NCBI RefSeq assembly: GCF_001428505.1
Contig: NZ_LMHU01000006.1
Location: 310,712 to 374,711, forward strand
Origin: Terrabacter sp. Root181
GTDB lineage: Bacteria > Actinomycetota > Actinomycetes > Actinomycetales > Dermatophilaceae
Direction of reading: 5' to 3'
DNA: 64,000 nt
Shown here: piece by piece, positions 1 to 64,000 of the stretch
Position numbering within the stretch: the first letter of the stretch is position 1
Layout of the letters: every line of letters starts with the position of its first letter
Translations under genes and position numbers: made by a program
The notes under the pieces: model-generated
Databases searched by the model: none
What the model was told of the DNA's origin: nothing
Seen by the model: the letters and a program-made list of their open reading frames with translations, nothing else

Positions 1-1852
1 CGGGTATGCCGTCGAGCTGGGAGGTCGTCATCGCCTTCGACCGCCGCTGGCGGTGGAAGGTGATCGCGAAGCGGTGGGCCTCGTCGCGCAGACGCTGGAG
101 CAGGTAGAGGCCTTCGCTCGTGCGCGGCAGGATGACCGGGTGGTCGTCGCGCGGGACCCACACCTCCTCGAGGCGCTTGGCGAGCCCGACGAGCGCGACC
201 TCCTCGATGCCGAGCTCGTCGAGCACCGCCTGGGCGGCGTTGACCTGCGGGAGCCCGCCGTCGACGACGACGAGGCTCGGCGGGTAGGCGAAGCGTCGCG
301 GGCGGCCCGTCTCGGGGTCGATGGGGCCGGAGGCGGACGGCTCGTCGTCGTCATCGGTGGACGACGCGGCCGGCGCGTCCGACGACCCGCCGACGACACC
401 GGTCGACAGGTCGAGGTCGCCGGCACCCTCGGCGTCCTCGAGGTAGCGCCGGAAGCGACGCATGAGCACCTCGCGCATCGCGGCGGTGTCGTCGACCGTG
501 ACCGGCTCGCCGCCCTCGTCACCCGCCGTGGCTCCGCGGACGATGAACCGGCGGTACTCGCTCTTGCGCGCGAGGCCGTCCTCGAACACCACCATCGACG
601 CGACGACGTTGGTGCCCTGCACGTGGCTGACGTCGTAGCACTCGATGCGCAGCGGCGCGTCGTCGAGCCCGAGGTAGTCCTGGAGCTCCTGCAGGGCCTT
701 GCTGCGCAGGGTCAGGTCGCCGGCGCGGGCCACCTTGTGCCGGGCCAGCGACTGCTCGGCGTTGCGCCGGACGGTCTCCATCAGGGTGCGCTTGTCGCCG
801 CGCTGCGGCACCCGGACGCTGACGGCCGAGCCGCGCACCGATGACAGCCACTCGGTGACGGCCTCGACGTCGACGGGGGCGGTCGGGACGAGGACCTCGC
901 GGGGGATGGCGTCGCGCTCGGCGTCGCCGTAGACCTGCAGGAGGAGGTGCTCGACGAGGGTCGGGAGGTCCTCGCTCTCCTTCTCGACGACCCAGCCCCG
1001 CTGGCCTCGGATGCGTCCCCCACGGACGTGGAACACCTGGACCGCGGCCTCGAGGTCGTCGTCGGCGAGGGCGAAGACGTCGGCGTCCGTGGCGTCACCG
1101 AGCACCACCGCTTGCTTCTCGAGGGCCTTGGTCAGGGCACCGATGTCGTCGCGCAGGCGGGCGGCCTGCTCGAAGTCGAGCTCGGCGGCCGCCTCCTTCA
1201 TCCGCGTCTCGAGTCGCTTGGCGAAGCGCGTGGTGTTGCCGGCCATGAAGTCGCAGAAGTCCTCGGCGATGGCCCGGTGCTCGTCGGGGGTGACCCGGCC
1301 GACGCACGGCGCCGAGCACTTGTCGATGTAGCCGAGCAGGCACGGACGGCCGCTCGCCGTGGCGCGCTTGAACACCCCGGAGGAGCAGGTGCGCACGGGG
1401 AAGACGCGCAGCAGCAGGTCGAGGGTCTCGCGGATCGCCCACGCGTGGCCGTAGGGCCCGAAGTAACGGGTGCCCTTGCGCTTGGCGCCGCGCATGACCT
1501 GGGCCCGCGGGAACTCCTCGCCCATCGTGACGGCGAGGAAGGGGTAGGACTTGTCGTCGCGGTACTTGACGTTGAAGCGCGGGTCGAACTCCTTGATCCA
1601 GGAGTACTCGAGCTGGAGGGCCTCGACCTCGGTGCGCACGACGGTCCACTCGACCGACGCGGCCGTGGTGACCATCGTCGCCGTGCGCGGGTGGAGCGCC
1701 GTGATGTCCTGGAAGTAGGACGACAACCGCGGGCGCAGCGACTTGGCCTTGCCGACGTAGATGACCCGGCCGTGCGCGTCGCGGAAACGGTAGACGCCCG
1801 GGTCGGTCGGGATCTCCCCCGGCTTCGGTCGGTAGGTCGTCGGGTCCGCCAC
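1..1852 (-). CDS. uvrC: UvrC excinuclease subunit, C-terminus cut by window edge
   Basis: UvrC makes the dual incisions in nucleotide excision repair after UvrA and UvrB have located damage. About 617 codons are present. In order: an N-terminal GIY-YIG nuclease domain (GVYRF, then VIYVGKAK, residues about 18-45), a cysteine-rich stretch (TCSSG to CSAPCVG, about 145-180), a UVR domain that contacts UvrB (about 210-245), and the RNase-H-like nuclease domain (IECYDVSH, later [10 protein letters not shown]). A low-complexity acidic loop ([13 protein letters not shown]) interrupts the C-terminal half. The terminal helix-hairpin-helix lies beyond the left edge. The GTG at 1850-1852 starts a reading frame matching the family ([14 protein letters not shown]). 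It is downstream of uvrA and the Rieske gene on the same strand. Confidence 0.96.
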
Positions 1853-1961
1853 GCTCCCACCCTATGTCGGGCCACCGACGCTCCCGCAGGGCCTCCTCGC
1901 GTATGCCGTGTGCCGGGGGACGCGGGACCCGCCCGCGTGGGCGTCGGGCGGGGACGCATGA

Positions 1962-1995
1962 CGCCCGGCCGACGCCGAGGGGCGCCGACCGGGCG
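1962..1995 (-). terminator. GC-rich hairpin after the Rieske gene
   Basis: The arms at 1962-1976 and 1981-1995 can pair over 15 bp with two mismatches around a 4-nt loop (GAGG). It sits about 20 nt past the Rieske stop, in the 160-nt gap before uvrC. There is no T-tract, so this is a terminator-like structure only. Confidence 0.45.
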
Positions 1996-2016
1996 GCAGA
2001 CGAGGGCGGACTGCTC

Positions 2017-2528
2017 TCAGCTGACGGTGAACGCGGTGCCGGTGACCGTGATCGTCTTGGCCGTGAGGCCGGTCGGCGCGGGACCGGAGACGCGGTCGCC
2101 GGTGGTCGCGTCGAAGTGGCTCTGGTGGCAGGGGCAGATGATCTGTCCGTTCTCGACGGAGCCGATGGTGCAGCCCTGGTGGGGGCACACCGCGTCGAAC
2201 GCCTTGAAGGTGCCGGCCGTCGGCTGGGTGACGACGGTCATGGTGTCGGGGAAGACGGTGCCGCCGCCGACGGGCACCTCGGACGTCGGGGTGCCGCCCG
2301 CCGCAGCAGCACCGCCCGACGAGTCGGCGGAGGCCGTCGGGACGGGTGGGCTGCTGCAGGCCGCCAGTGCCCCGGCGCCGACGACGACGCCGGCGACCCG
2401 GAGGACGCCGCGCCGGTCGGTGAGGAGGGAGATGCGGTCACCGAGCCTCGGCTCGGGGCTGGTGGACGGGGTGTCGGAGGTGCTCGTGCTGCTGGTCGGC
2501 TCGGTGGTGCTGGAGTGCGTGCGCCGGG

Positions 2529-2532
<4 letters not shown>
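2017..2532 (-). CDS. Rieske [2Fe-2S] lipoprotein, Tat-type signal
   Basis: A 171-aa Rieske protein. An RR pair at residues 40-41 precedes a hydrophobic stretch ending in LAAC (C59), which looks like a Tat-exported lipoprotein signal. A linker rich in Ala, Gly and Ser follows. The cluster ligands are visible: C116-x-H118 in CPHQGC and C133-x-x-H136 in CPCHQS, with C121 and C135 placed for the structural disulfide. The gene begins within the uvrA stop (ATGA, 2529-2532), so the two are probably translationally coupled. I recall Rieske genes between uvrA and uvrC in other actinobacteria. The electron partner is unknown and nothing here ties the protein to DNA repair chemistry. Confidence 0.9.
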
Positions 2533-5690
<3,158 letters not shown>

Positions 5691-5818
5691 GCTAGGTGGG
5701 GTCACTGACAGTCCCCCCATCGGCGGCTCAAGGCTGGACACGACACCGGACGTACCCGCCCCGCCACGCCCTCGGGCGACAGGAGCGCCCGACCCGGCAG
5801 GACGGCATACTCGCAGTC

Positions 5819-7669
5819 ATGAGTGAGCACGTGCCCACCCCGATCGAGGACTACGCCGTGCTCGGCGACCTCGGCACCGCCGCCCTCGTCAGCCTCAAGG
5901 GGTCGGTCGACTGGCTGTGCCTCCCCCGTTTCGACTCGCGCGCGTGCTTCTCGGCGCTGCTCGGCACGCCGGACCACGGCCGCTGGCTCATCACGCCGGT
6001 CGACCCGGACGCCGTGACGACCCGCCGCTACGTCGGCAACTCGTTCGTCCTCGAGACGATCCACGAGACGCCCACGGGCCGGGTCCGCGTCACCGACGTC
6101 ATGCCCCTCGGCGACGGGCGGTCCGACCTCCTGCGCCGCATCGAGGGCGTCGACGGCACGGTCCGGATGGTCCACGAGTGGACGGTGCGCTTCAACTACG
6201 GCCGCACCCGCCCGTGGGTGATGCGCCACACCGAGGACCGCGAGGACCACACCGACGAGATCATCACGGCGATCGCCGGCCCCGACATGCTCGTCCTGCG
6301 CGGCGCGCGGCTCCCCCACGCCCAGGACGGCCACCACGTCGACGAGTTCGACGTCGTCGCCGGCCAGACCTTCACCTTCTCGACGACGTGGTTCCGCAGC
6401 CACGAGGAGATCCCGCCGCCGCTGCGCGTGCGCGCCCGAATCAACGAGACGATCGCGCTGAGCGAGGAGTACGCCTCCCGCAGCGACTACGTCGGCCCCT
6501 ACGAGGAGGCGGTCACGCGCTCCCTGCTCGTGCTGCGCGGCCTGACCCACCAGTCGACCGGTGGGATCGTCGCCGCCGCCACGACGTCGCTGCCCGAGGA
6601 GCTCGGTGGCGAGCGCAACTGGGACTACCGCTTCTGCTGGCTGCGCGACGCCGCGCTGACGCTCGAGGCGCTGCTCGGCTGCGGCTACGTCGAAGAGACC
6701 GAGCTGTGGCGGGCGTGGCTGCTGCGCGCCGTCGCCGGTGACCCCGAGGACATGCAGATCATGTACCGCGTCGACGGCGGCCGTGACCTCCCGGAGCGGG
6801 TCCTCGAGCACCTGCCCGGGTATGCCGCGTCGCGTCCCGTGCGCGTCGGCAACGCGGCCGTCGAGCAGCGCCAGACCGACGTGCTCGGCGAGGTGATGAT
6901 CTCGCTCGACCACGCGCGGTCGAAGGGACTCGAGGAGAACGACGACTCGTGGCACCTGCAGCGGGCGCTGGTCAACCACCTCGCCCAGCACTGGGAGGAG
7001 GCCGACAACGGCCTGTGGGAGATCCGGGGCCCGCTGCGGCACTTCACGCACTCGCGCGTCATGGTGTGGGCCGCCTTCGACCGTGCGATCCGCGCCGTCG
7101 AGCAGCACGGCGTCGAGGGTCCGGTCGACCACTGGCGCGAGCTGCGCGACCAGGTGCGCGAGGAGGTCACGACGAAGGGCTTCGACACCGAGCGCAACAC
7201 CTTCGTCCAGCACTACGACACGACCGAGGTCGACGCGTCGCTGCTGACGCTGTCGTCGATCGGCTTCGTCGACGGTGACGACCCGCGGATGCTCGGCACC
7301 ATCGCGGCCGTCGAGTCCGACCTGCTGCGCGAGGGTCTCGTCATGCGCTACCGCACCGACAGCGGCGTCGACGGCCTGGCCGGCGACGAGCACCCGTTCC
7401 TCGCGTGCTCCTTCTGGCTCGTGACCGCCTACGCGAAGGCGGGTATGACGACGGAGGCCACCGAGCTGATGGACCGGCTCGTGGGCCTGACCAACGACGT
7501 CGGACTGCTCTCGGAGGAGTACGACCCGATCGCGAAGCGCATGGTGGGCAACTTCCCGCAGGCGTTCTCGCACCTGACGCTCGTCGGCGCCGCCCTCGCT
7601 CTCGCGAAGGCGTCCGGCACGGCGTCCGAGACGGAGACCGAGAAGCAACCCGGGAGGGCAACGGCATGA
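5819..7669 (+). CDS. Glycoside hydrolase family 15 protein (glucoamylase/trehalase type)
   Basis: A 616-aa cytosolic hydrolase; no signal peptide is seen. The N-terminal GH15 region reads PIEDYAVLGDLGTAAL and GSVDWLCLPRFDS. The catalytic (alpha/alpha)6 barrel includes NWDYRFCWLRDAALTL near residue 270 and SEEYDPIAKRMVGNFPQAFSHL near the C-terminus, where GH15 enzymes carry conserved catalytic acidic residues. Mycobacterial relatives of this length have been characterised as trehalases, so trehalose is a likely substrate, but glucoamylase-like activity on malto-oligosaccharides cannot be excluded from sequence. The ATG at 5819 is chosen because the family begins at ...TPIEDYAVLGDL. The stop overlaps the next gene by 4 bp (ATGA). 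Confidence 0.9.
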   Translation: MSEHVPTPIEDYAVLGDLGTAALVSLKGSVDWLCLPRFDSRACFSALLGTPDHGRWLITPVDPDAVTTRRYVGNSFVLETIHETPTGRVRVTDVMPLGDGRSDLLRRIEGVDGTVRMVHEWTVRFNYGRTRPWVMRHTEDREDHTDEIITAIAGPDMLVLRGARLPHAQDGHHVDEFDVVAGQTFTFSTTWFRSHEEIPPPLRVRARINETIALSEEYASRSDYVGPYEEAVTRSLLVLRGLTHQSTGGIVAAATTSLPEELGGERNWDYRFCWLRDAALTLEALLGCGYVEETELWRAWLLRAVAGDPEDMQIMYRVDGGRDLPERVLEHLPGYAASRPVRVGNAAVEQRQTDVLGEVMISLDHARSKGLEENDDSWHLQRALVNHLAQHWEEADNGLWEIRGPLRHFTHSRVMVWAAFDRAIRAVEQHGVEGPVDHWRELRDQVREEVTTKGFDTERNTFVQHYDTTEVDASLLTLSSIGFVDGDDPRMLGTIAAVESDLLREGLVMRYRTDSGVDGLAGDEHPFLACSFWLVTAYAKAGMTTEATELMDRLVGLTNDVGLLSEEYDPIAKRMVGNFPQAFSHLTLVGAALALAKASGTASETETEKQPGRATA

Positions 7670-8367
7670 GGCACGCCGACGTGACACCCGCGCTCGTCGC
7701 GGCCGCGACGGGCCGGCTGGTCGAGACGGCCGCCTGCTTCCGCAACGACGCGGTGCTCGGCCCGTCGCTCTGCGAGGGGTGGTCGCGCGGCCACGTGCTG
7801 GCGCACCTCGCACGCAACGCCGACGCCCTCGTGCGGGTGTGCGACGTCGCCCTGACCGGCACCGCCGACACGATGTACGACGACGTCGAGTCGCGGGACG
7901 CCGACATCGAGCGCGGCGCCCGACGCTCCGCACACGACCACGCGACCGACATCCGTGACTCGGCGGCGCGTCTGGCCGAGCGGCTCGACGCCCTGCGTCC
8001 CGAGCACGCCGACGTCCATGTCGAGCGCACCCCGGGCGGCTTCCCGATCCCCGTCCGGATGGTGCCGTTCATGCGGCTGCGCGAGGTCGTCTACCACCAC
8101 GTCGACCTCGACGCGGGCTACACCTTCGCGAGCGCCCCGGACGAGGTCGTGGCGCTCCTCGTCCGCGACGCGGCGAACCGCCTCGCCCACCACGACGCCC
8201 CGCCGTCGCTCCACCTCGCCACGGCCGAGGGCGACGAGCACGTCGTCGGCGGTGGTGAGACGCGCGTGACCGGCGCCGCCGCCGACGTGCTGCTGTGGCT
8301 CGCCCGAGGGCGCACCGACGGCGTGCGCTTCGACGGTCCCGTCCCGACCCTGCCCTTCGGAGGCTGA
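7666..8367 (+). CDS. Maleylpyruvate-isomerase-family (MDMPI/DinB fold) protein, possibly mycothiol-dependent
   Basis: A 233-aa protein with the MDMPI N-terminal pattern: an early ...SLCEGWSRGHVLAHLARNADAL segment with the metal-site histidine, and a later VYHHVDLDAGY segment supplying further ligands. The family is a metal-binding four-helix bundle, and several members use mycothiol as a cofactor. A C-terminal MDMPI-C-like region (VTGAAADVLLWLARGR) is present. The gene starts inside the GH15 stop (ATGA) and ends 2 nt before the MBL gene. I recall MDMPI and MBL genes next to uvrA in other actinobacteria. The substrate is not identifiable. Confidence 0.85.
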   Translation: MRHADVTPALVAAATGRLVETAACFRNDAVLGPSLCEGWSRGHVLAHLARNADALVRVCDVALTGTADTMYDDVESRDADIERGARRSAHDHATDIRDSAARLAERLDALRPEHADVHVERTPGGFPIPVRMVPFMRLREVVYHHVDLDAGYTFASAPDEVVALLVRDAANRLAHHDAPPSLHLATAEGDEHVVGGGETRVTGAAADVLLWLARGRTDGVRFDGPVPTLPFGG

Positions 8368-8369
8368 CC

Positions 8370-9050
8370 ATGAGGCACGCACCCGACGACGCCTACACCG
8401 GGCACGTCACCGCCGCAGGCCCGGCGGGGGTGCGGGAGCTCCCCGCCCTGACGATCCGCAAGCTCGAGGTCGGCGACTTCGGCAACAACGCCTACCTGCT
8501 GACCTGCCGCGCCACGGGCGCGCAGCTGCTCGTCGACGCCGCCAGCGAGCCGGACCGCCTGCTCGAGCTCGTCTCCGCCGGAGGCGGCGGGCTCGACACC
8601 GTCGTCACGACCCACCTGCACCACGACCACGTCGGCGCGCTCGCCGAGGTCGTCGCCGCCACGGGCGCCCGCACCGTGGCCGGCGCCGACGACGCCGACG
8701 GCCTGCCCGTCCCCGTCGACGAGCGCGTCACCCAGGGCGACACGGTCACGGTCGGCGACGTCACCCTCGACGTCGTGCACCTGCGCGGCCACACGCCCGG
8801 CTCGATCGCGCTCGCCTACGCCGACCCCGCGGGCCACACGCACCTCTTCACCGGCGACAGCCTCTTCCCCGGTGGCATCGGCAACACGAAGAACCCCGGC
8901 CAGAGCTTCGAGTCGCTCATCGAGGACGTCACGACCCGCGTCTTCGACGTCTATGACGACGAGACGTGGTTCTACCCCGGCCACGGCGACGACTCGACCC
9001 TGGGCGCCGAGCGCCCGCACCTCGACGAGTGGCGCGCCCGCGGATGGTGA
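8370..9050 (+). CDS. MBL-fold metallo-hydrolase (glyoxalase II-like)
   Basis: A 226-aa metallo-beta-lactamase-fold protein. The signature HLHHDH (H82, H84, D86, H87) is followed by LRGHTPGS, TGDSLFPGG and a distal GHGDDS, giving the full set of binuclear metal ligands of glyoxalase-II-like hydrolases. The family hydrolyses thioesters or related bonds. Beside an MDMPI-family gene, a mycothiol thioester is a reasonable but unproven substrate. It starts 2 nt after the upstream stop and so is co-transcribed with it. An inverted repeat follows 15 nt after its stop. Confidence 0.88.
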   Translation: MRHAPDDAYTGHVTAAGPAGVRELPALTIRKLEVGDFGNNAYLLTCRATGAQLLVDAASEPDRLLELVSAGGGGLDTVVTTHLHHDHVGALAEVVAATGARTVAGADDADGLPVPVDERVTQGDTVTVGDVTLDVVHLRGHTPGSIALAYADPAGHTHLFTGDSLFPGGIGNTKNPGQSFESLIEDVTTRVFDVYDDETWFYPGHGDDSTLGAERPHLDEWRARGW

Positions 9051-9065
9051 CCGGCTGAGCCCGCG

Positions 9066-9110
9066 GGACGGCATACGTCCTCGGTGACGACCCGATGGTG
9101 TATGCCGTCC
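9066..9110. terminator. Inverted repeat built from two GGCATAC/GTATGCC motifs between convergent genes
   Basis: Perfect 11-bp arms GGACGGCATAC (9066-9076) and GTATGCCGTCC (9100-9110) flank a 23-nt spacer. It lies between the MBL gene (+) and the histidine kinase (-), so it can act as a bidirectional terminator. Both arms contain the heptamer that recurs throughout the window. Confidence 0.6.
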
Positions 9111-9124
9111 GGCGCGCCGGGTGC

Positions 9125-10528
9125 TCAGGGCGCGGGTGCGTCGGGGGCGCGGACGGGCAGGCGGACCCGCATGCGGGTGTCGCCCGGCCGGGACTCGATC
9201 TCGATCGACCCGCCGTGGCGCTCGACGACGATGCGGTGGGCGATGTCGAGGCCGAGCCCGGTGCCGCGGCCGACGTCCTTCGTCGTGTAGAACGCCTCGA
9301 AGGCCCGTTGCTGCACCTCCGGGCTCATGCCGGCACCGGTGTCCCTCACCTCGACGACGACGGCCTCCCCGTCCCGCCGTGTCGTCACCGTCAAGGTGCC
9401 GACGCCGTCCATCGCGTCGACGGCGTTGTCGACGAGGTTGGTCCAGACCTGGTTGAGCTCGCCCGGCATCCCGTCGACGAGCGGCACGTCGCTCCCCCAG
9501 TCGCGCACCACCGTGACGCCCGGACGAAGCCGTGGCCCCATGACGAGCAGCGTGCTCTCGAGACCCTCGCGGACGTCGACCCGCTGGTGCGAGGCGCGGT
9601 CCATCTGCGAGTAGGACTTGATGCCGGCGACGAGCTCGGACACGCGCCGGGTCGACTCGCGCACCTCCGTGAGCAGCGACGCCACGTCGATGGTGCGGGC
9701 CACCCAGCCGAGCGAGGCTCCGAGGCCGTCGACGCGTGACGCGGCCGCGGCGCGCTCCACCCAGCCGACGTCCGCGCCGGCCGAGACGAGGGACGCCGCG
9801 AGCTCCCACGGTCGGTCCACCCCCGCACGGTCCAGCCACTCCCCCAGCTCCTCCTCGAGGTCGGCCGTCTCGAGCGGGTCGGGCAGCGTCGTCGGCGGCT
9901 CGAGCTCGCGCCGCAGGGCGTCGAGCTCACCGAACTGGGCCGCGGTGACGCCGGCGGTCGCCATCTGGCGCAGCGCCTCGAGCAGACCGTCGCAGGCGCG
10001 CTCGAGCTCGGCGGACGAGCGGGCCGCGGCGGCGGCGGGGTTGTTGATCTCGTGGGCGAGGCCGGCTGCGAGCGTCCCGAGCGTCACGAGCCCGCTGCGC
10101 TGGCGGGCCGTCGCCTCGATCGACCGGGCCGTGCCGTAGAGGCCGGCGACGAGGTGTGCGGCGAAGGGGAACCAGACGTTGGCCAGCTCGTGCAGCCGCT
10201 CGGCCGGGACCCGCAGCAGCCGCCCGGGGGCGACGCCCCGCGCCGTCGCCAGGTAGACGCCGTGCTCGTCCCAGGCCCGGAAGCCCCCGGCCCAACGCCC
10301 CGGCACGTCCATCCGGCCGACGACGACGTCCTCGCGACCGATGTGGCGCGAGAGGTCGAGCGTCCCGTCGACGACGACCCACCAGAAGTCGGCACGGTCC
10401 CCCTCGAGCCAGACCACCTCCCCGGGGACGATCGGCACCTCGGCGCCACCGTCGAGCAGCTCCGCGAGCTGGGCGTCGTCCAGCCCGTCGAAGAGCGGCA
10501 CCGTCCGGAGGTCGGAGAGCTCGAGCAT
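9125..10528 (-). CDS. Sensor histidine kinase with N-terminal cyclic-nucleotide-binding-like domain
   Basis: A 467-aa soluble kinase with no transmembrane segment. Residues about 1-130 form a CNBD/Crp-like sensor domain (LFDGLDDAQLAELL, PGEVVWLEGDRADFWWVVV). The dimerisation H-box AHEINNP puts the phospho-acceptor at H159, followed by a long helical insert. The ATPase domain has the N-box NLVDNAVDAM, G1 DTGAGM and G2 GRGTGLGL. The gene lies 24 nt downstream of the response-regulator/flavoprotein gene and is almost certainly its cognate kinase. The ligand of the sensor domain is unknown; cyclic nucleotides or a redox cofactor are possible. Confidence 0.92.
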   Translation of the reverse strand: MLELSDLRTVPLFDGLDDAQLAELLDGGAEVPIVPGEVVWLEGDRADFWWVVVDGTLDLSRHIGREDVVVGRMDVPGRWAGGFRAWDEHGVYLATARGVAPGRLLRVPAERLHELANVWFPFAAHLVAGLYGTARSIEATARQRSGLVTLGTLAAGLAHEINNPAAAAARSSAELERACDGLLEALRQMATAGVTAAQFGELDALRRELEPPTTLPDPLETADLEEELGEWLDRAGVDRPWELAASLVSAGADVGWVERAAAASRVDGLGASLGWVARTIDVASLLTEVRESTRRVSELVAGIKSYSQMDRASHQRVDVREGLESTLLVMGPRLRPGVTVVRDWGSDVPLVDGMPGELNQVWTNLVDNAVDAMDGVGTLTVTTRRDGEAVVVEVRDTGAGMSPEVQQRAFEAFYTTKDVGRGTGLGLDIAHRIVVERHGGSIEIESRPGDTRMRVRLPVRAPDAPAP

Positions 10529-10552
10529 CGGGTGTCCCGTCTGTGCGGCCGG

Positions 10553-12211
10553 TCAGATCGTGGCGAGGTAGCGGTGGACGAAGTAGACGGACATCGAGCC
10601 CTCACCGACGGCGGAGGCCACCCGCTTCATCGAGTCCGAGCGCACGTCGCCGGCGGCGAAGACTCCCGGCAGGCTCGTCTCGAGCGCGAACGGCGGGCGC
10701 GTGAGCGTCCACCCGTGCGCGCGGGGTCCGGTGACGAGGTCGTGACCGGTGACCACGAAGCCGTGGTCGTCGCGCATGACGTCGCCACCGAGCCAGTCGG
10801 TGCGGGGCGATGCGCCGATGTAGACGAAGAGCCAGTCGGCAGCGACCTCCGTCGGGGCTCCGGTGTGCCGGTCCGAGAGCGTCAGCCGCTCGAGGTGGCC
10901 GTCGCCGTCCGCGGCGACGACCTCGGTGCGGCACAGGACGCGGATGCGCTCGTCGGCACGGATCCTCTCGACGAGGTACTGGGACATGCTCGCCTCGAGC
11001 GACTCGCCACGGACGACGAGCGTGACGCGGCGGGCATGACGCGCGAGGTTGAGGACCGCCTGTCCCGCGGAGTTGGCGGCACCGACGACGTAGACCTCGT
11101 CACCGGCGCAGGCCGCGGCCTGGCCGGCGTTGGACCCGTAGTGCACGCCGCGCCCGGCGAGCGCGTCGATGCCCGCAGCCTCCAGCCGCCGGTAGGACAC
11201 ACCGGTCGCGAGCACGACGCTGCGCGCCTCGATGTCGTCGGCGCCGTCGAGCCGGACCGCCCGGACGGGACCCCGCTGCTCGAGCGCCACGACGTCACGC
11301 GCGAGGACCATCTCGGCCCCGAAGCGGCGGGCCTGGGCGATCGCACGCTGCGCGAGGTCGGCGCCGGACAGACCTCGCGGGAAGCCGAGGTAGTTCTCGA
11401 TCGCGGCGCTCTGCCCCGCCTGGCCGCCGGGCGCGTCGTGCTCGACGATGACGGTGCTGAGGCCCTCGGACGCGGCGTAGACCGCGGCGGCGAGGCCGGC
11501 CGGACCGCCCCCGACGATGCAGAGGTCGTAGAGGTCGCGCTCGGCGCGGGTGCGCAGTCCGAGGGCTGTCGCGACAGCCACCGGTGTCGGGGCGCGGAGC
11601 GTGTCGCCGTCGGGCACGAGCACGAGCGGCAGGTCCTCGGGCCCGGCGTCCGCGAGGTCGCGCAGGCGCGCGCCCTCCTCGTCCCGCTCGACGTCGAGCC
11701 AGACGTACGGCACGTGGTTGTTGGCGAGGAAGGTCTTGACGAGGTCGCTGGCGTCGGACCACCGGTGCCCCACGACACGGACCTCGTTCGTCTCCTCCGG
11801 GTGGGCGTTGTGCCAGTCGGAGAGCAGGTCGTCGACGACGGGGTAGAGCCGGTCCTCGGGAGGGTCCCACGGCTTGAGGAGGTAGTGGTCGAGCCCGATG
11901 TCGTTGATCGCCGAGATCGCGACGTCGGTGTCCGCGTAGGCTGTGAGCAGCAGCAGCTTGGCGTCCGGGAGGTCGAGGCGCACCCTGGCCAGCAGCTCGA
12001 TACCGGTCATCCCCGGCATGCGCTGGTCGGACGCGACGAGCGCGAGGGGCTGGCCGCGCAGGACGAGACGGGCCACGAGGTCGAGCGCCTCGGCGCCGGA
12101 CGAGGCGCGCAGGATGCGGTGCTCGGCGCCGTACCTGGCCCGCAGGTCCCTCGCGATCGCCGCCGAGACCGGCGCGTCGTCGTCCACGGTGATGATCGCC
12201 GGTCTGGCCAC
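10553..12211 (-). CDS. Response regulator fused to thioredoxin-reductase-like flavoprotein lacking CxxC
   Basis: A 552-aa protein with three parts. Residues 1-130 are a receiver domain: acidic pocket D10-D12, phospho-acceptor D62 in SDQRMPGMTG, T90 and K113. Residues about 143-215 look like a glutaredoxin/thioredoxin-fold domain (VRVVGHRWSDASDLVKTFL, then LPLVLVPDGDTL) with no active-site cysteines. From about 225 it is a FAD/NAD(P)H oxidoreductase of the TrxB superfamily (IVGGGPAGLAAAVYA, VYVVGAANSAGQA, VFAAGDVR). Where TrxB has CATC this protein has GSNAGQAAAC, so dithiol exchange is unlikely. GTG 12211 is chosen because the receiver fold begins directly after it; an upstream TTG (12265) adds an unrelated leader. 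It is co-transcribed with the kinase. Confidence 0.9.
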   Translation of the reverse strand: MARPAIITVDDDAPVSAAIARDLRARYGAEHRILRASSGAEALDLVARLVLRGQPLALVASDQRMPGMTGIELLARVRLDLPDAKLLLLTAYADTDVAISAINDIGLDHYLLKPWDPPEDRLYPVVDDLLSDWHNAHPEETNEVRVVGHRWSDASDLVKTFLANNHVPYVWLDVERDEEGARLRDLADAGPEDLPLVLVPDGDTLRAPTPVAVATALGLRTRAERDLYDLCIVGGGPAGLAAAVYAASEGLSTVIVEHDAPGGQAGQSAAIENYLGFPRGLSGADLAQRAIAQARRFGAEMVLARDVVALEQRGPVRAVRLDGADDIEARSVVLATGVSYRRLEAAGIDALAGRGVHYGSNAGQAAACAGDEVYVVGAANSAGQAVLNLARHARRVTLVVRGESLEASMSQYLVERIRADERIRVLCRTEVVAADGDGHLERLTLSDRHTGAPTEVAADWLFVYIGASPRTDWLGGDVMRDDHGFVVTGHDLVTGPRAHGWTLTRPPFALETSLPGVFAAGDVRSDSMKRVASAVGEGSMSVYFVHRYLATI

Positions 12212-12374
12212 GCGCCCAGCGTACGAGCGGGACCCGGCCTTCGGGAGGGAGTCGCCGTGGTTCAACCGAGCGGGGTGAGAGCCACGAAACGGGCGCGTCG
12301 GGGCATGCCGTGACGAAAGGGACCGTCAGCCTGACGCCGCTCCCGCGCGACCTCCGGCTGCTGGAGCCCTCGGG

Positions 12375-12692
12375 CTACTGGGCGTCCTCGAGGTCCGACG
12401 TCGCGTCCGGGTCGAACTCCGCGATGAGCGACTCGAGCTCGGACCGGAGGAAGTCGATGTCGGCCGGCACGTTGGTCATGAGGATGTGACGCCTCGGGTT
12501 GCCGGCGACCGAGAGGCCGACGCCGAGCCGTGACCGACCGTGGCGGTCGCGCCACGCGCGCTCGAGCCGGGGCCCACCGGTCCAGTCGACGGGCGCGTGC
12601 AGCCAGCCCTGGACGTCGACGAGGTCGCCGTCTGGGCTGTGACGTCGGTTCTTCGGGGGATCGAATCCCTCCAGGGTGATTCGCTCTTCCAT
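12375..12692 (-). CDS. Hypothetical protein, 105 aa
   Basis: A small acidic protein that I do not recognise. It reads as a beta-rich N-terminal half (ITLEGFDPPKN, VDVQGWLHAPVDWTGGPRL, LGVGLSVAGNPRRHILMTN) and a C-terminal helix ending in an acidic tail (FDPDATSDLEDAQ). There is no signal peptide or membrane segment. ATG 12690-12692 is preferred; longer versions reach into the AT-poorer region upstream and show no family-like sequence. It stands alone about 160 nt upstream of the receiver-flavoprotein gene on the same strand. Confidence 0.65.
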   Translation of the reverse strand: MEERITLEGFDPPKNRRHSPDGDLVDVQGWLHAPVDWTGGPRLERAWRDRHGRSRLGVGLSVAGNPRRHILMTNVPADIDFLRSELESLIAEFDPDATSDLEDAQ

Positions 12693-12954
12693 AGTCCTGA
12701 CGGTACGGGTCCGGGGGCCCGCGGACCAGTACCTCGCGCAGGTCCACACCGATTCCTGAGGGAAGTGACAGCGAGGTGTCAGGCAGCGCGACACCGGGCA
12801 CAGACCGGCAACCGTGCGAAGCAGCCAGCCGGTCCTCACGTCGGAGCGGTCCACGGCGCACCTCTGCGGCAGGTGACGGTGGGCGGCCGGTCCGTGCACG
12901 TCGCGGGGCCCAGTGCCTGGCCGGCCTGAGCGAGCGCCGGAGCGTGGTGCGAGG

Positions 12955-13767
12955 ATGACGGGCGTGAGCTCGTCCGCCGCCGCCAACGCCCTCAACGCCG
13001 TCAGTGCCACCCACCTCGTCCGCGTCCCCGTGACGACCGTCTGGACCGGTCCCGGGAGCCCGCGCCCCGTCGACGGCCCCGCCGTCGCCGACGAGCCCGA
13101 CGTCGCGGCGTGGCTGGCCGCCCTCGACACGCATGCCGCCGACGACGAGTCAGGCCGAGGCCGCCTCGGCCTGCACGGGCGCGTCGAGTCGCAGCTGCTC
13201 GCCGGTGAGCCCGTCGAGGTGACGGAGACCGACGAGTCCGGTGCCTGGTCCCACGTCGTCGCCCCGTGGCAGCTCTCTCCCGAGGACGCCCGCGGCTACC
13301 CCGGCTGGGTGCGCTCGGCCCACCTGTCGCCCGTGACCGACGACGTGGTGCAGGGACCCGTGCCGACGCTCGACCCGGCCGACCCCCGCGAGGGCGGAGC
13401 GACCCACCCCGCGGTCGCCGAGGCGCGTCGCCACCTCGGCCTGCCCTACCTGTGGTCGGGCGTCTCCCCGCTCGGCTTCGACTGCTCGGGTCTCGTGCTG
13501 CACACGTGGCGCCTCCTCGGCGTCGTCGTGGCGCGCGACGCGTACGCCCAGGCGGAGTTCGCATCGCCCGTCGAGCTCGACGCGGTGCAGGCGGGCGACC
13601 TCTACTTCTTCGCGCGACCCGGTCGACGCATCCACCACGTCGGCATCGTCGTGCGCCCCGGTCGCATGGTCCACGCCTCCGAGACTGGCGGCGTCCTCGT
13701 CGAGGAGGACCTGCCCGCCGACCGCGTCGCCACCCTCGTCGCCGCCGGGCGCCTGCCGATGCCGTGA
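12955..13767 (+). CDS. NlpC/P60-family cysteine peptidase
   Basis: A 270-aa protein with an SH3-like N-terminal region (VWTGPGSPRPVDG, LLAGEPVEVTETDESGAWSHVV, GYPGWVRSAHL) and a C-terminal NlpC/P60 domain. The catalytic triad is visible: Cys in FDCSGLVLHTWR, His in IHHVGIVV, and a third residue in MVHASETGG. The family cleaves gamma-D-glutamyl-diaminopimelate or related peptide bonds in cell-wall peptides. No signal peptide is found, so it may act on imported muropeptides in the cytoplasm, as in dipeptidyl-peptidase VI. Its stop overlaps the next start (GTGA). Confidence 0.88.
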   Translation: MTGVSSSAAANALNAVSATHLVRVPVTTVWTGPGSPRPVDGPAVADEPDVAAWLAALDTHAADDESGRGRLGLHGRVESQLLAGEPVEVTETDESGAWSHVVAPWQLSPEDARGYPGWVRSAHLSPVTDDVVQGPVPTLDPADPREGGATHPAVAEARRHLGLPYLWSGVSPLGFDCSGLVLHTWRLLGVVVARDAYAQAEFASPVELDAVQAGDLYFFARPGRRIHHVGIVVRPGRMVHASETGGVLVEEDLPADRVATLVAAGRLPMP

Positions 13768-14639
13768 GCGTCGACCACCGCACCGCTCCCCTGCTCGTCC
13801 TCGGCGGCGTCGTCTCCGTCCAGTTCGGTGGCGCCTTCGCCGCCACCCTCGTGCCACGGATCGGCGCACCCGGCTCCGTGCTGCTGCGCCTGTTCTTCGC
13901 GATGGTCATCCTCTATGCCGTCGCGCGGCCCTCGTGGCGCGGACGCAGCCGGTCCGACTGGGGCACCGTCGTGCTCTTCGGGCTCGCGCTCGCCGCGATG
14001 AACACCTCGTTCTACGCCTCGCTGGCGCACCTGCCCATCGGCGTCGCCGTGACGATCGAGTTCCTCGGGCCCCTCGGCCTCGCCGCCGCCCTCAGCCGTC
14101 GCCCGCGTGACATCCTCGCCGTCGCCGCTGCGGCCCTCGGCGTCGTGCTCGTCTCCGGGGTGCTGCACACGTCGTGGGACCGGCTCGACCTCGTCGGTGT
14201 CGGGTTCGCGGCGCTCGCCGGAGTCATGTGGGCGGCCTACATCGTCCTCAGCCAGCGCACCGGCAAGGCGTTCGGAGGGCTCGACGGGCTCGCCCTCGCC
14301 CTCATCGTGTCGACGGTCGCGGTCGCCCCGCTCGGGCTCACGTCCATCGACCTCTGGACGCCCCGGGACGTCGCCCTGGGCCTCGGCATCGCCGTGCTGT
14401 CGTCGGTGCTGCCCTACTCCCTCGAGCTCGTCGCCCTGCGCCACCTCGCGCAGCGGGTGTTCGGCATCCTGCTCAGCCTCGAGCCGGTCGTCGCCGCGCT
14501 CGCCGGGTTCGTCGTCCTCGACCAGGTGCTCGACCGTGGGCAGGTGGCCGGCATGGCGCTCGTCGTGCTCGCCAGCGTCATCGTGCTAGGTGCCCAGACC
14601 CGTCCCGAGTCGCCGGACGCCGCGATGGGCCCGGGCTGA
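13764..14639 (+). CDS. EamA-family transporter (RhtA/threonine-exporter type)
   Basis: A 291-aa membrane protein with about ten hydrophobic segments in two EamA repeats (first GAPGSVLLRLFFAMVILYAV, second LAGVMWAAYIVLSQR to GILLSLEPVVAALAGFVVL). The family exports small metabolites such as amino acids or nucleosides. GTG 13764 overlaps the NlpC/P60 stop by 4 bp and its frame starts directly at the hydrophobic domain, so I prefer it to the longer upstream extension. Coupling to a wall-peptide hydrolase suggests handling of peptide or amino-acid products, which is inference. Confidence 0.88.
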   Translation: MSVDHRTAPLLVLGGVVSVQFGGAFAATLVPRIGAPGSVLLRLFFAMVILYAVARPSWRGRSRSDWGTVVLFGLALAAMNTSFYASLAHLPIGVAVTIEFLGPLGLAAALSRRPRDILAVAAAALGVVLVSGVLHTSWDRLDLVGVGFAALAGVMWAAYIVLSQRTGKAFGGLDGLALALIVSTVAVAPLGLTSIDLWTPRDVALGLGIAVLSSVLPYSLELVALRHLAQRVFGILLSLEPVVAALAGFVVLDQVLDRGQVAGMALVVLASVIVLGAQTRPESPDAAMGPG

Positions 14640-14710
14640 TGGAGGCGGGTCGATGACGCGTGGTCCCGGGGGCTTGACCTCCAGTCCGCATGAGGTCCTA
14701 CGGTCGCCGG

Positions 14711-16084
14711 ATGACCTCGAGCACGATGCGTCCTGACGCCGGCGCGACCGTCCCCGACGCGGGGGGCGGCATCCTGGCCCCGGCGCTGCGGGCCACGACC
14801 ATCGGCGTGATCGCCCTCGTGTCCCTGCACGCCTTCGAGGCGCTCGCGCTGACGACGGTCATGCCGACGATCGCCCGCGACCTCGACGGCGCCTCGCTCT
14901 ACGCGATGGCCTTCACGGCGACGCTCGCGTCGGGGATCGTCAGCATCGTCTGGTCCGGCAACCTCGCCGACCGCCGTGGACCACGGCCTCCCCTGCTCCT
15001 CGGACTCGTGCTCTTCGCCACCGGCCTCGTGGTCGCGGGACTCGCGCCATCGATGGGCGTCCTCGTCGCGGCGCGCGTCGTACAGGGCCTCGGCGCGGGC
15101 ATGACGAGCACCGCGCTCTACGTCCTCGTGACCCGCGTCTACCCGCAGCGCCTGCACACGGCGATCCTCGCCGGCTTCTCGGCAGCGTGGGTCGTGCCGT
15201 CGATCGCGGGACCGTTCGTCGCCGGCCTCATCACCCAGACGATCGGATGGCGCTGGGTCTTCGGGCTGGCGCTCGTCGTCCTCGTCGTCGCGGCCGTGCT
15301 GCTCGGCCGCATCATCACCGGGCTGCGGCAGGACCTCGTCGACGTGCCGTGGCGGTGGCGGTCGATCGTCGCGTCCGTCGTGCTGGCCCTCGCCGTCCTC
15401 GGCCTCAACGCGGTCGCCGACCGGCTCGACCCCCTCGGCGTCACCCTCGCGGTGCTCGCCCTCGTCGTCGTGGGCCTCACCCTGCTGCCGCTCACACCGC
15501 GCGGTACGTTGCGGGCCGCGCGTGGGCTGCCGACCGACATCGCGCTGCGCGCGCTCGCCTTCGCGGCCTTCAGCGGTGCCGAGGTCTATCTGCCACGCCT
15601 GCTCACCGAACGCGACGGGCTGAGTCCCAGCCTCGCCGGGGTCGCCCTCACGGTCACCGGTGTCACCTGGTTCGCCGGCTCGTGGGTCCAGGGGCGGTGG
15701 GACCGCCACTTCGAGATCGGTCGCACGGCGGCGTTCTCGCTCGCCGCGATCGCGCTGACGCTGGTGGCGCTCGCCGCCGCGGTGGCGCTCGCCGCACCCA
15801 CGTGGGTCGTCATCGCGCTCTTCCCCGTCGTGGGCCTCGGGATCGGGACGCTCTACCCTCGCGTCACCGCCCAGGCGCTCTCACGGGCCGGAGCCACCGA
15901 GCAGGGCTTCGTCAGCTCGGCCCTGCAGATCGGCGACTCGTCGGGCGCCGCGACCGCGATCGCCGTGTCGGCCATCGTCTTCGCCGGGGCAGGATCAGCC
16001 GTACCGAACGCGTATGCCGCCGTCTTCGCGGTCATGGCCGTCCCCGCCCTGCTCGGCTGGGTGGTCGCCCACCGCGTCCGCTGA
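14711..16084 (+). CDS. MFS transporter
   Basis: A 457-aa major facilitator protein with about 12 hydrophobic helices. The typical loop 2-3 motif appears as GNLADRRGPRPPLL, and RVVQGLGAGMTSTALYVLV matches helix 4. The second half begins near LPTDIALRALAFAAFSGAEV. The family exchanges drugs or small metabolites across the membrane using the proton gradient; the substrate is not evident. ATG 14711 (MTSSTMRPDAG) is preferred to ATG 14690, which adds seven residues. An inverted repeat follows its stop. Confidence 0.9.
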   Translation: MTSSTMRPDAGATVPDAGGGILAPALRATTIGVIALVSLHAFEALALTTVMPTIARDLDGASLYAMAFTATLASGIVSIVWSGNLADRRGPRPPLLLGLVLFATGLVVAGLAPSMGVLVAARVVQGLGAGMTSTALYVLVTRVYPQRLHTAILAGFSAAWVVPSIAGPFVAGLITQTIGWRWVFGLALVVLVVAAVLLGRIITGLRQDLVDVPWRWRSIVASVVLALAVLGLNAVADRLDPLGVTLAVLALVVVGLTLLPLTPRGTLRAARGLPTDIALRALAFAAFSGAEVYLPRLLTERDGLSPSLAGVALTVTGVTWFAGSWVQGRWDRHFEIGRTAAFSLAAIALTLVALAAAVALAAPTWVVIALFPVVGLGIGTLYPRVTAQALSRAGATEQGFVSSALQIGDSSGAATAIAVSAIVFAGAGSAVPNAYAAVFAVMAVPALLGWVVAHRVR

Positions 16085-16087
16085 CAC

Positions 16088-16156
16088 CCCGTCCTGCCGT
16101 GTTGGTCCGAGGGCTGCAGACCCGCGAAGCGCACGCCCGTGGGGCAGCAGGACGGG
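16088..16156. terminator. Inverted repeat between convergent MFS and kinase genes
   Basis: The 10-bp arms CCCGTCCTGC (16088-16097) and GCAGGACGGG (16147-16156) are perfectly complementary. They occupy most of the 78-nt gap between two convergent genes, consistent with a shared terminator, but the 49-nt loop makes this uncertain. Confidence 0.4.
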
Positions 16157-16162
16157 CCGTCG

Positions 16163-17086
16163 TCATGGGACTGACGGGTGCCAGCGCCGACCCGTGACGA
16201 GCTGTTCGAGGCTGGCCAGCCTCCGCGTGAGCAGCTGCCCGGGGAGGTTCGACTCGTCGCCGGTGAGGGCGAGCAGGATGTCGGAGACGAGGAAGGTCGC
16301 CTGCCGGACCTCGCACTCCCTCCGGAGAGCTGAACCCGAGATTCCAGCCGCCTCGGCGACCACGTCCATGACGGCCGCCTCGTGCTCGCCGCTGAACGAG
16401 ACGAGGAAGAAGTAGTCGTCCAGCGGGTCGCCGAACCTCGCCCACTCGAAGTCGAGCAGGGCGGTGAGGTCGCCGTCGCTGGCGAGCCAGTTCTCCCAGT
16501 AGCAGTCGGCGTGCACGGGCACATCGGTGCGAGCTGCTCGAGGCGCCCCTTCGGCGACCGACACGAGTCCGTGGACGAGTGCCCGGTCGACGACGCGGTG
16601 GCGATCGGCCGCGACGAGCTGCTCGACCAGACCGAGGAGCTCGTCTCGCGTCGTGAAACCACCGTGGTCGAGTGGCTGCCGCAGGATCTCGGCCACGTCA
16701 TCGGGAGGTCGCCAACGGTGCAGGACAGCGAGCCGCTCCATGGCTTGCTCGGCCAGTGACCGAGCGGTCGCGACGTCGACGCCCGGCAGTCCCGCACCGG
16801 GGGTGACACCCGGCGCTCGGGGGTAGCAGGCGAACTGGACGGAACGTCCGTCGAACGAGCGGGCTCCGCCGGCGAGCAGCTGGGGGGTGAGGCCCGGAGA
16901 CAGATGGCCGGCCAGACGGATCTCCCGGTCCAGCCGCGAGTGCTCCGCCAGCTTCACGACGACGTCCCGTCCGACGAACACCCGGCTCGACTGGCTCTCG
17001 ACGGGGATCAGCGGCCCTGCGGGGCGCCCCAGCTCGGTCTCGACGATCGACTCAGCCATCTCGCGCGGATCGAGACGTTGGGTCAT
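16163..17086 (-). CDS. Aminoglycoside-phosphotransferase-family kinase
   Basis: A 307-aa protein with the APH/ChoK-like kinase fold. The catalytic loop reads VPVHADCYWENWLA and the magnesium loop LLDFEWARFGDP. An N-terminal lobe with VFVGRDVVVKLAEH carries the probable ATP-binding lysine. The superfamily phosphorylates hydroxyls of small molecules (aminoglycosides, choline, fructosamine, homoserine). There is no resistance-gene context and a metabolic substrate is at least as likely as an antibiotic. It stands alone on the minus strand. Confidence 0.85.
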   Translation of the reverse strand: MTQRLDPREMAESIVETELGRPAGPLIPVESQSSRVFVGRDVVVKLAEHSRLDREIRLAGHLSPGLTPQLLAGGARSFDGRSVQFACYPRAPGVTPGAGLPGVDVATARSLAEQAMERLAVLHRWRPPDDVAEILRQPLDHGGFTTRDELLGLVEQLVAADRHRVVDRALVHGLVSVAEGAPRAARTDVPVHADCYWENWLASDGDLTALLDFEWARFGDPLDDYFFLVSFSGEHEAAVMDVVAEAAGISGSALRRECEVRQATFLVSDILLALTGDESNLPGQLLTRRLASLEQLVTGRRWHPSVP

Positions 17087-17186
17087 CCGGCGTCCTTCCG
17101 ACGGCGTCGGTCCAGGACTCCCCGGAGGCTCCAGTGGACGACACGCCCGTCAGCATGCCGACTGCGGCCGGTGGGCTGGTGCCGGG

Positions 17187-18062
17187 TCACTCCGTCCTCT
17201 CGGGTGTGCGGTGCGGAGCGTCCTGGCTCGTGGCCCAGCTGATGAGGAACTGCAGGGCTTCGGCAGAGACCGTGCCGGGTTCCACGGTGTAGGTGATGAT
17301 CGTGAGGCCGTCGTCGCCGGGCAGCTCCAGCGCCTCACCGGTGAGCTCCAGGTCTCCGACGATCGGGTGGTGCATCCGTTTCGTCGACGTGCGGTGGAGC
17401 CGGACGGTGTGGCTGGCCCACCAGGTGCGAAACTCCTCACTGCGAGTGGAGAGCTCACCGACGAGGTCCGTCAGCCCGCGGTCATACGGGTTGTGGCCCG
17501 CCTGCAGCCGCAGGGAGGCGACGACGTCCTTGGCGACCGCCGACCAGTCGGCGTAGAAGTCCCGTGAGCGGTCGTCGAGGAACAGGTAGCGCGCGAGGTT
17601 GGGGTGCGTGGCGTCGGCGGTATAGAGGTCGGACAGCAGGGCTCGTCCGAACTGGTTGACACCGAGCAGGTCGAGGCGGTTGTTGCGGACGTACGCCGGC
17701 GCCGAGAGCGAGTCGAGGATGCGCTGGACGCCCGGCCGCAGCTGCTGCTTGGTGGTGGGGCGACGGCGCCGGCTGCCGCTGTTGGCCGCCCGTGCGAGGT
17801 CGAACAGATGCACGCGCTCGGACTCGTCGAGCTTGAGCGCTGCCGCCACGGCCTCCAGGACCGACTCGGACACCCCGGAGAGGTTGCCCCGCTCGAGCCG
17901 CGTGTAGTAGTCGGTGCTGACGTCGGCGAGCATGGCGACCTCCTCGCGTCGCAGGCCCTTGACCCGACGGTTGCTCCCGTAGAGCGTCAGGCCGGCCTGG
18001 TCGGGGGTGAGACGCGCCCGGCGTGAGGTCAGGAAGTCGCGCACTTCGGCCCTGTTGTCCAT
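17187..18062 (-). CDS. XRE-family regulator with MmyB-like ligand-binding domain
   Basis: A 291-aa regulator. The N-terminal helix-turn-helix reads RRVKGLRREEVAMLADVSTDYYTRLERG. The remainder (APAYVRNNRLDLLGVNQFGRAL, then RDFYADWSAVAKDVVASLR) matches the MmyB-like PAS-related domain, thought to sense a small hydrophobic ligand. It is divergent from the AKR-SDR-AKR operon across a 152-bp shared region, an arrangement typical of a local regulator of those genes. I found a long-spaced inverted pair of GGYGTTACC-like elements between them. Confidence 0.9.
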   Translation of the reverse strand: MDNRAEVRDFLTSRRARLTPDQAGLTLYGSNRRVKGLRREEVAMLADVSTDYYTRLERGNLSGVSESVLEAVAAALKLDESERVHLFDLARAANSGSRRRRPTTKQQLRPGVQRILDSLSAPAYVRNNRLDLLGVNQFGRALLSDLYTADATHPNLARYLFLDDRSRDFYADWSAVAKDVVASLRLQAGHNPYDRGLTDLVGELSTRSEEFRTWWASHTVRLHRTSTKRMHHPIVGDLELTGEALELPGDDGLTIITYTVEPGTVSAEALQFLISWATSQDAPHRTPERTE

Positions 18063-18103
18063 GCCTCGACCGTACGGTGCCGGCCCGCGCCCGAGGAGGG
18101 TCT

Positions 18104-18172
18104 GGCGTTACCTGTGACGGGCAGTGCTCGGAGCGGGAAACCGCGCACCAGCGCGACGAGAGGGGTAACACC
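18104..18172. promoter_or_regulatory. Candidate operator pair between divergent regulator and reductase operon
   Basis: GGCGTTACC (18104-18112) and GGTAACACC (18164-18172) are inverted copies with 8 of 9 positions matching, and their centres are about 60 bp (roughly six helical turns) apart. A second short inverted repeat, GAGGGG/CCCCTC (18160-18165, 18175-18180), overlaps the right copy. They sit in the only intergenic space the XRE regulator shares with its presumed targets. Their role is inferred from position and symmetry alone. Confidence 0.35.
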
Positions 18173-18214
18173 AGCCCCTCCCTCGCGCAGAGCCCCACGC
18201 CTACGGTCGGTCAC

Positions 18215-19093
18215 ATGACCACTCTGCAGCTGAACAACCAGGTCGAGATGCCCGCCATCGGGCTGGGGGTCTTCCAGACACCTCCGGAGGAGACCCGTGC
18301 CGCCGTCGCGGCTGCGCTGGAGACGGGCTACCGCCACATCGACACTGCCGCCGCCTACGGCAACGAGCGCGAGGTCGGCAACGCCGTCCGCAGCTCCGGT
18401 GTGCCCCGCGACGACATCGTCATCGAGACGAAGATCTGGATCAGCGACTACGGCTACGACGAGACCCTGCACGGCTTCGACAAGAGCGCCCGCAAGCTGG
18501 GCGTCGAGCAGATCGACCTGCTCATCCTGCACCAGGCCCTCCCCTCGGCATTCGACCAGACGCTCGAGGCGTACCGGGCGTTGGAGACGCTCCTCGCGGA
18601 CGGCAAGGTGCGCGCCATCGGCGTCAGCAACTTCATGGTCGAGCACCTCACCGCCCTTCTCGAGAAGGCGACGGTCGTGCCCGCGGTCAACCAGATCGAG
18701 CTGCACCCCTACTTCCAGCAGAATCCGGTCCAGGAGCTCGGCGCGCAGCACGGGATCCTCACGCAGGCGTGGTCCCCCATCGGTGGCATCACGTTCTACC
18801 GCGACGGCAAGCACGGCAGCACCCTCCAGGACCCGGTCATCGGCGGCATCGCCGAAGCGCACGACAAGACGCCCGCCCAGGTGATGCTGCGATGGCACCT
18901 GCAGCAGGGCCGCTCCGCCATTCCCAAGTCCACCAAGCCCCAGCGGATCGCGGAGAACTTCGACGTCTTCGACTTCGACCTGACCCCCGACGAGCTCGCG
19001 GCCATCGACGCCCTCGACACCGGTCAGCGGGGCGGCCCCGAACCGGCCGACATCACCCTGGAGTCCTTCGGGCGCCCCATCCCCGAGGCCTGA
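18215..19093 (+). CDS. Aldo/keto reductase (2,5-diketogluconate reductase-like)
   Basis: A 292-aa NADPH-dependent reductase of the AKR5-like type. The catalytic tetrad is complete: D43 and Y48 in HIDTAAAYGNE, K73 in ETKIW, and H106 in LLILHQAL. The NADPH site is marked by AIPKSTKPQRIAENF near the C-terminus. It reduces carbonyls on sugars or xenobiotics. The ATG at 18215 fits the family start (LNNQVEMPAIGLGVFQT). First gene of a three-gene reductase operon, divergent from the XRE regulator. Confidence 0.92.
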   Translation: MTTLQLNNQVEMPAIGLGVFQTPPEETRAAVAAALETGYRHIDTAAAYGNEREVGNAVRSSGVPRDDIVIETKIWISDYGYDETLHGFDKSARKLGVEQIDLLILHQALPSAFDQTLEAYRALETLLADGKVRAIGVSNFMVEHLTALLEKATVVPAVNQIELHPYFQQNPVQELGAQHGILTQAWSPIGGITFYRDGKHGSTLQDPVIGGIAEAHDKTPAQVMLRWHLQQGRSAIPKSTKPQRIAENFDVFDFDLTPDELAAIDALDTGQRGGPEPADITLESFGRPIPEA

Positions 19094-19135
19094 GCCCCCG
19101 GACATCCTGCGACCACGAACGAGAAAGCACCACGC

Positions 19136-20924
<1,789 letters not shown>

Positions 20925-21076
20925 CCGCGGCTCTGGGCGTCGACCGTCTCGCCACCCTGCGAGAAGGGCGGCGAACGGGTCACCGCCGCGCACGTCGTGA
21001 CGGCCTACGGCTCGCCATCGTCACCTGAGCCAGTGTGGGTAGGTTGTCGGGCAGGTGTCGAGTCGTGGGAGGCAGC

Positions 21077-21715
21077 ATGGCCATCGGGGCGGACGAGTTC
21101 TACGCGGTCGCGTCCAGCGATGAGTGGCGGCTGACCTTCGAGGGTGCGTTGGCGCACTACGTGTGTCCCGACGCGCGGAGACGAGTCGAGTTCGCCGGGC
21201 GGGTGGTGGATCTGGAGCCGGGGGGCTACGGGCCCGATCTGGAGCTGCGGGCGACCGGCGTCACGGTGCGGCTGGCGTCCTCGTTCGACGCCGGTGGCCT
21301 GCCCGAGGCGGCCGCTGGTCTGGCGGCTTCGGTCTCCGAGATCGCGGAGGAGCTCGGCCTGCCCGCGGACGTCGAGCACCTGCAGGCGATGCAGATCGCG
21401 GTGGACGGCGGGATGGACGCCATTCCGTTCTGGCAGGCCGTCACGGGATACGACCAGGTTGGCGACGCCGACCTCGTCGACCCGCTCGGCCGCGCTCCGG
21501 GCGTGTGGAACCAGGCCGTGAACGACGGCCGGGACGCACCGGCACGCATCCACCTCGACGTCAGCGTGTCGGCCGACGAGGCTGCCCGGCGCATCGACGC
21601 CGCCTTGAGGGCGGGTGGTCGCGTCGCGGACGACTCGCACGCCCCGCACTGGATCACGTTGGCCGACCCGTCAGGGAACCTCGTCGACATCGCGGCCTGG
21701 CCCGACCTGCCGTGA
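21077..21715 (+). CDS. VOC-family protein with degenerate pterin-dehydratase-like N-terminus
   Basis: A 212-aa protein. The C-terminal half is a glyoxalase/VOC-like unit (PFWQAVTGYDQVGDADLVDPLG, IHLDVSVSADEAARRIDAAL, WITLADPSGNLVDIAAWPDLP). The N-terminal half retains the shape of a pterin-4a-carbinolamine dehydratase domain (YAVASSDEWRLTFEGALAHYVC, LAASVSEIAEELGLPADVEHLQAMQIAVD) but lacks the catalytic HHP. The gene at 22455-23162 has the same architecture with HHP intact. GGAGG lies about 5 nt before ATG 21077. Confidence 0.75.
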   Translation: MAIGADEFYAVASSDEWRLTFEGALAHYVCPDARRRVEFAGRVVDLEPGGYGPDLELRATGVTVRLASSFDAGGLPEAAAGLAASVSEIAEELGLPADVEHLQAMQIAVDGGMDAIPFWQAVTGYDQVGDADLVDPLGRAPGVWNQAVNDGRDAPARIHLDVSVSADEAARRIDAALRAGGRVADDSHAPHWITLADPSGNLVDIAAWPDLP

Positions 21716-21852
21716 CTGCGGCCTGACCGCGGCTTGATCGGAGGCGATGACACGTTCGACCCATGGTCGGGCGTGCCCGTCCTCACCGCGCGGCACCGTG
21801 AGTGCCACCCCCCCGCTCGCACCAGGCTTCCACGCGCCTGCTTCCGGTTGGG

Positions 21853-22410
21853 TCACTCGCCCGCGAGCTCGGCCGCGATGTCGACATGGCCCGCGTGCCG
21901 GGAGTACTCGACGAGTACGTGGAAGCAGATCCACTCGAGCGTCGGCGGATCCTGCCCGAAGCGCCCTCCCGCGGCTGCGCGCTCGTCCAACGGGTGGTCC
22001 CGGATGATGGCGCTGGTCCGCCGGCCGAGCGCCCGAAGCCGGTCCGCCAGGTCTTCCGCGGTCACGTCGTCGGCTACGCGCCAGCGCGCGGCGACCTTGG
22101 TCTCGTCGCTGTCGTCCGCGGTCCACGGCTCGGGCAGGTTCCAGTCGCCCCAGGGCTGTTGGACGTCCTCGCCGAGGAACCCCCACACGAACCACCGCCG
22201 CTCCATGTGCAGCACGTGACTGAGCAGCTCGATCGGCGTCCAGCCGCTCGCCACGCGTGAGGTGCGCTGCTCCTGCGCGGACAGCGACAGGACCGAGGCG
22301 ATGACCTCCTCGCGGACCCACGCGAGGTAGTCCGCCCACCGTTGCCCACCAGGCGGTCCGCTCTTCGTCGGCTCAGAAGGACTCGCGCTCGCCGCCTCGC
22401 CATTGCTCAC
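21853..22410 (-). CDS. DinB-family protein (DUF664 type)
   Basis: A 185-aa four-helix-bundle protein. Histidines in IELLSHVLHMERRWFVWGF and the C-terminal VEYSRHAGHVDIAAEL supply the likely metal triad of the DinB/YfiT superfamily. Actinobacterial members often use mycothiol as thiol cofactor. It lies between two PCD/VOC genes, convergent with the first. The substrate is unknown. Confidence 0.85.
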   Translation of the reverse strand: MSNGEAASASPSEPTKSGPPGGQRWADYLAWVREEVIASVLSLSAQEQRTSRVASGWTPIELLSHVLHMERRWFVWGFLGEDVQQPWGDWNLPEPWTADDSDETKVAARWRVADDVTAEDLADRLRALGRRTSAIIRDHPLDERAAAGGRFGQDPPTLEWICFHVLVEYSRHAGHVDIAAELAGE

Positions 22411-22454
22411 GCTGCCGAGGCTAGACGCCGCCGCAGGTCGCGCGAGGGCGCGGT

Positions 22455-23162
22455 TCAGTCCTTCTTCGCTGGGGACTCGGCCACGCAGAGGACTCCCGTG
22501 TTGCCGTCCTGGTCGGCGATGACGGTGAGCGACGGTGCGTCGCTGTCATCGACGACAGTCCCACCCGCCGCGACGGCGGCGGCGACTCGTTGCTCGGCCA
22601 CCTCGGGCGCGACGTAGACCTCGACGTGGAACCGCTGACGCAGGGCCTCGTGCTCGTCGGGGTCACCGAACCACAGGTTCGGCACCCGCCCGGTGGCGTC
22701 CCGGATCTCGTCGCTCGGGGACCCGTGGCCCCGGGCCTCGGCGCTCCCGGTCAGCAGGGCGGCCCACACCGGGGCGATGGTGGCGGAGCGCGCCGTGTCG
22801 AGGCCGAGCTCGAGGACGCTGACCGAGGCCGGGTCGGCGTCGACCTTGTGCTCGGCGGCGATCTCGGTGATCCGTCGGGCAAGCTCGACGTCCTGCTGGG
22901 TCACCCATTCGACGACGTGCTCGGCGCCTTCGTCGTCGCGGTAGATGGCGTCGGCGCTGACCAGCTTGAGGTCGACGTACCCGGTGCCGATCGACACGCT
23001 CGGATGGTGCCCGAGCCCGTCACCCGCTTCCCCAACGGCGACGACGAACCGTGCGCCGGTGCCGAAGTCGTCGACCAGGTAGCGCGCATGCAGTCCTTGG
23101 GCCAGCTTGCGCCAGTCGGCCAGCCTGGCCTCGGCGATCTCGTCGCCCTTGAGCATGTCCAT
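22455..23162 (-). CDS. Pterin-4a-carbinolamine dehydratase domain fused to VOC domain
   Basis: A 235-aa two-domain protein. Residues about 1-100 are PCD/DCoH-like, with the catalytic HHP in GDGLGHHPSVSIGTGYVDLKLV. Residues about 110-235 are a glyoxalase/VOC-like unit (WAALLTGSAEARG, VPNLWFGDPDEHEALRQRF, VEVYVAPEVAEQRVAAA). PCD enzymes dehydrate 4a-hydroxytetrahydrobiopterin; what the fusion acts on is unclear. The ATG at 23162 and the one two codons later (MDM) are equally possible starts. Confidence 0.8.
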   Translation of the reverse strand: MDMLKGDEIAEARLADWRKLAQGLHARYLVDDFGTGARFVVAVGEAGDGLGHHPSVSIGTGYVDLKLVSADAIYRDDEGAEHVVEWVTQQDVELARRITEIAAEHKVDADPASVSVLELGLDTARSATIAPVWAALLTGSAEARGHGSPSDEIRDATGRVPNLWFGDPDEHEALRQRFHVEVYVAPEVAEQRVAAAVAAGGTVVDDSDAPSLTVIADQDGNTGVLCVAESPAKKD

Positions 23163-23226
23163 GCTCGGGGACCCTATCCGGAATCACCCGGGGCGCCGAA
23201 GCCAGCGGACCCACGATCCAGAAAGA

Positions 23227-23560
23227 TCACAGGCCGAGCAGCACCGGCGTGCCCGGGACGTCACCGGCGATCAGCGCCGCCAGCGGTGTCGCGATGTCGC
23301 GGGGGGAGAACAGGTCGGTTCCGCCGTATGCGGCGATGTCTGCGTGCCGCCACCATCGCATCGCGCTGATGTGCTCGGCGGCGAGCTCGTCATCGGACAG
23401 GGCGCCACGGGGATCGAAGCGCGTGGCGCGGACGAGGAAGTAGTCGTTCACCACCCCGTCGTGGCCGTCCGCCAGGCCGGGACCGGTGACTTCCTGGTGC
23501 CAGACGTGAGGCGGGTCGGCGTCGACGCCAACGGCGCGGCCGCAACCCCTCGTCACTCCA
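23227..23560 (-). pseudogene. Truncated NUDIX hydrolase remnant
   Basis: The minus-strand frame ending at 23227 encodes the C-terminal part of a NUDIX-type protein (VWHQEVTGPG, VVNDYFLVRATRF, HISAMRWWRHADI, LFSPRDIATPLAALIAGD). The NUDIX box (GX5EX7REUXEEXGU) that should precede it is absent, and the open frame upstream turns into unrelated antisense sequence of the next gene. I infer that a deletion removed the N-terminal half. The 5' limit is approximate. Confidence 0.55.
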
Positions 23561-23613
23561 GGACCGCTCGCCCCTGTTCGGCACCATCTCCACGTTGCTA
23601 GCATCTGGCCGAG

Positions 23614-24045
23614 ATGGAGATCCCTGAGCTCGTCGAGGCCTACCTCGCCGGTCAGCCAGAGCCCAAGCAGACCGACCTGCGACTGCTGCATGCGCGGATG
23701 CTGGCGGAGTTTCCGGGGTGCAGGCTGTGGTTCACCGACGGCACGGACGAGCGCGGCAAGGTCGTGGCCAACCCCAACGTCGGCTACGGCGTGCGCACCC
23801 TCACCTACGCCGACGGGTCGTCGCGAGAGTTCTATCGCGTCGGCCTGAGCGCCAACACGACGGGCATCTCCGTCTATGTCCTCGGCCTCGCAGACCAGGG
23901 CTACCTGGCGCGCACCTTTGGCGACTCGATCGGCAAGGCCAGCGTCACGGGCTACTGCATCAAGTTCAGACGCCTTGCAGTCATCGACGCCGAGGCTCTT
24001 CAGGCGGCGATCCGCCACGGCATGACCGTCGACCAGACCGGTTGA
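23614..24045 (+). CDS. DUF1801-like protein, 143 aa
   Basis: A small single-domain protein starting MEIPELVEAYLAGQPEP. The body (LRLLHARMLAEFPGCRLWFTDG, ISVYVLGLADQGYLARTFG, KASVTGYCIKFRRLAVIDAEAL) resembles the DUF1801/YdhG-like fold, whose function is unknown. No signal peptide or membrane helix. It is divergent from the NUDIX remnant and convergent with the GNAT gene. Confidence 0.75.
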   Translation: MEIPELVEAYLAGQPEPKQTDLRLLHARMLAEFPGCRLWFTDGTDERGKVVANPNVGYGVRTLTYADGSSREFYRVGLSANTTGISVYVLGLADQGYLARTFGDSIGKASVTGYCIKFRRLAVIDAEALQAAIRHGMTVDQTG

Positions 24046-24093
24046 GCGCGGCTCGGCACGGGTCGCAGCACCCGGCCCGTGCGGCCGTGGCGC

Positions 24094-24627
24094 TCAGCGC
24101 TCGTCGGTCCACTCGAACAGCTCGCAGGAGGTGTCCATGTACCGGGTCGTCAGGCCCACGTAGCGCATGCCGAGGCGCCGGCAGACGGCCTGGGACGCGT
24201 GGTTGTCGGGGTGGGTGACAGCGATGACTCGGCTTTGCCCGCGTGCCAAGGCGTCGGCCGACGCAGCGACGGCGGCCTCGGTCGCGTAGCCGTGGCCCCA
24301 GGCGTCGGGGTGCACGTGCCATCCGATCTCCACCTCGGCCGGGTCCGATGGCTCTTCGCCTGCCGACAGCGTGATGGGCTTGAGGAGGAGGTTCCCGAGC
24401 CGTGCGCCGGCGTGGTCGGTGATGATCCAGATGCCGTGGATGGGGTGCTCGCTGACGGCCCGGCGGCGTGCGACGGAGGCGAGCGCCTCGTCGCGGGAGG
24501 TCATGGGTGTGGGGTCGGCTCCCAGGTAGCGCACGACCTCCCATCGGCCCTCGAGGTCGAGGAGGAAATCGGTGTCGTCAGCGTCCCACGGCCTGAGAGT
24601 CAGTCGCTGTGACGTGATGGTTCGCAT
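24094..24627 (-). CDS. GNAT-family N-acetyltransferase (RimJ/RimL-like)
   Basis: A 177-aa acetyltransferase. It opens with the RimJ-type MRTITSQRLTLRPWDADDTD. Motif A, which binds acetyl-CoA, is represented by VEIGWHVHPDAWGHGYATEAA, and NHASQAVCRRLGMRYVG is the usual motif-B region. Members acetylate ribosomal protein N-termini, amino acids or antibiotics; the substrate cannot be assigned. Single gene. Confidence 0.9.
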   Translation of the reverse strand: MRTITSQRLTLRPWDADDTDFLLDLEGRWEVVRYLGADPTPMTSRDEALASVARRRAVSEHPIHGIWIITDHAGARLGNLLLKPITLSAGEEPSDPAEVEIGWHVHPDAWGHGYATEAAVAASADALARGQSRVIAVTHPDNHASQAVCRRLGMRYVGLTTRYMDTSCELFEWTDER

Positions 24628-24708
24628 GGACGCAACCTAGCGATCGGCGGGAAAGCGAGCCGCCCACCGACCGGGCGGTCGGCGGGCGGCTCGTGACGGC
24701 ATACGCCC

Positions 24709-25908
24709 TCAGTGCTGGTCGCGCGAGACGGGGGGCGCGGTGACGCCGTCGCGCTCGGTGACGCCGTCGCGCTCGGTGACGCCGTCGTGCTCGGTGACGC
24801 CGTCGTGCTCGGTGACGCCGTCGTGCTCGGTGACGCCTTCGTGCTCGGCGGCGTCGGTCGAGGCGTCGGACTCGGCAGACGCGTCCGGCGCGACATCCGT
24901 GCGCGTGGTGTCGGCTGCGCCGCCCGCGGCCTCGAGCTTCGCGTCTCGGCTGGACTTCCAGAGGCTCGCGACGGTGGTGACGCCGAGGATGAGGACAATC
25001 GCACCGAGCGAGACGATGATCGGGATGTCGGGGACGCCCTCGATCGGCTGGCCGCCGTTGATGAACGGCAGGTTGTTCTCGTGCATCGCGTGCATGAAGA
25101 GCTTGACGCCGATGAACGCGAGCAGGACCGCGAGGCCGATGCTGAGGTAGACGAGCTTCTTGAGCAGGCCGCCGATGAGGAAGTAGAGCTGACGAAGTCC
25201 CATGAGGGCGAAGATGTTGGCCGTCAGGACGAGGTACGGCTCGTTGGTCAGGCCGTAGATCGCCGGGATCGAGTCGAGCGCGAAGAGCAGGTCGGTCGTG
25301 CCCAGGGCGAGGATGACGATGAGCATCGGCGTGATCAGGCGCTTGCCGTTCTCGATCACCGTCAGGCTCGTGCCGTGCCACTCCTTCGTAGCCGGGAAGC
25401 GCTTCTCGACCCAGAGCAGGAAACGGTTCTCGTGGTACTGGTCGTCGTCGCTCTCGCCACCCGTCGCGAGCTTGATCGCCGTGTAGACGAGGAAGGCGCC
25501 GAAGATGTAGAAGACCCACGCGTAGGCGTTGATGACGACCGCGCCGAGCCCGATGAAGATGCCGCGCAGGATGATCGCGATGACGATGCCGACCATGAGG
25601 GCCGACTGCTGGAGCTTCTTCGGCACCTTGAAGCTGCCCATGATGAGCAGGAAGACAAAGAGGTTGTCGACGGACAACGAGTACTCGGTGAGCCACCCGG
25701 CGTAGAACTCACCGGCATACTGCCCGCCCCACTCGAACCAGATGAAGAGTCCGAAGAGCACGGCGAGGCCGACGAAGAAGGCCAGGTGCCTCCCGGCCTC
25801 GGCCATCGACGGGACGTGGGGCCGCCGTGCGATGACGAAGACGTCGACGGCGAGGAACACGGTCATCAGACCGATGGTGAGGAACCAACCCCACACGGGA
25901 ACGTTCAT
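24709..25908 (-). CDS. TerC-family membrane protein (Alx-like) with hexapeptide-repeat tail
   Basis: A 399-aa integral membrane protein of the TerC/Alx family, which exports manganese or protects against metal stress. About nine hydrophobic helices are seen, with conserved acidic intramembrane motifs (SVDNLFVFLLIM, TTDLLFALDSIPAIYG) that probably form the metal path. The C-terminal 60-70 residues are hydrophilic and contain six tandem copies of E(H/R)(D/E)GVT. ATG 25908 is chosen because GGAAGG (25917-25922) lies 8 nt upstream; a GTG two codons earlier would be too close. A yybP-ykoY-like riboswitch precedes it, matching the manganese role. Confidence 0.92.
   Translation of the reverse strand: MNVPVWGWFLTIGLMTVFLAVDVFVIARRPHVPSMAEAGRHLAFFVGLAVLFGLFIWFEWGGQYAGEFYAGWLTEYSLSVDNLFVFLLIMGSFKVPKKLQQSALMVGIVIAIILRGIFIGLGAVVINAYAWVFYIFGAFLVYTAIKLATGGESDDDQYHENRFLLWVEKRFPATKEWHGTSLTVIENGKRLITPMLIVILALGTTDLLFALDSIPAIYGLTNEPYLVLTANIFALMGLRQLYFLIGGLLKKLVYLSIGLAVLLAFIGVKLFMHAMHENNLPFINGGQPIEGVPDIPIIVSLGAIVLILGVTTVASLWKSSRDAKLEAAGGAADTTRTDVAPDASAESDASTDAAEHEGVTEHDGVTEHDGVTEHDGVTERDGVTERDGVTAPPVSRDQH
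24740..24847. repeat. Six tandem 18-bp units inside the TerC gene
   Basis: Six in-frame units of 18 bp (GTGACGCCGTCGTGCTCG on the plus strand, with three sequence variants) run head to tail. Read on the minus strand they encode EHEGVT, three EHDGVT and two ERDGVT. Identical DNA units indicate recent slippage or unequal exchange. Confidence 0.95.
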
Positions 25909-25916
25909 GGGCACAA

Positions 25917-26048
25917 CCTTCCGGTCACCAGATCAGTAACCGGAGGTCTCTCCCGCCCGGCGTGGTGCCGGACCGACGGGACCGGGAGCGGCGGTGAGAC
26001 CCACTCCGTGATGACGAGCCCGTCGTGTCGGGGATACTCCCCTCCGTG
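25917..26048 (-). promoter_or_regulatory. yybP-ykoY-type manganese riboswitch upstream of the TerC gene
   Basis: On the minus strand the leader holds the hallmarks of this class in order: CGGAGGGGAGTATCCCC (down from about 26046), CTCGTCATCACGG (26019-26007) and GGGAGAGACCTCCGG (25954-25940). CGGAGG pairs with CCTCCG to close helix P1. The 3' strand of P1 continues as CCTCCGGT, which can instead pair with ACCGGAAGG and hide the GGAAGG ribosome site of the TerC gene. Metal binding stabilising P1 would therefore free the ribosome site, a translational ON switch. The class is known to bind Mn2+ and commonly precedes TerC-type genes. The structure is inferred by eye. Confidence 0.8.
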
Positions 26049-26130
26049 AACGCCTGAGTCTTTCACTCCGAGCGGCGCGCCTCAAATCGGTCCCGCCCCG
26101 TGAGCACGACGTCGGCCGGTCGCGCCGCGC

Positions 26131-26505
26131 TCAGCCGGCCGTCCCGGGTCGCTTGCCGCGCGGCAACCCGGAGACGACGATCTCGTAGGAGGTCTCTATC
26201 GCCTCGAGCAGCTCGTCCGGCTCGATGGCCCCGGTCGTGCGCAGGGTGTTCCAGCCGTGACGGCCGATGTAGGCCATGACGCTCGCGTCGTCGGGGTAGC
26301 GGTGCAGCCACTCGTCTGCCTCCGTGCGGCTCCGGGCACACTTGACCCCCACCGACTCGGGTCCGAGGAAGACGAAGATCTTGTCGCCCACCTTGGCGAC
26401 GGTGTCGCCGTCCCACGGCGAGTCCTCCCACGCACCGGGCAGCGCCAGCGCGGCAGCGCGAAGGCGGGCAGCCACGCCACCGCGCCCCGAGCCCTTCGCC
26501 GTCAC
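26131..26505 (-). CDS. MmcQ/YjbR-family protein
   Basis: A 124-aa protein with the YjbR/CyaY-like fold: ALALPGAWEDSPWDGDTVAKVGDKIFVFL at the N-terminal side (low-complexity lead-in removed) and HGWNTLRTTGAIEPDELLEAIETSYEIV at the C-terminal side. The family is often called DNA-binding but its function is not settled. GTG 26505 is the only reasonable start. It lies immediately downstream of uvrB on the same strand, past three imperfect copies of TCCTCACCG. Confidence 0.82.
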   Translation of the reverse strand: MTAKGSGRGGVAARLRAAALALPGAWEDSPWDGDTVAKVGDKIFVFLGPESVGVKCARSRTEADEWLHRYPDDASVMAYIGRHGWNTLRTTGAIEPDELLEAIETSYEIVVSGLPRGKRPGTAG

Positions 26506-26534
26506 GACGTCCTCACCGCGTCCTCACCGGGTCC

Positions 26535-28649
26535 TCACCGCGTCGCGGCACTCATCTGCCGCAGCTCCTTCTTCAGGTCGCCGATCTCGTCGCGCAGACG
26601 TGCTGCGAGCTCGAAGTGGAGCTCGGCCGCGGCCTGGTGCATCTGGGTCGTGAGCTCCTGGATGAGACCGGCGAGGTCGGCCGCCGCCATGTCGGCCGGG
26701 CGGTTGGTCGCACCGCCTGCGGAGACGCCGACGTCGGCGGCCATGGCGCCACGTCCCGCGCCGCTCTTGCCCCGGGACTGCATGCGCCCCGAGCCGAGCA
26801 GCTCCTGGGTGTCGGCGTCCTCGCGCTCGAGCAGGTCGGTGATGTCGGCGATCTTCTTGCGCAGCGGGGTCGGGTCGATGCCGTGCTCGGTGTTGTAGGC
26901 GATCTGCTTCTCGCGGCGCCGGTTGGTCTCGTCGAGCGCCTGCTCCATCGAGGGCGTGATCTTGTCGGCGTACATGTGGACCTGACCCGAGACGTTGCGA
27001 GCCGCACGACCGATCGTCTGGATGAGCGACCGGGCCGACCGGAGGAAGCCCTCCTTGTCGGCGTCGAGGATGGACACGAGCGACACCTCGGGCAGGTCGA
27101 GACCCTCGCGCAGCAGGTTGATGCCGACGAGGACGTCGAAGACGCCGGTGCGCAGCTCGCGGAGCAGCTCGACCCGGCGCAGGGTGTCGATGTCGCTGTG
27201 GAGGTAGCGGACCCGGATGCCCTTGTCGAGGAGGTAGTCGGTGAGGTCCTCGGCCATCTTCTTCGTCAGGGTGGTGACGAGGACGCGCTCGTTGCGCTCG
27301 GTGCGCTCCTGGATCTCGTGCATGAGGTCGTCGATCTGGCCCTTGGTCGGCTTGAGCACGACCTCGGGGTCGATGAGCCCGGTGGGTCGGATGATCTGCT
27401 CGACGGGCGGACCGGACTTGGCCAGCTCGTACTCCCCCGGCGTCGCCGAGAGGTAGACGGTCTGCCCGATGCGCTCGAGGAACTCCTCCCACTTCAGCGG
27501 ACGGTTGTCCATGGCGCTCGGCAGTCGGAAGCCGTGCTCGACGAGCATCCGCTTGCGGGACATGTCGCCCTCGTACATCGCGCCGATCTGCGGGACCGTC
27601 TGGTGCGACTCGTCGAGCACGAGGAGGAAGTCCTCGGGGAAGTAGTCGATGAGGCAGTTCGGGGCCGAGCCGGACGTGCGGCCGTCGATGTGGCGGCTGT
27701 AGTTCTCGATGCCGTTGCAGAAGCCGACCTGACGCATCATCTCGAGGTCGTAGGTCGTGCGCATGCGCAGGCGCTGGGCCTCGAGGAGCTTGCCCTGCTT
27801 CTCGAAGAGCGCCAGCTGGTCCTCGAGCTCGAGCTCGATGCCGCGGATGGCGCGCTCCATGCGCTCGGGGCCGGCGACGTAGTGCGAGGCCGGGAAGACG
27901 TACATCTCCTGCTCCTCGTTGACGACCTCGCCCGTCACGGGGTGCAGCGTGTAGATGCGCTCGATCTCGTCGCCGAAGAACTCGATGCGGATCGCGAGCT
28001 CCTCGTAGACCGGGATGATCTCGACGGTGTCGCCGCGGACCCGGAAGGTGCCCCGCGTGAAGGCGAGGTCGTTGCGGGTGTACTGCATCTCGACGAAGCG
28101 GCGCAGCAGGTCGTCGCGCACGACCTCCTGGCCGACCTTGAGACGGGCCATCCGGTCGACGTACTCCTGTGGCGTGCCGAGGCCGTAGATGCACGACACC
28201 GAGGCGACGACGATGACGTCGCGCCGGGTCAGCAGGGAGTTGGTGGCCGAGTGCCGCAGCCGCTCGACCTCGTCGTTGACCGAGCTGTCCTTCTCGATGT
28301 AGGTGTCGGTCTGCGGGATGTACGCCTCGGGCTGGTAGTAGTCGTAGTAGCTGACGAAGTACTCGACGGCGTTGTTGGGCAGCAGCTCGCGGAACTCGTT
28401 GGCCAGCTGCGCGGCGAGCGTCTTGTTGGGCGCCATGACGAGCGTCGGCCGCTGCACCTGCTCGATGAGCCAGGCGGTCGTGGCCGACTTGCCGGTGCCG
28501 GTGGCGCCGAGCAGCACGGTGTCGGTGTCTCCCGCCCGGACCCGCCGCGCGAGCTCGGCGATCGCCGTGGGCTGGTCACCGCTCGGGGTGTACTCGGAGA
28601 TCACCTCGAAGGGGGCCACCGTGCGCTGGAGGTCGGTCGTGGGACGCAT
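26535..28649 (-). CDS. uvrB: UvrB excinuclease helicase subunit
   Basis: A 704-aa UvrB, the helicase-like subunit that verifies damage and recruits UvrC. The Walker A motif is GATGTGKS (48-55). The damage-clamping beta-hairpin reads [24 protein letters not shown] in two adjoining parts, the Q-rich helicase motif VI is QTIGRAARN, and the C-terminal UVR domain is [21 protein letters not shown]. Length matches the family. It is unlinked to uvrA and uvrC by some 24 kb. I do not see a clear LexA box in the short region upstream. Confidence 0.97.
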
Positions 28650-28689
28650 GGCTCAACCGTACGTCGCACGACCGACAGCGCCCACTCGC

Positions 28690-29073
28690 CTACTCCTCCC
28701 ACACGTACGCGGGGCGCAGCTCGACGGTGTCGCCGGGCCCCGCGAACGTCACGGCGAGCTCCTCCGCCCGCTCCCGGGAGTCGACGTCGAGCAGGAAGAA
28801 GCCGGCGAGGTGCTCCTTGCTCTCGGCGTACGGTCCGTCCGTCGCGACCGTGCCGCTCACGTCCCACCGGTACAGCCGGGCCTCTGCCGGGTCGCCCAGG
28901 GCCTCGCCACCCTTGAGCTCGCCGCTCTTCGAGAGCTCCTCGAGCATCGCGTCGAAGGCGGCGGCTCCGGCGTCGCGCTCCTCCTGCGGTCGCGCGAGCG
29001 CCTCGGCGACGAAGTTCCCGGTCGGGTGACCCCAGGGCTGGGGGTTGGAGTGGATGAGGATGACGTACTTCAT
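28690..29073 (-). CDS. YCII-related protein
   Basis: A 127-aa dimeric ferredoxin-like-fold protein beginning MKYVILIHSNPQPW, with the usual DGPYAESKEHLAGFFLLDVDS segment and the terminal VELRPAYV strand. Relatives are often paired with ECF sigma factors as putative sensors, but no sigma gene is present here. ATG 29073 matches the conserved first strand. Function unknown. Confidence 0.88.
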   Translation of the reverse strand: MKYVILIHSNPQPWGHPTGNFVAEALARPQEERDAGAAAFDAMLEELSKSGELKGGEALGDPAEARLYRWDVSGTVATDGPYAESKEHLAGFFLLDVDSRERAEELAVTFAGPGDTVELRPAYVWEE

Positions 29074-29150
29074 GGTCGGTCCCTTCGGTTCGCGGGCGGC
29101 CAGTCTGCCGCCTCGCAGGGGACGTCGGAGCCGACACGCCGTCCTCGACA

Positions 29151-30200
29151 TCACGGCACGCGGTGGGTCCACTCCGGGGTCGCGAACTTGTCGTCGACGA
29201 GCCGCTGCGCCTGCTCCAGCTCGTCGGCCGTGTAGTCGGAGAGGGTCGTCCGGTAGCGACGGGCGAACGTCGCGGAAAACGACTCGAGGATCGCGTCGCG
29301 GGTCATGCCCGTCTGCGAGCGCATCGGGTCGACCCGCTTGTTGGCCGACTTCGTGCCCTTGTCGCTCATCTTCTCCCGACCGATCCGCAGCACCTCGAGC
29401 ATCTTGTCGGCGTCGATGTCGTAGGCCATCGTCACGTGGTGGAGCACGGCGCCGGACACGAAGCGCTTCTGCGCGGCGCCGCCGATCTTGCCGCGGTCGC
29501 TCGCGATGTCGTTGAGGGGCACGAAGTGGGCGGTGACACCGATCTCGGCGAGCGCCTCGATGACCCACTCGTCGAGGAAGGAGTAGGACCGCTCGAAGCT
29601 CAGGCCCTCGACGAGCGAGGTCGGCACGACGAGCGAGTAGGTGATGGTGTTGCCCGGCTCCATGAACATGGCTCCCCCGCCCGAGATGCGGCGCACGACG
29701 TCGATGCCGTGGCGCTCGGCACCCTCCGGGTCCACTTCGTTGCGGACGGACTGGAACGAGCCGATGACGACGAGCGGGCTGTCCCAGTCCCAGAACCGCA
29801 GGGTCGGGGGCCGCTCCCCCGCCGCGACCTCGCGGGCGATGACCTCGTCGAGCGCGACGTGGAGGGCCGGGTCGAGCACGCGTGCCGGGATGACGTCGAA
29901 GTCGTGGTCGTCCCACCCGGTCGCCTTGCCGAGGGCACGCCGGATCGCGATGCCGATCGACTCCGCGGTGAAGCCGATGAGCGAGACGTCGTCGGCGAGC
30001 GCGCCGTTCACCGCTCCGGCCAGCTGCTCGACACCGGCGTCGACCGGCATGCCCGTCAGCGCCGCGTTGATGTCGCCGAGCGCCTCGTCGGGCTCGAGGA
30101 AGAAGTCGCCCGAGACGCTGACCTGCGCCAGCCGTCCGCCGTCCTCCTCGAGGTCGACCGCCACGAGCTTGCCACCGGGAACCTTGTACTCACCACGCAT
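29151..30200 (-). CDS. lplA: Lipoate--protein ligase with N-terminal accessory domain
   Basis: A 349-aa protein. The first ~85 residues (MRGEYKVPGGKLVAVDLEED, ALGDINAALTGMP) resemble the lipoate-ligase accessory domain that in E. coli LplA is at the C-terminus. The catalytic BPL/LplA domain follows, with RRISGGGAMFMEPGNTITYSL carrying the lipoyl-AMP glycine-rich loop and DIASDRGKIGGAAQKRF carrying the lysine that contacts the adenylate. It scavenges lipoate onto 2-oxoacid dehydrogenase or GcvH proteins. ATG 30200 gives a family-like start. Nothing nearby suggests a partner. Confidence 0.88.
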   Translation of the reverse strand: MRGEYKVPGGKLVAVDLEEDGGRLAQVSVSGDFFLEPDEALGDINAALTGMPVDAGVEQLAGAVNGALADDVSLIGFTAESIGIAIRRALGKATGWDDHDFDVIPARVLDPALHVALDEVIAREVAAGERPPTLRFWDWDSPLVVIGSFQSVRNEVDPEGAERHGIDVVRRISGGGAMFMEPGNTITYSLVVPTSLVEGLSFERSYSFLDEWVIEALAEIGVTAHFVPLNDIASDRGKIGGAAQKRFVSGAVLHHVTMAYDIDADKMLEVLRIGREKMSDKGTKSANKRVDPMRSQTGMTRDAILESFSATFARRYRTTLSDYTADELEQAQRLVDDKFATPEWTHRVP

Positions 30201-30243
30201 GTCACGCTCAACACCGCACACCGCGCGCGTATGCCGCAAGCTC

Positions 30244-31452
30244 CTACCGCGGCTGCCACCCCGTGCGCTCGGCCCAGTCGGTCGCGCGCAGCCACGCGCC
30301 CTCGAACCACGCCTCCTTGGCCACGACGTAGTCGGAGGTGCTCTCGTGCAGGCCGAGCAGTCGGTGCTTCTCCGCGGCGTACGCGTCGCGCTCGGCGGGC
30401 TCGTGGCGCAGCCAGTCACGGAAGAGAAGCGCGAAGCGCCAGCCGGCGGAGCCGTGCTCGCGCACGTGGACGTGCACGTGGTTCGCGGGGTCGCAGCCGC
30501 CGAGGAAGCGCTTGACCCAGGCAGCAGGGTCCGAGCCGAGTGGGTGGGGGGTGTCGCTGTGGACCCCGTGGGAAGACACGTAGCCGGCGTCCCGCAGGAC
30601 CTGCCGGACGTCGTCCCGGTCGGCGTCGTCGAGGTGGTGGACCCCGACCTGGACGTCGATGACGTCCTTGGCGATCAGCCCGGGCACGGAGGTCGACCCG
30701 ATGTGCGACACCTCCGTGGCCACACCCGTGGGCGCGAGTGCTGCCGCGAGGCGTGCCACGACGCGCTCGGCCCGGGGCTCCCAGTCCGGTCGCGGCTCGA
30801 CGACGCAGTCACGTGCGAGGTCGGGGCGTCGTGCTCGGGTGCCGGACCCGAGGTTCGCCTCGTAGGGCACGAGCCGCTCGTGCCAGAGGGCCTCGACGGC
30901 GCGGACGAGATCGTCCGGGGTGCCGGAGTTGTCGAGCACGACGTCGGCCACCGCGCGCCGTTGCTCGTCGGTGGCCTGGGCGGCGATGCGGTGCCGGGCG
31001 TCGTCCGCGGAGAGGCCACGCTGCTCGACGAGCCGCCGCACGCGTGTCTCGGCATCGGCCTCGACGACGACCGTGAGGTGCTCGTGCACCCAGAGCCCGC
31101 GCTCGACGAGGAGCGGCATGTCGTAGACGGAGACGACCCCGTCGGGCACGGCCGCCCGCTGCTGCGCCACCCGGGCGGCGATGGCCGGCCCGGTGATCGC
31201 GTCGAGCGCGTCGAGCGCGTCGCGGTCGGGGAAGACGATCGCGGCCAGGGCGGCCCGGTCGAGGCTCCCGTCGTCGCGGAGGACGTGGACGCCGAAGCGC
31301 TCGCGGATGCGCTCGAGCGTCGGCTCCCCCGGCTCGACGACCTCGCGCGCGACGGCGTCGGCGTCGACGACGTGCGCGCCGAGCTCGGCCAGCCGTCGCG
31401 AGACCGTGGACTTGCCCGACCCGATCCCACCGGTGACTCCCACGCGCAGCAC
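30244..31452 (-). CDS. coaE: Dephospho-CoA kinase fused to UPF0157/GrpB domain
   Basis: A 402-aa bifunctional-looking protein. Residues 1-~200 are CoaE, catalysing the last step of coenzyme A synthesis: P-loop GGIGSGKST (8-16), DADAVAREVV, and the lid region RRLVEQRGLSADDARHRIAAQ. Residues ~215-402 are a UPF0157/GrpB domain of the nucleotidyltransferase superfamily (VVEPRPDWEPRAERVVARLAA, HIGSTSVPGLIAKDVIDVQV, GVHSDTPHPLG, HVHVREHGS). The same fusion occurs in mycobacteria, where the tail has been proposed to affect CoaE folding or activity. Confidence 0.93.
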   Translation of the reverse strand: MLRVGVTGGIGSGKSTVSRRLAELGAHVVDADAVAREVVEPGEPTLERIRERFGVHVLRDDGSLDRAALAAIVFPDRDALDALDAITGPAIAARVAQQRAAVPDGVVSVYDMPLLVERGLWVHEHLTVVVEADAETRVRRLVEQRGLSADDARHRIAAQATDEQRRAVADVVLDNSGTPDDLVRAVEALWHERLVPYEANLGSGTRARRPDLARDCVVEPRPDWEPRAERVVARLAAALAPTGVATEVSHIGSTSVPGLIAKDVIDVQVGVHHLDDADRDDVRQVLRDAGYVSSHGVHSDTPHPLGSDPAAWVKRFLGGCDPANHVHVHVREHGSAGWRFALLFRDWLRHEPAERDAYAAEKHRLLGLHESTSDYVVAKEAWFEGAWLRATDWAERTGWQPR

Positions 31453-31580
31453 GGGCGCCAGCCTACGTGCGGGTCCCGGCGCCCGCCCGAGCGGGAGCGA
31501 GCACCGAACGCTGCGTTCGGTCTCGAAAGCCGTGCTGTGACACTGCGCTCGGCGTCGAACGCTGGTTCAGGAAGGGATGC

Positions 31581-32042
31581 TCAGGCGAGGCGGGCGGGGA
31601 AGCCGCCGGTGGCCACCGGGCCCCACCGGGTGGGCGTGACGCGGAGCAGGGACTTGCCCTGGTCGCGCATCGCCTGGCGGTACTCGTCCCAGTCCGGGTG
31701 CTCGCCGGAGATGGCCCGGAAGTAGTCGACGAGCGGCTCGACGGAGTCGGGGAGGTCGATGACCTCGCAGTCCCCGTCGACCTGCACCCACTCGCCGCCG
31801 AAGTCGTCGGACAGCACGAGGACGCTGACCTGGGGACTCCGGCGCGCGTTCGTCGTCTTGGCGCGCTCGGGATAGGTCGAGATCACGATGCGTCCCTGCT
31901 CGTCGACGCCGCCGGTGACTGGCGAGGCCTGCGGCCGACCGTCGGCACGCTGCGTCATGAGCACCATGGAGTGGCGCGGACGCACGAAGTCGAGCAGCGC
32001 GTCGAGGTCGACGTGGGTGTTGGTCGCGATCTGGCGGGGCAT
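31581..32042 (-). CDS. PPOX-class F420-dependent oxidoreductase-like protein
   Basis: A 153-aa split-barrel flavin-fold protein (LDALLDFVRPRHSMVLMTQRADGRPQASPV, RIVISTYPERAKTTNARRSPQVSVL, WVQVDGDCEVIDLP). The pattern fits Rv1155-type F420H2-binding proteins. ATG 32042 lies 2 nt downstream of the TetR stop; the genes are probably co-transcribed and this is a likely TetR-controlled enzyme. Substrate unknown. Confidence 0.85.
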   Translation of the reverse strand: MPRQIATNTHVDLDALLDFVRPRHSMVLMTQRADGRPQASPVTGGVDEQGRIVISTYPERAKTTNARRSPQVSVLVLSDDFGGEWVQVDGDCEVIDLPDSVEPLVDYFRAISGEHPDWDEYRQAMRDQGKSLLRVTPTRWGPVATGGFPARLA

Positions 32043-32044
32043 GC

Positions 32045-32704
32045 TCAGTCCTCCTGGTGGGTGCTGGCGCGGTCGAAGACCGCGACGACCGCCTCGGCCA
32101 GCCAGGCGGCATACATCGTGTGGGTCCACCCGCACCGTCGCACGAAGCGGTCGTAGATCTCTGGAGCCGTGACGGTCCAGACGATGTCGATGAACCGCTC
32201 ACGGTCGAGGTGCGGAGGTATGCCGTGGGCCGCGTCGAGCGCGTTGAGGGCGTTCGTGTTGCCGACCCGTCGCTCGCGGTCGATGGTCGCGACGAACTCC
32301 TGCAGGCCGGCGTCGCCCCCGGGACCCTGGGCGAGGAGGACGCCGAGGAGGGGCCCGACGCGCTCGTAGATGGTCGCGCACAAGGCGGCGTAGGCCCGCA
32401 CGAAGCTCTCGCGGTCGGGGGCCGCCGACATGGCCCGGAACTCGGGCCGATCCTGCATGGCCACGGGGGCGTCGTCACCGACGAGCAGCACGTCGTAGAC
32501 GGCCTTGACGACCGCCGCCTTCCCACCGACGGCGTTGTAGACGGTCTGCGCGCTGACGCCCGCGCTCGAGGCGAGGGCGCTGACCGACATCGCGTGGTAC
32601 CCGTCGCGCAGGAGCATGTCGCGGGCCGCCTCGATGATCCGGCGCCGCGTCGCGAGGGCTGCCTCCGCCCTCGAACTGTTGTCGTACGCCCGGTCTGTTG
32701 ACAT
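32045..32704 (-). CDS. TetR-family transcriptional regulator
   Basis: A 219-aa regulator with an N-terminal helix-turn-helix (TRRRIIEAARDMLLRDGYHAMSV, ALASSAGVSAQTVYNAVGGK) and a divergent C-terminal ligand domain. A near-perfect 25-bp palindrome sits 26 nt before its start, indicating autorepression. Together with the PPOX gene it forms a two-gene unit. Confidence 0.93.
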   Translation of the reverse strand: MSTDRAYDNSSRAEAALATRRRIIEAARDMLLRDGYHAMSVSALASSAGVSAQTVYNAVGGKAAVVKAVYDVLLVGDDAPVAMQDRPEFRAMSAAPDRESFVRAYAALCATIYERVGPLLGVLLAQGPGGDAGLQEFVATIDRERRVGNTNALNALDAAHGIPPHLDRERFIDIVWTVTAPEIYDRFVRRCGWTHTMYAAWLAEAVVAVFDRASTHQED

Positions 32705-32729
32705 CGGAGTCCTTCGAAAGCATCATGAG

Positions 32730-32754
32730 TTCGCTGGAACGGCGTTCTAGCGAA
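32730..32754. promoter_or_regulatory. Palindromic operator upstream of tetR
   Basis: The 12-nt arms TTCGCTGGAACG (32730-32741) and CGTTCTAGCGAA (32743-32754) are inverted copies with one mismatch around a single central base. The size and symmetry suit a TetR dimer-of-dimers or one long operator. Position directly ahead of the tetR start supports autoregulation. Confidence 0.7.
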
Positions 32755-32886
32755 TGGGTGGGGTCCAGGGGTCCCCACCCAGCTGCTGCACCAGGCGGTT
32801 GCAGCGCCGACATCGGCGCCTGTCGACCGGACGAGTGTGCCACGAGCGCCACAGCGCCCGCCCCGGCGGGGCACCGGAGGGGAAGT

Positions 32887-32917
32887 GAGGGGCCGGACCA
32901 CGGGGGTCCGGCCCCTC
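32887..32917 (-). terminator. Strong hairpin downstream of the glycerophosphodiesterase gene
   Basis: Perfect 13-bp GC-rich arms (32887-32899 and 32905-32917) around a 5-nt loop form a very stable stem 38 nt past the ugpQ stop. It separates the Ugp operon from the tetR promoter region. Confidence 0.75.
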
Positions 32918-32954
32918 GCTGGGGCTCAGCCGGGTGAGCCGGGGGCCTCTTCCC

Positions 32955-33836
32955 TCAGGCAGGGGCCGGGGTGAGCACCGACAGGGCGCGGTCGGGATAG
33001 TCAGAGACGATGCCGTCGACCCCCGCCTCGACGAGCGCCACCATGCGGTCCGGCTCGTTGACCGTCCACGGCAGCACCGCGAGTCCGGCCCGGTGCGCGC
33101 GGTCGACGAAGTCCGCGTCGACGAGCACGTGCTCGGGTGAGATCACCTGGGCGCCCACGGCAGCGGCACCGGCGCACACGTCGTCATGCGACTCCCCCAC
33201 CGTCACGCTCCCGGTCCACGGGCTGCCCGGCATCCACGTCACGGAGGCCTCGACGAGCGCCGAACGGATGACCCCGGGGGCCAGCTCGGCCGACAGCTCG
33301 AGCACCGCCCAGTCGAAGGAGTGCATGAAGCACTGCCGCTCCAGGCCCGCGTCGTGCACGCTCGACAGGACGCGATCGAGGAGCTGGCGCCGGCTCGCGG
33401 ACTCCCCTGCGTCGAGCGGGTTGACCTTGAGCTCGATGGTCCACCACACGTCGGGCGCGCGCTCTCGCCCGTGGGCCAGCACCTCGTCCAGCGTCGAGAT
33501 GCGGGCGCCCGGCGAGGGGCGCTGGTCCGGGAAGCCGGCGAGCGTCTGGCTGCCGACGTCGACCGTGCGCAGCTGCTCCAGCGTCAGCTCGGCGACGCGG
33601 GCCCCGACGACGTCGGGACCGGTCGGCAGGCACTTGCCCGGCAGCAGCACCGGGTCGTGCCAGACGACGACCTCACCGTCGGACGTGAGCCGGACGTCGA
33701 GCTCGACACCGGTCACCCCGGCGTCGTACGCGGCCGCGAAGCTCGCCAGGGTGTTCTCGACGACGAGCCCCTTGGCACCACGGTGCCCCTCGACGTCGAA
33801 CCGGCCCGAGGCCCAGGGGCCGGGGCGAGCGGACAT
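32955..33836 (-). CDS. ugpQ: Glycerophosphodiester phosphodiesterase
   Basis: A 293-aa TIM-barrel phosphodiesterase releasing glycerol-3-phosphate from glycerophosphodiesters. Catalytic and metal residues are visible: H18-R19 (EGHRGAKGLVVENT), E45 and D47 (VELDVRLTSDG), H60 (VVVWHD), E in IELKVNP. No signal peptide, so it acts on imported substrate. ATG 33836 lies 1 nt downstream of the ATPase stop, making it the last gene of the transporter operon, as in E. coli ugp. Confidence 0.9.
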   Translation of the reverse strand: MSARPGPWASGRFDVEGHRGAKGLVVENTLASFAAAYDAGVTGVELDVRLTSDGEVVVWHDPVLLPGKCLPTGPDVVGARVAELTLEQLRTVDVGSQTLAGFPDQRPSPGARISTLDEVLAHGRERAPDVWWTIELKVNPLDAGESASRRQLLDRVLSSVHDAGLERQCFMHSFDWAVLELSAELAPGVIRSALVEASVTWMPGSPWTGSVTVGESHDDVCAGAAAVGAQVISPEHVLVDADFVDRAHRAGLAVLPWTVNEPDRMVALVEAGVDGIVSDYPDRALSVLTPAPA

Positions 33837-33837
33837 G

Positions 33838-34953
33838 TCAGGCCTCGATCCGCTCGCCGGAGGTCGCGTCGAAGAGGTGGACCTCGCCGCGGTTGGGCTC
33901 GACGTGCACCGTGTCGCCGACGGTCAGGTGCGTGCGCTTGTCGAGGCGGACCGTGACCCGGTCGGTGCCCTCGTCCGCACCGACCGGACGGCCGTAGACG
34001 AACGACTCGGAGCCGAGGGACTCGACGAGCTCGACATTGAGCGCGAGGGCCGACGCGTCGGCCCCGTCCCGGGCTCCGTCCGCAGGCGTCTCGACGACGT
34101 GCCACGACTCGGGCCGCAGCCCCACCACGACCTTCTCCCCCGCCCGGCCGGCTACGGCACGGTCGAGCGGCACGGATACGCCGTGGACGCGGGCGACACC
34201 CTCGCGGACCTCCGACTCGACGAGGGTGATGGCCGGCGATCCGATGAAGGCCGCCACGAAGGTGTTGACCGGGTGGTCGTAGAGCCGCTCCGGCGTGTCG
34301 ACCTGCTGGAGCCTCCCGTCGCGCAGCACCGCGACACGGTGCCCCATCGTCATCGCCTCGACCTGGTCGTGGGTGACGTAGACGGTCGTGATCCCCAGAC
34401 GCCGCTGGAGACCCGCGATCTGCGAACGCGTCGAGACGCGCAGCTTGGCGTCGAGGTTGGACAGCGGCTCGTCCATGCAGAAGACCTTGGGGTTGCGCAC
34501 GATCGCCCGGCCCATCGCCACGCGCTGGCGCTGCCCGCCGGACATCTGGCCCGGCTTGCGGTCGAGCAGCGGCTCGAGCTCGAGGATCTTGGCGGCCTCG
34601 GCGACCCGCTGCTTCGTCTCGGCCTTGCTCACCTTCGCGTTGTCGAGGGCGAAGGCCATGTTCTGGGCCGCGGACATGTTGGGGTAGAGCGCGTAGCTCT
34701 GGAAGACCATGGCGATGTCGCGGTCGCGGGGACGCACGCCCTTCTGGTCGTGTCCGTCTACGAGGATCCGGCCGCCGTCGACGGGCTCGAGGCCGGCGAG
34801 CATGCGCAGCGTCGTCGACTTGCCGCAGCCCGAGGGGCCGACGAGGACGAGGAACTCACCGTCGGCGATGTCGAGCGTGATGCCGTCGACCGCCGGGGCG
34901 TCGTCGTCCTTGGAGAACCGACGAGTCGCCTCGTCGAAGTACACGGTTGCCAT
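33838..34953 (-). CDS. ugpC: ABC transporter ATPase, UgpC/MalK type
   Basis: A 371-aa ATPase: Walker A GPSGCGKST (39-47), signature MSGGQRQRVAMGRAI, Walker B FCMDEPLSNLDAKL, and a C-terminal MalK-type OB domain (VVVGLRPESWHV, LVESLGSESFVYG, THLTVGDTVHVEPNRGEVHLF). It powers the adjacent two-permease sugar/glycerol-phosphate importer. A hairpin 39 nt upstream separates it from ugpB and may lower its expression relative to the binding protein. Confidence 0.92.
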   Translation of the reverse strand: MATVYFDEATRRFSKDDDAPAVDGITLDIADGEFLVLVGPSGCGKSTTLRMLAGLEPVDGGRILVDGHDQKGVRPRDRDIAMVFQSYALYPNMSAAQNMAFALDNAKVSKAETKQRVAEAAKILELEPLLDRKPGQMSGGQRQRVAMGRAIVRNPKVFCMDEPLSNLDAKLRVSTRSQIAGLQRRLGITTVYVTHDQVEAMTMGHRVAVLRDGRLQQVDTPERLYDHPVNTFVAAFIGSPAITLVESEVREGVARVHGVSVPLDRAVAGRAGEKVVVGLRPESWHVVETPADGARDGADASALALNVELVESLGSESFVYGRPVGADEGTDRVTVRLDKRTHLTVGDTVHVEPNRGEVHLFDATSGERIEA

Positions 34954-34991
34954 CGGTGGCCTCTCGGGTCGTTCGTGTGGGGAGCTCGTAC

Positions 34992-35028
34992 GCCGTCCGG
35001 CGGGTCCGCGCGGAGCCCGCCGGACGGC
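34992..35028 (-). terminator. Intra-operon hairpin between ugpB and ugpC
   Basis: Perfect 13-bp arms GCCGTCCGGCGGG (34992-35004) and CCCGCCGGACGGC (35016-35028) with an 11-nt loop. It lies in the 102-nt gap after the binding-protein gene, within the operon, so it probably works as a partial terminator or mRNA stabiliser, favouring an excess of binding protein. The right arm runs into GGCATAC. Confidence 0.65.
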
Positions 35029-35055
35029 ATACGACCGAGGTGGTGCGGTGGCGCG

Positions 35056-36357
35056 TCAGGCGCCCAGCTTGCTCTTGATCTGCGAGTCGAAGACCTGCTG
35101 GCTCTCGGCGTCGAGCGCCTTGAAGACCGCCGCGACGTCCTGGCCCTGGACGATCTGGTCGAGGCCCTTGCCGATGCGCGCGCCACCACCGGGGAGCAGC
35201 ACGCGGACGTTGTCCTGCGACCGGGTCTTGGGCAGCTGCTCGATCGCCGTCTTCGCGTTCGGGTTCTTCTCGAGGAACGCCTTCTCCTCCGGCAGCTCCA
35301 CGGCCGACTTGCGCACGGGCATGTACCCGGTGGCCTGCGTGAAGGTGACGGTGTTCTGGGCATTGGTGAGGAACTCGATGAACGTCAGCGCGTTCTTCTT
35401 GCGGTCGTCGGAGATGTTGGCCGGGATGCCGACGCCCGCGCCACCCGTCGGGCAGTTGCCGTCCGTGGGCAGGAACGCCGTGCCCACCGGGAACTTCGCG
35501 TCCTTGGCCACGCCGCCGAGCGATCCGGTCGACATCATGCTGCAGCCGACGATGCCGGCCGTGAAGTCGGGCGCCGGGTCCTTGGAGAGCTTGAGGTAGC
35601 CGTCCTTGGCGAGGTTCTGCAGGTAGGTGCCGGCCTTGACGGTGTTGGGGTCCGAGAACGTCGGCGTCCACTCCTTGGAGTAGGCACCGCCGTAGCCCCA
35701 CACCATGTTCTGGAAGACCCAGTCGAGGTAGTTCGAGCCGTCGGGCAGCTCCATGACGATCTTGTCGGAGCCGGCGGCGGCCTTGAGCTTCGGTGCCCAC
35801 GTGAGGAACTCGTCCCAGTCCTTGGGGCCACGGTCCTCGAGACCGGCGGCCTTCCAGAGGTCCTTGTTGTAGTAGAAGAGCGGTGTCGACCGGGAGAACG
35901 GCAGCGCGTAGTGCTTGTCGTCGAGGTTGTAGTCGTTGTAGAGCGCGTCGACGTAGTCGGACGTGTCGAGCTTCGCCGTCGCGAGCAGCTCGTCGAGCGG
36001 GCTGAGCTGCTTGTTGAGCGCGAAGTTGAACCACGTGACGTCCGAGACGACGACGACGTCGGGCAGCGAGCCGCCGGCGAGCGACGCGTTGAACTTCTGC
36101 GCGACCTCCTCGTAGTTCTTGCCGGCGTCGACGAGCTTGACCTTGAGGCCGGAGTTGGCCGCCTCGAAGGCCTTGATGATCTCCTGCTCGACCGGCTTGC
36201 TGTTGCCGGGGTGGTTGCTCCAGAACTCGATGGTGTTGCTCGAGCCGCCCCCGCTGCCCGTCGACGGTGCCGTGCCCGTGCCGGCGCAGGCCGCGAGACC
36301 GGCGACGCCGGCGGCCCCGGCGAGGCCGAGGAAGCCTCGACGTGAGAACTCGTTCAT
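35056..36357 (-). CDS. ugpB: Extracellular solute-binding protein, UgpB type
   Basis: A 433-aa lipoprotein. The signal RRGFLGLAGAAGVAGLAAC has a twin-arginine and a lipobox, so Tat export and lipidation at the Cys are likely. The mature part is a cluster-D family-1 binding protein (NTIEFWSNHPGNSKPVEQEI, SLPDVVVVSDVTWFNFA, FLTNAQNTVTFTQATGYMPVRKS). In this operon glycerol-3-phosphate or a glycerophosphodiester is favoured, but sugar binding cannot be excluded. Confidence 0.88.
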   Translation of the reverse strand: MNEFSRRGFLGLAGAAGVAGLAACAGTGTAPSTGSGGGSSNTIEFWSNHPGNSKPVEQEIIKAFEAANSGLKVKLVDAGKNYEEVAQKFNASLAGGSLPDVVVVSDVTWFNFALNKQLSPLDELLATAKLDTSDYVDALYNDYNLDDKHYALPFSRSTPLFYYNKDLWKAAGLEDRGPKDWDEFLTWAPKLKAAAGSDKIVMELPDGSNYLDWVFQNMVWGYGGAYSKEWTPTFSDPNTVKAGTYLQNLAKDGYLKLSKDPAPDFTAGIVGCSMMSTGSLGGVAKDAKFPVGTAFLPTDGNCPTGGAGVGIPANISDDRKKNALTFIEFLTNAQNTVTFTQATGYMPVRKSAVELPEEKAFLEKNPNAKTAIEQLPKTRSQDNVRVLLPGGGARIGKGLDQIVQGQDVAAVFKALDAESQQVFDSQIKSKLGA

Positions 36358-36426
36358 GGATGGTGCCTTTCCCTGTGGTGGTGGGTTGGGGTCGTTGGTA
36401 TGGATCGGCCTGCGGCAGAGCAGGAC

Positions 36427-37359
36427 TCAGCTCTTCACGGCCCCCGCCGTGAGGCCCTTGATCATCTGCCGCTGGAGGAAGAGGAACAGCACGAGGATCG
36501 GCAGCATCGCCAGGACGGTGCCGGCCATGACCGGCCCCCAGTTGGTGACGCCGTCGTTGTTCTGGAGGAACGTCAGACCGACGGGCAGCGTGGCCGTCGA
36601 CTCGTCGTCGGCCATCAGGAACGGCCAGAGGTACTCGTTCCACTCGTTGACCACCGTGATGAGCGCGAACGCCACCAGCGTCGGCCACGACATGGGCATG
36701 ACCACGCGCCACAGCAGCTTCATCGGCCCCGCCCCGTCGAGGCGGGCGGCCTCGATGATCTCTCCGGGCAGGTTGAGGAACTGGTTGCGCATGAGGAAGG
36801 TGCCGAAGGCGACACCGGCCAGCGGGATGATGATGCCCTGGTAGGTGTTGCGCCAGCCGAGCTGCGCGACGAGCGCGTAGTTGCTGATGACGGTGATCTG
36901 GTTGGGCACCATCAGGGCCGCGATGACGACGAGGAAGACGATCGAGCGCCCCGGGAAGCGCAGCAGCGACAGGGCGTACGCGCTGATGACGCCGAGGATG
37001 ATCTTCGCGAGCGACGTCGCGGACGTGATGAGCACCGAGTTGCGGACGTAGTCGAAGAACGGGATGCGGGTCGTCAGCTCGCTGTAGTTCGCGGTGGTGG
37101 CGGGGTCGGGCCACCACTGCGCCGGACGGACGTAGATGTCGCCGCGCTCCTTGAACGACGTGATGAGGATCCAGAAGAGCGGGACGGCGACGACGAGGAC
37201 GACGAGGACCATGCCGGCGTATCCCGCTGCGGTCCAGAGCGGTCCACGGTTGTGGGTCGACGCCTCCACGTTGTGCGACGCGCGTCGGCGCCGACGCCGG
37301 GTGGGCGCCTCAGGTGCCTTCTCGTCGTCGAGGGTCCCGAGGATGGTGGACGTGCTCAT
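36427..37359 (-). CDS. ugpE: ABC transporter permease, UgpE/MalG type
   Basis: A 310-aa permease with a positively charged N-terminus (RRRRRRASHNVEAS) and six transmembrane helices. The cytoplasmic coupling (EAA) loop reads EIIEAARLDGAGPMKLLWRVVMP. Its ATG overlaps the upstream permease stop (37356-37359). The two permeases form a heterodimer with UgpC. A 69-nt gap precedes ugpB. Confidence 0.9.
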   Translation of the reverse strand: MSTSTILGTLDDEKAPEAPTRRRRRRASHNVEASTHNRGPLWTAAGYAGMVLVVLVVAVPLFWILITSFKERGDIYVRPAQWWPDPATTANYSELTTRIPFFDYVRNSVLITSATSLAKIILGVISAYALSLLRFPGRSIVFLVVIAALMVPNQITVISNYALVAQLGWRNTYQGIIIPLAGVAFGTFLMRNQFLNLPGEIIEAARLDGAGPMKLLWRVVMPMSWPTLVAFALITVVNEWNEYLWPFLMADDESTATLPVGLTFLQNNDGVTNWGPVMAGTVLAMLPILVLFLFLQRQMIKGLTAGAVKS

Positions 37360-38318
37360 GCCTTCTTCCCCCTGTCCATGAAGCGCACCTGGACGACCGT
37401 GACGGCGAGCAGGATGACGAACATGACCGTGGCGACCGTGGCGCCGTAGCCGGCGCGCTGGTTGACGAACGTCTCCTGGTAGACCTGGTAGACGAGGGTG
37501 GTCGTGGCATTGCCCTGTGGACCGCCTCGGGTCATGACGTTGATGATGTCGAAGACCTGCACCGAGCTGAGCAGCACCGTGATCGACAGGAAGAAGGTCG
37601 TCGGCCGCAGCTGTGGCATGAGGACCCGGCGGAAGCGGGTCCAGGCCGACGCCCCGTCGATCTCGGCCGCCTCGTCGAGGTCGGCGCGCCGGCCCTGGAG
37701 GGCGGCCAGGTAGATGACGAACGTGTAGCCGATGTTCTTCCAGATGTAGGTCACGGTCACCATGAACAGGGCCCATCCGGGCTCCTGGTAGAAGTCCGGG
37801 ACCCCGACGCCGATGCGGACCAGCAGGTCGCGGATGAGGCCGTAGTTGGGGTCGAAGACGAACTGGAACGCGATGCCGATCGCGGCGCCCGAGATGACGA
37901 ACGGCGCGAACACGACCGAGCGCACGAGGTTGCGGCCCCTGAGCTTCTGGTCGAGCAGCAGCGCGAGGCCGAGCCCGACCGCCATCGAGATGCCGACCGT
38001 CGCGACCGTGAAGACCAACGTGTTGCCCACGATGATCTTCGTGTCGTCACGCCCGAACCACTCGATGTAGTTCGACAGGCCCACGGGGTTGGCGATGGGC
38101 GAGGAGACGTTCCAGTCGGTGAACGACAGCCTGATGTTGTCGAGCAGCGGACGGTAGGTGAAGACGATGAGGAGCACGAGGTTGGGCAGGAGCAGGAGGG
38201 CCGCGAGCGACCACTCCCAGGCCCGTCCGCTCGACCGTCGCGGGGGTGGCCCGACCTCGGGCGGGGGTCCCCCGGTTCCGGGCGTGGCGCTGCGGGGATG
38301 GGTCACCGATGACTGCAC
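37356..38318 (-). CDS. ugpA: ABC transporter permease, UgpA/MalF type
   Basis: A 320-aa permease with six hydrophobic helices after a proline-rich cytoplasmic N-terminus (TGGPPPEVGPPPRRSS). The coupling loop is DEAAEIDGASAWTRFRRVLMPQL. The track start is GTG 38318; GTG four codons later (VTHPRSATPG) is also possible. First gene of the ugpA-E-B-C-Q operon. Confidence 0.9.
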   Translation of the reverse strand: MQSSVTHPRSATPGTGGPPPEVGPPPRRSSGRAWEWSLAALLLLPNLVLLIVFTYRPLLDNIRLSFTDWNVSSPIANPVGLSNYIEWFGRDDTKIIVGNTLVFTVATVGISMAVGLGLALLLDQKLRGRNLVRSVVFAPFVISGAAIGIAFQFVFDPNYGLIRDLLVRIGVGVPDFYQEPGWALFMVTVTYIWKNIGYTFVIYLAALQGRRADLDEAAEIDGASAWTRFRRVLMPQLRPTTFFLSITVLLSSVQVFDIINVMTRGGPQGNATTTLVYQVYQETFVNQRAGYGATVATVMFVILLAVTVVQVRFMDRGKKA

Positions 38319-38364
38319 CCGGCCAACCTAGCCGCGCGAATGCACCGATTGCGGCTTTGGTGCG

Positions 38365-39423
38365 TCAGGCATTCAACGCGTGTCTGAACTCCTGTCGCGA
38401 CGGGTGCTCGCGGCGCACGACGGGCGCGACGTCGGCGAAGAACCGATCGATGCTGCGTCGCGTGACGGCCTCCGGTAGGCCCGGCACGTCGAGCGAGACG
38501 CCCGAGAGCTCGTGGCCGAACGCCTCGCGGTACCGACCGATCTTGTCGACGACCTCGGCGGGCGAACCGATGAGCGCGGAGCTGTCCCGGGCGTACTCCT
38601 CGACGGTCGTGAAGGGCAGCCGGTTGTGGACCGCGCCGGGTGAGCGCCGGAACGCCTCGAAGGCAGGCTCGTAGAGGCGCAGCGCCGCCTGGGTCGTGTC
38701 GGCGACGAGCAGGCCGAGGAACCCGGCACCGACGACCGCGTCCGCCGGGTCGTGGCCGTGCGCCTCCCACCGCTCGCGGTAGTGACGCACGAGGGCTGCG
38801 TACTTCGTTAGTGGGTGGAAGCCGTTGGCGGAGAAGAGCGGGTCGCCCCAGCGCGCCGCGAGCTCGGTCGACTCGGTGGAGCTGGCGGAGCCGTGCCAGA
38901 CGGGAATCGGCTGCTGGAGCGGCCGCGGCTGCGTGGTCGCGTCGACGAGCGGGGGCCGGAACCGGCCTGACCACGTCACGCGCTCCTCGCGCCACAGCCG
39001 CCGGAGCAGCTCGTACTTCTCGGCGTTGCGTTCCCACTGCCCCTCGAGGTCGAGCCCGAAGAGGGCGTTCTGGTCCGGGTCGTTGCCCTTGCCGATGACG
39101 ACGTCGAGCCGTCCGCCGCTCAGGTGGTCGAGGGTGGCGTAGTCCTCGGCGACGCGGACCGGGTCGAGGAGCGAGAGCACCGTGACGGTCGTCATGAGGC
39201 GGATGCGAGTGGTGCGCGCCGCGAGGTGGGCGAGGACGACGGGCGGCGAGGAGGAGACGAAGCGCTGGGCGTGCCGCTCCCCCACGCCGAACGCGTCGAA
39301 CCCGAGCTGTTCGGCCCACTCGGCCTGGTGCGCGACGTGCTCGAAAGCCTGCGTCTGGGTGCGCGCGACTCCGGTGACCGGGTCGGGGCTCGTGTCGAGC
39401 AGCGTGTAGGTGGCGAACCTCAT
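38365..39423 (-). CDS. LLM-class flavin-dependent monooxygenase
   Basis: A 352-aa luciferase-like TIM-barrel protein (MRFATYTLLDTSPDPVTG; GFDAFGVGERHAQRFVSSSPPVVLAHLAA; DHLSGGRLDVVIGKG; IPVWHGSASS). The family uses reduced FMN or F420 to cleave or oxidise C-S, C-N or ketone bonds. Last of nine overlapping genes; ATG 39423 overlaps the DUF1684 stop by 4 bp. The upstream FMN-reductase/GNAT fusion is the probable source of FMNH2. It is only distantly similar to the LLM protein at 40187, so the two probably act on different intermediates. Confidence 0.88.
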   Translation of the reverse strand: MRFATYTLLDTSPDPVTGVARTQTQAFEHVAHQAEWAEQLGFDAFGVGERHAQRFVSSSPPVVLAHLAARTTRIRLMTTVTVLSLLDPVRVAEDYATLDHLSGGRLDVVIGKGNDPDQNALFGLDLEGQWERNAEKYELLRRLWREERVTWSGRFRPPLVDATTQPRPLQQPIPVWHGSASSTESTELAARWGDPLFSANGFHPLTKYAALVRHYRERWEAHGHDPADAVVGAGFLGLLVADTTQAALRLYEPAFEAFRRSPGAVHNRLPFTTVEEYARDSSALIGSPAEVVDKIGRYREAFGHELSGVSLDVPGLPEAVTRRSIDRFFADVAPVVRREHPSRQEFRHALNA

Positions 39424-40190
39424 GCCGGCCGCTTCTCCCCTGCCGTGACGGGGACGGCGATGCGGTTGCCCGTGACGGGCCCCGGGCACGTGCCATGGGC
39501 CGTGAAGGCGAAGGGAAGGTTGACCGCGCGGTTGAAGTCGACGACGACGTTGCCGTCGGGGTCCGGCGCCGACGTCGTGACGGTGCGCCAGGGCGCCGAG
39601 GCATCACCGTTCGTCGTGTCGTGGAAGAGCAGCCCCAGGCCGTCTCCGGCCGCGACCGCGCTGAGTCGGTGGCGCACGCCGTCGATGTCGACGTCGACCG
39701 TGCCGACGACGGTGGCGTGCTGCACGAGGTCGTCACGCGCGGTGCGCACCGCCACCCGCGCCGGGCGGTCGGACGGCGTGAACCGGCCGGGTCGCACCCA
39801 GTCGGGGTCGTGCTCCCACGTCGGCACGCCGCGGAAGCCCAACCGCGTCGGTGCCTGTGGGTCACGGGTGCGCACGGCGAGCCTCCCGCCCCTTCGGAGC
39901 AGCTCGACGACGCGGTCCCCGTGCCTCACCCAGAGTCGCGAACCCGACTCCTCGACGTCCGCCGTGGCCCGTCCGGCGATCGGTTCGTCCCCGACCCGGA
40001 GGGACTCACCGGGTTCCGCCTCGACATGGGCTCCGGAGTCGTCCGCCCACCAGCGGCCCGGGAGGCCGGGCAGGCTCGCCGCCTGGTCAGGGAGCCAGGC
40101 GAACGCGGTCAGCGAGAGCCAGCCGTGCTCCTGGGCGAGGTCGGTCTCCCGCGCGGTGCGCCACGCGAGCCACTCGTCCGTGGCGCTCAT
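39420..40190 (-). CDS. DUF1684 protein
   Basis: A 256-aa protein with the DUF1684 signature: LAWRTARETDLAQEHGWLSLTAFAWL at the N-terminus and ATVVGTVDVDIDGVRHRLSAV, LLFHDTTNGD, VVVDFNRAVNLPFAF, TCPGP towards the C-terminus. It is a beta-rich soluble protein with no known activity. Sharing ATGA overlaps with an LLM monooxygenase on each side, it is probably a required partner or a lyase/hydrolase of the same pathway. The cysteine in FTAHGTCPGP is worth noting as a potential functional residue. Confidence 0.85.
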   Translation of the reverse strand: MSATDEWLAWRTARETDLAQEHGWLSLTAFAWLPDQAASLPGLPGRWWADDSGAHVEAEPGESLRVGDEPIAGRATADVEESGSRLWVRHGDRVVELLRRGGRLAVRTRDPQAPTRLGFRGVPTWEHDPDWVRPGRFTPSDRPARVAVRTARDDLVQHATVVGTVDVDIDGVRHRLSAVAAGDGLGLLFHDTTNGDASAPWRTVTTSAPDPDGNVVVDFNRAVNLPFAFTAHGTCPGPVTGNRIAVPVTAGEKRPA

Positions 40191-41332
40191 GCGACGGCCG
40201 CCCGGTCGGCCGTGTCGGCCGTGTCGGCCGTGGCCGCGGCCGCCTCCCGACGCGCGACCTCGTCGCGCACGAGCGGGATGACGTGCCGCCCGAAGTCCAC
40301 GGCGTCGTCGTAGAGGTGGTAGCCGCGGGCCGAGAAGATCCGCACCCCGAGGTCGTAGTAGTCGAGCAACGCCGCTGCGACGGTCTCGGGGGTGCCGACG
40401 AGGGCCGTGGAGTTCCCGCCTCCCCCCGTGGCGGCCGACGTCGCGGTCCAGAGGGCACGGTCGTGGCGCTCCCCCGACTCCGCGGCCGCCAGCAGCCGCT
40501 GCGACCCTGCGTTCTCGGGCTGGGAGCCGTTGCGGCGCAAGCGTCCCCGCGAAGCAGAGCCTCCGGCGGCTCTGTGCGCCCGGATGTCGCCGAGGGTGCG
40601 CTCGGCCTTGTCCCAGGCCAGCTCGTCCGTGGCTCCGAGGATCGGCCGGAAGGCGACCTGGATCGTCGGCAGGGCACGCCCGGCATGGGCGGCGGCAGCG
40701 CGGATCGTCTCGATCTGCTCCGCCGTGCCGGCGAGCGGCTCGCCCCACAGCGCGAAGACGTCAGCCTCCTGCGCACCGACGGCGTATGCCGCCGGGCTCG
40801 ACCCGCCGAAGGAGATCCGCGGGCGCGGGGACTGGAGCGGCTTGATGTCGGCGAGGAAGCCCTCGAAACGGTAGTGCTCGCCGTCGAAGTCGAACGGCTC
40901 GTCGCTCGTCCACGCCTGCTTGAGGATCTGGATGAACTCCCTCGTGCGGGCGTACCGGGCGTCCTTGTCGAGGTGGTCACCCTCCGCGGCCTGGTCCGCG
41001 GTGCTGCCTCCGGTGATGACGTGCACCTCGAAGCGGCCGTCGCTGATGTGGTCGAGCGTGGCGAAGGTCTTCGCCGTCAGGGTGGGGTAGGCCGTGTTGG
41101 GCCGGTGCGCGACGACGAGGTTGAGCCGGTCGGTGTTCGCCGCGACGTGGGCGGCGACCTGTGCGGGGTCGGGTGAGCCGGAGTGGTAGGCGAAGAGGAC
41201 GCGGTCCCAGCCGTTGTCCTCGTGGGCGCGGGCGAGCTTCGTGGCGTACGACAGGTCGAGGGCGCCCGCGCTGCGTGCGGTCGTCTCCGTGCCGTCGTGG
41301 TTGGCGGCGATGCCGAGGAACTCAACTGGCAT
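40187..41332 (-). CDS. LLM-class FMNH2-dependent monooxygenase, SsuD-like
   Basis: A 381-aa alkanesulfonate-monooxygenase-type protein (VEFLGIAANHDGTETT; DNGWDRVLFAYHSGSPDPAQVAAHVAANTDRL; LDHISDGRFEVHVITGG; RISFGGSSPAAYAVGAQEADVFALWGEP; NSTALVGTPETVAAALLDYYDLGVRIFSARGYHLYDDA). SsuD relatives release sulfite or an aldehyde from organosulfur compounds. A short insertion, RAAGGSASRGRLRRNGSQP, falls around residues 255-275 over a DNA palindrome (near 40551-40578). It overlaps the upstream FAD/NAD(P) gene by 11 bp. Confidence 0.9.
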   Translation of the reverse strand: MPVEFLGIAANHDGTETTARSAGALDLSYATKLARAHEDNGWDRVLFAYHSGSPDPAQVAAHVAANTDRLNLVVAHRPNTAYPTLTAKTFATLDHISDGRFEVHVITGGSTADQAAEGDHLDKDARYARTREFIQILKQAWTSDEPFDFDGEHYRFEGFLADIKPLQSPRPRISFGGSSPAAYAVGAQEADVFALWGEPLAGTAEQIETIRAAAAHAGRALPTIQVAFRPILGATDELAWDKAERTLGDIRAHRAAGGSASRGRLRRNGSQPENAGSQRLLAAAESGERHDRALWTATSAATGGGGNSTALVGTPETVAAALLDYYDLGVRIFSARGYHLYDDAVDFGRHVIPLVRDEVARREAAAATADTADTADRAAVA

Positions 41333-43325
41333 GACGGTGGTCCTTCTCTCTCGGGGTGTCTCGGGGGTCGTGCTGCGGTCGGTGGGCGTCGTCGTGGTCC
41401 CGCACGTGGACCGGTGCCCTGCGTGGCGGTCGGTGCGACGAGGAGCTGATGAGGTGCGCGGGCGTGGTGCGCCCTGCCAGGGCGACCGTGAGCAGGTCTC
41501 GGGCGACGGCGTCGTTCTGGCGGAACCCCGGCCCGTTGAAGCGGGGCCGGGAGAAGCCTCCGGCGCCGACGGACCCCGACACCGCGGGGCCGACGAGGTA
41601 GCGGTGCGGGTGCACGCTGCCGTCGGCACGGACGGCCCGCGCCCGGGCGTCGTCGACGAGCTGCCCCGCGCCGAGAGCGGTCCCGTCGGAAGCCGTGACG
41701 GGCCGCGAGCGCAGCTCGCCCGAGGCCAGCAGCCCGGCGACGAGGGGGTCGGTGACGAGGGCGCTGTCGGGTCGGGGCAGCCTCGCGTCGACGGCTGCCC
41801 GGGCCCGCACCTCACGGTCTCCGGAGCGCCCGACGAAGGCACCGTCCTCGATGACGAGCTCGAGGTGCGGGCCGAGGAACCGGACGATGCCCGCCCGGTG
41901 CAGCGCCAGCAGCTCGGCGAGCCGACGCGGCGGAGGTCCGCTGGCCAGGAACGAGAAGAGCCCGTGGAAGTGCCCCTCCACGTGCCGCACCCGGTCCTCG
42001 TCGAGGAGGCGACCGGTCACGACGAGCTCGGTCAGGACGGCATACACCGCGAGGAGCGTGTCGAAGACGGCCCGGTCGCTCGACCGCGACGGGTCGGCGC
42101 GACGGGTCAGGTCGTGTCCGACGTGCTCTGCGACGAGGCGCTCCACCTCGTCGGGCGACGTCCCGTCGTGGAGGACGGCGTCGAGCGGCCGGTCGATGCG
42201 GTGGATGTCGAAGACGTCCTCGGGGTCGCTCAGGTGCGCCACGGCGACGGCCGTGAGCTCCCCGTTCGTGACGTCGGCCTTGGCGAGGGCGCGCTCGAGG
42301 GCCTCGAGGGTGCCTCGGGTCCGCTCCGGGTGGGCCTCGAAGAGCCGGCGGTAGTGCGCCGCCGCGAGCTCGAGCACGACGAGCGGCCAGACCTGGCTCC
42401 GGTAGTCGAGGACCGACGCGCCGCCGCCGAGGGTGGCGAGGCGCTCACGGGTCAGGTGTCGCAGCGGGGCCGGTCCGGCGACACCCTCGCGGACCTCGTA
42501 GCCGAGCTTGGCGTGGTAGGGCACGCCGCGACGTGACCCCACGTGGAGCACCGGCTCACGGCCGCTCGGGTGGTAGGTCAGCTGCGTGCCGTCGCCGGTG
42601 AACGTGCCGCCGCGGCCTTCGCCGAGAAGGACGACGAGGTCGACGAACGCCAGGCCCATCCCGCGGACGACGACGGGCTCCCCCGGCTGCAGCCCGTCGA
42701 GGTCGAGGTCGGCCGTGTGCCCCGGGGGGACGTAGGTGAGTCCATGTGCGGCCGCGACGTCGAGGAGACGTTGCTCGCCCGGGGCGGGAGCCTGGTCGAG
42801 ATACCCCTGCGCGAGCACGACGACGTCCGCCTCCAGGTGCCGCCCGTCGGCCAGGCCGACGCGTTGGGACCCGCCGCGGTCGACGAGTCCGACGGCCCGG
42901 CTCGCGTGGACGTGCACGCTGACGGCCTCCGGAAGGGAACCGACGACTCGTCCCCAGGCCCAGTCGAGGTAGTCCGCCTGGACGACGCGGGGCGCGAAGG
43001 AGCGGGCAGACAGCCCGGCCGCCGCGGCGCTCGCCTCGGGACCGGCCGCCCACTCGGACAGGGACGGCCCCGGCACGACCGGTCCCTCGCACGTGACCGA
43101 CTCGTCCGTGAAGACCGTGACGTCCTGCGCCTCGGAGTTCATCCAGAGCAGGGGCGACTGGGCTGCCCGCCAGATCCGACCGGTGCCCGGCGGGTGCGGG
43201 TCGACGACGTGCACCTCGACCCGCTCCCCCGGCGTGCCGACCACGCCCGCGTTGGCGCCGAGGCGCTCGACGAGGCCGAGCGCCCGCGGTCCGGCCCCCA
43301 CGACGACGATCCGTCGGCCGGTCAC
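41322..43325 (-). CDS. FAD/NAD(P)-binding protein (PF13454-type), 667 aa
   Basis: A large flavoprotein. The Rossmann fingerprint is VVVGAGPRALGLVERLG, followed by VVDPHPPGTGRIWRAAQSPLLWMNSEAQ and a second nucleotide-binding motif GEPVVVRGMGLAFVDLVVLLGEG split across residues. The C-terminal half is helical (VFDIHRIDRPLDAVL, GPGFRQNDAVARDLL) with a basic, His-rich tail. The family (often annotated as FAD-NAD(P)-binding) resembles N-hydroxylating monooxygenases; its substrate is unknown. The gene overlaps the reductase/GNAT fusion by 4 bp and the SsuD-like gene by 11 bp, so it belongs to the pathway. Confidence 0.87.
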   Translation of the reverse strand: MTGRRIVVVGAGPRALGLVERLGANAGVVGTPGERVEVHVVDPHPPGTGRIWRAAQSPLLWMNSEAQDVTVFTDESVTCEGPVVPGPSLSEWAAGPEASAAAAGLSARSFAPRVVQADYLDWAWGRVVGSLPEAVSVHVHASRAVGLVDRGGSQRVGLADGRHLEADVVVLAQGYLDQAPAPGEQRLLDVAAAHGLTYVPPGHTADLDLDGLQPGEPVVVRGMGLAFVDLVVLLGEGRGGTFTGDGTQLTYHPSGREPVLHVGSRRGVPYHAKLGYEVREGVAGPAPLRHLTRERLATLGGGASVLDYRSQVWPLVVLELAAAHYRRLFEAHPERTRGTLEALERALAKADVTNGELTAVAVAHLSDPEDVFDIHRIDRPLDAVLHDGTSPDEVERLVAEHVGHDLTRRADPSRSSDRAVFDTLLAVYAVLTELVVTGRLLDEDRVRHVEGHFHGLFSFLASGPPPRRLAELLALHRAGIVRFLGPHLELVIEDGAFVGRSGDREVRARAAVDARLPRPDSALVTDPLVAGLLASGELRSRPVTASDGTALGAGQLVDDARARAVRADGSVHPHRYLVGPAVSGSVGAGGFSRPRFNGPGFRQNDAVARDLLTVALAGRTTPAHLISSSSHRPPRRAPVHVRDHDDAHRPQHDPRDTPREKDHRHAS

Positions 43326-44452
43326 GCCGCACCCCAGTCCCGGTACGAGCGCAGCCCGGGCGACCCGGCGGACACGCCGGGCACGGCGGGCACGGCGGAC
43401 GCGCCCGATAGGACCGTCCCCGCCGGAAGCTCCTTGTCGAAGGCGTGCGGGCCGATCGACTCGGGGTCGGCGTGCAGGTCGAAGGCCGGGAGGTAGCCGG
43501 CTGCGAGGTAGAGCGCGCGTGCCTCGGGCTGGCGTGGCCCCGTGGTGAGGTGGATCCTCCGGTACCCGAGCCCCGCGGCGGCCTTCTCGAGCTCGATCAG
43601 GACCCTGCGGGCGAGTCCCTGACGACGGAACTGGGCGTGGGTCCAGACCCGCTTCACCTCGGCGGTCTCGTCGTCGTGGCGGCGGATCGCCCCGCCGGCG
43701 ATCGTCTGCCCGCCTCGGAGCACGACGACGAACGCCCCGTGGGGTCCCTCGAAGTCGCTGACCGGGACCTCTGTCAGCTGCGTGTGGGGCGTCGACAGCC
43801 CGTAGCGCGTGCCGTACTCGACGACGAGGTCCTCGAGGAGCGGGGCCGCGACGTCGTCGTGCGGGGACACGCGCAGCACGACGTCGTCGTCGTCGAGGGC
43901 CGGCACCTTGTCGCGGCGGTGCCGCGCGACGTGCGTGAGGAACGACTCCGTGACCTGGTGGAGGGCTCGGGAGGCGGACTCCGAGAGCAGCACGCCGCCG
44001 TCGGCGGGGAAGACCTGCACGTCGGAGGCCAGCACGAACCAGCCCTGGGTCACGTGCTCCGCGCCGAGCGAGACGAGCACCGGCCGCAGGGCGTAGTCGA
44101 CGGCGAGCACGTGCGCCGCACTGCCGCCGGTGGCGACGGGAAGCACCGACTTGCCCCGCAGTGCGTACTGCGGGAGCAGGTCGAGCAGCGTCTTGAGCAG
44201 CCCGGTGTAGGCCGCCTTGTAGACCGGTGTCGTGACGACGACGGCGTCCGCCGCCTCGATCTGCGCCACGACCGCCGCGATCTGCGGGTCGGTGGCGTCG
44301 GCACGCAGCAGCGCCTCCGGGGGCAGGTCGCGCACGACGACGCGCTGGACGGCGTGGCCGCGCACGTCGAGACGGCGTTCGATGTGGCCGAGGACGGCAT
44401 CCGTGCGGGACGCCACCGACGGGCTCGAGGCGATGGTGACGATGGTGGCCAT
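43322..44452 (-). CDS. NADPH-dependent FMN reductase fused to GNAT acetyltransferase
   Basis: A 376-aa fusion. Residues ~1-185 are an SsuE/MsuE-type FMN reductase (VTIASSPSVASRTDAVLGHIE; ADAVVVTTPVYKAAYTGLLKTLLDLLP; VLPVATGGSAAHVLAVDYALRPVL). Residues ~205-340 are a GNAT domain with acetyl-CoA motif HAQFRRQGLARRVLIELEKAA and QPEARALYLAAGYLPA. The C-terminus is a Pro/Ala/Gly tail. The reductase would feed FMNH2 to the two LLM monooxygenases; the GNAT would N-acetylate the substrate, as SnaA does before S-alkyl-cysteine oxidation in Bacillus. It starts 9 nt after the second binding-protein stop. Confidence 0.88.
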   Translation of the reverse strand: MATIVTIASSPSVASRTDAVLGHIERRLDVRGHAVQRVVVRDLPPEALLRADATDPQIAAVVAQIEAADAVVVTTPVYKAAYTGLLKTLLDLLPQYALRGKSVLPVATGGSAAHVLAVDYALRPVLVSLGAEHVTQGWFVLASDVQVFPADGGVLLSESASRALHQVTESFLTHVARHRRDKVPALDDDDVVLRVSPHDDVAAPLLEDLVVEYGTRYGLSTPHTQLTEVPVSDFEGPHGAFVVVLRGGQTIAGGAIRRHDDETAEVKRVWTHAQFRRQGLARRVLIELEKAAAGLGYRRIHLTTGPRQPEARALYLAAGYLPAFDLHADPESIGPHAFDKELPAGTVLSGASAVPAVPGVSAGSPGLRSYRDWGAA

Positions 44453-44461
44453 GTCAGCGCC

Positions 44462-45493
44462 TCACTTCGCCGAGGTCTCGGTGGGCTTGGGCAGCCCGGC
44501 GGGGTTGACCTCGGAGGCGGGCACCGCCTCCGCGGTGAGGCCCCACCGGGCGAGGACCTTGCCGTAGCTGCCGTCCGCGATGGCGGCGTTGATGGCGTCC
44601 GCGATCGGCTTGGCCAGGCCGTTGCCCTTCTTCGTCAGCACACCGACCTTCCCGGGGATCGGGAAGCTCGACGACACGGTGCCGACGATCTGCGTCCTGC
44701 CCGCCGTGACGACGTGGTAGGTCGCGGTCGGGTTCGGGCCGAGGTAGAGGTCGATGCGACCGGAGTCGAGGGCGAGGTAGTACTCCGTCGTGCCCTGGTA
44801 GTAGACGAGCTCGGCGGGCGCGCGTCCGGCCTTCTCGTTCTCCTCGTTCCAGCGCAGCAGGATCGCCTCCTGCAGGGTCCCCGACCCGACGGCCACCTTC
44901 TTGCCCGAGATGTCGGCCGGCCCCCGCACCTGCAGCGTCGAGCCCTTCTTGGCCTCGAACGCGTGCAGCCCGAGCCGGTACGTCGCGAAGTCGTACTTCT
45001 CCTTTCGCTCCTCGGAGACGCCGACGTTGGAGATCGCGACCTGGTACTTGCCCGAGTCGGTGCCGATAAAGAGGTTCTCCCAGCTCGTCGTCTGCACGTC
45101 GGCCTCGAGGCCGAGGACGTCGGCGACGAGGTGGGCGACGTCGACCTCCACCCCGATCGGCGTCGTGTTGTCGTCGGCCGTGAACGCCAGAGGGGGTATG
45201 CCGCCGCCCGCGCCGCCGCTGCCGATGACCAGGGTGCCCCTGGCCTTGACGTCGGCCGGCAGGGTCGCGGCGATCTCCGGGTGCAGGGTGCCCGCCGGGC
45301 GCTTCGCGTTCGCCGAGGTGTCGAACGAGACGGGGAGGACCTTCGAGTCGCCGAGTGCCTTCGGGTCCACCTGCGTCGTCCCGGTGCTGACCGGGTCGGC
45401 GCAGGCTCCGAGCACACCGACGGTCGACAGGAGGGCGGCCGCGACGACGATCGCACGGCGGCCAGCAGGCGCATGGGTCTTGCTGTGGTGCAT
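44462..45493 (-). CDS. ABC transporter solute-binding protein, family 3 (copy 2)
   Basis: A 343-aa lipoprotein with signal RRAIVVAAALLSTVGVLGAC (lipobox LGAC). The mature part is a periplasmic-type amino-acid-binding protein (GIPPLAFTADDNTTPIGVEVD; TTSWENLFIGTDSGKYQVAISNVGVSEERKEKYDF; AVGSGTLQEAILLRWNEENEK; VGVLTKKGNGLAKPIADAIN). It is closely similar to the neighbouring copy at 45526. ATG 45493 is chosen because the signal begins there. No second permease pair exists for it, so both proteins presumably dock on the same transporter. Confidence 0.9.
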   Translation of the reverse strand: MHHSKTHAPAGRRAIVVAAALLSTVGVLGACADPVSTGTTQVDPKALGDSKVLPVSFDTSANAKRPAGTLHPEIAATLPADVKARGTLVIGSGGAGGGIPPLAFTADDNTTPIGVEVDVAHLVADVLGLEADVQTTSWENLFIGTDSGKYQVAISNVGVSEERKEKYDFATYRLGLHAFEAKKGSTLQVRGPADISGKKVAVGSGTLQEAILLRWNEENEKAGRAPAELVYYQGTTEYYLALDSGRIDLYLGPNPTATYHVVTAGRTQIVGTVSSSFPIPGKVGVLTKKGNGLAKPIADAINAAIADGSYGKVLARWGLTAEAVPASEVNPAGLPKPTETSAK

Positions 45494-45525
45494 GATGATT
45501 CGTCTCCTGGGGTGGTGTGGGTGGC

Positions 45526-46530
45526 TCAGTCGGTCTTGGGCAGGCCGGGCGGGTTGACCTCGGACTTCGCGAGCCCCTCGGTGCTGAGGTTCCAGCGCTG
45601 GAGGACCTTCGCGTAGCTGCCGTCGGCGATCGCCGAGTTGATGGCGGCGGCGTAGGGCGCGGCGAGGCCGGAGCCCTTCCTCGTCAGCACGGCGATGAGT
45701 CCCTGCAGGGACTCCCCGGCGCCCGAGAAGTGACCGATGGCCTCGGTCTGCCCGGCGGTCGCGACGTGGTAGGCGACGCTCGGGTTGGGGCCGAAGTACG
45801 CGTCGATCCGGTGCGACGACAGCGCGAGGTAGTAGTCCGTCTGCGACTGGAAGTACTTCACCTCGGCGGGTGCGAGCCCGGCCTTGATGTTGGCCTCGTT
45901 CCAGTCGAGGAGGATCTTCTCCTGGTTGGTGCCGGAGCCGACGGCGATGGTCTTGCCGGCGATGTCCCTGCCGCTCGTGACCTTCCACGTGCCGCCCTTG
46001 GGCGCCTCGAAGGCGAGGTCGTCCTTGCGGTAGGTCGCGAAGTCGTACTTCTCCTTGCGCTCCTCCGTGACCGTGACGTTCGTCAGGGCCACGTCGTAGC
46101 GACCGGAGTCGATGCCGAGGAAGACGTTCTCCCAGCTCGTCGCGGGCGTCTCGACCCTGAGGCCGAGCTTGTCGGCGAAGAGGTGCGCGAGGTCGACCTC
46201 GACGCCGATGACGGTCTTGTCGTCGTCGGCCGTGAAGACGAGCGGCGGCGTGCCGCCACCCGCCCCGGCGTTGGCGGCCGTGATCGTGCCCCGCTCCCGG
46301 ATGGCCGCCGGCAGCAGGGCCGCGGCCTGCTCGTCCTTCGTGGTCGTGATGCGCTTCTGGTCCGGCGAGGTGTTGACGCCCGCGACGGCTGCCGCGGCCG
46401 GGTCGGCCGAAACGCCCGAGCTGGCCTCTGCGGCTCCGGAGCAGCCGGTGAGCGCGACGGAGGCGGCGACCGCGAGGGCGGTGACGGCATACGTCGTCGG
46501 GCGGTGGACGGTGTGGGGACGTGCGGGCAT
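45526..46530 (-). CDS. ABC transporter solute-binding protein, family 3 (copy 1)
   Basis: A 334-aa lipoprotein with signal YAVTALAVAASVALTGC (lipobox LTGC). Mature domain motifs: GTPPLVFTADDDKTVIGVEVD, ATSWENVFLGIDSGRYDVALTNV, TVTEERKEKYDFATYRK, AVGSGTNQEKILLDWNEANIK. Compared by eye it is highly similar to copy 2 along its length. ATG 46530 is preferred to the longer start at 46566 because GAGGAG lies just upstream and the signal peptide follows directly. A GC-rich 88-nt gap separates it from the ATPase gene. Confidence 0.9.
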   Translation of the reverse strand: MPARPHTVHRPTTYAVTALAVAASVALTGCSGAAEASSGVSADPAAAAVAGVNTSPDQKRITTTKDEQAAALLPAAIRERGTITAANAGAGGGTPPLVFTADDDKTVIGVEVDLAHLFADKLGLRVETPATSWENVFLGIDSGRYDVALTNVTVTEERKEKYDFATYRKDDLAFEAPKGGTWKVTSGRDIAGKTIAVGSGTNQEKILLDWNEANIKAGLAPAEVKYFQSQTDYYLALSSHRIDAYFGPNPSVAYHVATAGQTEAIGHFSGAGESLQGLIAVLTRKGSGLAAPYAAAINSAIADGSYAKVLQRWNLSTEGLAKSEVNPPGLPKTD

Positions 46531-46586
46531 GAGGACTCCTCTCGGCACCCGATGGGTGCGAGTCATGGATGGCCGGTACGGCCTGA

Positions 46587-46613
46587 GGGGTGGTGGGGTG
46601 GTGGGGTGGTGGG
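46587..46613 (+). other. Potential G-quadruplex between ATPase and binding-protein genes
   Basis: On the plus strand GGGG-TGGT-GGGG-TGGT-GGGG-TGGT-GGG spans 46587-46613. Four G-tracts with uniform 4-nt loops satisfy the usual G4 pattern. The strand is the template for the minus-strand operon, so it could slow polymerase or favour an R-loop rather than act in the mRNA. Confidence 0.6.
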
Positions 46614-46618
46614 CGGCG

Positions 46619-47380
46619 TCAGAGGACGCGGTCGAGGAAGGCGCGGGTGCGTGCGTGGGCGGGGTGGTCGATGACCTGCTCGGGCGGTCCCTGCTCGACG
46701 ATGCGGCCCCCGTCGAGGAAGACGACCGTGTCGGCGACCTCGCGGGCGAAGCCGACCTCGTGCGTCACGACGACGAGGGTGGCACCGTCGCGGGCGAGCT
46801 CCTTGATGACGGCGAGGACCTCGCCGACGAGCTCGGGGTCGAGGGCTGAGGTGGGCTCGTCGAAGAGGATGACGTCGGGGTGCAGGGCCAGGGCGCGGGC
46901 GATGGCGACCCGTTGCTGCTGGCCACCGGAGAGCTGACGCGGATAGGCGGCCGCCTTGTCCCCCAGACCGACCCGCGCGAGCAGGGCCCGGGCCTCGACC
47001 TCCACCTCGGACCGTCGCCGGCGCTGCGCCGACACCGGCGCCTCGACGACGTTCTCGAGGACGGTGAGGTGCGGGAAGAGGTTGAACTGCTGGAAGACGA
47101 AGCCGATGCGGCTGCGCTGGCGCAGGATGTCCCGCTCGGGCAGCTCGTGCAGGCGCTCACCCACCTGCCGGTAGCCGATGAGCGTCCCGTTGACGCGCAC
47201 CTGACCCCGGTCGATCTTCTCCAGGTGGTTGATGGTCCGCAGCAGCGTGGACTTGCCCGATCCCGACGGACCGAGGATGACGGTCACGGTGCCCTCGGCG
47301 AGCTCGAGGTCGACGTCGTCGAGCACCCGGTGGCCCCCGAACGACTTCGTGACGCCGCGCAGGTCGACGACGGCGGTCAT
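46619..47380 (-). CDS. Polar-amino-acid-type ABC transporter ATPase
   Basis: A 253-aa ATPase: Walker [10 protein letters not shown] (37-45), signature [15 protein letters not shown], Walker [15 protein letters not shown], switch THEVGFARE. Strongly TcyC/GlnQ-like, the class used for cystine, glutamine and related amino acids. ATG 47380 overlaps the permease stop by 4 bp. Together with the permease and the two binding proteins it forms the import part of the operon. Confidence 0.93.
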
Positions 47381-48441
47381 CGGACAGCCTGCTCGGGACG
47401 ACGGGTGGCCTGCGATGCCTGCGTGGCGAACCCGGCCCACCGGGCACGCAGCCGCTGGAGCGGCGTCGGGGGCAGGGAACGGGCGCTGCCCCGGGCGAAG
47501 TGGCGCTCGACGTAGTACTGGCCGACCGACAGCAGCGTCGTGAGGATGATGTACCAGACCGTCGCCACGAGCAGGAGGGGCACGACCCGGGAGTTGCGGC
47601 CGTAGATCACCTGCACCTGGTAGAAGAGCTCCGGGATCGCGAGGACCGAGACGATCGAGGTGCCCTTGAAGAGGCTGATGACCTCGTTCGCGGCGTTGGG
47701 CAGGATCGAGCGCATCGCCTGCGGCAGCACGATCCTCGTGAGCTGACGGCGCCGCGGGATACCTAGCGCCGACGCCGCCTCGCGCTGCCCCTCGTCGACG
47801 GAGAGGATGCCTCCGCGGATGATCTCTGCCGCGTAGGCCGCCTGGTGCAGGGCGAGGCCGAGCACGGCCGCGCCGAGGGCCCCGAGGAGGTCGTTGGTCT
47901 CGACGCTGGCGAAGGACGGGCCGAACGGCACGCCGACGCTGATGGTCTGGTAGAGGTAGGCGATGTTGAACCAGAAGAGCAGCTGCACGATGAGCGGGAT
48001 CGACCGGAACGCCCAGATGTAGGCCCACGCCACGGTCCGCAGGAACGCGTTGGACGAGAGACGCATCGCCGCGAGGACGAGCCCCAGGGCGAAGCCGGCC
48101 ACGGTCCCGAGGACGGTTAGCTGGATGGTCGTGCCGAGGGCCCGGATGACGGTCTCGGTCGCGAAGTAGCGACCGAAGGTCGGCCAGTCCCAGCCGGGGT
48201 TGGTCGCCAGGCCGTTGACGAACATCGCGACGAGCAGGCCCACTCCGGCGACGCCGACCCACGTCCAGGGGTTGCGACGCGGGACGACGGCGAGGACCGG
48301 CCGGTCGACGGACGGCGTGACGGTGTGCGGGGCTGGTGGGGTCGCAGGGTGGTCCGCGCCGGTCGGCGGGACGGGCTCGGTCGCCCGTGGCGACGGAGGT
48401 GCCGTCGGCGCCGAGCGCCGGACGGTCGAGAGTGATGGCAC
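47377..48441 (-). CDS. Polar-amino-acid-type ABC transporter permease
   Basis: A 354-aa permease of the HisM/GlnP family with an extended Pro/Ala-rich N-terminus (~60 residues), about six helices, and coupling loop [25 protein letters not shown]. Only one permease gene is present, so a homodimer is expected. GTG 48441 ([10 protein letters not shown]) is preferred to GTG 48471 because CAGGAG lies 6 nt upstream. First structural gene of the operon, about 160 nt downstream of the leader peptide. Confidence 0.88.
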
Positions 48442-48468
48442 GTGGGGCTCCTGGAGGGATCGCTCGGG

Positions 48469-48490
48469 CACCCGTCACCGGGGACGGGTG
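48469..48490 (-). promoter_or_regulatory. Hairpin just upstream of the operon's first structural gene
   Basis: CACCCGTC (48469-48476) and GACGGGTG (48483-48490) form an 8-bp stem with a 6-nt loop. It lies 27 nt before the GTG start of the permease and could restrict ribosome access or serve as the 3' half of an attenuator. Confidence 0.4.
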
Positions 48491-48564
48491 GCAGGGAGGC
48501 GGCGTGCGCCGCGTGGGGTGCGTGCTGGCGCCTGTCCCTGCGGGATCACCGCTGGGGCCATGGG

Positions 48565-48592
48565 CGCCGACCGGCCGGCCGAGGAGTCGGCG
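48565..48592 (-). terminator. Candidate attenuator hairpin after the leader peptide
   Basis: CGCCGAC (48565-48571) and GTCGGCG (48586-48592) pair over 7 bp around a 14-nt loop that itself contains CGGCCGGCCG. It begins 12 nt past the leader-peptide stop, as expected of an attenuator. There is no T-tract. Confidence 0.35.
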
Positions 48593-48604
48593 ACCGAGAC
48601 GTCG

Positions 48605-48688
48605 TCAGGGACGACAGAGCGCGCTGGACACGCGGAGCAGGTCGACGTGGCGGCGTAGCACCAGGTGGGTGCTCGTCGTGCGCGCCAT
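48605..48688 (-). CDS. 27-aa leader peptide ahead of the organosulfur operon
   Basis: A short ORF starting ATG 48688 with GAGGAG 6 nt upstream and ending HVDLLRVSSALCRP then stop at 48605. The first half is MARTTSTHLVLRR. It matches in size and ending the short leader peptides I recall ahead of sulfur-assimilation genes in streptomycetes and other actinobacteria. A single Cys codon sits third from the end, where ribosome stalling could sense cysteine supply. The next gene downstream is the ABC permease, about 160 nt away. The function is inferred from type and position. Confidence 0.7.
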   Translation of the reverse strand: MARTTSTHLVLRRHVDLLRVSSALCRP

Positions 48689-49130
48689 GTCGGCTCCTCG
48701 GTCCGGGACCCGACCACAGCGAGTCCGCGCTTGCCGTCGCCTGCTGGCGACGGCCTGGTCCTCACCCGGAGCACCCCGCCGCGGTGGAGGGTTGCTGTCC
48801 AGCGAGCCGGGGCTTGGCACTGGAGCTCTTGACCTGTGGACGACACTACGAAGGGCGCGTGGCACCCGTCAATCGCCGAATCGGGCACTTCCTCGGCACC
48901 AGGACCGGGTGCGCACCCGCCGTCGGAACCTTGTATTCCCTTGCCTCCCAATGGATTTCCAGCATGGCAACGGACTGTCGACGGACTTAATTCCTAGTAA
49001 TCCAGTCGGAAATAGGCTCAGGCCCTTCTTGCATCCTGAGACAGCAGGCTCGCCTCGGCGCGTCGCCCACCGTCCCGCAGCCTCGACGACCCCCGCCACT
49101 CCCGGGCTACCACCGGGTAGTCTCACGCGC
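48689..49130. other. Gene-free divergent promoter region between leader peptide and acyltransferase
   Basis: A 442-nt stretch with no supportable gene. The part at about 48930-49030 is unusually AT-rich for this window and contains the imperfect palindrome ATTCCTAGTAAT (48990-49001). Promoters for the leftward operon and for the rightward acyltransferase pair are expected here, but I could not fix their boxes by eye. Confidence 0.5.
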
Positions 49131-50354
49131 GTGACTGCCGGACCAGGTCGCACTGACGCGCCCGCCACGACCCCACCGACACCCGTCGGCCCCGGGTCGA
49201 CCCGACGCATCGCCGCGCTCGACGGGCTGCGCGGGATCGTCATCGTCCTCGTCGTGCTCGGTCACGCCAACGGCAACCTGTGGCCCACCGACCTCGTCCT
49301 CCCCGTCCCGGTCCTCGGCGGCTTCTTCGGAGGTGGCGCCGTGTCGCTGCTCTTCGTCATCGGCGCCGTCATCGTCACGCGGGGCCTGCTGCGGGAGCGC
49401 GAGCTCGGCGTCATCGACCCGGTGCGCTTCTACGCCCGACGCGTGGTGCGCCTCGGGGTGCAGCTCGTCCCCTTCACGGTCGCGATCCTCGTGCTGCACC
49501 GCATCGACCCCACCGACACGACGAGCGCCCACACGACGAACCAGTCGGTGCTCAATGTCCTGGCCTTCACGTGGAACACCTACACCGAGCAGCACCTCCT
49601 CGAGGCCCGCCCCGACTTCTTCCACCTCTGGTACCTCAGCGTCCAGCAGCAGTGCTACCTCCTGCTCCCACTCGTCGTCGTGCTGCTGGGTGCCCGTCGT
49701 CGTGCGCTCGCAGCCGCCCTCGCCGCCCTTTTCGTGGCCATCACGGTGTGGCGCTACCACGTCTTCGCGACAGACGGGTGGATCGTCGCGCACAGCTCCA
49801 CCACGACACGCTCCGACGGCCTCGTGCTGGGCGTGCTCGTCGCGGTGGTGCTGCCGTGGCTGGCGCCCCTGCGTCACCGGGCCGGGCATGCCATGACCGC
49901 CAGCGCCGTCGCCCTCGTCGTCCTCGTCGGCAGCCTCCAGGAGCTCCCGCCCTTCCAGTACCTCCACGAGTGGGGCATCGTCTTCACGCTCGTCGGCGGG
50001 ATCCTCGTGGCGACGATCTTCCTCGACCCCGCTCCCACGGTCGCGTCGCGGGCCCTGTCCACCCGGCCGCTCGGCTACCTCGGGCGCGCGTCGCTCGCCA
50101 TCTTCATCTGGCACCTCCCGGTCTTCGCCCTCGTCGCCCGGCACACGACCACGTGGCAGTGGCCGACCCGGACTCTCGTCGCCGCCCTCGTGCTCGGCGT
50201 CGTCGTGTGGTCCTCCCACCGCTTCATCGAGGAGCCCACCCGGATCTGGCTGGCCACCCACCTCCGGCCGCGCCGGCTCGAGACCGCTCCCGGGCCGGTG
50301 CCGGCCAGGACGGCACGCCCGACGTCGCCCGCCGCCCCGGCGGGCGAGCCGTGA
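49131..50354 (+). CDS. Acyltransferase-3 family membrane protein (copy A)
   Basis: A 407-aa polytopic protein with about ten hydrophobic helices. The family's opening motif is LDGLRGIVIVLVVLGHANG, with conserved Arg and His, followed by the charged ARRVVRLGVQLVPF segment and HLWYLSVQQQCYLLLPLVVVL. These enzymes O-acylate cell-surface glycans or antibiotics from acyl donors in the cytoplasm. GTG 49131 is preferred because upstream codons run into a disordered segment. The stop overlaps the next start (GTGA), so copies A and B are coupled. Confidence 0.87.
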   Translation: MTAGPGRTDAPATTPPTPVGPGSTRRIAALDGLRGIVIVLVVLGHANGNLWPTDLVLPVPVLGGFFGGGAVSLLFVIGAVIVTRGLLRERELGVIDPVRFYARRVVRLGVQLVPFTVAILVLHRIDPTDTTSAHTTNQSVLNVLAFTWNTYTEQHLLEARPDFFHLWYLSVQQQCYLLLPLVVVLLGARRRALAAALAALFVAITVWRYHVFATDGWIVAHSSTTTRSDGLVLGVLVAVVLPWLAPLRHRAGHAMTASAVALVVLVGSLQELPPFQYLHEWGIVFTLVGGILVATIFLDPAPTVASRALSTRPLGYLGRASLAIFIWHLPVFALVARHTTTWQWPTRTLVAALVLGVVVWSSHRFIEEPTRIWLATHLRPRRLETAPGPVPARTARPTSPAAPAGEP

Positions 50355-51742
50355 GCACGAAGGGGGCGGCGGCGAACACCTCGCCGCCGACCCGACCGGA
50401 GCACCCGGCCAGCGCGTCCCGCCTCGCGGTGCTCGACGGCTTCCGCGGGATCGCGATCGTCCTCGTCGTCCTGTCGCACCTCGGCAAGGTCTGGCCGGAG
50501 CAGCTGCGCCCCGACCTCGGCCCGCTCGACGGGCTGTTCGCCGCCGGGAGCATCGGGGTGACGATCTTCCTCGTCGTCGGTGGGTTCCTCGTCACCCGGG
50601 GCCTGCTCGCGGCCCGGTCCCGCGACGGGCTCCGCGGCCCGGTGGTCTCGTTCACCCGCCGGCTCGTGAGGATCAGCCTGCAGGTCTACCTCCTGCTCGC
50701 GGTCGTCGCCGTCGTCGCGGAGATCGACCCGACCGACCCGAACTCCCGCTCCGCCACGAACAGCTCGCTGCTCGCCGTGGCGACGTACTGGTGGAACGTC
50801 TACGTCCGCAACCACGCCCTCGACGCCCGCAGCGACCTCGGCCCCCTCTACTACCTCAGCATCGAGCTGCAGTTCTACGTCGTCCTTCTCGTCCTCGTCC
50901 TGCTGCTCGCGCGACACCGCCGGCTCCTGGCCGGCCTGCTCGCCGCGGCCATCCCGGTCGTCACGGTCTGGCGCTGGCACGTCTACGACACGCAGGGCTG
51001 GTTCGTCGCCTCGCTCATGACCACGACCCGCATGGACGGGCTGCTCTACGGCGCGCTGGCGGCCGTGGTCGTCGACCTGCTCCCGGGCAGGGTCCGGGCC
51101 GGTCTCCGTCGCCAGTCGGCGACCCTGGTGGGCGGCTCGCTCCTCGTCGTCGTGGGCGTCGTGGTCTCGTGCGCGTTCTACGACATCGGGGCCTACTTCA
51201 AGGTCCAGGGCATCGTGCTCACGGTCGCGTGCGCCCTGCTCGTCCTCGGCTGCGCGAGCCCCCTCGACCCGCAGGCGTATGCCGTCCGCCTCCTCTCGGA
51301 GCGCCGGCTCGCGTGGCTCGGGGTGGCGTCGCTCAGCATCTTCGCGTGGCACGTGCCTGTCTTCGAGCTCCTGATGCGCCACACGCCGGACTGGCCCCCG
51401 GCGGCACGCACCGCCGTCGCCCTCGGCCTCCTGGCCGCCGTCGTCCACCTCGTCGAGCGCTTCGTCGGGCGGCCGGTCACGGCCGTGGTCGGCCGCGTGG
51501 GCCGCACCGTGCGCCTGGCGGACCCGCCCGCCGTGGTGGAGCCGAGCCCTGGGCTGGTCCAGACCTCCCCTGCGCCGCAGCCGGCACCGACGCCGGCCGT
51601 GACCGGCTCGTCGACGAGCACCGCCCGACCCGGCCCCTCCCTGCGGCGCTCCTCGGGGACCGTCATCGCGGCCGTCGAGGCACCCGACGACTGGGACGAC
51701 GGGTTCGAGGACTACGACTACGACGGACCCGTCCGCGACTGA
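50351..51742 (+). CDS. Acyltransferase-3 family membrane protein (copy B)
   Basis: A 463-aa membrane protein with the same layout as copy A: LDGFRGIAIVLVVLSHLGKVWP, TRRLVRISLQVYLLLAVV, PLYYLSIELQFYVVLLVLVL, and about ten helices ending near VHLVERFVGRP. Unlike copy A it has a long C-terminal cytoplasmic extension, Pro/Ser/Thr-rich then strongly acidic (DDWDDGFEDYDYDG). The tail might bind partner proteins. Overlaps copy A by 4 bp. Confidence 0.87.
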   Translation: MSTKGAAANTSPPTRPEHPASASRLAVLDGFRGIAIVLVVLSHLGKVWPEQLRPDLGPLDGLFAAGSIGVTIFLVVGGFLVTRGLLAARSRDGLRGPVVSFTRRLVRISLQVYLLLAVVAVVAEIDPTDPNSRSATNSSLLAVATYWWNVYVRNHALDARSDLGPLYYLSIELQFYVVLLVLVLLLARHRRLLAGLLAAAIPVVTVWRWHVYDTQGWFVASLMTTTRMDGLLYGALAAVVVDLLPGRVRAGLRRQSATLVGGSLLVVVGVVVSCAFYDIGAYFKVQGIVLTVACALLVLGCASPLDPQAYAVRLLSERRLAWLGVASLSIFAWHVPVFELLMRHTPDWPPAARTAVALGLLAAVVHLVERFVGRPVTAVVGRVGRTVRLADPPAVVEPSPGLVQTSPAPQPAPTPAVTGSSTSTARPGPSLRRSSGTVIAAVEAPDDWDDGFEDYDYDGPVRD

Positions 51743-51770
51743 CCTCGTCCGCGACCGAGGGCCGGACGCA

Positions 51771-51805
51771 CGAGAGCCCCGGACCGTGACGGTCCGGGGC
51801 TCTCG
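51771..51805. terminator. Strong bidirectional terminator between acyltransferase B and rpsA
   Basis: Perfect 15-bp arms (51771-51785 and 51791-51805) enclose the 5-nt loop GTGAC. It is 29 nt past the acyltransferase stop and 20 nt past the rpsA stop, so it serves both convergent genes. Confidence 0.85.
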
Positions 51806-51824
51806 GTGTTGCGGGTGACTGGCG

Positions 51825-53336
51825 TCAGTTGCCCGTCAGCTTCTCGCGAAGCGCGGCGAGCGCCTCGTCCGAAGCCAGCGTGCCCTCGGCCGGGGCCGGG
51901 GCGTTGCGCGGGGCGCGCTCGGCACGGTCGGCGTCGCCGGCCTCGGCGACGTCACCGGTCGCGGACGAGTACGACGTCGCGGAGCCGGCGTTGGCCGCAG
52001 CCTCGGCGTCGGCCTTCGTCGCGGCGTCGACCTGGGCCTTGTGGGCCTCCCAGCGAGCGTGGGCGTCGGCGTACTGGCGCTCCCACTTCTCGCGCTGGGC
52101 GTCGAAGCCCTCGAGCCACTCGTTCGTCTCCGGGTCGAAGCCCTCGGGGTACTTGTAGTTGCCCTGCTCGTCGTACTCGGCAGCCATGCCGTAGAGGGTC
52201 GGGTCGAACTCCGACGCCGCGACGGCCTGGTCGTTGGCCTGCTTGAGCGACAGCGAGATGCGGCGACGCTCGAGGTCGATGTCGATGACCTTGACGAAGA
52301 TCTCGTCGCCGACGTTGACGACCTGCTCCGGCAGCTCCACGTGGCGCTCGGCCAGCTCGGAGATGTGGACGAGGCCCTCGATGCCGTCCTCGACGCGCAC
52401 GAACGCACCGAACGGGACGAGCTTGGTGACCTTGCCGGGGACGACCTGGCCGATGGCGTGCGTGCGAGCGAAGTGCTGCCACGGGTCCTCCTGCGTCGCC
52501 TTCAGCGACAGGGAGACACGCTCACGGTCCATGTCGACGTCGAGCACCTCGACGGTGACCTCGGTGCCGACCTCGACGACCTCGGACGGGTGGTCGATGT
52601 GCTTCCACGACAGCTCGGAGACGTGGACGAGACCGTCGACGCCGCCGAGGTCGACGAACGCGCCGAAGTTGACGATGGAGGACACGACGCCCGAACGGAC
52701 CTGGCCCTTCTGGAGCTCCTTGAGGAACGTCGTGCGCACCTCGGACTGCGTCTGCTCGAGCCAGGCACGGCGCGACAGGACCACGTTGTTGCGGTTCTTG
52801 TCGAGCTCGATGATCTTGGCCTCGATCTCCTTGCCGACGTAGGGCTGGAGGTCGCGGACACGGCGCATCTCGACGAGCGAGGCGGGAAGGAAGCCGCGGA
52901 GGCCGATGTCGAGGATGAGTCCACCCTTGACGACCTCGATGACGGTGCCGGTGACGACCCCGTCCTCTTCCTTGACCTTCTCGATCGTGCCCCAGGCGCG
53001 TTCGTACTGTGCGCGCTTCTTGGACAGGATGAGACGGCCTTCCTTGTCCTCCTTCTGGAGGACGAGGGCCTCGACCTCGTCACCGACCTTGACGATCTCG
53101 CCGGGGTCGACGTCGTGCTTGATGGACAGCTCGCGCGAGGGGATGACGCCCTCGGTCTTGTATCCGATGTCGAGCAGGACCTCGTCCCGGTCGACCTTGA
53201 CGATCACACCCTCGACGATGTCGCCGTCGTTGAAGTCCTTGATGGTGGCGTCGATCGCCGCAAGGATGTCTTCCTGAGAGCCGATGTCGTTGATGGCGAT
53301 CTCAGGCGCGGTCTTCTCGACCGTGTTGGCAGTCAT
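51825..53336 (-). CDS. rpsA: Ribosomal protein S1
   Basis: A 503-aa protein of the 30S subunit that binds mRNA during initiation. Four S1/OB repeats are seen (roughly 37-106, 124-189, 210-278, 295-364), e.g. GDIVEGVIVKVDRDEVLLDIGYKTEG, GVVSSIVNFGAFVDLGGVDGLVHVSEL and GKVTKLVPFGAFVRVEDGIEGLVHI by region. The C-terminus is an acidic Ala-rich tail, usual in actinobacteria. ATG 53336 (MTANTVEKTAPEI) fits the family. An upstream sigma-70-type promoter gives a leader of about 120 nt. Confidence 0.97.
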   Translation of the reverse strand: MTANTVEKTAPEIAINDIGSQEDILAAIDATIKDFNDGDIVEGVIVKVDRDEVLLDIGYKTEGVIPSRELSIKHDVDPGEIVKVGDEVEALVLQKEDKEGRLILSKKRAQYERAWGTIEKVKEEDGVVTGTVIEVVKGGLILDIGLRGFLPASLVEMRRVRDLQPYVGKEIEAKIIELDKNRNNVVLSRRAWLEQTQSEVRTTFLKELQKGQVRSGVVSSIVNFGAFVDLGGVDGLVHVSELSWKHIDHPSEVVEVGTEVTVEVLDVDMDRERVSLSLKATQEDPWQHFARTHAIGQVVPGKVTKLVPFGAFVRVEDGIEGLVHISELAERHVELPEQVVNVGDEIFVKVIDIDLERRRISLSLKQANDQAVAASEFDPTLYGMAAEYDEQGNYKYPEGFDPETNEWLEGFDAQREKWERQYADAHARWEAHKAQVDAATKADAEAAANAGSATSYSSATGDVAEAGDADRAERAPRNAPAPAEGTLASDEALAALREKLTGN

Positions 53337-53461
53337 GTAGTAGGAACTCCGATTGTGGACAGTTAGATTGGGGACCTCGCGGCGGCGGACCTGACGGCCG
53401 CTGCCCCGATGCCTTGTGGACAGGTTCAACATTGATCGTGCGCACACGGATGTGCACGGCA

Positions 53462-53491
53462 ATCCTATCCGCGCTGTCACCAGCCGGTCAA
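53462..53491 (-). promoter_or_regulatory. Probable housekeeping promoter of rpsA
   Basis: On the minus strand TTGACC (53491-53486), an 18-nt spacer and TAGGAT (53467-53462) match the actinobacterial primary-sigma consensus well. Transcription would start near 53455, giving a ~120-nt untranslated leader. The -35 region lies 18-23 bp from the start of the divergent methyltransferase gene. Confidence 0.65.
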
Positions 53492-53508
53492 AAGAGAGCA
53501 CGTATGCC

Positions 53509-54330
53509 GTGAGCACGCCCACCGAGGCCACCCGCCGTCCCGCTCCCCCGGACGAGACGGCCACGGCCAACCGCACGTGGTGGGACGGCGAGGCGACGTC
53601 GTACTACGTCGAGCACGGGTCGTTCCTCGGTGACACCGACTTCGTCTGGGGCCCCGAGCGCCTGCGCGAGGATGACGCCGGACTGCTCGGCGACCCGGAG
53701 GGCCAGGTCGTCCTCGAGATCGGCGCCGGCTCGGGGCAGTGCTCGCGCTGGCTCGCCGCCCACGGCGCGACGGTCGTGGCCACCGACCTGTCGGCCGGCA
53801 TGGTCGCGACGGGCGTGGCCGTCAACGACGCCCTCGCCGACGGACTGGACGAGGCCCTCCGTGTCCCCTTCGCGCAGTGCGACGGACGTGCCCTCCCCTT
53901 CGCCGACGCGTCCTTCGACACGGTCTTCACGGCATACGGCGTCGTGCCCTTCGTCGCGGACTCCGACGTCGTCATGGCGGAGGCGGCCCGCGTGCTGCGC
54001 CCCGGCGGACGGTTCGTCTTCTCGACGACCCACCCGGTGCGGTGGTCGTTCGCCGACGACCCCGGGGCCGGCGGGCTGACGGCACGTCACTCCTACTTCG
54101 ACCGCACGCCCTACGTCGAGCAGGACGAGCAGGGCAGGGCGACCTACGTCGAACACCACCGGACGGTCGGCGACCGCGTGCGCGAGATCGCCGCGGCCGG
54201 GCTCGTCCTCGTCGACCTCGTCGAACCCGAGTGGCCCGAGGGCCACGAAGAGCCGTGGGGTGGATGGTCGCCCCTGCGCGGTCGGGTCATCCCGGGCACG
54301 GCGATCTTCGTCTGTCGCAAGCCCGCCTGA
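53509..54330 (+). CDS. Class I SAM-dependent methyltransferase
   Basis: A 273-aa methyltransferase: motif I VLEIGAGSGQCSRWLA, motif II VVATDLSAGMVATG, motif III/IV LPFADASFDTVFTAYGVVPF, post-motif RVLRPGGRFVFSTTHPVRWSF. The N-terminal TWWDGEATSYYVEHGSFLGDTDFVWGP is typical of an uncharacterised actinobacterial group. GTG 53509 overlaps a GTATGCC heptamer and is preferred to the GTG farther upstream, which lies in the rpsA promoter. Substrate unknown. Confidence 0.88.
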   Translation: MSTPTEATRRPAPPDETATANRTWWDGEATSYYVEHGSFLGDTDFVWGPERLREDDAGLLGDPEGQVVLEIGAGSGQCSRWLAAHGATVVATDLSAGMVATGVAVNDALADGLDEALRVPFAQCDGRALPFADASFDTVFTAYGVVPFVADSDVVMAEAARVLRPGGRFVFSTTHPVRWSFADDPGAGGLTARHSYFDRTPYVEQDEQGRATYVEHHRTVGDRVREIAAAGLVLVDLVEPEWPEGHEEPWGGWSPLRGRVIPGTAIFVCRKPA

Positions 54331-54423
54331 CGCGCGGCGACGGGCACGGCGACGGGCGCGACGACTTGCCGCGACGGCCTGCGTCCCGACACCGAGACGG
54401 CGCCGGGACGGCGGTCGGACCGG

Positions 54424-55341
54424 TCAGGCGCCCACCGGAACGCGGTGTCGCGACCCGTCACTCGTTCGGGCATCGCTCTGGCGCAGGACGAAGCCGCCGA
54501 AGAGGGCCAGGACCCCGCCGACGAGCCCGACGAGCGGCACGGTCGAGGTGAGCAGGTTGAGCTTGCTCGCGTTGGCCTTGGCGTCCTCGACGTTCTTCGC
54601 CACGGTGTCGGGGGTGAACGCGAACGTCAGGTCGAGCACGGTCTGGCCCGACGAGGCCATGCTCCGGGTCTGGTGCTCGCTCTGCTTGAGGATCGAGCCG
54701 GTGAGGGCGTCGACCCACATCGTCTTCTCCGTCGAGTACTTCCCGGCGTCCTCACCGATCGTGATGTCACCGTCGATGATGCGCACGACGTACTTGTGCG
54801 TCGTGACGCCGTCGAGGTCCTCCTCGCCCTGGAACGTCGCCGGGACCGCGCGGCTGGTCAGGCCGTCCCAGAACTTGTAGTCGGCCTTCTCCGGGTGGAA
54901 GGGGAACTTGTTGATGAGCCCCTCGTGCTTCTTCGCGTCGGCGGGTAGGTACTTCGAGTCGTTCACGGCGAGCGCGGTGACGCGGTCGGTGGCGAACACG
55001 TCCGTGCCGGCGGACACGAGTCGCTTGTCGGGGTCGTCGGCCGAGACGCAGTCGGGGGCGGTGCCGTCGGGGTCCTTCACGAGGCACGACGAGCTCTCCA
55101 TGACGACGACGGAGTCGTCGGACTTGGACGTGTCGGAGTGGGTGACGCTCGTCGCCTTGACCGGGGTCTCCTGCAGCGCCGTGCCGTCGAAGAGCTGGGC
55201 GTCGCCGGTCAGTCGCGTCACCGAGTTGATGTCGAGCGGGGTCTTCTCGACCTGGCCCGGGACCCAGAACCTGGCGATCAGGCCTCCCACCAGCAGGAAG
55301 GACCCCAGGAAGAGCAGGATGATGCTCAAGACCTTGCGCAC
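54424..55341 (-). CDS. DUF3068 membrane-anchored protein
   Basis: A 305-aa protein with two membrane segments: an N-terminal one (IILLFLGSFLLVGGLIA) and a C-terminal one (VPLVGLVGGVLALFGGFVL). The extracellular part has DUF3068 features (TSVTHSDTSKS, VVVMESSSCLVKDPDG, GLINKFPFHPEKADYKFWDG, KTMWVDALTGSILKQ). The two Cys (SSSCLVKD, APDCVSAD) could form a disulfide. The family is restricted to actinobacteria and is thought to relate to porin-like surface proteins; function is unproven. GTG 55341 start. Confidence 0.82.
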   Translation of the reverse strand: MRKVLSIILLFLGSFLLVGGLIARFWVPGQVEKTPLDINSVTRLTGDAQLFDGTALQETPVKATSVTHSDTSKSDDSVVVMESSSCLVKDPDGTAPDCVSADDPDKRLVSAGTDVFATDRVTALAVNDSKYLPADAKKHEGLINKFPFHPEKADYKFWDGLTSRAVPATFQGEEDLDGVTTHKYVVRIIDGDITIGEDAGKYSTEKTMWVDALTGSILKQSEHQTRSMASSGQTVLDLTFAFTPDTVAKNVEDAKANASKLNLLTSTVPLVGLVGGVLALFGGFVLRQSDARTSDGSRHRVPVGA

Positions 55342-55557
55342 CGAGCGACCCCTTCGTCGACGGCCGTCTGACCCACGTTCGGGCTTCGTCCGGCTTCAGT
55401 TCGGCGAAACCCTACCAGCGAGTACCCCACGGCGACCCGTGCGTGGTCCGTGATGTCGTGCAACGTTTCGGCAACCCTCCCGCCGGCGCCCGAGCCGCGG
55501 ACGGCAAACCCGCCGTCACGGTGTCCCGGACGCCCGGATGTCACTACAGTGCGGGCC

Positions 55558-56736
55558 ATGAACGCCGAGAAGAAGGACGGCCCCGCGCCGTCGGCACCCC
55601 GACGGCTCGCGCCGCTCGACGGAGTGCGCGGCATCGCCATCCTCCTCGTCGTGCTCTCGCACGGATGGGCGCTCTGGCCGACCGCCGGCCTCGAGACCAC
55701 CCCGGTCGTCGGGCTCTTCCGCGCGGGCAACCTCGCGGTGACGATCTTCTTCGTCGTCGGCGGCTACCTGCTGACGCGCTCGCTCCTCGGGGAGGTCGAC
55801 CACACCGGTCGGCTCCGGGCGCGCACCGCGACGGTCCGGCGCTGGGCGAGGGTCAGCGCCCACGTCTACGCCCTCGTCGCCGTCGTCCTCATCGTCCACA
55901 CGCTCGACGACACCGACCTCTACGACCGCTCCAACCTGCGCCAGTCCGCGGTCCGCATCGTCACCTACACGTGGAACTGGTTCCTGCGTGACAGCCCCCT
56001 GCTGGCCCGGCCCGACCTCGGACACCTCTGGTACGTCTGCGTCTACCTGCAGGTGACGGTGCTGCTCATCGTCGTCATCAAGCTGCTCGGACGACGTCGC
56101 GTCCTGCTCCTCGTGCTGCTGGCCGGCGCGCTCGTGGCCGTCACGCTGTGGCGGGCGTGGGTCGTCGACCACGAGGGCCTCTACAGCGCGCTGCTGCGCA
56201 CCACGACCCGGATGGACGGCATGCTGTGGGGCGCGCTCGCCGCGGTGGCGATGCCGTGGATCCGCCACCGCATCCGTCGAGCCGCACCCGCCCTCATGCC
56301 CGCGGCCCTGCTCGGCCTGGTCGCACTCATGCTGACCACCGGCCACGACGAGACGTACTTCCGCTGGCAGGGCGTGCTCATCAACCTCGCCGCGTTCGCC
56401 TTCGTGGTCTCGGCCGTGACGCTGGCCGCCCCGACCCGGCTCAGCGGCGCCCTCTCCTGGCGCCCGTTCGTCGTCCTCGGCAACGCCTCGATGGCGATCT
56501 TCGTCTGGCACTACCCGATCTTCTGGGCGGTCACCCGGCACACGACGTCGTGGTCGTGGCCCGCCCGGACGGTCGTCGCCCTCGCGATCACGGCCGCCTT
56601 CGTGCTCATGGCCCAGCGGCTCGTCGAGCGCCCGCTCCAGGCGTGGCTCGCCCACCCGCGGTGGGACCGGCGCCGCGCCGCAGCCGCCGAGCCCACCCAG
56701 CACACCGAGCCGGCGGCGCCCCCGACCCGACGCTGA
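55558..56736 (+). CDS. Acyltransferase-3 family membrane protein (copy C)
   Basis: A 392-aa protein with about ten helices, opening LDGVRGIAILLVVLSHGWALWP and continuing ATVRRWARVSAHVYALVAVVL, HLWYVCVYLQVTVLLIVVIKLL, TRMDGMLWGALAAVAMPW. It shares the plan of copies A and B, and looks closer to B in the TRMDG(M/L)L(W/Y)GALAAV segment. It lacks B's acidic tail. ATG 55558 is the first start giving the motif near residue 20. Convergent with the 2OG oxygenase gene. Confidence 0.87.
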   Translation: MNAEKKDGPAPSAPRRLAPLDGVRGIAILLVVLSHGWALWPTAGLETTPVVGLFRAGNLAVTIFFVVGGYLLTRSLLGEVDHTGRLRARTATVRRWARVSAHVYALVAVVLIVHTLDDTDLYDRSNLRQSAVRIVTYTWNWFLRDSPLLARPDLGHLWYVCVYLQVTVLLIVVIKLLGRRRVLLLVLLAGALVAVTLWRAWVVDHEGLYSALLRTTTRMDGMLWGALAAVAMPWIRHRIRRAAPALMPAALLGLVALMLTTGHDETYFRWQGVLINLAAFAFVVSAVTLAAPTRLSGALSWRPFVVLGNASMAIFVWHYPIFWAVTRHTTSWSWPARTVVALAITAAFVLMAQRLVERPLQAWLAHPRWDRRRAAAAEPTQHTEPAAPPTRR

Positions 56737-56760
56737 CCGCGCACCGGGCCGACCCGCCGA

Positions 56761-57606
56761 TCAACCCTTGCGGCGGAGGCGGTCGACGCGGGCCAGCCAG
56801 CGCTGCGCGGTCTCGTCGGTGACGCCGAGCCGGCGCTTGGCGCGGTCGAAGAGGTCGACGGCCTTCTTGTCGGCCCAGATCGCGACCTTCCTGACCCCGT
56901 CGTCGGGACGCGCCCGGTAGTTCGTCGCCCGACGGACGGTCTGCTCCTCCTGCGTGAAGTAGTAGAGCGCCATCGAGCGGCGCGCCACGTCCTCGGGACA
57001 CAGCAGCGGGTCCGGGTGACCATGGAAGCTGTCGTGGGAGGTCGTGAAGACGAACATGCGGTTGCCCTTGGGGGTGACCCTGCCCTGGACGGCCGTCATG
57101 TCGTGGTCCCACAGCTCGAGCTGTCCGCCCCACTCCTCCTGCCACTCCTCGTTGAGGTAGAGCAGGATGTTGACCCGGCGGGCCCAGTTCTCGTGCGTGT
57201 GGTGCGTGGAGAAGTCCGCGTGGATGTTGAGGTGGCCACCGCGCAGCGTCTGGTGCAGGCCACCGCCGTCCATCGACCAGTCGGGGATCAGCCCCTCGAT
57301 GCCGGTGAGGCGCTCGAGGTAGTCGACGAACTCCGGTGACACGAACTCCTTGGCGACGGCCGTCAGGGTCGAGCCCCACGTGTCGGGCAGCGTGTTGGAG
57401 TACTTCGTCTCGTTGACGTGGAGGTAGCCCTTCCAGAAGGGGTCGCGGATTCCCGGGAACTCCTGCACCGCGGCGGCGAACGCCTCGGGCGTCAGCACGT
57501 CGTCGAGGACGATGTGCGGGTAGGGAGGTGCGGCGGCGTACCGGGCCGACGTCTCGTCGAGATCCGCCGTGAGCGACCCGACGTCGATGAGGGACAGCGC
57601 TGTCAT
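56761..57606 (-). CDS. 2OG-Fe(II)-dependent oxygenase (prolyl-hydroxylase-like)
   Basis: A 281-aa double-stranded beta-helix oxygenase. The iron ligands are H129-x-D131 in LNIHADFSTHHTHENWARR and a distal His (H195 or H197) in SHDSFHGHPDPL; R210 in DVARRSMALYYF can bind 2-oxoglutarate. VNILLYLNEEWQEEWGGQLELWDHD is a family hallmark. Such proteins hydroxylate protein or sugar side chains. Location beside glycosyltransferases suggests a cell-surface glycoconjugate substrate, which is inference. Confidence 0.87.
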   Translation of the reverse strand: MTALSLIDVGSLTADLDETSARYAAAPPYPHIVLDDVLTPEAFAAAVQEFPGIRDPFWKGYLHVNETKYSNTLPDTWGSTLTAVAKEFVSPEFVDYLERLTGIEGLIPDWSMDGGGLHQTLRGGHLNIHADFSTHHTHENWARRVNILLYLNEEWQEEWGGQLELWDHDMTAVQGRVTPKGNRMFVFTTSHDSFHGHPDPLLCPEDVARRSMALYYFTQEEQTVRRATNYRARPDDGVRKVAIWADKKAVDLFDRAKRRLGVTDETAQRWLARVDRLRRKG

Positions 57607-57712
57607 GCGCGGAACTATCGCACAATATTTCCCGCGAGTAACTTGCAGTCGCTAGACTCCGCGAAGTTTCGTCGTCGGCTGCCCCCTCGGGCACCGTCCC
57701 GGGAGGTCAACG
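57607..57712. promoter_or_regulatory. Divergent promoter region, 2OG oxygenase / GT2-methyltransferase
   Basis: A 106-nt gap between divergent genes with locally low GC (CACAATATTTCCCGCGAG around 57624-57641). Candidate boxes on the minus strand are TTACTC, a 16-nt spacer, and GATAGT. The rightward promoter is not clear. A GGGAGG ribosome site precedes the GT2 start. Confidence 0.35.
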
Positions 57713-59173
57713 GTGCTCACCCCAGCTCACGCACGCACGTCCAGCACGCCCAAGCGCGTCGGTGTCCTCGTCGTCGCCTACAACGCGGCGACGACCCTGG
57801 CGCGGGTGCTCGACCGGCTGCCCGAGTCGTTCATCTCCGGGGTGGACCACATCCTCATCGGCGACGACGCCAGCGTCGACGACACGCACGCGGTGGCGAC
57901 GGCGTACCAGAGCGGTTCCTTGCTCCCCCTCACCGTGGTGCGCCATCCGGAGAACCTCGGCTACGGCGGCAACCAGAAGGCGGGCTACCGCTGGGCGATC
58001 TCGCACGGCCTCGACGTCGTCGTGCTGCTGCACGGGGACGGGCAGTACGCCCCCGAGGTCATCGAGGACCTCGTCGAGCCGCTGCTCGCCGGGGATGCCG
58101 ACGCGGTGTTCGGCTCCCGGATGATGCGCCGGGGCGCCGCCCGCGCCGGTGGCATGCCGGCCTACAAGTACGTCGGCAACCGCATCCTCTCGACGATGCA
58201 GAACGCCCTCACCGGTCTCGAGCTGACCGAGTGGCACAGCGGCTACCGCGCCTACCGGGTCGACGCGCTCGCCGACCTCGACCTCGGCTCGTACTCCGAC
58301 GACTTCGACTTCGACACGGAGATCATCCTGGGGCTGCATGCCGCGGGGAAGCGCATCGTCGAGGTCCCGATCCCCACGTACTACGGTGACGAGATCTGCT
58401 ACGTCAACGGGATGAAGTACGCGCGCGACGTCACCAAGGACGTCGTCCGCTTCCGCGCGGCCCAGATGGGCTTCGGCAGCGGCTCGACCGGGCTGGACGA
58501 GACCGCGTACGAGCTCAAGCCCTCACCGCACTCGTCCCACGGTCGCCTCCTCGGCTGGCTCGGCCGCCGCTCCCCGGCCCGCGTCCTGGACGTCGGGTGC
58601 TCCGACGGCCAGTTCGGCGCGCTCGTGCGCGAGCAGGGACACCACGTCGTCGGTGTCGACATCGTCAAGCACGACGGCGTGGCCGACCGCCTCGACGACT
58701 TCGTCGAGGCCGACCTCGAGCAGGGGCTGCCCGACACCGGCGAACCCTACGACGTCGTCATCGCCGCCGACGTGCTCGAGCACGTCACCGACCCGGCACA
58801 CCTGCTGAACGACATGACGGCCGCGCTGGCGCCCGGCGGCCGGATCCTCGTCTCGGTGCCCAACTTCGGGCACTGGTACCCCCGTGGCCGCGTCGCGGTC
58901 GGGCGGTTCGACTACGACCAGCGTGGGCCCCTGGACCAGGGGCACGTCCGCTTCTTCACCCGCCGCAGCTTCGAACGGCTCGTCACCGCCAACGGGCTGC
59001 GTGTCGTGGCACGCGACACCGTCGGCTCACCCGTCGACGTCCTGGCACGGGGCCGGGAGGACACCACGGTCGGCGCCGTCGCCCAGGGTGTCGCCGCAAC
59101 CGACCGCGCGGCCACGCGCGTGTGGCCGACCTTGTTCGGCTACCAGTTCCTCTACGTCCTGGAGCGGGTTTGA
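57713..59173 (+). CDS. GT2 glycosyltransferase fused to SAM methyltransferase
   Basis: A 486-aa two-domain protein. Residues ~15-245 are a GT-A glycosyltransferase (KRVGVLVVAYNAATTLARVL; LIGDDASVDDTH; LLHGDGQYAPEVI; ELTEWHSGYRAYRVDAL). Residues ~285-480 are a class I methyltransferase (VLDVGCSDGQFGALVREQG; VVGVDIVKHDGVADRL; VVIAADVLEHVTDPAHLL; PGGRILVSVPNFGHWYPRGR). The GT half resembles dolichyl-phosphate-mannose synthase-like enzymes acting on polyprenyl phosphate. Transfer and methylation of the same glycan is plausible. GTG 57713 start, GGGAGG upstream; stop overlaps the next start. Confidence 0.88.
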   Translation: MLTPAHARTSSTPKRVGVLVVAYNAATTLARVLDRLPESFISGVDHILIGDDASVDDTHAVATAYQSGSLLPLTVVRHPENLGYGGNQKAGYRWAISHGLDVVVLLHGDGQYAPEVIEDLVEPLLAGDADAVFGSRMMRRGAARAGGMPAYKYVGNRILSTMQNALTGLELTEWHSGYRAYRVDALADLDLGSYSDDFDFDTEIILGLHAAGKRIVEVPIPTYYGDEICYVNGMKYARDVTKDVVRFRAAQMGFGSGSTGLDETAYELKPSPHSSHGRLLGWLGRRSPARVLDVGCSDGQFGALVREQGHHVVGVDIVKHDGVADRLDDFVEADLEQGLPDTGEPYDVVIAADVLEHVTDPAHLLNDMTAALAPGGRILVSVPNFGHWYPRGRVAVGRFDYDQRGPLDQGHVRFFTRRSFERLVTANGLRVVARDTVGSPVDVLARGREDTTVGAVAQGVAATDRAATRVWPTLFGYQFLYVLERV

Positions 59174-61200
59174 CCTCAGCGCTACGACAGCGGCGCGCGC
59201 AGGTCGCCACCGCCGTCGGGCTCGTCGTCGGGGGCCTGGCGTTCTACCTCACGCTGTTCGACTTCCGGCTCGACCCGACGCGTACGGCCGTCAGCCTCGG
59301 CTACGCGTCGAACTTCTTCGACCTCCAGGCCCAGGCGTTCCTCGACGGTCGGGTCGACGTACCCCGGGGCAGCCTGGGCATCGAGGGCTTCGTCATCGAC
59401 GACCGCACCTACATGTACTTCCCGCCGTTCCCGGCCCTGCTCCGCGTGCCGGTGCTGCTGCTGACCAAGGCGTTCACCGGCCGGCTCAGCCTCGTCTCGA
59501 TGGGCCTGGCCTGGGTGGTGCTCGCCGTGATGACGGTGCTGCTGCTGTGGCTCGTGCACCGGTGCCTGCGGGGCACGCGTCCGGTGACGGTCCTCGAAGC
59601 GGTGGCCGCCGCCGTGTTCCTGGCAGCGGCGACCGGCGGCACGGTGCTCACGTTCGACGCGGCGCTCCCGTGGGTCTACCACGAGGTCTACCTCTGGGCG
59701 GTGGCTCTCGTCGTCGGCTCCCTCTACTGGATCGTGCGCACGGTCCTCGAGCCGACGCGGACCCACGTGCTGTGGCTCGGCGGCTTCGCCCTCGCGAGCG
59801 CCCTGACCCGCACCACCGGTGGCTGGGCCGTGTGCATCGTGGTCCTCGGCATCGGCGCCTGGCTCGCGCTCGGGCGCTACGGGCCCGAGCGCCGTCCGGC
59901 CTGGCGCATCGTCGCCCTCGCCGGAGCGGTGCCGCTCGCGGTCGCGGTCGCGTACAACCAGCTGAAGTTCGACCACCCCTACCTCTTCCCGCTGCAGGAC
60001 CAGGTGTGGACCTCGGTCAACGAGCACCGGCGCGACGCCCTCGCGGCCAACGGCGGGACCATCACGGGACCGCAGTTCTTCCTGACCTCGCTCGTCAACT
60101 ACTTCCGGCCCGACGGGGTGCGGTTCGTCGACTACTTCCCGTGGGTCACGCTGCCCGGCGAGCCGGCGCGGGCCTACGGCGGCGCGTACCTCGACCAGTT
60201 CTACCGGACGGGCAGCGTCACGGCCTTCATGCCGCTCCTGCTGCTGCTCACGCTCGCCTCGTTCCCCGTGCTGTTGCGCCGCACGGAGAGCATCGAGCGG
60301 CGGGCGCTGCGCCCGGCTGTGCTCGCCGGGCTGCTCGTCACCGGTGGCGTCATGGCCTACGGCTATGTCGCGTACCGCTACACGAGCGAGTTCGTCCCCG
60401 TCCTCGTCATGGCCGGCGCCGTGGGCCTGTGGGGCCTGACGGGGCTGCTCGAACGGCTCCCCCGGGTCGTGCGCGCCACGGCGCTCACCGCGACCGCGGT
60501 CCTGGCCTGCTTCGGCATCGCCGCCAACATGCTCACCGGGGTGGCGACCGCGGCGACGACGCACCGCGGCGAGGACCTGCGCGAGTTCGTGGCCACCCAG
60601 GCCACGGTCAGCGGCGGACCCGGCTCCGCCCTCAGCCGGCGGGTCACGCAGTCGGACGACCTGCCCGCGCGGGGCGCCACCGACGAGCTCCACGTCCTCG
60701 GCGACTGCGACGCGCTCTACCTCAACACCGGCGACGCGTACGAGCCGTGGGTGGTCGTCGAGGCGCGCCCCCAGGTCGTCGAGGTGCGGGTCGGCGAGCG
60801 GCTGCGTCACGGTCGCGTGCTGCTCTTCACCGTCCACGGCACCGTCGACCGGCACGTCTACCTCGAGACGCAGGACGACAACTACGCCCGTGTCGTCATC
60901 ACGACGAAGGACGGCAACTACGCCGGGGGATGGTTCGCCGTCTACCGCGACTCGACCTTCCGCGTGGGCATCGGCGTCGCGACCGACCTGGGGTTCGCCG
61001 AGGTCACGTCGACCCCGGGCGGCTTCGTCGGATACGTCCCCTACATCGAGTGGGACGCGAGCTGGGACGCCCGACCGGGGAGCATCTCCCCGTCGTTCTA
61101 CGGCACCCGCACGTTCGAGAAGCTCGGCGTGACCATGAGCCGCCAGCAGGGCCTGCCCCTCGACCTCTGCCACCGCCTGCTGGCCGACGCCCGCTCGTGA
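59170..61200 (+). CDS. Large polytopic membrane protein, GT-C/ArnT-like
   Basis: A 676-aa protein. About ten to twelve helices occupy roughly residues 10-450 (GLVVGGLAFYLTLF, LAWVVLAVMTVLLLWLV, AYGYVAYRYTSEFVPVLVMAGAVG), then a 220-residue extracytoplasmic C-terminal domain, beta-rich and of jelly-roll appearance (LLFTVHGTVDRHVYLETQDDN by parts). The early extracytoplasmic loop contains several Asp (DFRLDPTRTAV, DGRVDV), as in GT-C enzymes. A sugar-transferase role with polyprenyl donors is likely, unproven. The TTG start (59170) overlaps the previous stop (TTGA). Confidence 0.75.
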   Translation: MTSALRQRRAQVATAVGLVVGGLAFYLTLFDFRLDPTRTAVSLGYASNFFDLQAQAFLDGRVDVPRGSLGIEGFVIDDRTYMYFPPFPALLRVPVLLLTKAFTGRLSLVSMGLAWVVLAVMTVLLLWLVHRCLRGTRPVTVLEAVAAAVFLAAATGGTVLTFDAALPWVYHEVYLWAVALVVGSLYWIVRTVLEPTRTHVLWLGGFALASALTRTTGGWAVCIVVLGIGAWLALGRYGPERRPAWRIVALAGAVPLAVAVAYNQLKFDHPYLFPLQDQVWTSVNEHRRDALAANGGTITGPQFFLTSLVNYFRPDGVRFVDYFPWVTLPGEPARAYGGAYLDQFYRTGSVTAFMPLLLLLTLASFPVLLRRTESIERRALRPAVLAGLLVTGGVMAYGYVAYRYTSEFVPVLVMAGAVGLWGLTGLLERLPRVVRATALTATAVLACFGIAANMLTGVATAATTHRGEDLREFVATQATVSGGPGSALSRRVTQSDDLPARGATDELHVLGDCDALYLNTGDAYEPWVVVEARPQVVEVRVGERLRHGRVLLFTVHGTVDRHVYLETQDDNYARVVITTKDGNYAGGWFAVYRDSTFRVGIGVATDLGFAEVTSTPGGFVGYVPYIEWDASWDARPGSISPSFYGTRTFEKLGVTMSRQQGLPLDLCHRLLADARS

Positions 61201-62318
61201 AGGTCACCTTCCTCACCTGGCGGGACCCGGGACACCCGGACGGGGGCGGCTCCGAGGTCTACGTCGAGGAGATCGCTCGGCGGCTCGCGGCCCGCGGCCA
61301 CGAGGTCACCGTGCGCAGTGCGGCGTATGCCGGGGCCCCGGCTCGCGAGACCGTCGCGGGCGTCGCGCACCGCCGGTCCGGCGGGCGGCTCACCGTGTAC
61401 GTCCGTGGGCTCGCCCACCTGCTGACGCGCGAGGGGCGCGACCGCGACGTCGTCGTCGACGTCATCAACGGCCTGCCCTTCGCGTCACCGCTGCTGCGCC
61501 GCCACGGCGTGCTCGCGCTCGTGCACCACCTGCACCGAGAGCAGTGGGCGATCATCTACCCGGACTGGCGAGGACGCCTGGGCTGGTTCGTCGAGTCGCG
61601 CGTGACGCCACTGCTCTACCGCGCCGTCCCGGTCGTGACGGTGTCGGAGCACTCGGCGGCGGACCTCGCACGGATCGGCGTCGAACGCGCGCGCGTCACC
61701 GTGGTCCGCAACGGGCTGGACCACGGTCGCCGGCCCCCGACCGCCCCGAGGTCGACCTCGCCACGCCTCGTGGTCCTCGCGCGGCTCGTCCCCCACAAGC
61801 AGATCGAGCACGCCCTCTGGGTGCTGGCGCAGCTGCGCGCGGAGGTGCCCGGGCTACGGCTCGATGTCCTCGGCGACGGGTGGTGGCGCAGTCACCTCGT
61901 CGACGAGGCGAGCCGACTGGGCGTGACCGACTGCGTCACGTTCCACGGACACGTCGACGACCCGACTCGCGACGAGCTGCTCGCGACCGCCTGGGTGATG
62001 CTGCTGCCCTCGGTCAAGGAGGGGTGGGGCATCGCCGTCACGGAGGCCGCGGCCCAGGGGACGCCGACCATCGGCTACCGCCAGAGCGGGGGCCTGTGCG
62101 AGTCCGTCGTCGACGGCGTGACGGGCCTGCTCGTCTCGGACCGCTCGGAGCTCCTCGCCGCGACGCGCCGGCTGCTCGCCGACGACGTGCTGCGGACGCG
62201 GCTGTCGGTGGAGGGCACCCGCCGCGCGCGGCTGCTCGACTGGGACGACAGCGCCGAGCGCTTCGAGGAAGCGCTCGGCGAGGTCGGCGTGGACCGCGTC
62301 AGCGGTCGCCGTAGGTGA
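61197..62318 (+). CDS. GT4-family glycosyltransferase
   Basis: A 373-aa GT-B fold enzyme. The N-terminal domain opens KVTFLTWRDPGHPDGGGSEVYVEEI; the C-terminal domain reads LVVLARLVPHKQIEHALWVLAQL, LDVLGDGWWRSHLVDEA, and the retaining-GT signature LPSVKEGWGIAVTEAAAQGTPTIGY, with Glu positions 7 apart. It transfers an NDP-sugar onto a lipid or glycan acceptor. GTG 61197 overlaps the previous stop by 4 bp; the trio of genes is one unit. Its 3' end overlaps the DUF2613 gene on the other strand by 20 bp. Confidence 0.9.
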   Translation: MKVTFLTWRDPGHPDGGGSEVYVEEIARRLAARGHEVTVRSAAYAGAPARETVAGVAHRRSGGRLTVYVRGLAHLLTREGRDRDVVVDVINGLPFASPLLRRHGVLALVHHLHREQWAIIYPDWRGRLGWFVESRVTPLLYRAVPVVTVSEHSAADLARIGVERARVTVVRNGLDHGRRPPTAPRSTSPRLVVLARLVPHKQIEHALWVLAQLRAEVPGLRLDVLGDGWWRSHLVDEASRLGVTDCVTFHGHVDDPTRDELLATAWVMLLPSVKEGWGIAVTEAAAQGTPTIGYRQSGGLCESVVDGVTGLLVSDRSELLAATRRLLADDVLRTRLSVEGTRRARLLDWDDSAERFEEALGEVGVDRVSGRRR

Positions 62319-62439
62319 TGATCTCCTGGCTTGCGGGGTTGGTCTCGGGCGGCGCCGTCTGCGACGACACGAGACCGAACAGTCCGACACCGGCAAGCAC
62401 GGCACCGGCCACGATGGGGCCGACAACCTTCGTGAGCAT
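62299..62439 (-). CDS. DUF2613-like small membrane protein, 46 aa
   Basis: A 46-aa protein with one hydrophobic helix (VVGPIVAGAVLAGVGLFGLVSS) and a short exposed tail (QTAPPETNPASQEIITYGDR). The pattern fits DUF2613, an actinobacterial family. In Mycobacterium a similar micro-protein (Rv0236A) lies directly downstream of the arabinofuranosyltransferase gene aftD; here the neighbour is again a large membrane protein, separated by 2 nt. The convergent overlap with the GT4 gene is real coding overlap. Confidence 0.65.
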   Translation of the reverse strand: MLTKVVGPIVAGAVLAGVGLFGLVSSQTAPPETNPASQEIITYGDR

Positions 62440-62441
62440 CC

Positions 62442-64000
62442 TCAACTCCCTCTCTGGGTCCGGGGCAGCATACCAGCGGGTAGCCCCCGCCGACGGATGA
62501 ACCGGTCGCGCGTCACGAGGACCATTGCGACCAGCACGAGCGCGGCCACGAGCGCATCCGTCCCGACCACTGTCGCGATCCGCAACATCCCCGGATCCGG
62601 CTGCGGCGCAACGGGATCCGCGGACTCGTAGAGCTCCAGGTGCGTTCCGCGAAAGCGCTCCACGTAGCCGGCGGGAAGGGCGGGCCGCGTCGCGGCGTCG
62701 GCCTGGACGAGGAGCCAGCGCATGCCGAGCCGGCGCAGGTCGGCGGCAGCCGCCGGCGTGCCTCCGGGCTGCCCGGCACGGGCCAGGGCTGCCCCGACGG
62801 TGGCGGACCGGACGCTCTCCCCGCCCAGGGTCAGCGGCCCGACGGAGAGCCGGTCGGACATGACGACGTCGACGTCGAACCAGCGCGACGCAGGGTCGTA
62901 GACGGCGGAGGCGGCGCCCCACGGGTAGAGGCGGTAGGGGGCCCACGGCAGCGATGCCATCGACCCGTCGGACCCGTCGACGACGTCAGCCACCCGTGCG
63001 AAGTCGACGGGGTAGTCGACCGGGCGCACGGTGGGCCAGACGACCCGCGTGGCGTCGGGGAGAACGGCCAGCGGCAGCAGCAGCGCAGCTGTGCCCACCG
63101 TGGCGAGGAGCCCCGGGGACCGCGTACGAGCCGCCCTGAGTGCCCGGTCGGTGACCGCGCCGAAAGAGAGGACGGCGAGGACGACCGCGGGCAGGAGCCA
63201 CTTCTGCCCGTCGCGCAGCAGGCCCGCCCCCGGGACGCTCTCGACGAGCAGGCGCACGCCGGCAGATCCGCCCGGCACAGCGGCGACCACAGCGAGCCCG
63301 AGGCCGACCGCCGCGGCGACAGCGAGACGGGGCGCCGCCTCCGGGAGCAGCCGGCGCAGGCGCGGCCACCCGAAGGCGACCACGCCGACGACGAGGACGG
63401 TCCCGACGTGGCCGAGCACGCCGCCACGGCTGGGTGGCACCGAGCCCGAGTCCCAGATCCCGCCGAGCCCGAGCAGGCTCCACAGCGCGCCACCGGGGCG
63501 CTCGGCCCGGGCCGCGAACGCCTCCACGGCGTTCGGGTCGCCCACGGAACCACTGGCGCCCAGCAGGGCCGGGACGAGCCACGGCAGCTGCACGATCACG
63601 GCGACCGCGACGGCGAGCCGACGCGTCCCACGCGTCCAGGCCAGGACGGCCGCGAGCCCGCCCGCCACGACCGCCCCGGTAGGCGTGATCGAGGCCAGGG
63701 CCGCTCCGACGAGCAGCCCGGCAGCGGCACGGGTCCGGGCGCCCCTCCCCTGCTCCGAGACGCGGCGGAGGCGGACCGCGGCAGCGACGACGACGAAGCA
63801 CGCGGCATACGCGGCGAGCAGGGCCCACTGCCCCAGCGCGAGCCGCTCGACGACGAAGGGGTTCCACAGCGCGAAGCCGGCCGCGGCCGCTCGCGATGCG
63901 GGATGGGCGTCCCGCAGGAGCCGGTGGGCGGCGCACCCGGCGAGGACGAGGATCCCGACCAGCGCGACCCGGGCGAGGAGCGCCCCGCCCACGACGAGGT
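62442..64000 (-). CDS. Polytopic membrane protein, N-terminus beyond window edge
   Basis: At least 519 codons, open to the right edge. About ten hydrophobic segments (AALVLVAMVLVTR at the C-terminal end, VLVVGVVAFGWPRL in the middle) and an extracytoplasmic domain near residues 330-480 (MASLPWAPYRLYPWG, LRRLGMRWLLVQADA). A glycan-synthesis role, such as the AftD-type alpha-1,3-arabinofuranosyltransferase, is suggested by the adjacent DUF2613 gene. I did not recognise the catalytic part, which may lie upstream of the window. Confidence 0.6.
   Translation of the reverse strand, partial: LVVGGALLARVALVGILVLAGCAAHRLLRDAHPASRAAAAGFALWNPFVVERLALGQWALLAAYAACFVVVAAAVRLRRVSEQGRGARTRAAAGLLVGAALASITPTGAVVAGGLAAVLAWTRGTRRLAVAVAVIVQLPWLVPALLGASGSVGDPNAVEAFAARAERPGGALWSLLGLGGIWDSGSVPPSRGGVLGHVGTVLVVGVVAFGWPRLRRLLPEAAPRLAVAAAVGLGLAVVAAVPGGSAGVRLLVESVPGAGLLRDGQKWLLPAVVLAVLSFGAVTDRALRAARTRSPGLLATVGTAALLLPLAVLPDATRVVWPTVRPVDYPVDFARVADVVDGSDGSMASLPWAPYRLYPWGAASAVYDPASRWFDVDVVMSDRLSVGPLTLGGESVRSATVGAALARAGQPGGTPAAAADLRRLGMRWLLVQADAATRPALPAGYVERFRGTHLELYESADPVAPQPDPGMLRIATVVGTDALVAALVLVAMVLVTRDRFIRRRGLPAGMLPRTQRGS

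Follow-up and report, generated by a model that had tools for sequence, protein, structure and literature searches.

In Bacillus, the salvage of S-alkyl-cysteines involves an importer with two binding proteins. As outlined in PMC10863075, the B. subtilis route (CmoO/CmoJ) proceeds through N-acetylation, FMN-dependent oxidation and C-S cleavage, and a second B. subtilis cluster, the yxe operon for S-(2-succino)cysteine, holds an ABC importer, an acetyltransferase and an FMN monooxygenase together, as summarised in PMC9706529. We compared these systems with a nine-gene operon (g1 to g9) in a window of 64,000 nucleotides from Terrabacter sp. Root181, the window being the whole stretch of DNA that was analysed. 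The original prediction had likened this operon to the Bacillus S-alkyl-cysteine route, and we find the comparison apt. Both contain an acetyltransferase (here the GNAT domain of g5, whose role is putative), and in many of the related loci a CmoJ-like LLM monooxygenase is encoded close to g6. Relative to the route as that source outlines it, however, the operon lacks a deacetylase (none was found within it, and 11 M20 matches lie elsewhere in the genome), no CmoJ-type LLM was found in the genome (the best match, at 34.5 bits, is g7 itself), and the operon adds g6, a DUF1684 protein, and a SAM-IV aptamer and leader peptide ahead of the genes. With the yxe operon, in the summary cited above, it shares the clustering of importer, acetyltransferase and FMN monooxygenase genes, but it is without a YxeP-like deacetylase or a YxeK-type LLM and has an additional FAD enzyme and a different pair of LLMs. 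We consider it reasonably probable that the operon takes up and salvages a sulfur-containing amino acid, most likely a cysteine with an S-substituent or the oxidised form of such a compound, with flavin-dependent C-S cleavage gated by SAM and cysteine.

Gene content and order of the operon

The features are listed below in the order of transcription; gene coordinates represent likely starts, and that of g3 is uncertain (46530 or 46566).

48722..48834, minus strand: SAM-IV riboswitch aptamer (RF00634; 107.3 bits against a gathering score of 38, E 8.6e-19; covers model positions 1-116)
48605..48688, minus strand: 27-aa leader peptide, MARTTSTHLVLRRHVDLLRVSSALCRP, with Cys codon UGU (NCBIfam NF042934, 33.7 bits, cut-off 27)
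47377..48441, minus strand: g1, polar-amino-acid ABC permease (PF00528; domain model TIGR01726 58.5, cut-off 42.2 passed)
46619..47380, minus strand: g2, ABC ATPase (best NCBIfam model TcyN, 316.8 bits, under cut-off 406)
45526..46530 (or to 46566), minus strand: g3 (SBP1), family-3 solute-binding protein (PF00497; best NCBIfam model cystine SBP, 91.3, under 312)
44462..45493, minus strand: g4 (SBP2), second family-3 solute-binding protein (PF00497; cystine SBP 98.9, under 312)
43322..44452, minus strand: g5, SsuE-type FMN reductase fused to a GNAT acetyltransferase (TIGR03567 SsuE 199.5, cut-off 164 passed; PF00583 at residues 233-320)
41322..43325, minus strand: g6, FAD/NADPH monooxygenase of L-aspartate N-hydroxylase fold, 667 aa (PF13454; 8cp2, 476 bits)
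40187..41332, minus strand: g7 (LLM1), SsuD/SfnG-like LLM monooxygenase (SsuD subfamily 207.6, under 510; SfnG 152.8, under 383; nearest PDB entry 7jv3, 174 bits)
39420..40190, minus strand: g8, DUF1684 protein, one-cysteine variant (PF07920 114.6, cut-off 25 passed)
38365..39423, minus strand: g9 (LLM2), CE1758-like LLM monooxygenase (TIGR04036 271.4, under cut-off 479; nearest PDB entry 2i7g)

All nine minus-strand reading frames and the leader were found where they had been predicted, and the gene families named at the outset agree with our profile searches (Pfam-type and NCBIfam models). The genes had been described as mostly overlapping by 4-11 bp, and five of the eight junctions do so, the remaining three being gaps of 9, 32 and 52-88 bp. 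A search for the same gene order, which had been proposed as a check, recovered all nine genes together with leader and aptamer in Terrabacter sp. Root85 (locus L079) and in the genome of another Dermatophilaceae genus (L175); because the exact order recurs in these two loci, the arrangement is more than chance.

The importer genes are of amino-acid type, with the best equivalog of g1 being a cystine permease (142.7, under cut-off 300) and g4 also matching a kinase-fused SBP model (104.8, under 900). Among the FMN-side enzymes, neither LLM reaches an equivalog cut-off: g7 was rejected as SsuD (TIGR03565, 205.5 against 518) and as SfnG (TIGR04021, 152.8 against 383), and g9 as a CE1758 LLM (TIGR04036, 271.4 against 479). 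In the PDB, the GNAT half of g5 has no matches beyond ysnE and a single putative acyltransferase. These data bear on another reading of the operon, in which alkanesulfonates or sulfones are scavenged instead of amino acids and the amino-acid-type importer is a mere entry route. It would fit g5, which scores above the SsuE cut-off, and g7, whose closest solved structures are SsuD and the methanesulfonate and dimethylsulfone monooxygenases; yet g7 stays far under the SsuD and SfnG cut-offs, both binding proteins belong to the family-3 amino-acid type, and we know of no role for a GNAT enzyme in the known sulfonate route, so that we regard sulfonate scavenging as quite unlikely.

The SAM aptamer and the leader peptide

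The element at 48722-48834, which had escaped the original prediction, lies just upstream of the leader and is a predicted SAM sensor. It passes the gathering score of the RF00634 covariance model over its full length, and when rescored with a purpose-built model of nine sequences, the present copy among them, it reached 112.6 bits. Sulfur control of the operon is well supported, since the three other SAM-IV matches in the genome precede metX, a metY-like gene (L078; assigned by eye) and a gene for a SufS-like desulfurase.

The leader falls in the NCBIfam cis_reg_atten group (NF042934, putative leader peptide), a family that is linked to cysteine, and it is the sole match above cut-off in the genome among the 150 of 236 candidates that were scored. 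Like the mycobacterial cysteine-rich leader peptides, in the part of PMC4633059 that describes them, it is a short reading frame before sulfur genes that belongs to this broad leader group; it differs from them in having a single conserved UGU cysteine and no cysteine run, and in being preceded by a SAM aptamer. Models of the Cys-rich leaders Ms4527A and Ms5788A scored 29.7 and 21.0 bits, under the cut-off of 45. The Root85 leader is an identical peptide with two synonymous and no non-synonymous codon differences. Of 62 distinct cores of related leaders, which were collected with a pattern that demanded Cys at that site or beside it, 60 encode the cysteine by the rare codon UGU, as against 404 of 3663 Cys codons (11%) in the genes called in the loci; the leader of L176 has UGC UGC instead. 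This near single-codon rule makes the cysteine arm of the proposed control directly testable. Sulfur scavenging, as originally claimed, is now more strongly supported: by the SAM-IV aptamer, by the SAM-IV copies before metX and the desulfurase gene, by the cysteine-linked leader and by the CmoJ-like LLMs of related loci.

The order of aptamer followed by leader beside the gene set occurs in 13 of the 124 loci examined, with SAM-IV in eight (the present window, L079, L088, L090, where it occurs twice, L091, L175, L176 and L177) and SAM-I in five (L035, L036, L041, L042 and L044), so aptamers of two classes occupy the same place. In all five SAM-I cases the aptamer tail GAUGGGAG contains a Shine-Dalgarno-like GGGAG 5-7 nt ahead of the likely start of the leader, and the end of the SAM-I aptamer thus contains the probable ribosome-binding site of the leader. 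Against joint control by SAM and cysteine, the pair is missing from the other 111 loci, and of the 36 strong aptamers in the loci 22 are not followed by a leader; in L032, a relative from the same family, an aptamer is present and no leader was found. Among the matches listed in a search of open-licence papers, none describes such a pair in its title or the opening of its abstract, which does not prove that no description exists. No terminator-like site was found past the leader where a classical U-tract terminator was sought, and the stretch from just behind the aptamer to the permease start forms a fold only mildly better than that of shuffles (z -1.5), which is not persuasive.

It may be asked whether the leader senses cysteine at all. 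SAM could be the main signal and the leader a translational coupler or an RNA element, in an operon that may serve to provide methionine or to dispose of an S-conjugate. Two classes of SAM aptamer ahead of the operon would suit such an arrangement, as would the leader's 3' half, whose nucleotide sequence hardly varies among four close relatives, the pattern expected of a constraint on the RNA. Moreover, Streptomyces-type leaders use rare codons at Gly (GGU in 36 of 40, background 0.09) and at Arg, so that UGU need not denote a cysteine sensor. Against this stand the Kribbella-type loci (L080-L087, L089 and L092; n=10), which keep the leader though no aptamer match above 20 bits was found in them, and the cysteine of the 62 cores (with the pattern's demand noted above) with UGU in 60. 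We judge control by SAM without cysteine sensing to be unlikely, and retain gating of amino acid salvage by both signals as the preferred reading.

The flavoenzyme g6 and the DUF1684 protein

The predicted structure of g6 (pLDDT 82.6) matches 8cp2, an L-aspartate N-hydroxylase of the FzmM/CreE type, over its whole length (TM 0.80/0.88), with the next different PDB protein at E 2.1e-9. Five residues are named as aspartate contacts in the relevant part of PMC10404684, namely R13, R577, R276, N413 and R416. Of these, g6 shares R13 and R577; all 15 family members retain this pair and N62, and in all 15 Lys replaces R266. In g6 itself R276 has become G284, N413 V430 and R416 E433, and Ala stands at both sulfate contacts, R409 and R412; the original residue survives among the 15 members in 0 (R276), 0 (N413), 6 (R416), 2 (R409) and 0 (R412) cases, although the columns in the helix of R409-R416 depend on the alignment. 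With just two of the five named contacts retained, g6 was rejected as a true aspartate N-hydroxylase, and its context is sulfur salvage rather than nitrosuccinate biosynthesis, as that source describes for FzmM/CreE. The FAD/NAD(P) protein, said to have no Bacillus counterpart, can by modelling and alignment be placed in the aspartate N-hydroxylase fold, with an altered substrate site.

The enzyme may nevertheless retain N-hydroxylating chemistry and act on the amino nitrogen of the sulfur amino acid that is taken up, giving an oxime, nitroso or nitro product, the intermediate then being N-oxidised and not a plain S-oxidation product. Its nearest solved relative and the kept R13, R577 and N62, with Lys at R266, speak for this possibility, whereas the loss of the other named contacts (G, V, E, A and A in g6) speaks against it, and the operon's GNAT, if acting first, would block the alpha-amine. 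On balance N-oxidation seems unlikely.

In g8, Phe occupies the first position of CX7C, the DUF1684 thiol-relay motif as given in the pertinent part of PMC9426492, and only the second Cys is kept, leaving the motif incomplete; the first Cys is likewise missing in 15 of 15 DUF1684 relatives that adjoin the same monooxygenase. Its fold did not yield a function, the six PDB matches at E <= 0.001 being halophilic archaeal proteins without an assigned one. To our knowledge, neither an N-hydroxylase-fold flavoenzyme nor DUF1684 has a known role in sulfur salvage, and the operon would tie both to it in common soil actinobacteria.

We examined 121 loci around g6 relatives; in 61 of them complete genes for permease, ATPase and SBP are all close by, and in 60 they are not. 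A GNAT domain lies near g6 in 38 of the 61 transporter loci versus 4 of the 60 others, and a CmoJ-like LLM in 43 versus 19. One such LLM was searched, and its nearest PDB entry is B. subtilis YtnJ (269 bits), which we take to be CmoJ. The original prediction would have been weakened by homologues placed in unrelated pathways, a check that was run in part: since 60 of the 121 loci have no complete transporter and 17 of those 60 still contain DUF1684, neither g6 nor DUF1684 is exclusive to the sulfur-salvage route.

Proposed route, its control and the spread of the gene set

The gene set, the aptamer, the conservation and codon bias of the leader and the predicted fold of g6 come from the data; the substrate, every reaction, the order of steps and the direction of both switches we infer as follows. 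The ABC system with its binding proteins g3 and g4 would import the sulfur amino acid, to which the GNAT half of g5 may add an N-acetyl group; the SsuE half would feed FMNH2 to g7 and g9, which would oxidise the substrate and cleave C-S bonds, with g6 contributing a putative additional FAD/NADPH oxygenation (S- or N-oxidation) and g8 a presumably auxiliary function. At high SAM the aptamer would shut off the leader, and when the leader is translated, a shortage of cysteinyl-tRNA at the conserved UGU would let the operon on. This would be a sulfur switch with two inputs, open to testing, whose riboswitch acts on a leader peptide and not straight on a gene. The full combination, in which serial sensors (SAM acting on leader translation, cysteinyl-tRNA at the rare UGU acting on the operon) were reached separately with SAM-IV and SAM-I and gate a C-S cleavage route where g6 oxidises the amino nitrogen of the sulfur amino acid, is one that we would put forward as improbable in its entirety.

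The gene set is spread patchily within Dermatophilaceae, with relatives of LLM1 at E<=1e-80 in 5 of 99 genomes of the family, the present one counted. Eight Kribbella-type loci carry two extra monooxygenase genes, one of them CmoJ-like.

Control region of the operon

Nine genes on the minus strand and a leader exist at the coordinates that the original prediction gave for them, the overlaps of 4-11 bp that it described occur at five of the eight junctions, and its family assignments match our domain calls.

48722-48834, minus strand, SAM-IV aptamer (RF00634)
48605-48688, minus strand, leader, 27-aa ORF
47377-48441, minus strand, g1, permease
46619-47380, minus strand, g2, ATPase
45526-46530, minus strand, g3, solute-binding protein (SBP)
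44462-45493, minus strand, g4, SBP
43322-44452, minus strand, g5, SsuE-GNAT fusion
41322-43325, minus strand, g6, FAD protein
40187-41332, minus strand, g7, luciferase-like monooxygenase (LLM)
39420-40190, minus strand, g8, DUF1684 protein
38365-39423, minus strand, g9, second LLM

By domain and NCBIfam calls, the permease and ATPase are closest to cystine or other polar-amino-acid importers; the remaining domain calls are two family-3 SBPs, SsuE fused to GNAT, a NAD_binding_9 protein, two LLMs and DUF1684. SsuE exceeds the cut-off of a curated equivalog model and the permease that of a domain model, and the two LLMs, the ATPase and the SBPs fall below every equivalog cut-off among the matches listed. 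Read by eye, two long plus-strand ORFs upstream (48336-51789) resemble paralogous membrane acyltransferases, and the minus-strand genes downstream (34856-38318, about 46 bp past g9) resemble a sugar-type ABC transporter that is probably a separate unit.

The original prediction overlooked a complete SAM-IV aptamer (107.3 bits, gathering score 38), which ends 33 nt before the leader start codon. With 150 of 2319 candidates scored, this genome holds at least four SAM-IV sites; two others lie upstream of MetX and of a SufS-family desulfurase gene, and a third (L078) precedes a gene read by eye as MetY. In Streptomyces lividans, too, a published table has SAM-IV ahead of a gene for a cysteine desulfurase (PMC8079986). 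The distance from aptamer to gene at these three other sites is about 15-91 nt, with gene starts roughly called, and no leader was found in between. The 27-aa leader exceeds the cut-off of NCBIfam NF042934, the sole such match among 150 candidates scored in this genome, and Terrabacter sp. Root85 encodes the identical peptide with two synonymous changes. Every single component of the operon and its control is of an already known kind; what is unusual is the stacking of a SAM aptamer on a cysteine-type leader, a sulfur operon that includes an enzyme of N-hydroxylase fold, and a UGU codon bias. We found no prior description of such stacking in the titles or opening abstract lines of the open-licence literature.

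Aptamers and leaders across related loci

The aptamer search covered 124 loci, made up of L175-L177 and 121 loci around g6 relatives. It used two models, one with 9 and one with 12 source sequences taken from these loci; those sequences match their own models by construction but had first been detected by Rfam. This gave 36 matches above 60 bits, spread over 24 loci; a leader follows within about 150 nt after 14 and is absent after 22. SAM-IV precedes a leader in nine cases at eight loci (the window, L079 of Terrabacter sp. Root85, L088, L090 twice, L091, L175 of another genus in the same family, L176 and L177), and SAM-I does so in five cases, one per locus and all from a single genus (L035, L036, L041, L042, L044). 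In Nakamurella leprariae (L090:3786-4436), two divergent SAM-IV aptamers each have their own leader behind them.

In all five SAM-I cases the aptamer's 3' end, GAUGGGAG, carries a Shine-Dalgarno-like GGGAG 5-7 nt upstream of the leader's likely start, an arrangement by which SAM could mask the ribosome-binding site of the leader. The coupling is less plain for SAM-IV than for SAM-I. Either element can exist alone, since ten loci (L080-L087, L089 and L092; nine Kribbella and one Streptomyces sp.) keep the leader with no match above 20 bits to either model, and at L032 an aptamer is present and the leader, when looked for, was not found. A second type of g6 locus (L033, L034, L037-L040, L043, L045) has an HVDLCR..-ATC leader near g6, with a SAM-I copy kilobases off in seven of the eight.

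A pattern scan of the 121 loci turned up related short ORFs whose C-terminus reads H-[VI]-D-[LF]-x-R-...-C. UGU encodes the leader cysteine in 72 of 74 of these. Under a slightly different pattern, the count is 60 out of 62 distinct DNA cores. These are non-independent trials, because many leaders come from close relatives and the patterns demanded a terminal cysteine. As background, UGU accounts for 404 of 3663 cysteine codons in roughly called genes of these loci together with three further loci of this genome; the genes of the operon itself use it at 0 of 4. Of the three later loci (L175-L177), two have UGU, and the leader at L176:13335-13376, ending Cys-Cys with UGC UGC, is a clear exception. 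Rare codons also occur elsewhere in the leaders, with GGU at glycine in 36 of 40 Streptomyces-type leaders and CGA at arginine in 15 of 62 (background 0.03), so that the bias could stem in part from a general effect of slow decoding or of RNA pairing. Four close relatives are near-invariant in nucleotides over the leader's 3' half, which fits an RNA constraint as well. Near another leader, a Streptomyces locus (L104:656-1945) carries a DszC/SfnB-like gene that scores below both cut-offs.

Enzymes and gene set

A profile of 15 g6 relatives matched a sole PDB sequence, 8cp2/8cp5 (476 bits), and the predicted g6 model (pLDDT 82.6) aligns with 8cp2 at a TM of 0.80/0.88; among other proteins the best match has an E of 2.1e-9. 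The 8cp2 protein is described as an L-aspartate N-hydroxylase that contacts aspartate through R13, R276, N413, R416 and R577, and sulfate through R266, R409, R412, N413 and R416 (PMC10404684). All 15 family members retain R13, N62 and R577 and have lysine for R266, whereas R276, N413 and R412 are retained in none, R409 in two and R416 in six; g6 of the window keeps none of these last five. From the alignment and the model, we infer a conserved FAD/NADPH oxygenation core with a changed substrate, which may act by S-oxidation or by N-oxidation.

A CX7C thiol relay has been proposed for a DUF1684 protein of Haloferax (PMC9426492). Among 27 aligned DUF1684 proteins, 19 have CX7C and eight have Phe...Cys, every one of the latter from a g7-bearing locus. 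In a wider count of 52 ORFs from related loci (the window's g8 excluded; two unreadable at the motif), both cysteines occur in 35, all at loci without a g7 match, and the first is replaced in 15 (13 Phe, 2 Tyr), all at g7 loci (12 by the 121-locus table, L175-L177 by a later scan). The first cysteine is thus lost in 15 of 15 ORFs with g7 and 0 of 35 without, which makes a two-cysteine relay through CX7C unlikely in the g7-linked clade, judged by sequence; it appears that g7 and g8 changed in concert. The g8 model is confident (pLDDT 95), and its strong fold matches are only archaeal proteins without assigned function.

The transporter, scored as permease, ATPase and SBP within 9.5 kb under thresholds of our choosing, is complete in 61 of the 121 loci.

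Gene families at loci with and without a complete transporter (absences are weak evidence, since some contigs are short)
Family: 61 transporter loci; other 60 loci
GNAT: 38; 4
SsuE: 16; 4
g7: 22; 2
g8: 32; 17
g9: 17; 1
CmoJ-like LLM: 43; 19
Second NtaA-type LLM: 44; 24

All families of the operon occur together in 10 of the 121 loci, namely the window, L079 and eight Kribbella-type loci that have two NtaA-type LLMs in addition; beyond the 121, L175 is an eleventh. L177, from the window's own genus, has g1-g8 and no match to g9, and at L176 one SBP and any match to g5 are missing. Within the family the distribution is patchy: a g7 relative (E<=1e-80) occurs in 5 of 99 genomes, this one counted, and is absent from one of two further genomes in the window's genus.

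A candidate route

In the route that we propose, g1-g4 would bring the substrate in, the GNAT half of g5 might N-acetylate it, the SsuE half would hand FMNH2 to g7 and g9, g6 would oxygenate, and the sulfur species released would pass to cysteine and methionine. Such a route would run on the logic described for the Bacillus CmoO/CmoJ route (PMC10863075) and likewise parallel the yxe route (PMC9706529). The CmoJ-type LLM common in related loci has B. subtilis YtnJ as its closest relative of solved structure. It was not found in a search of this genome, so that g7 or g9 must take that step if the route is the same. No deacetylase lies within the operon; elsewhere the genome has 11 M20 matches.
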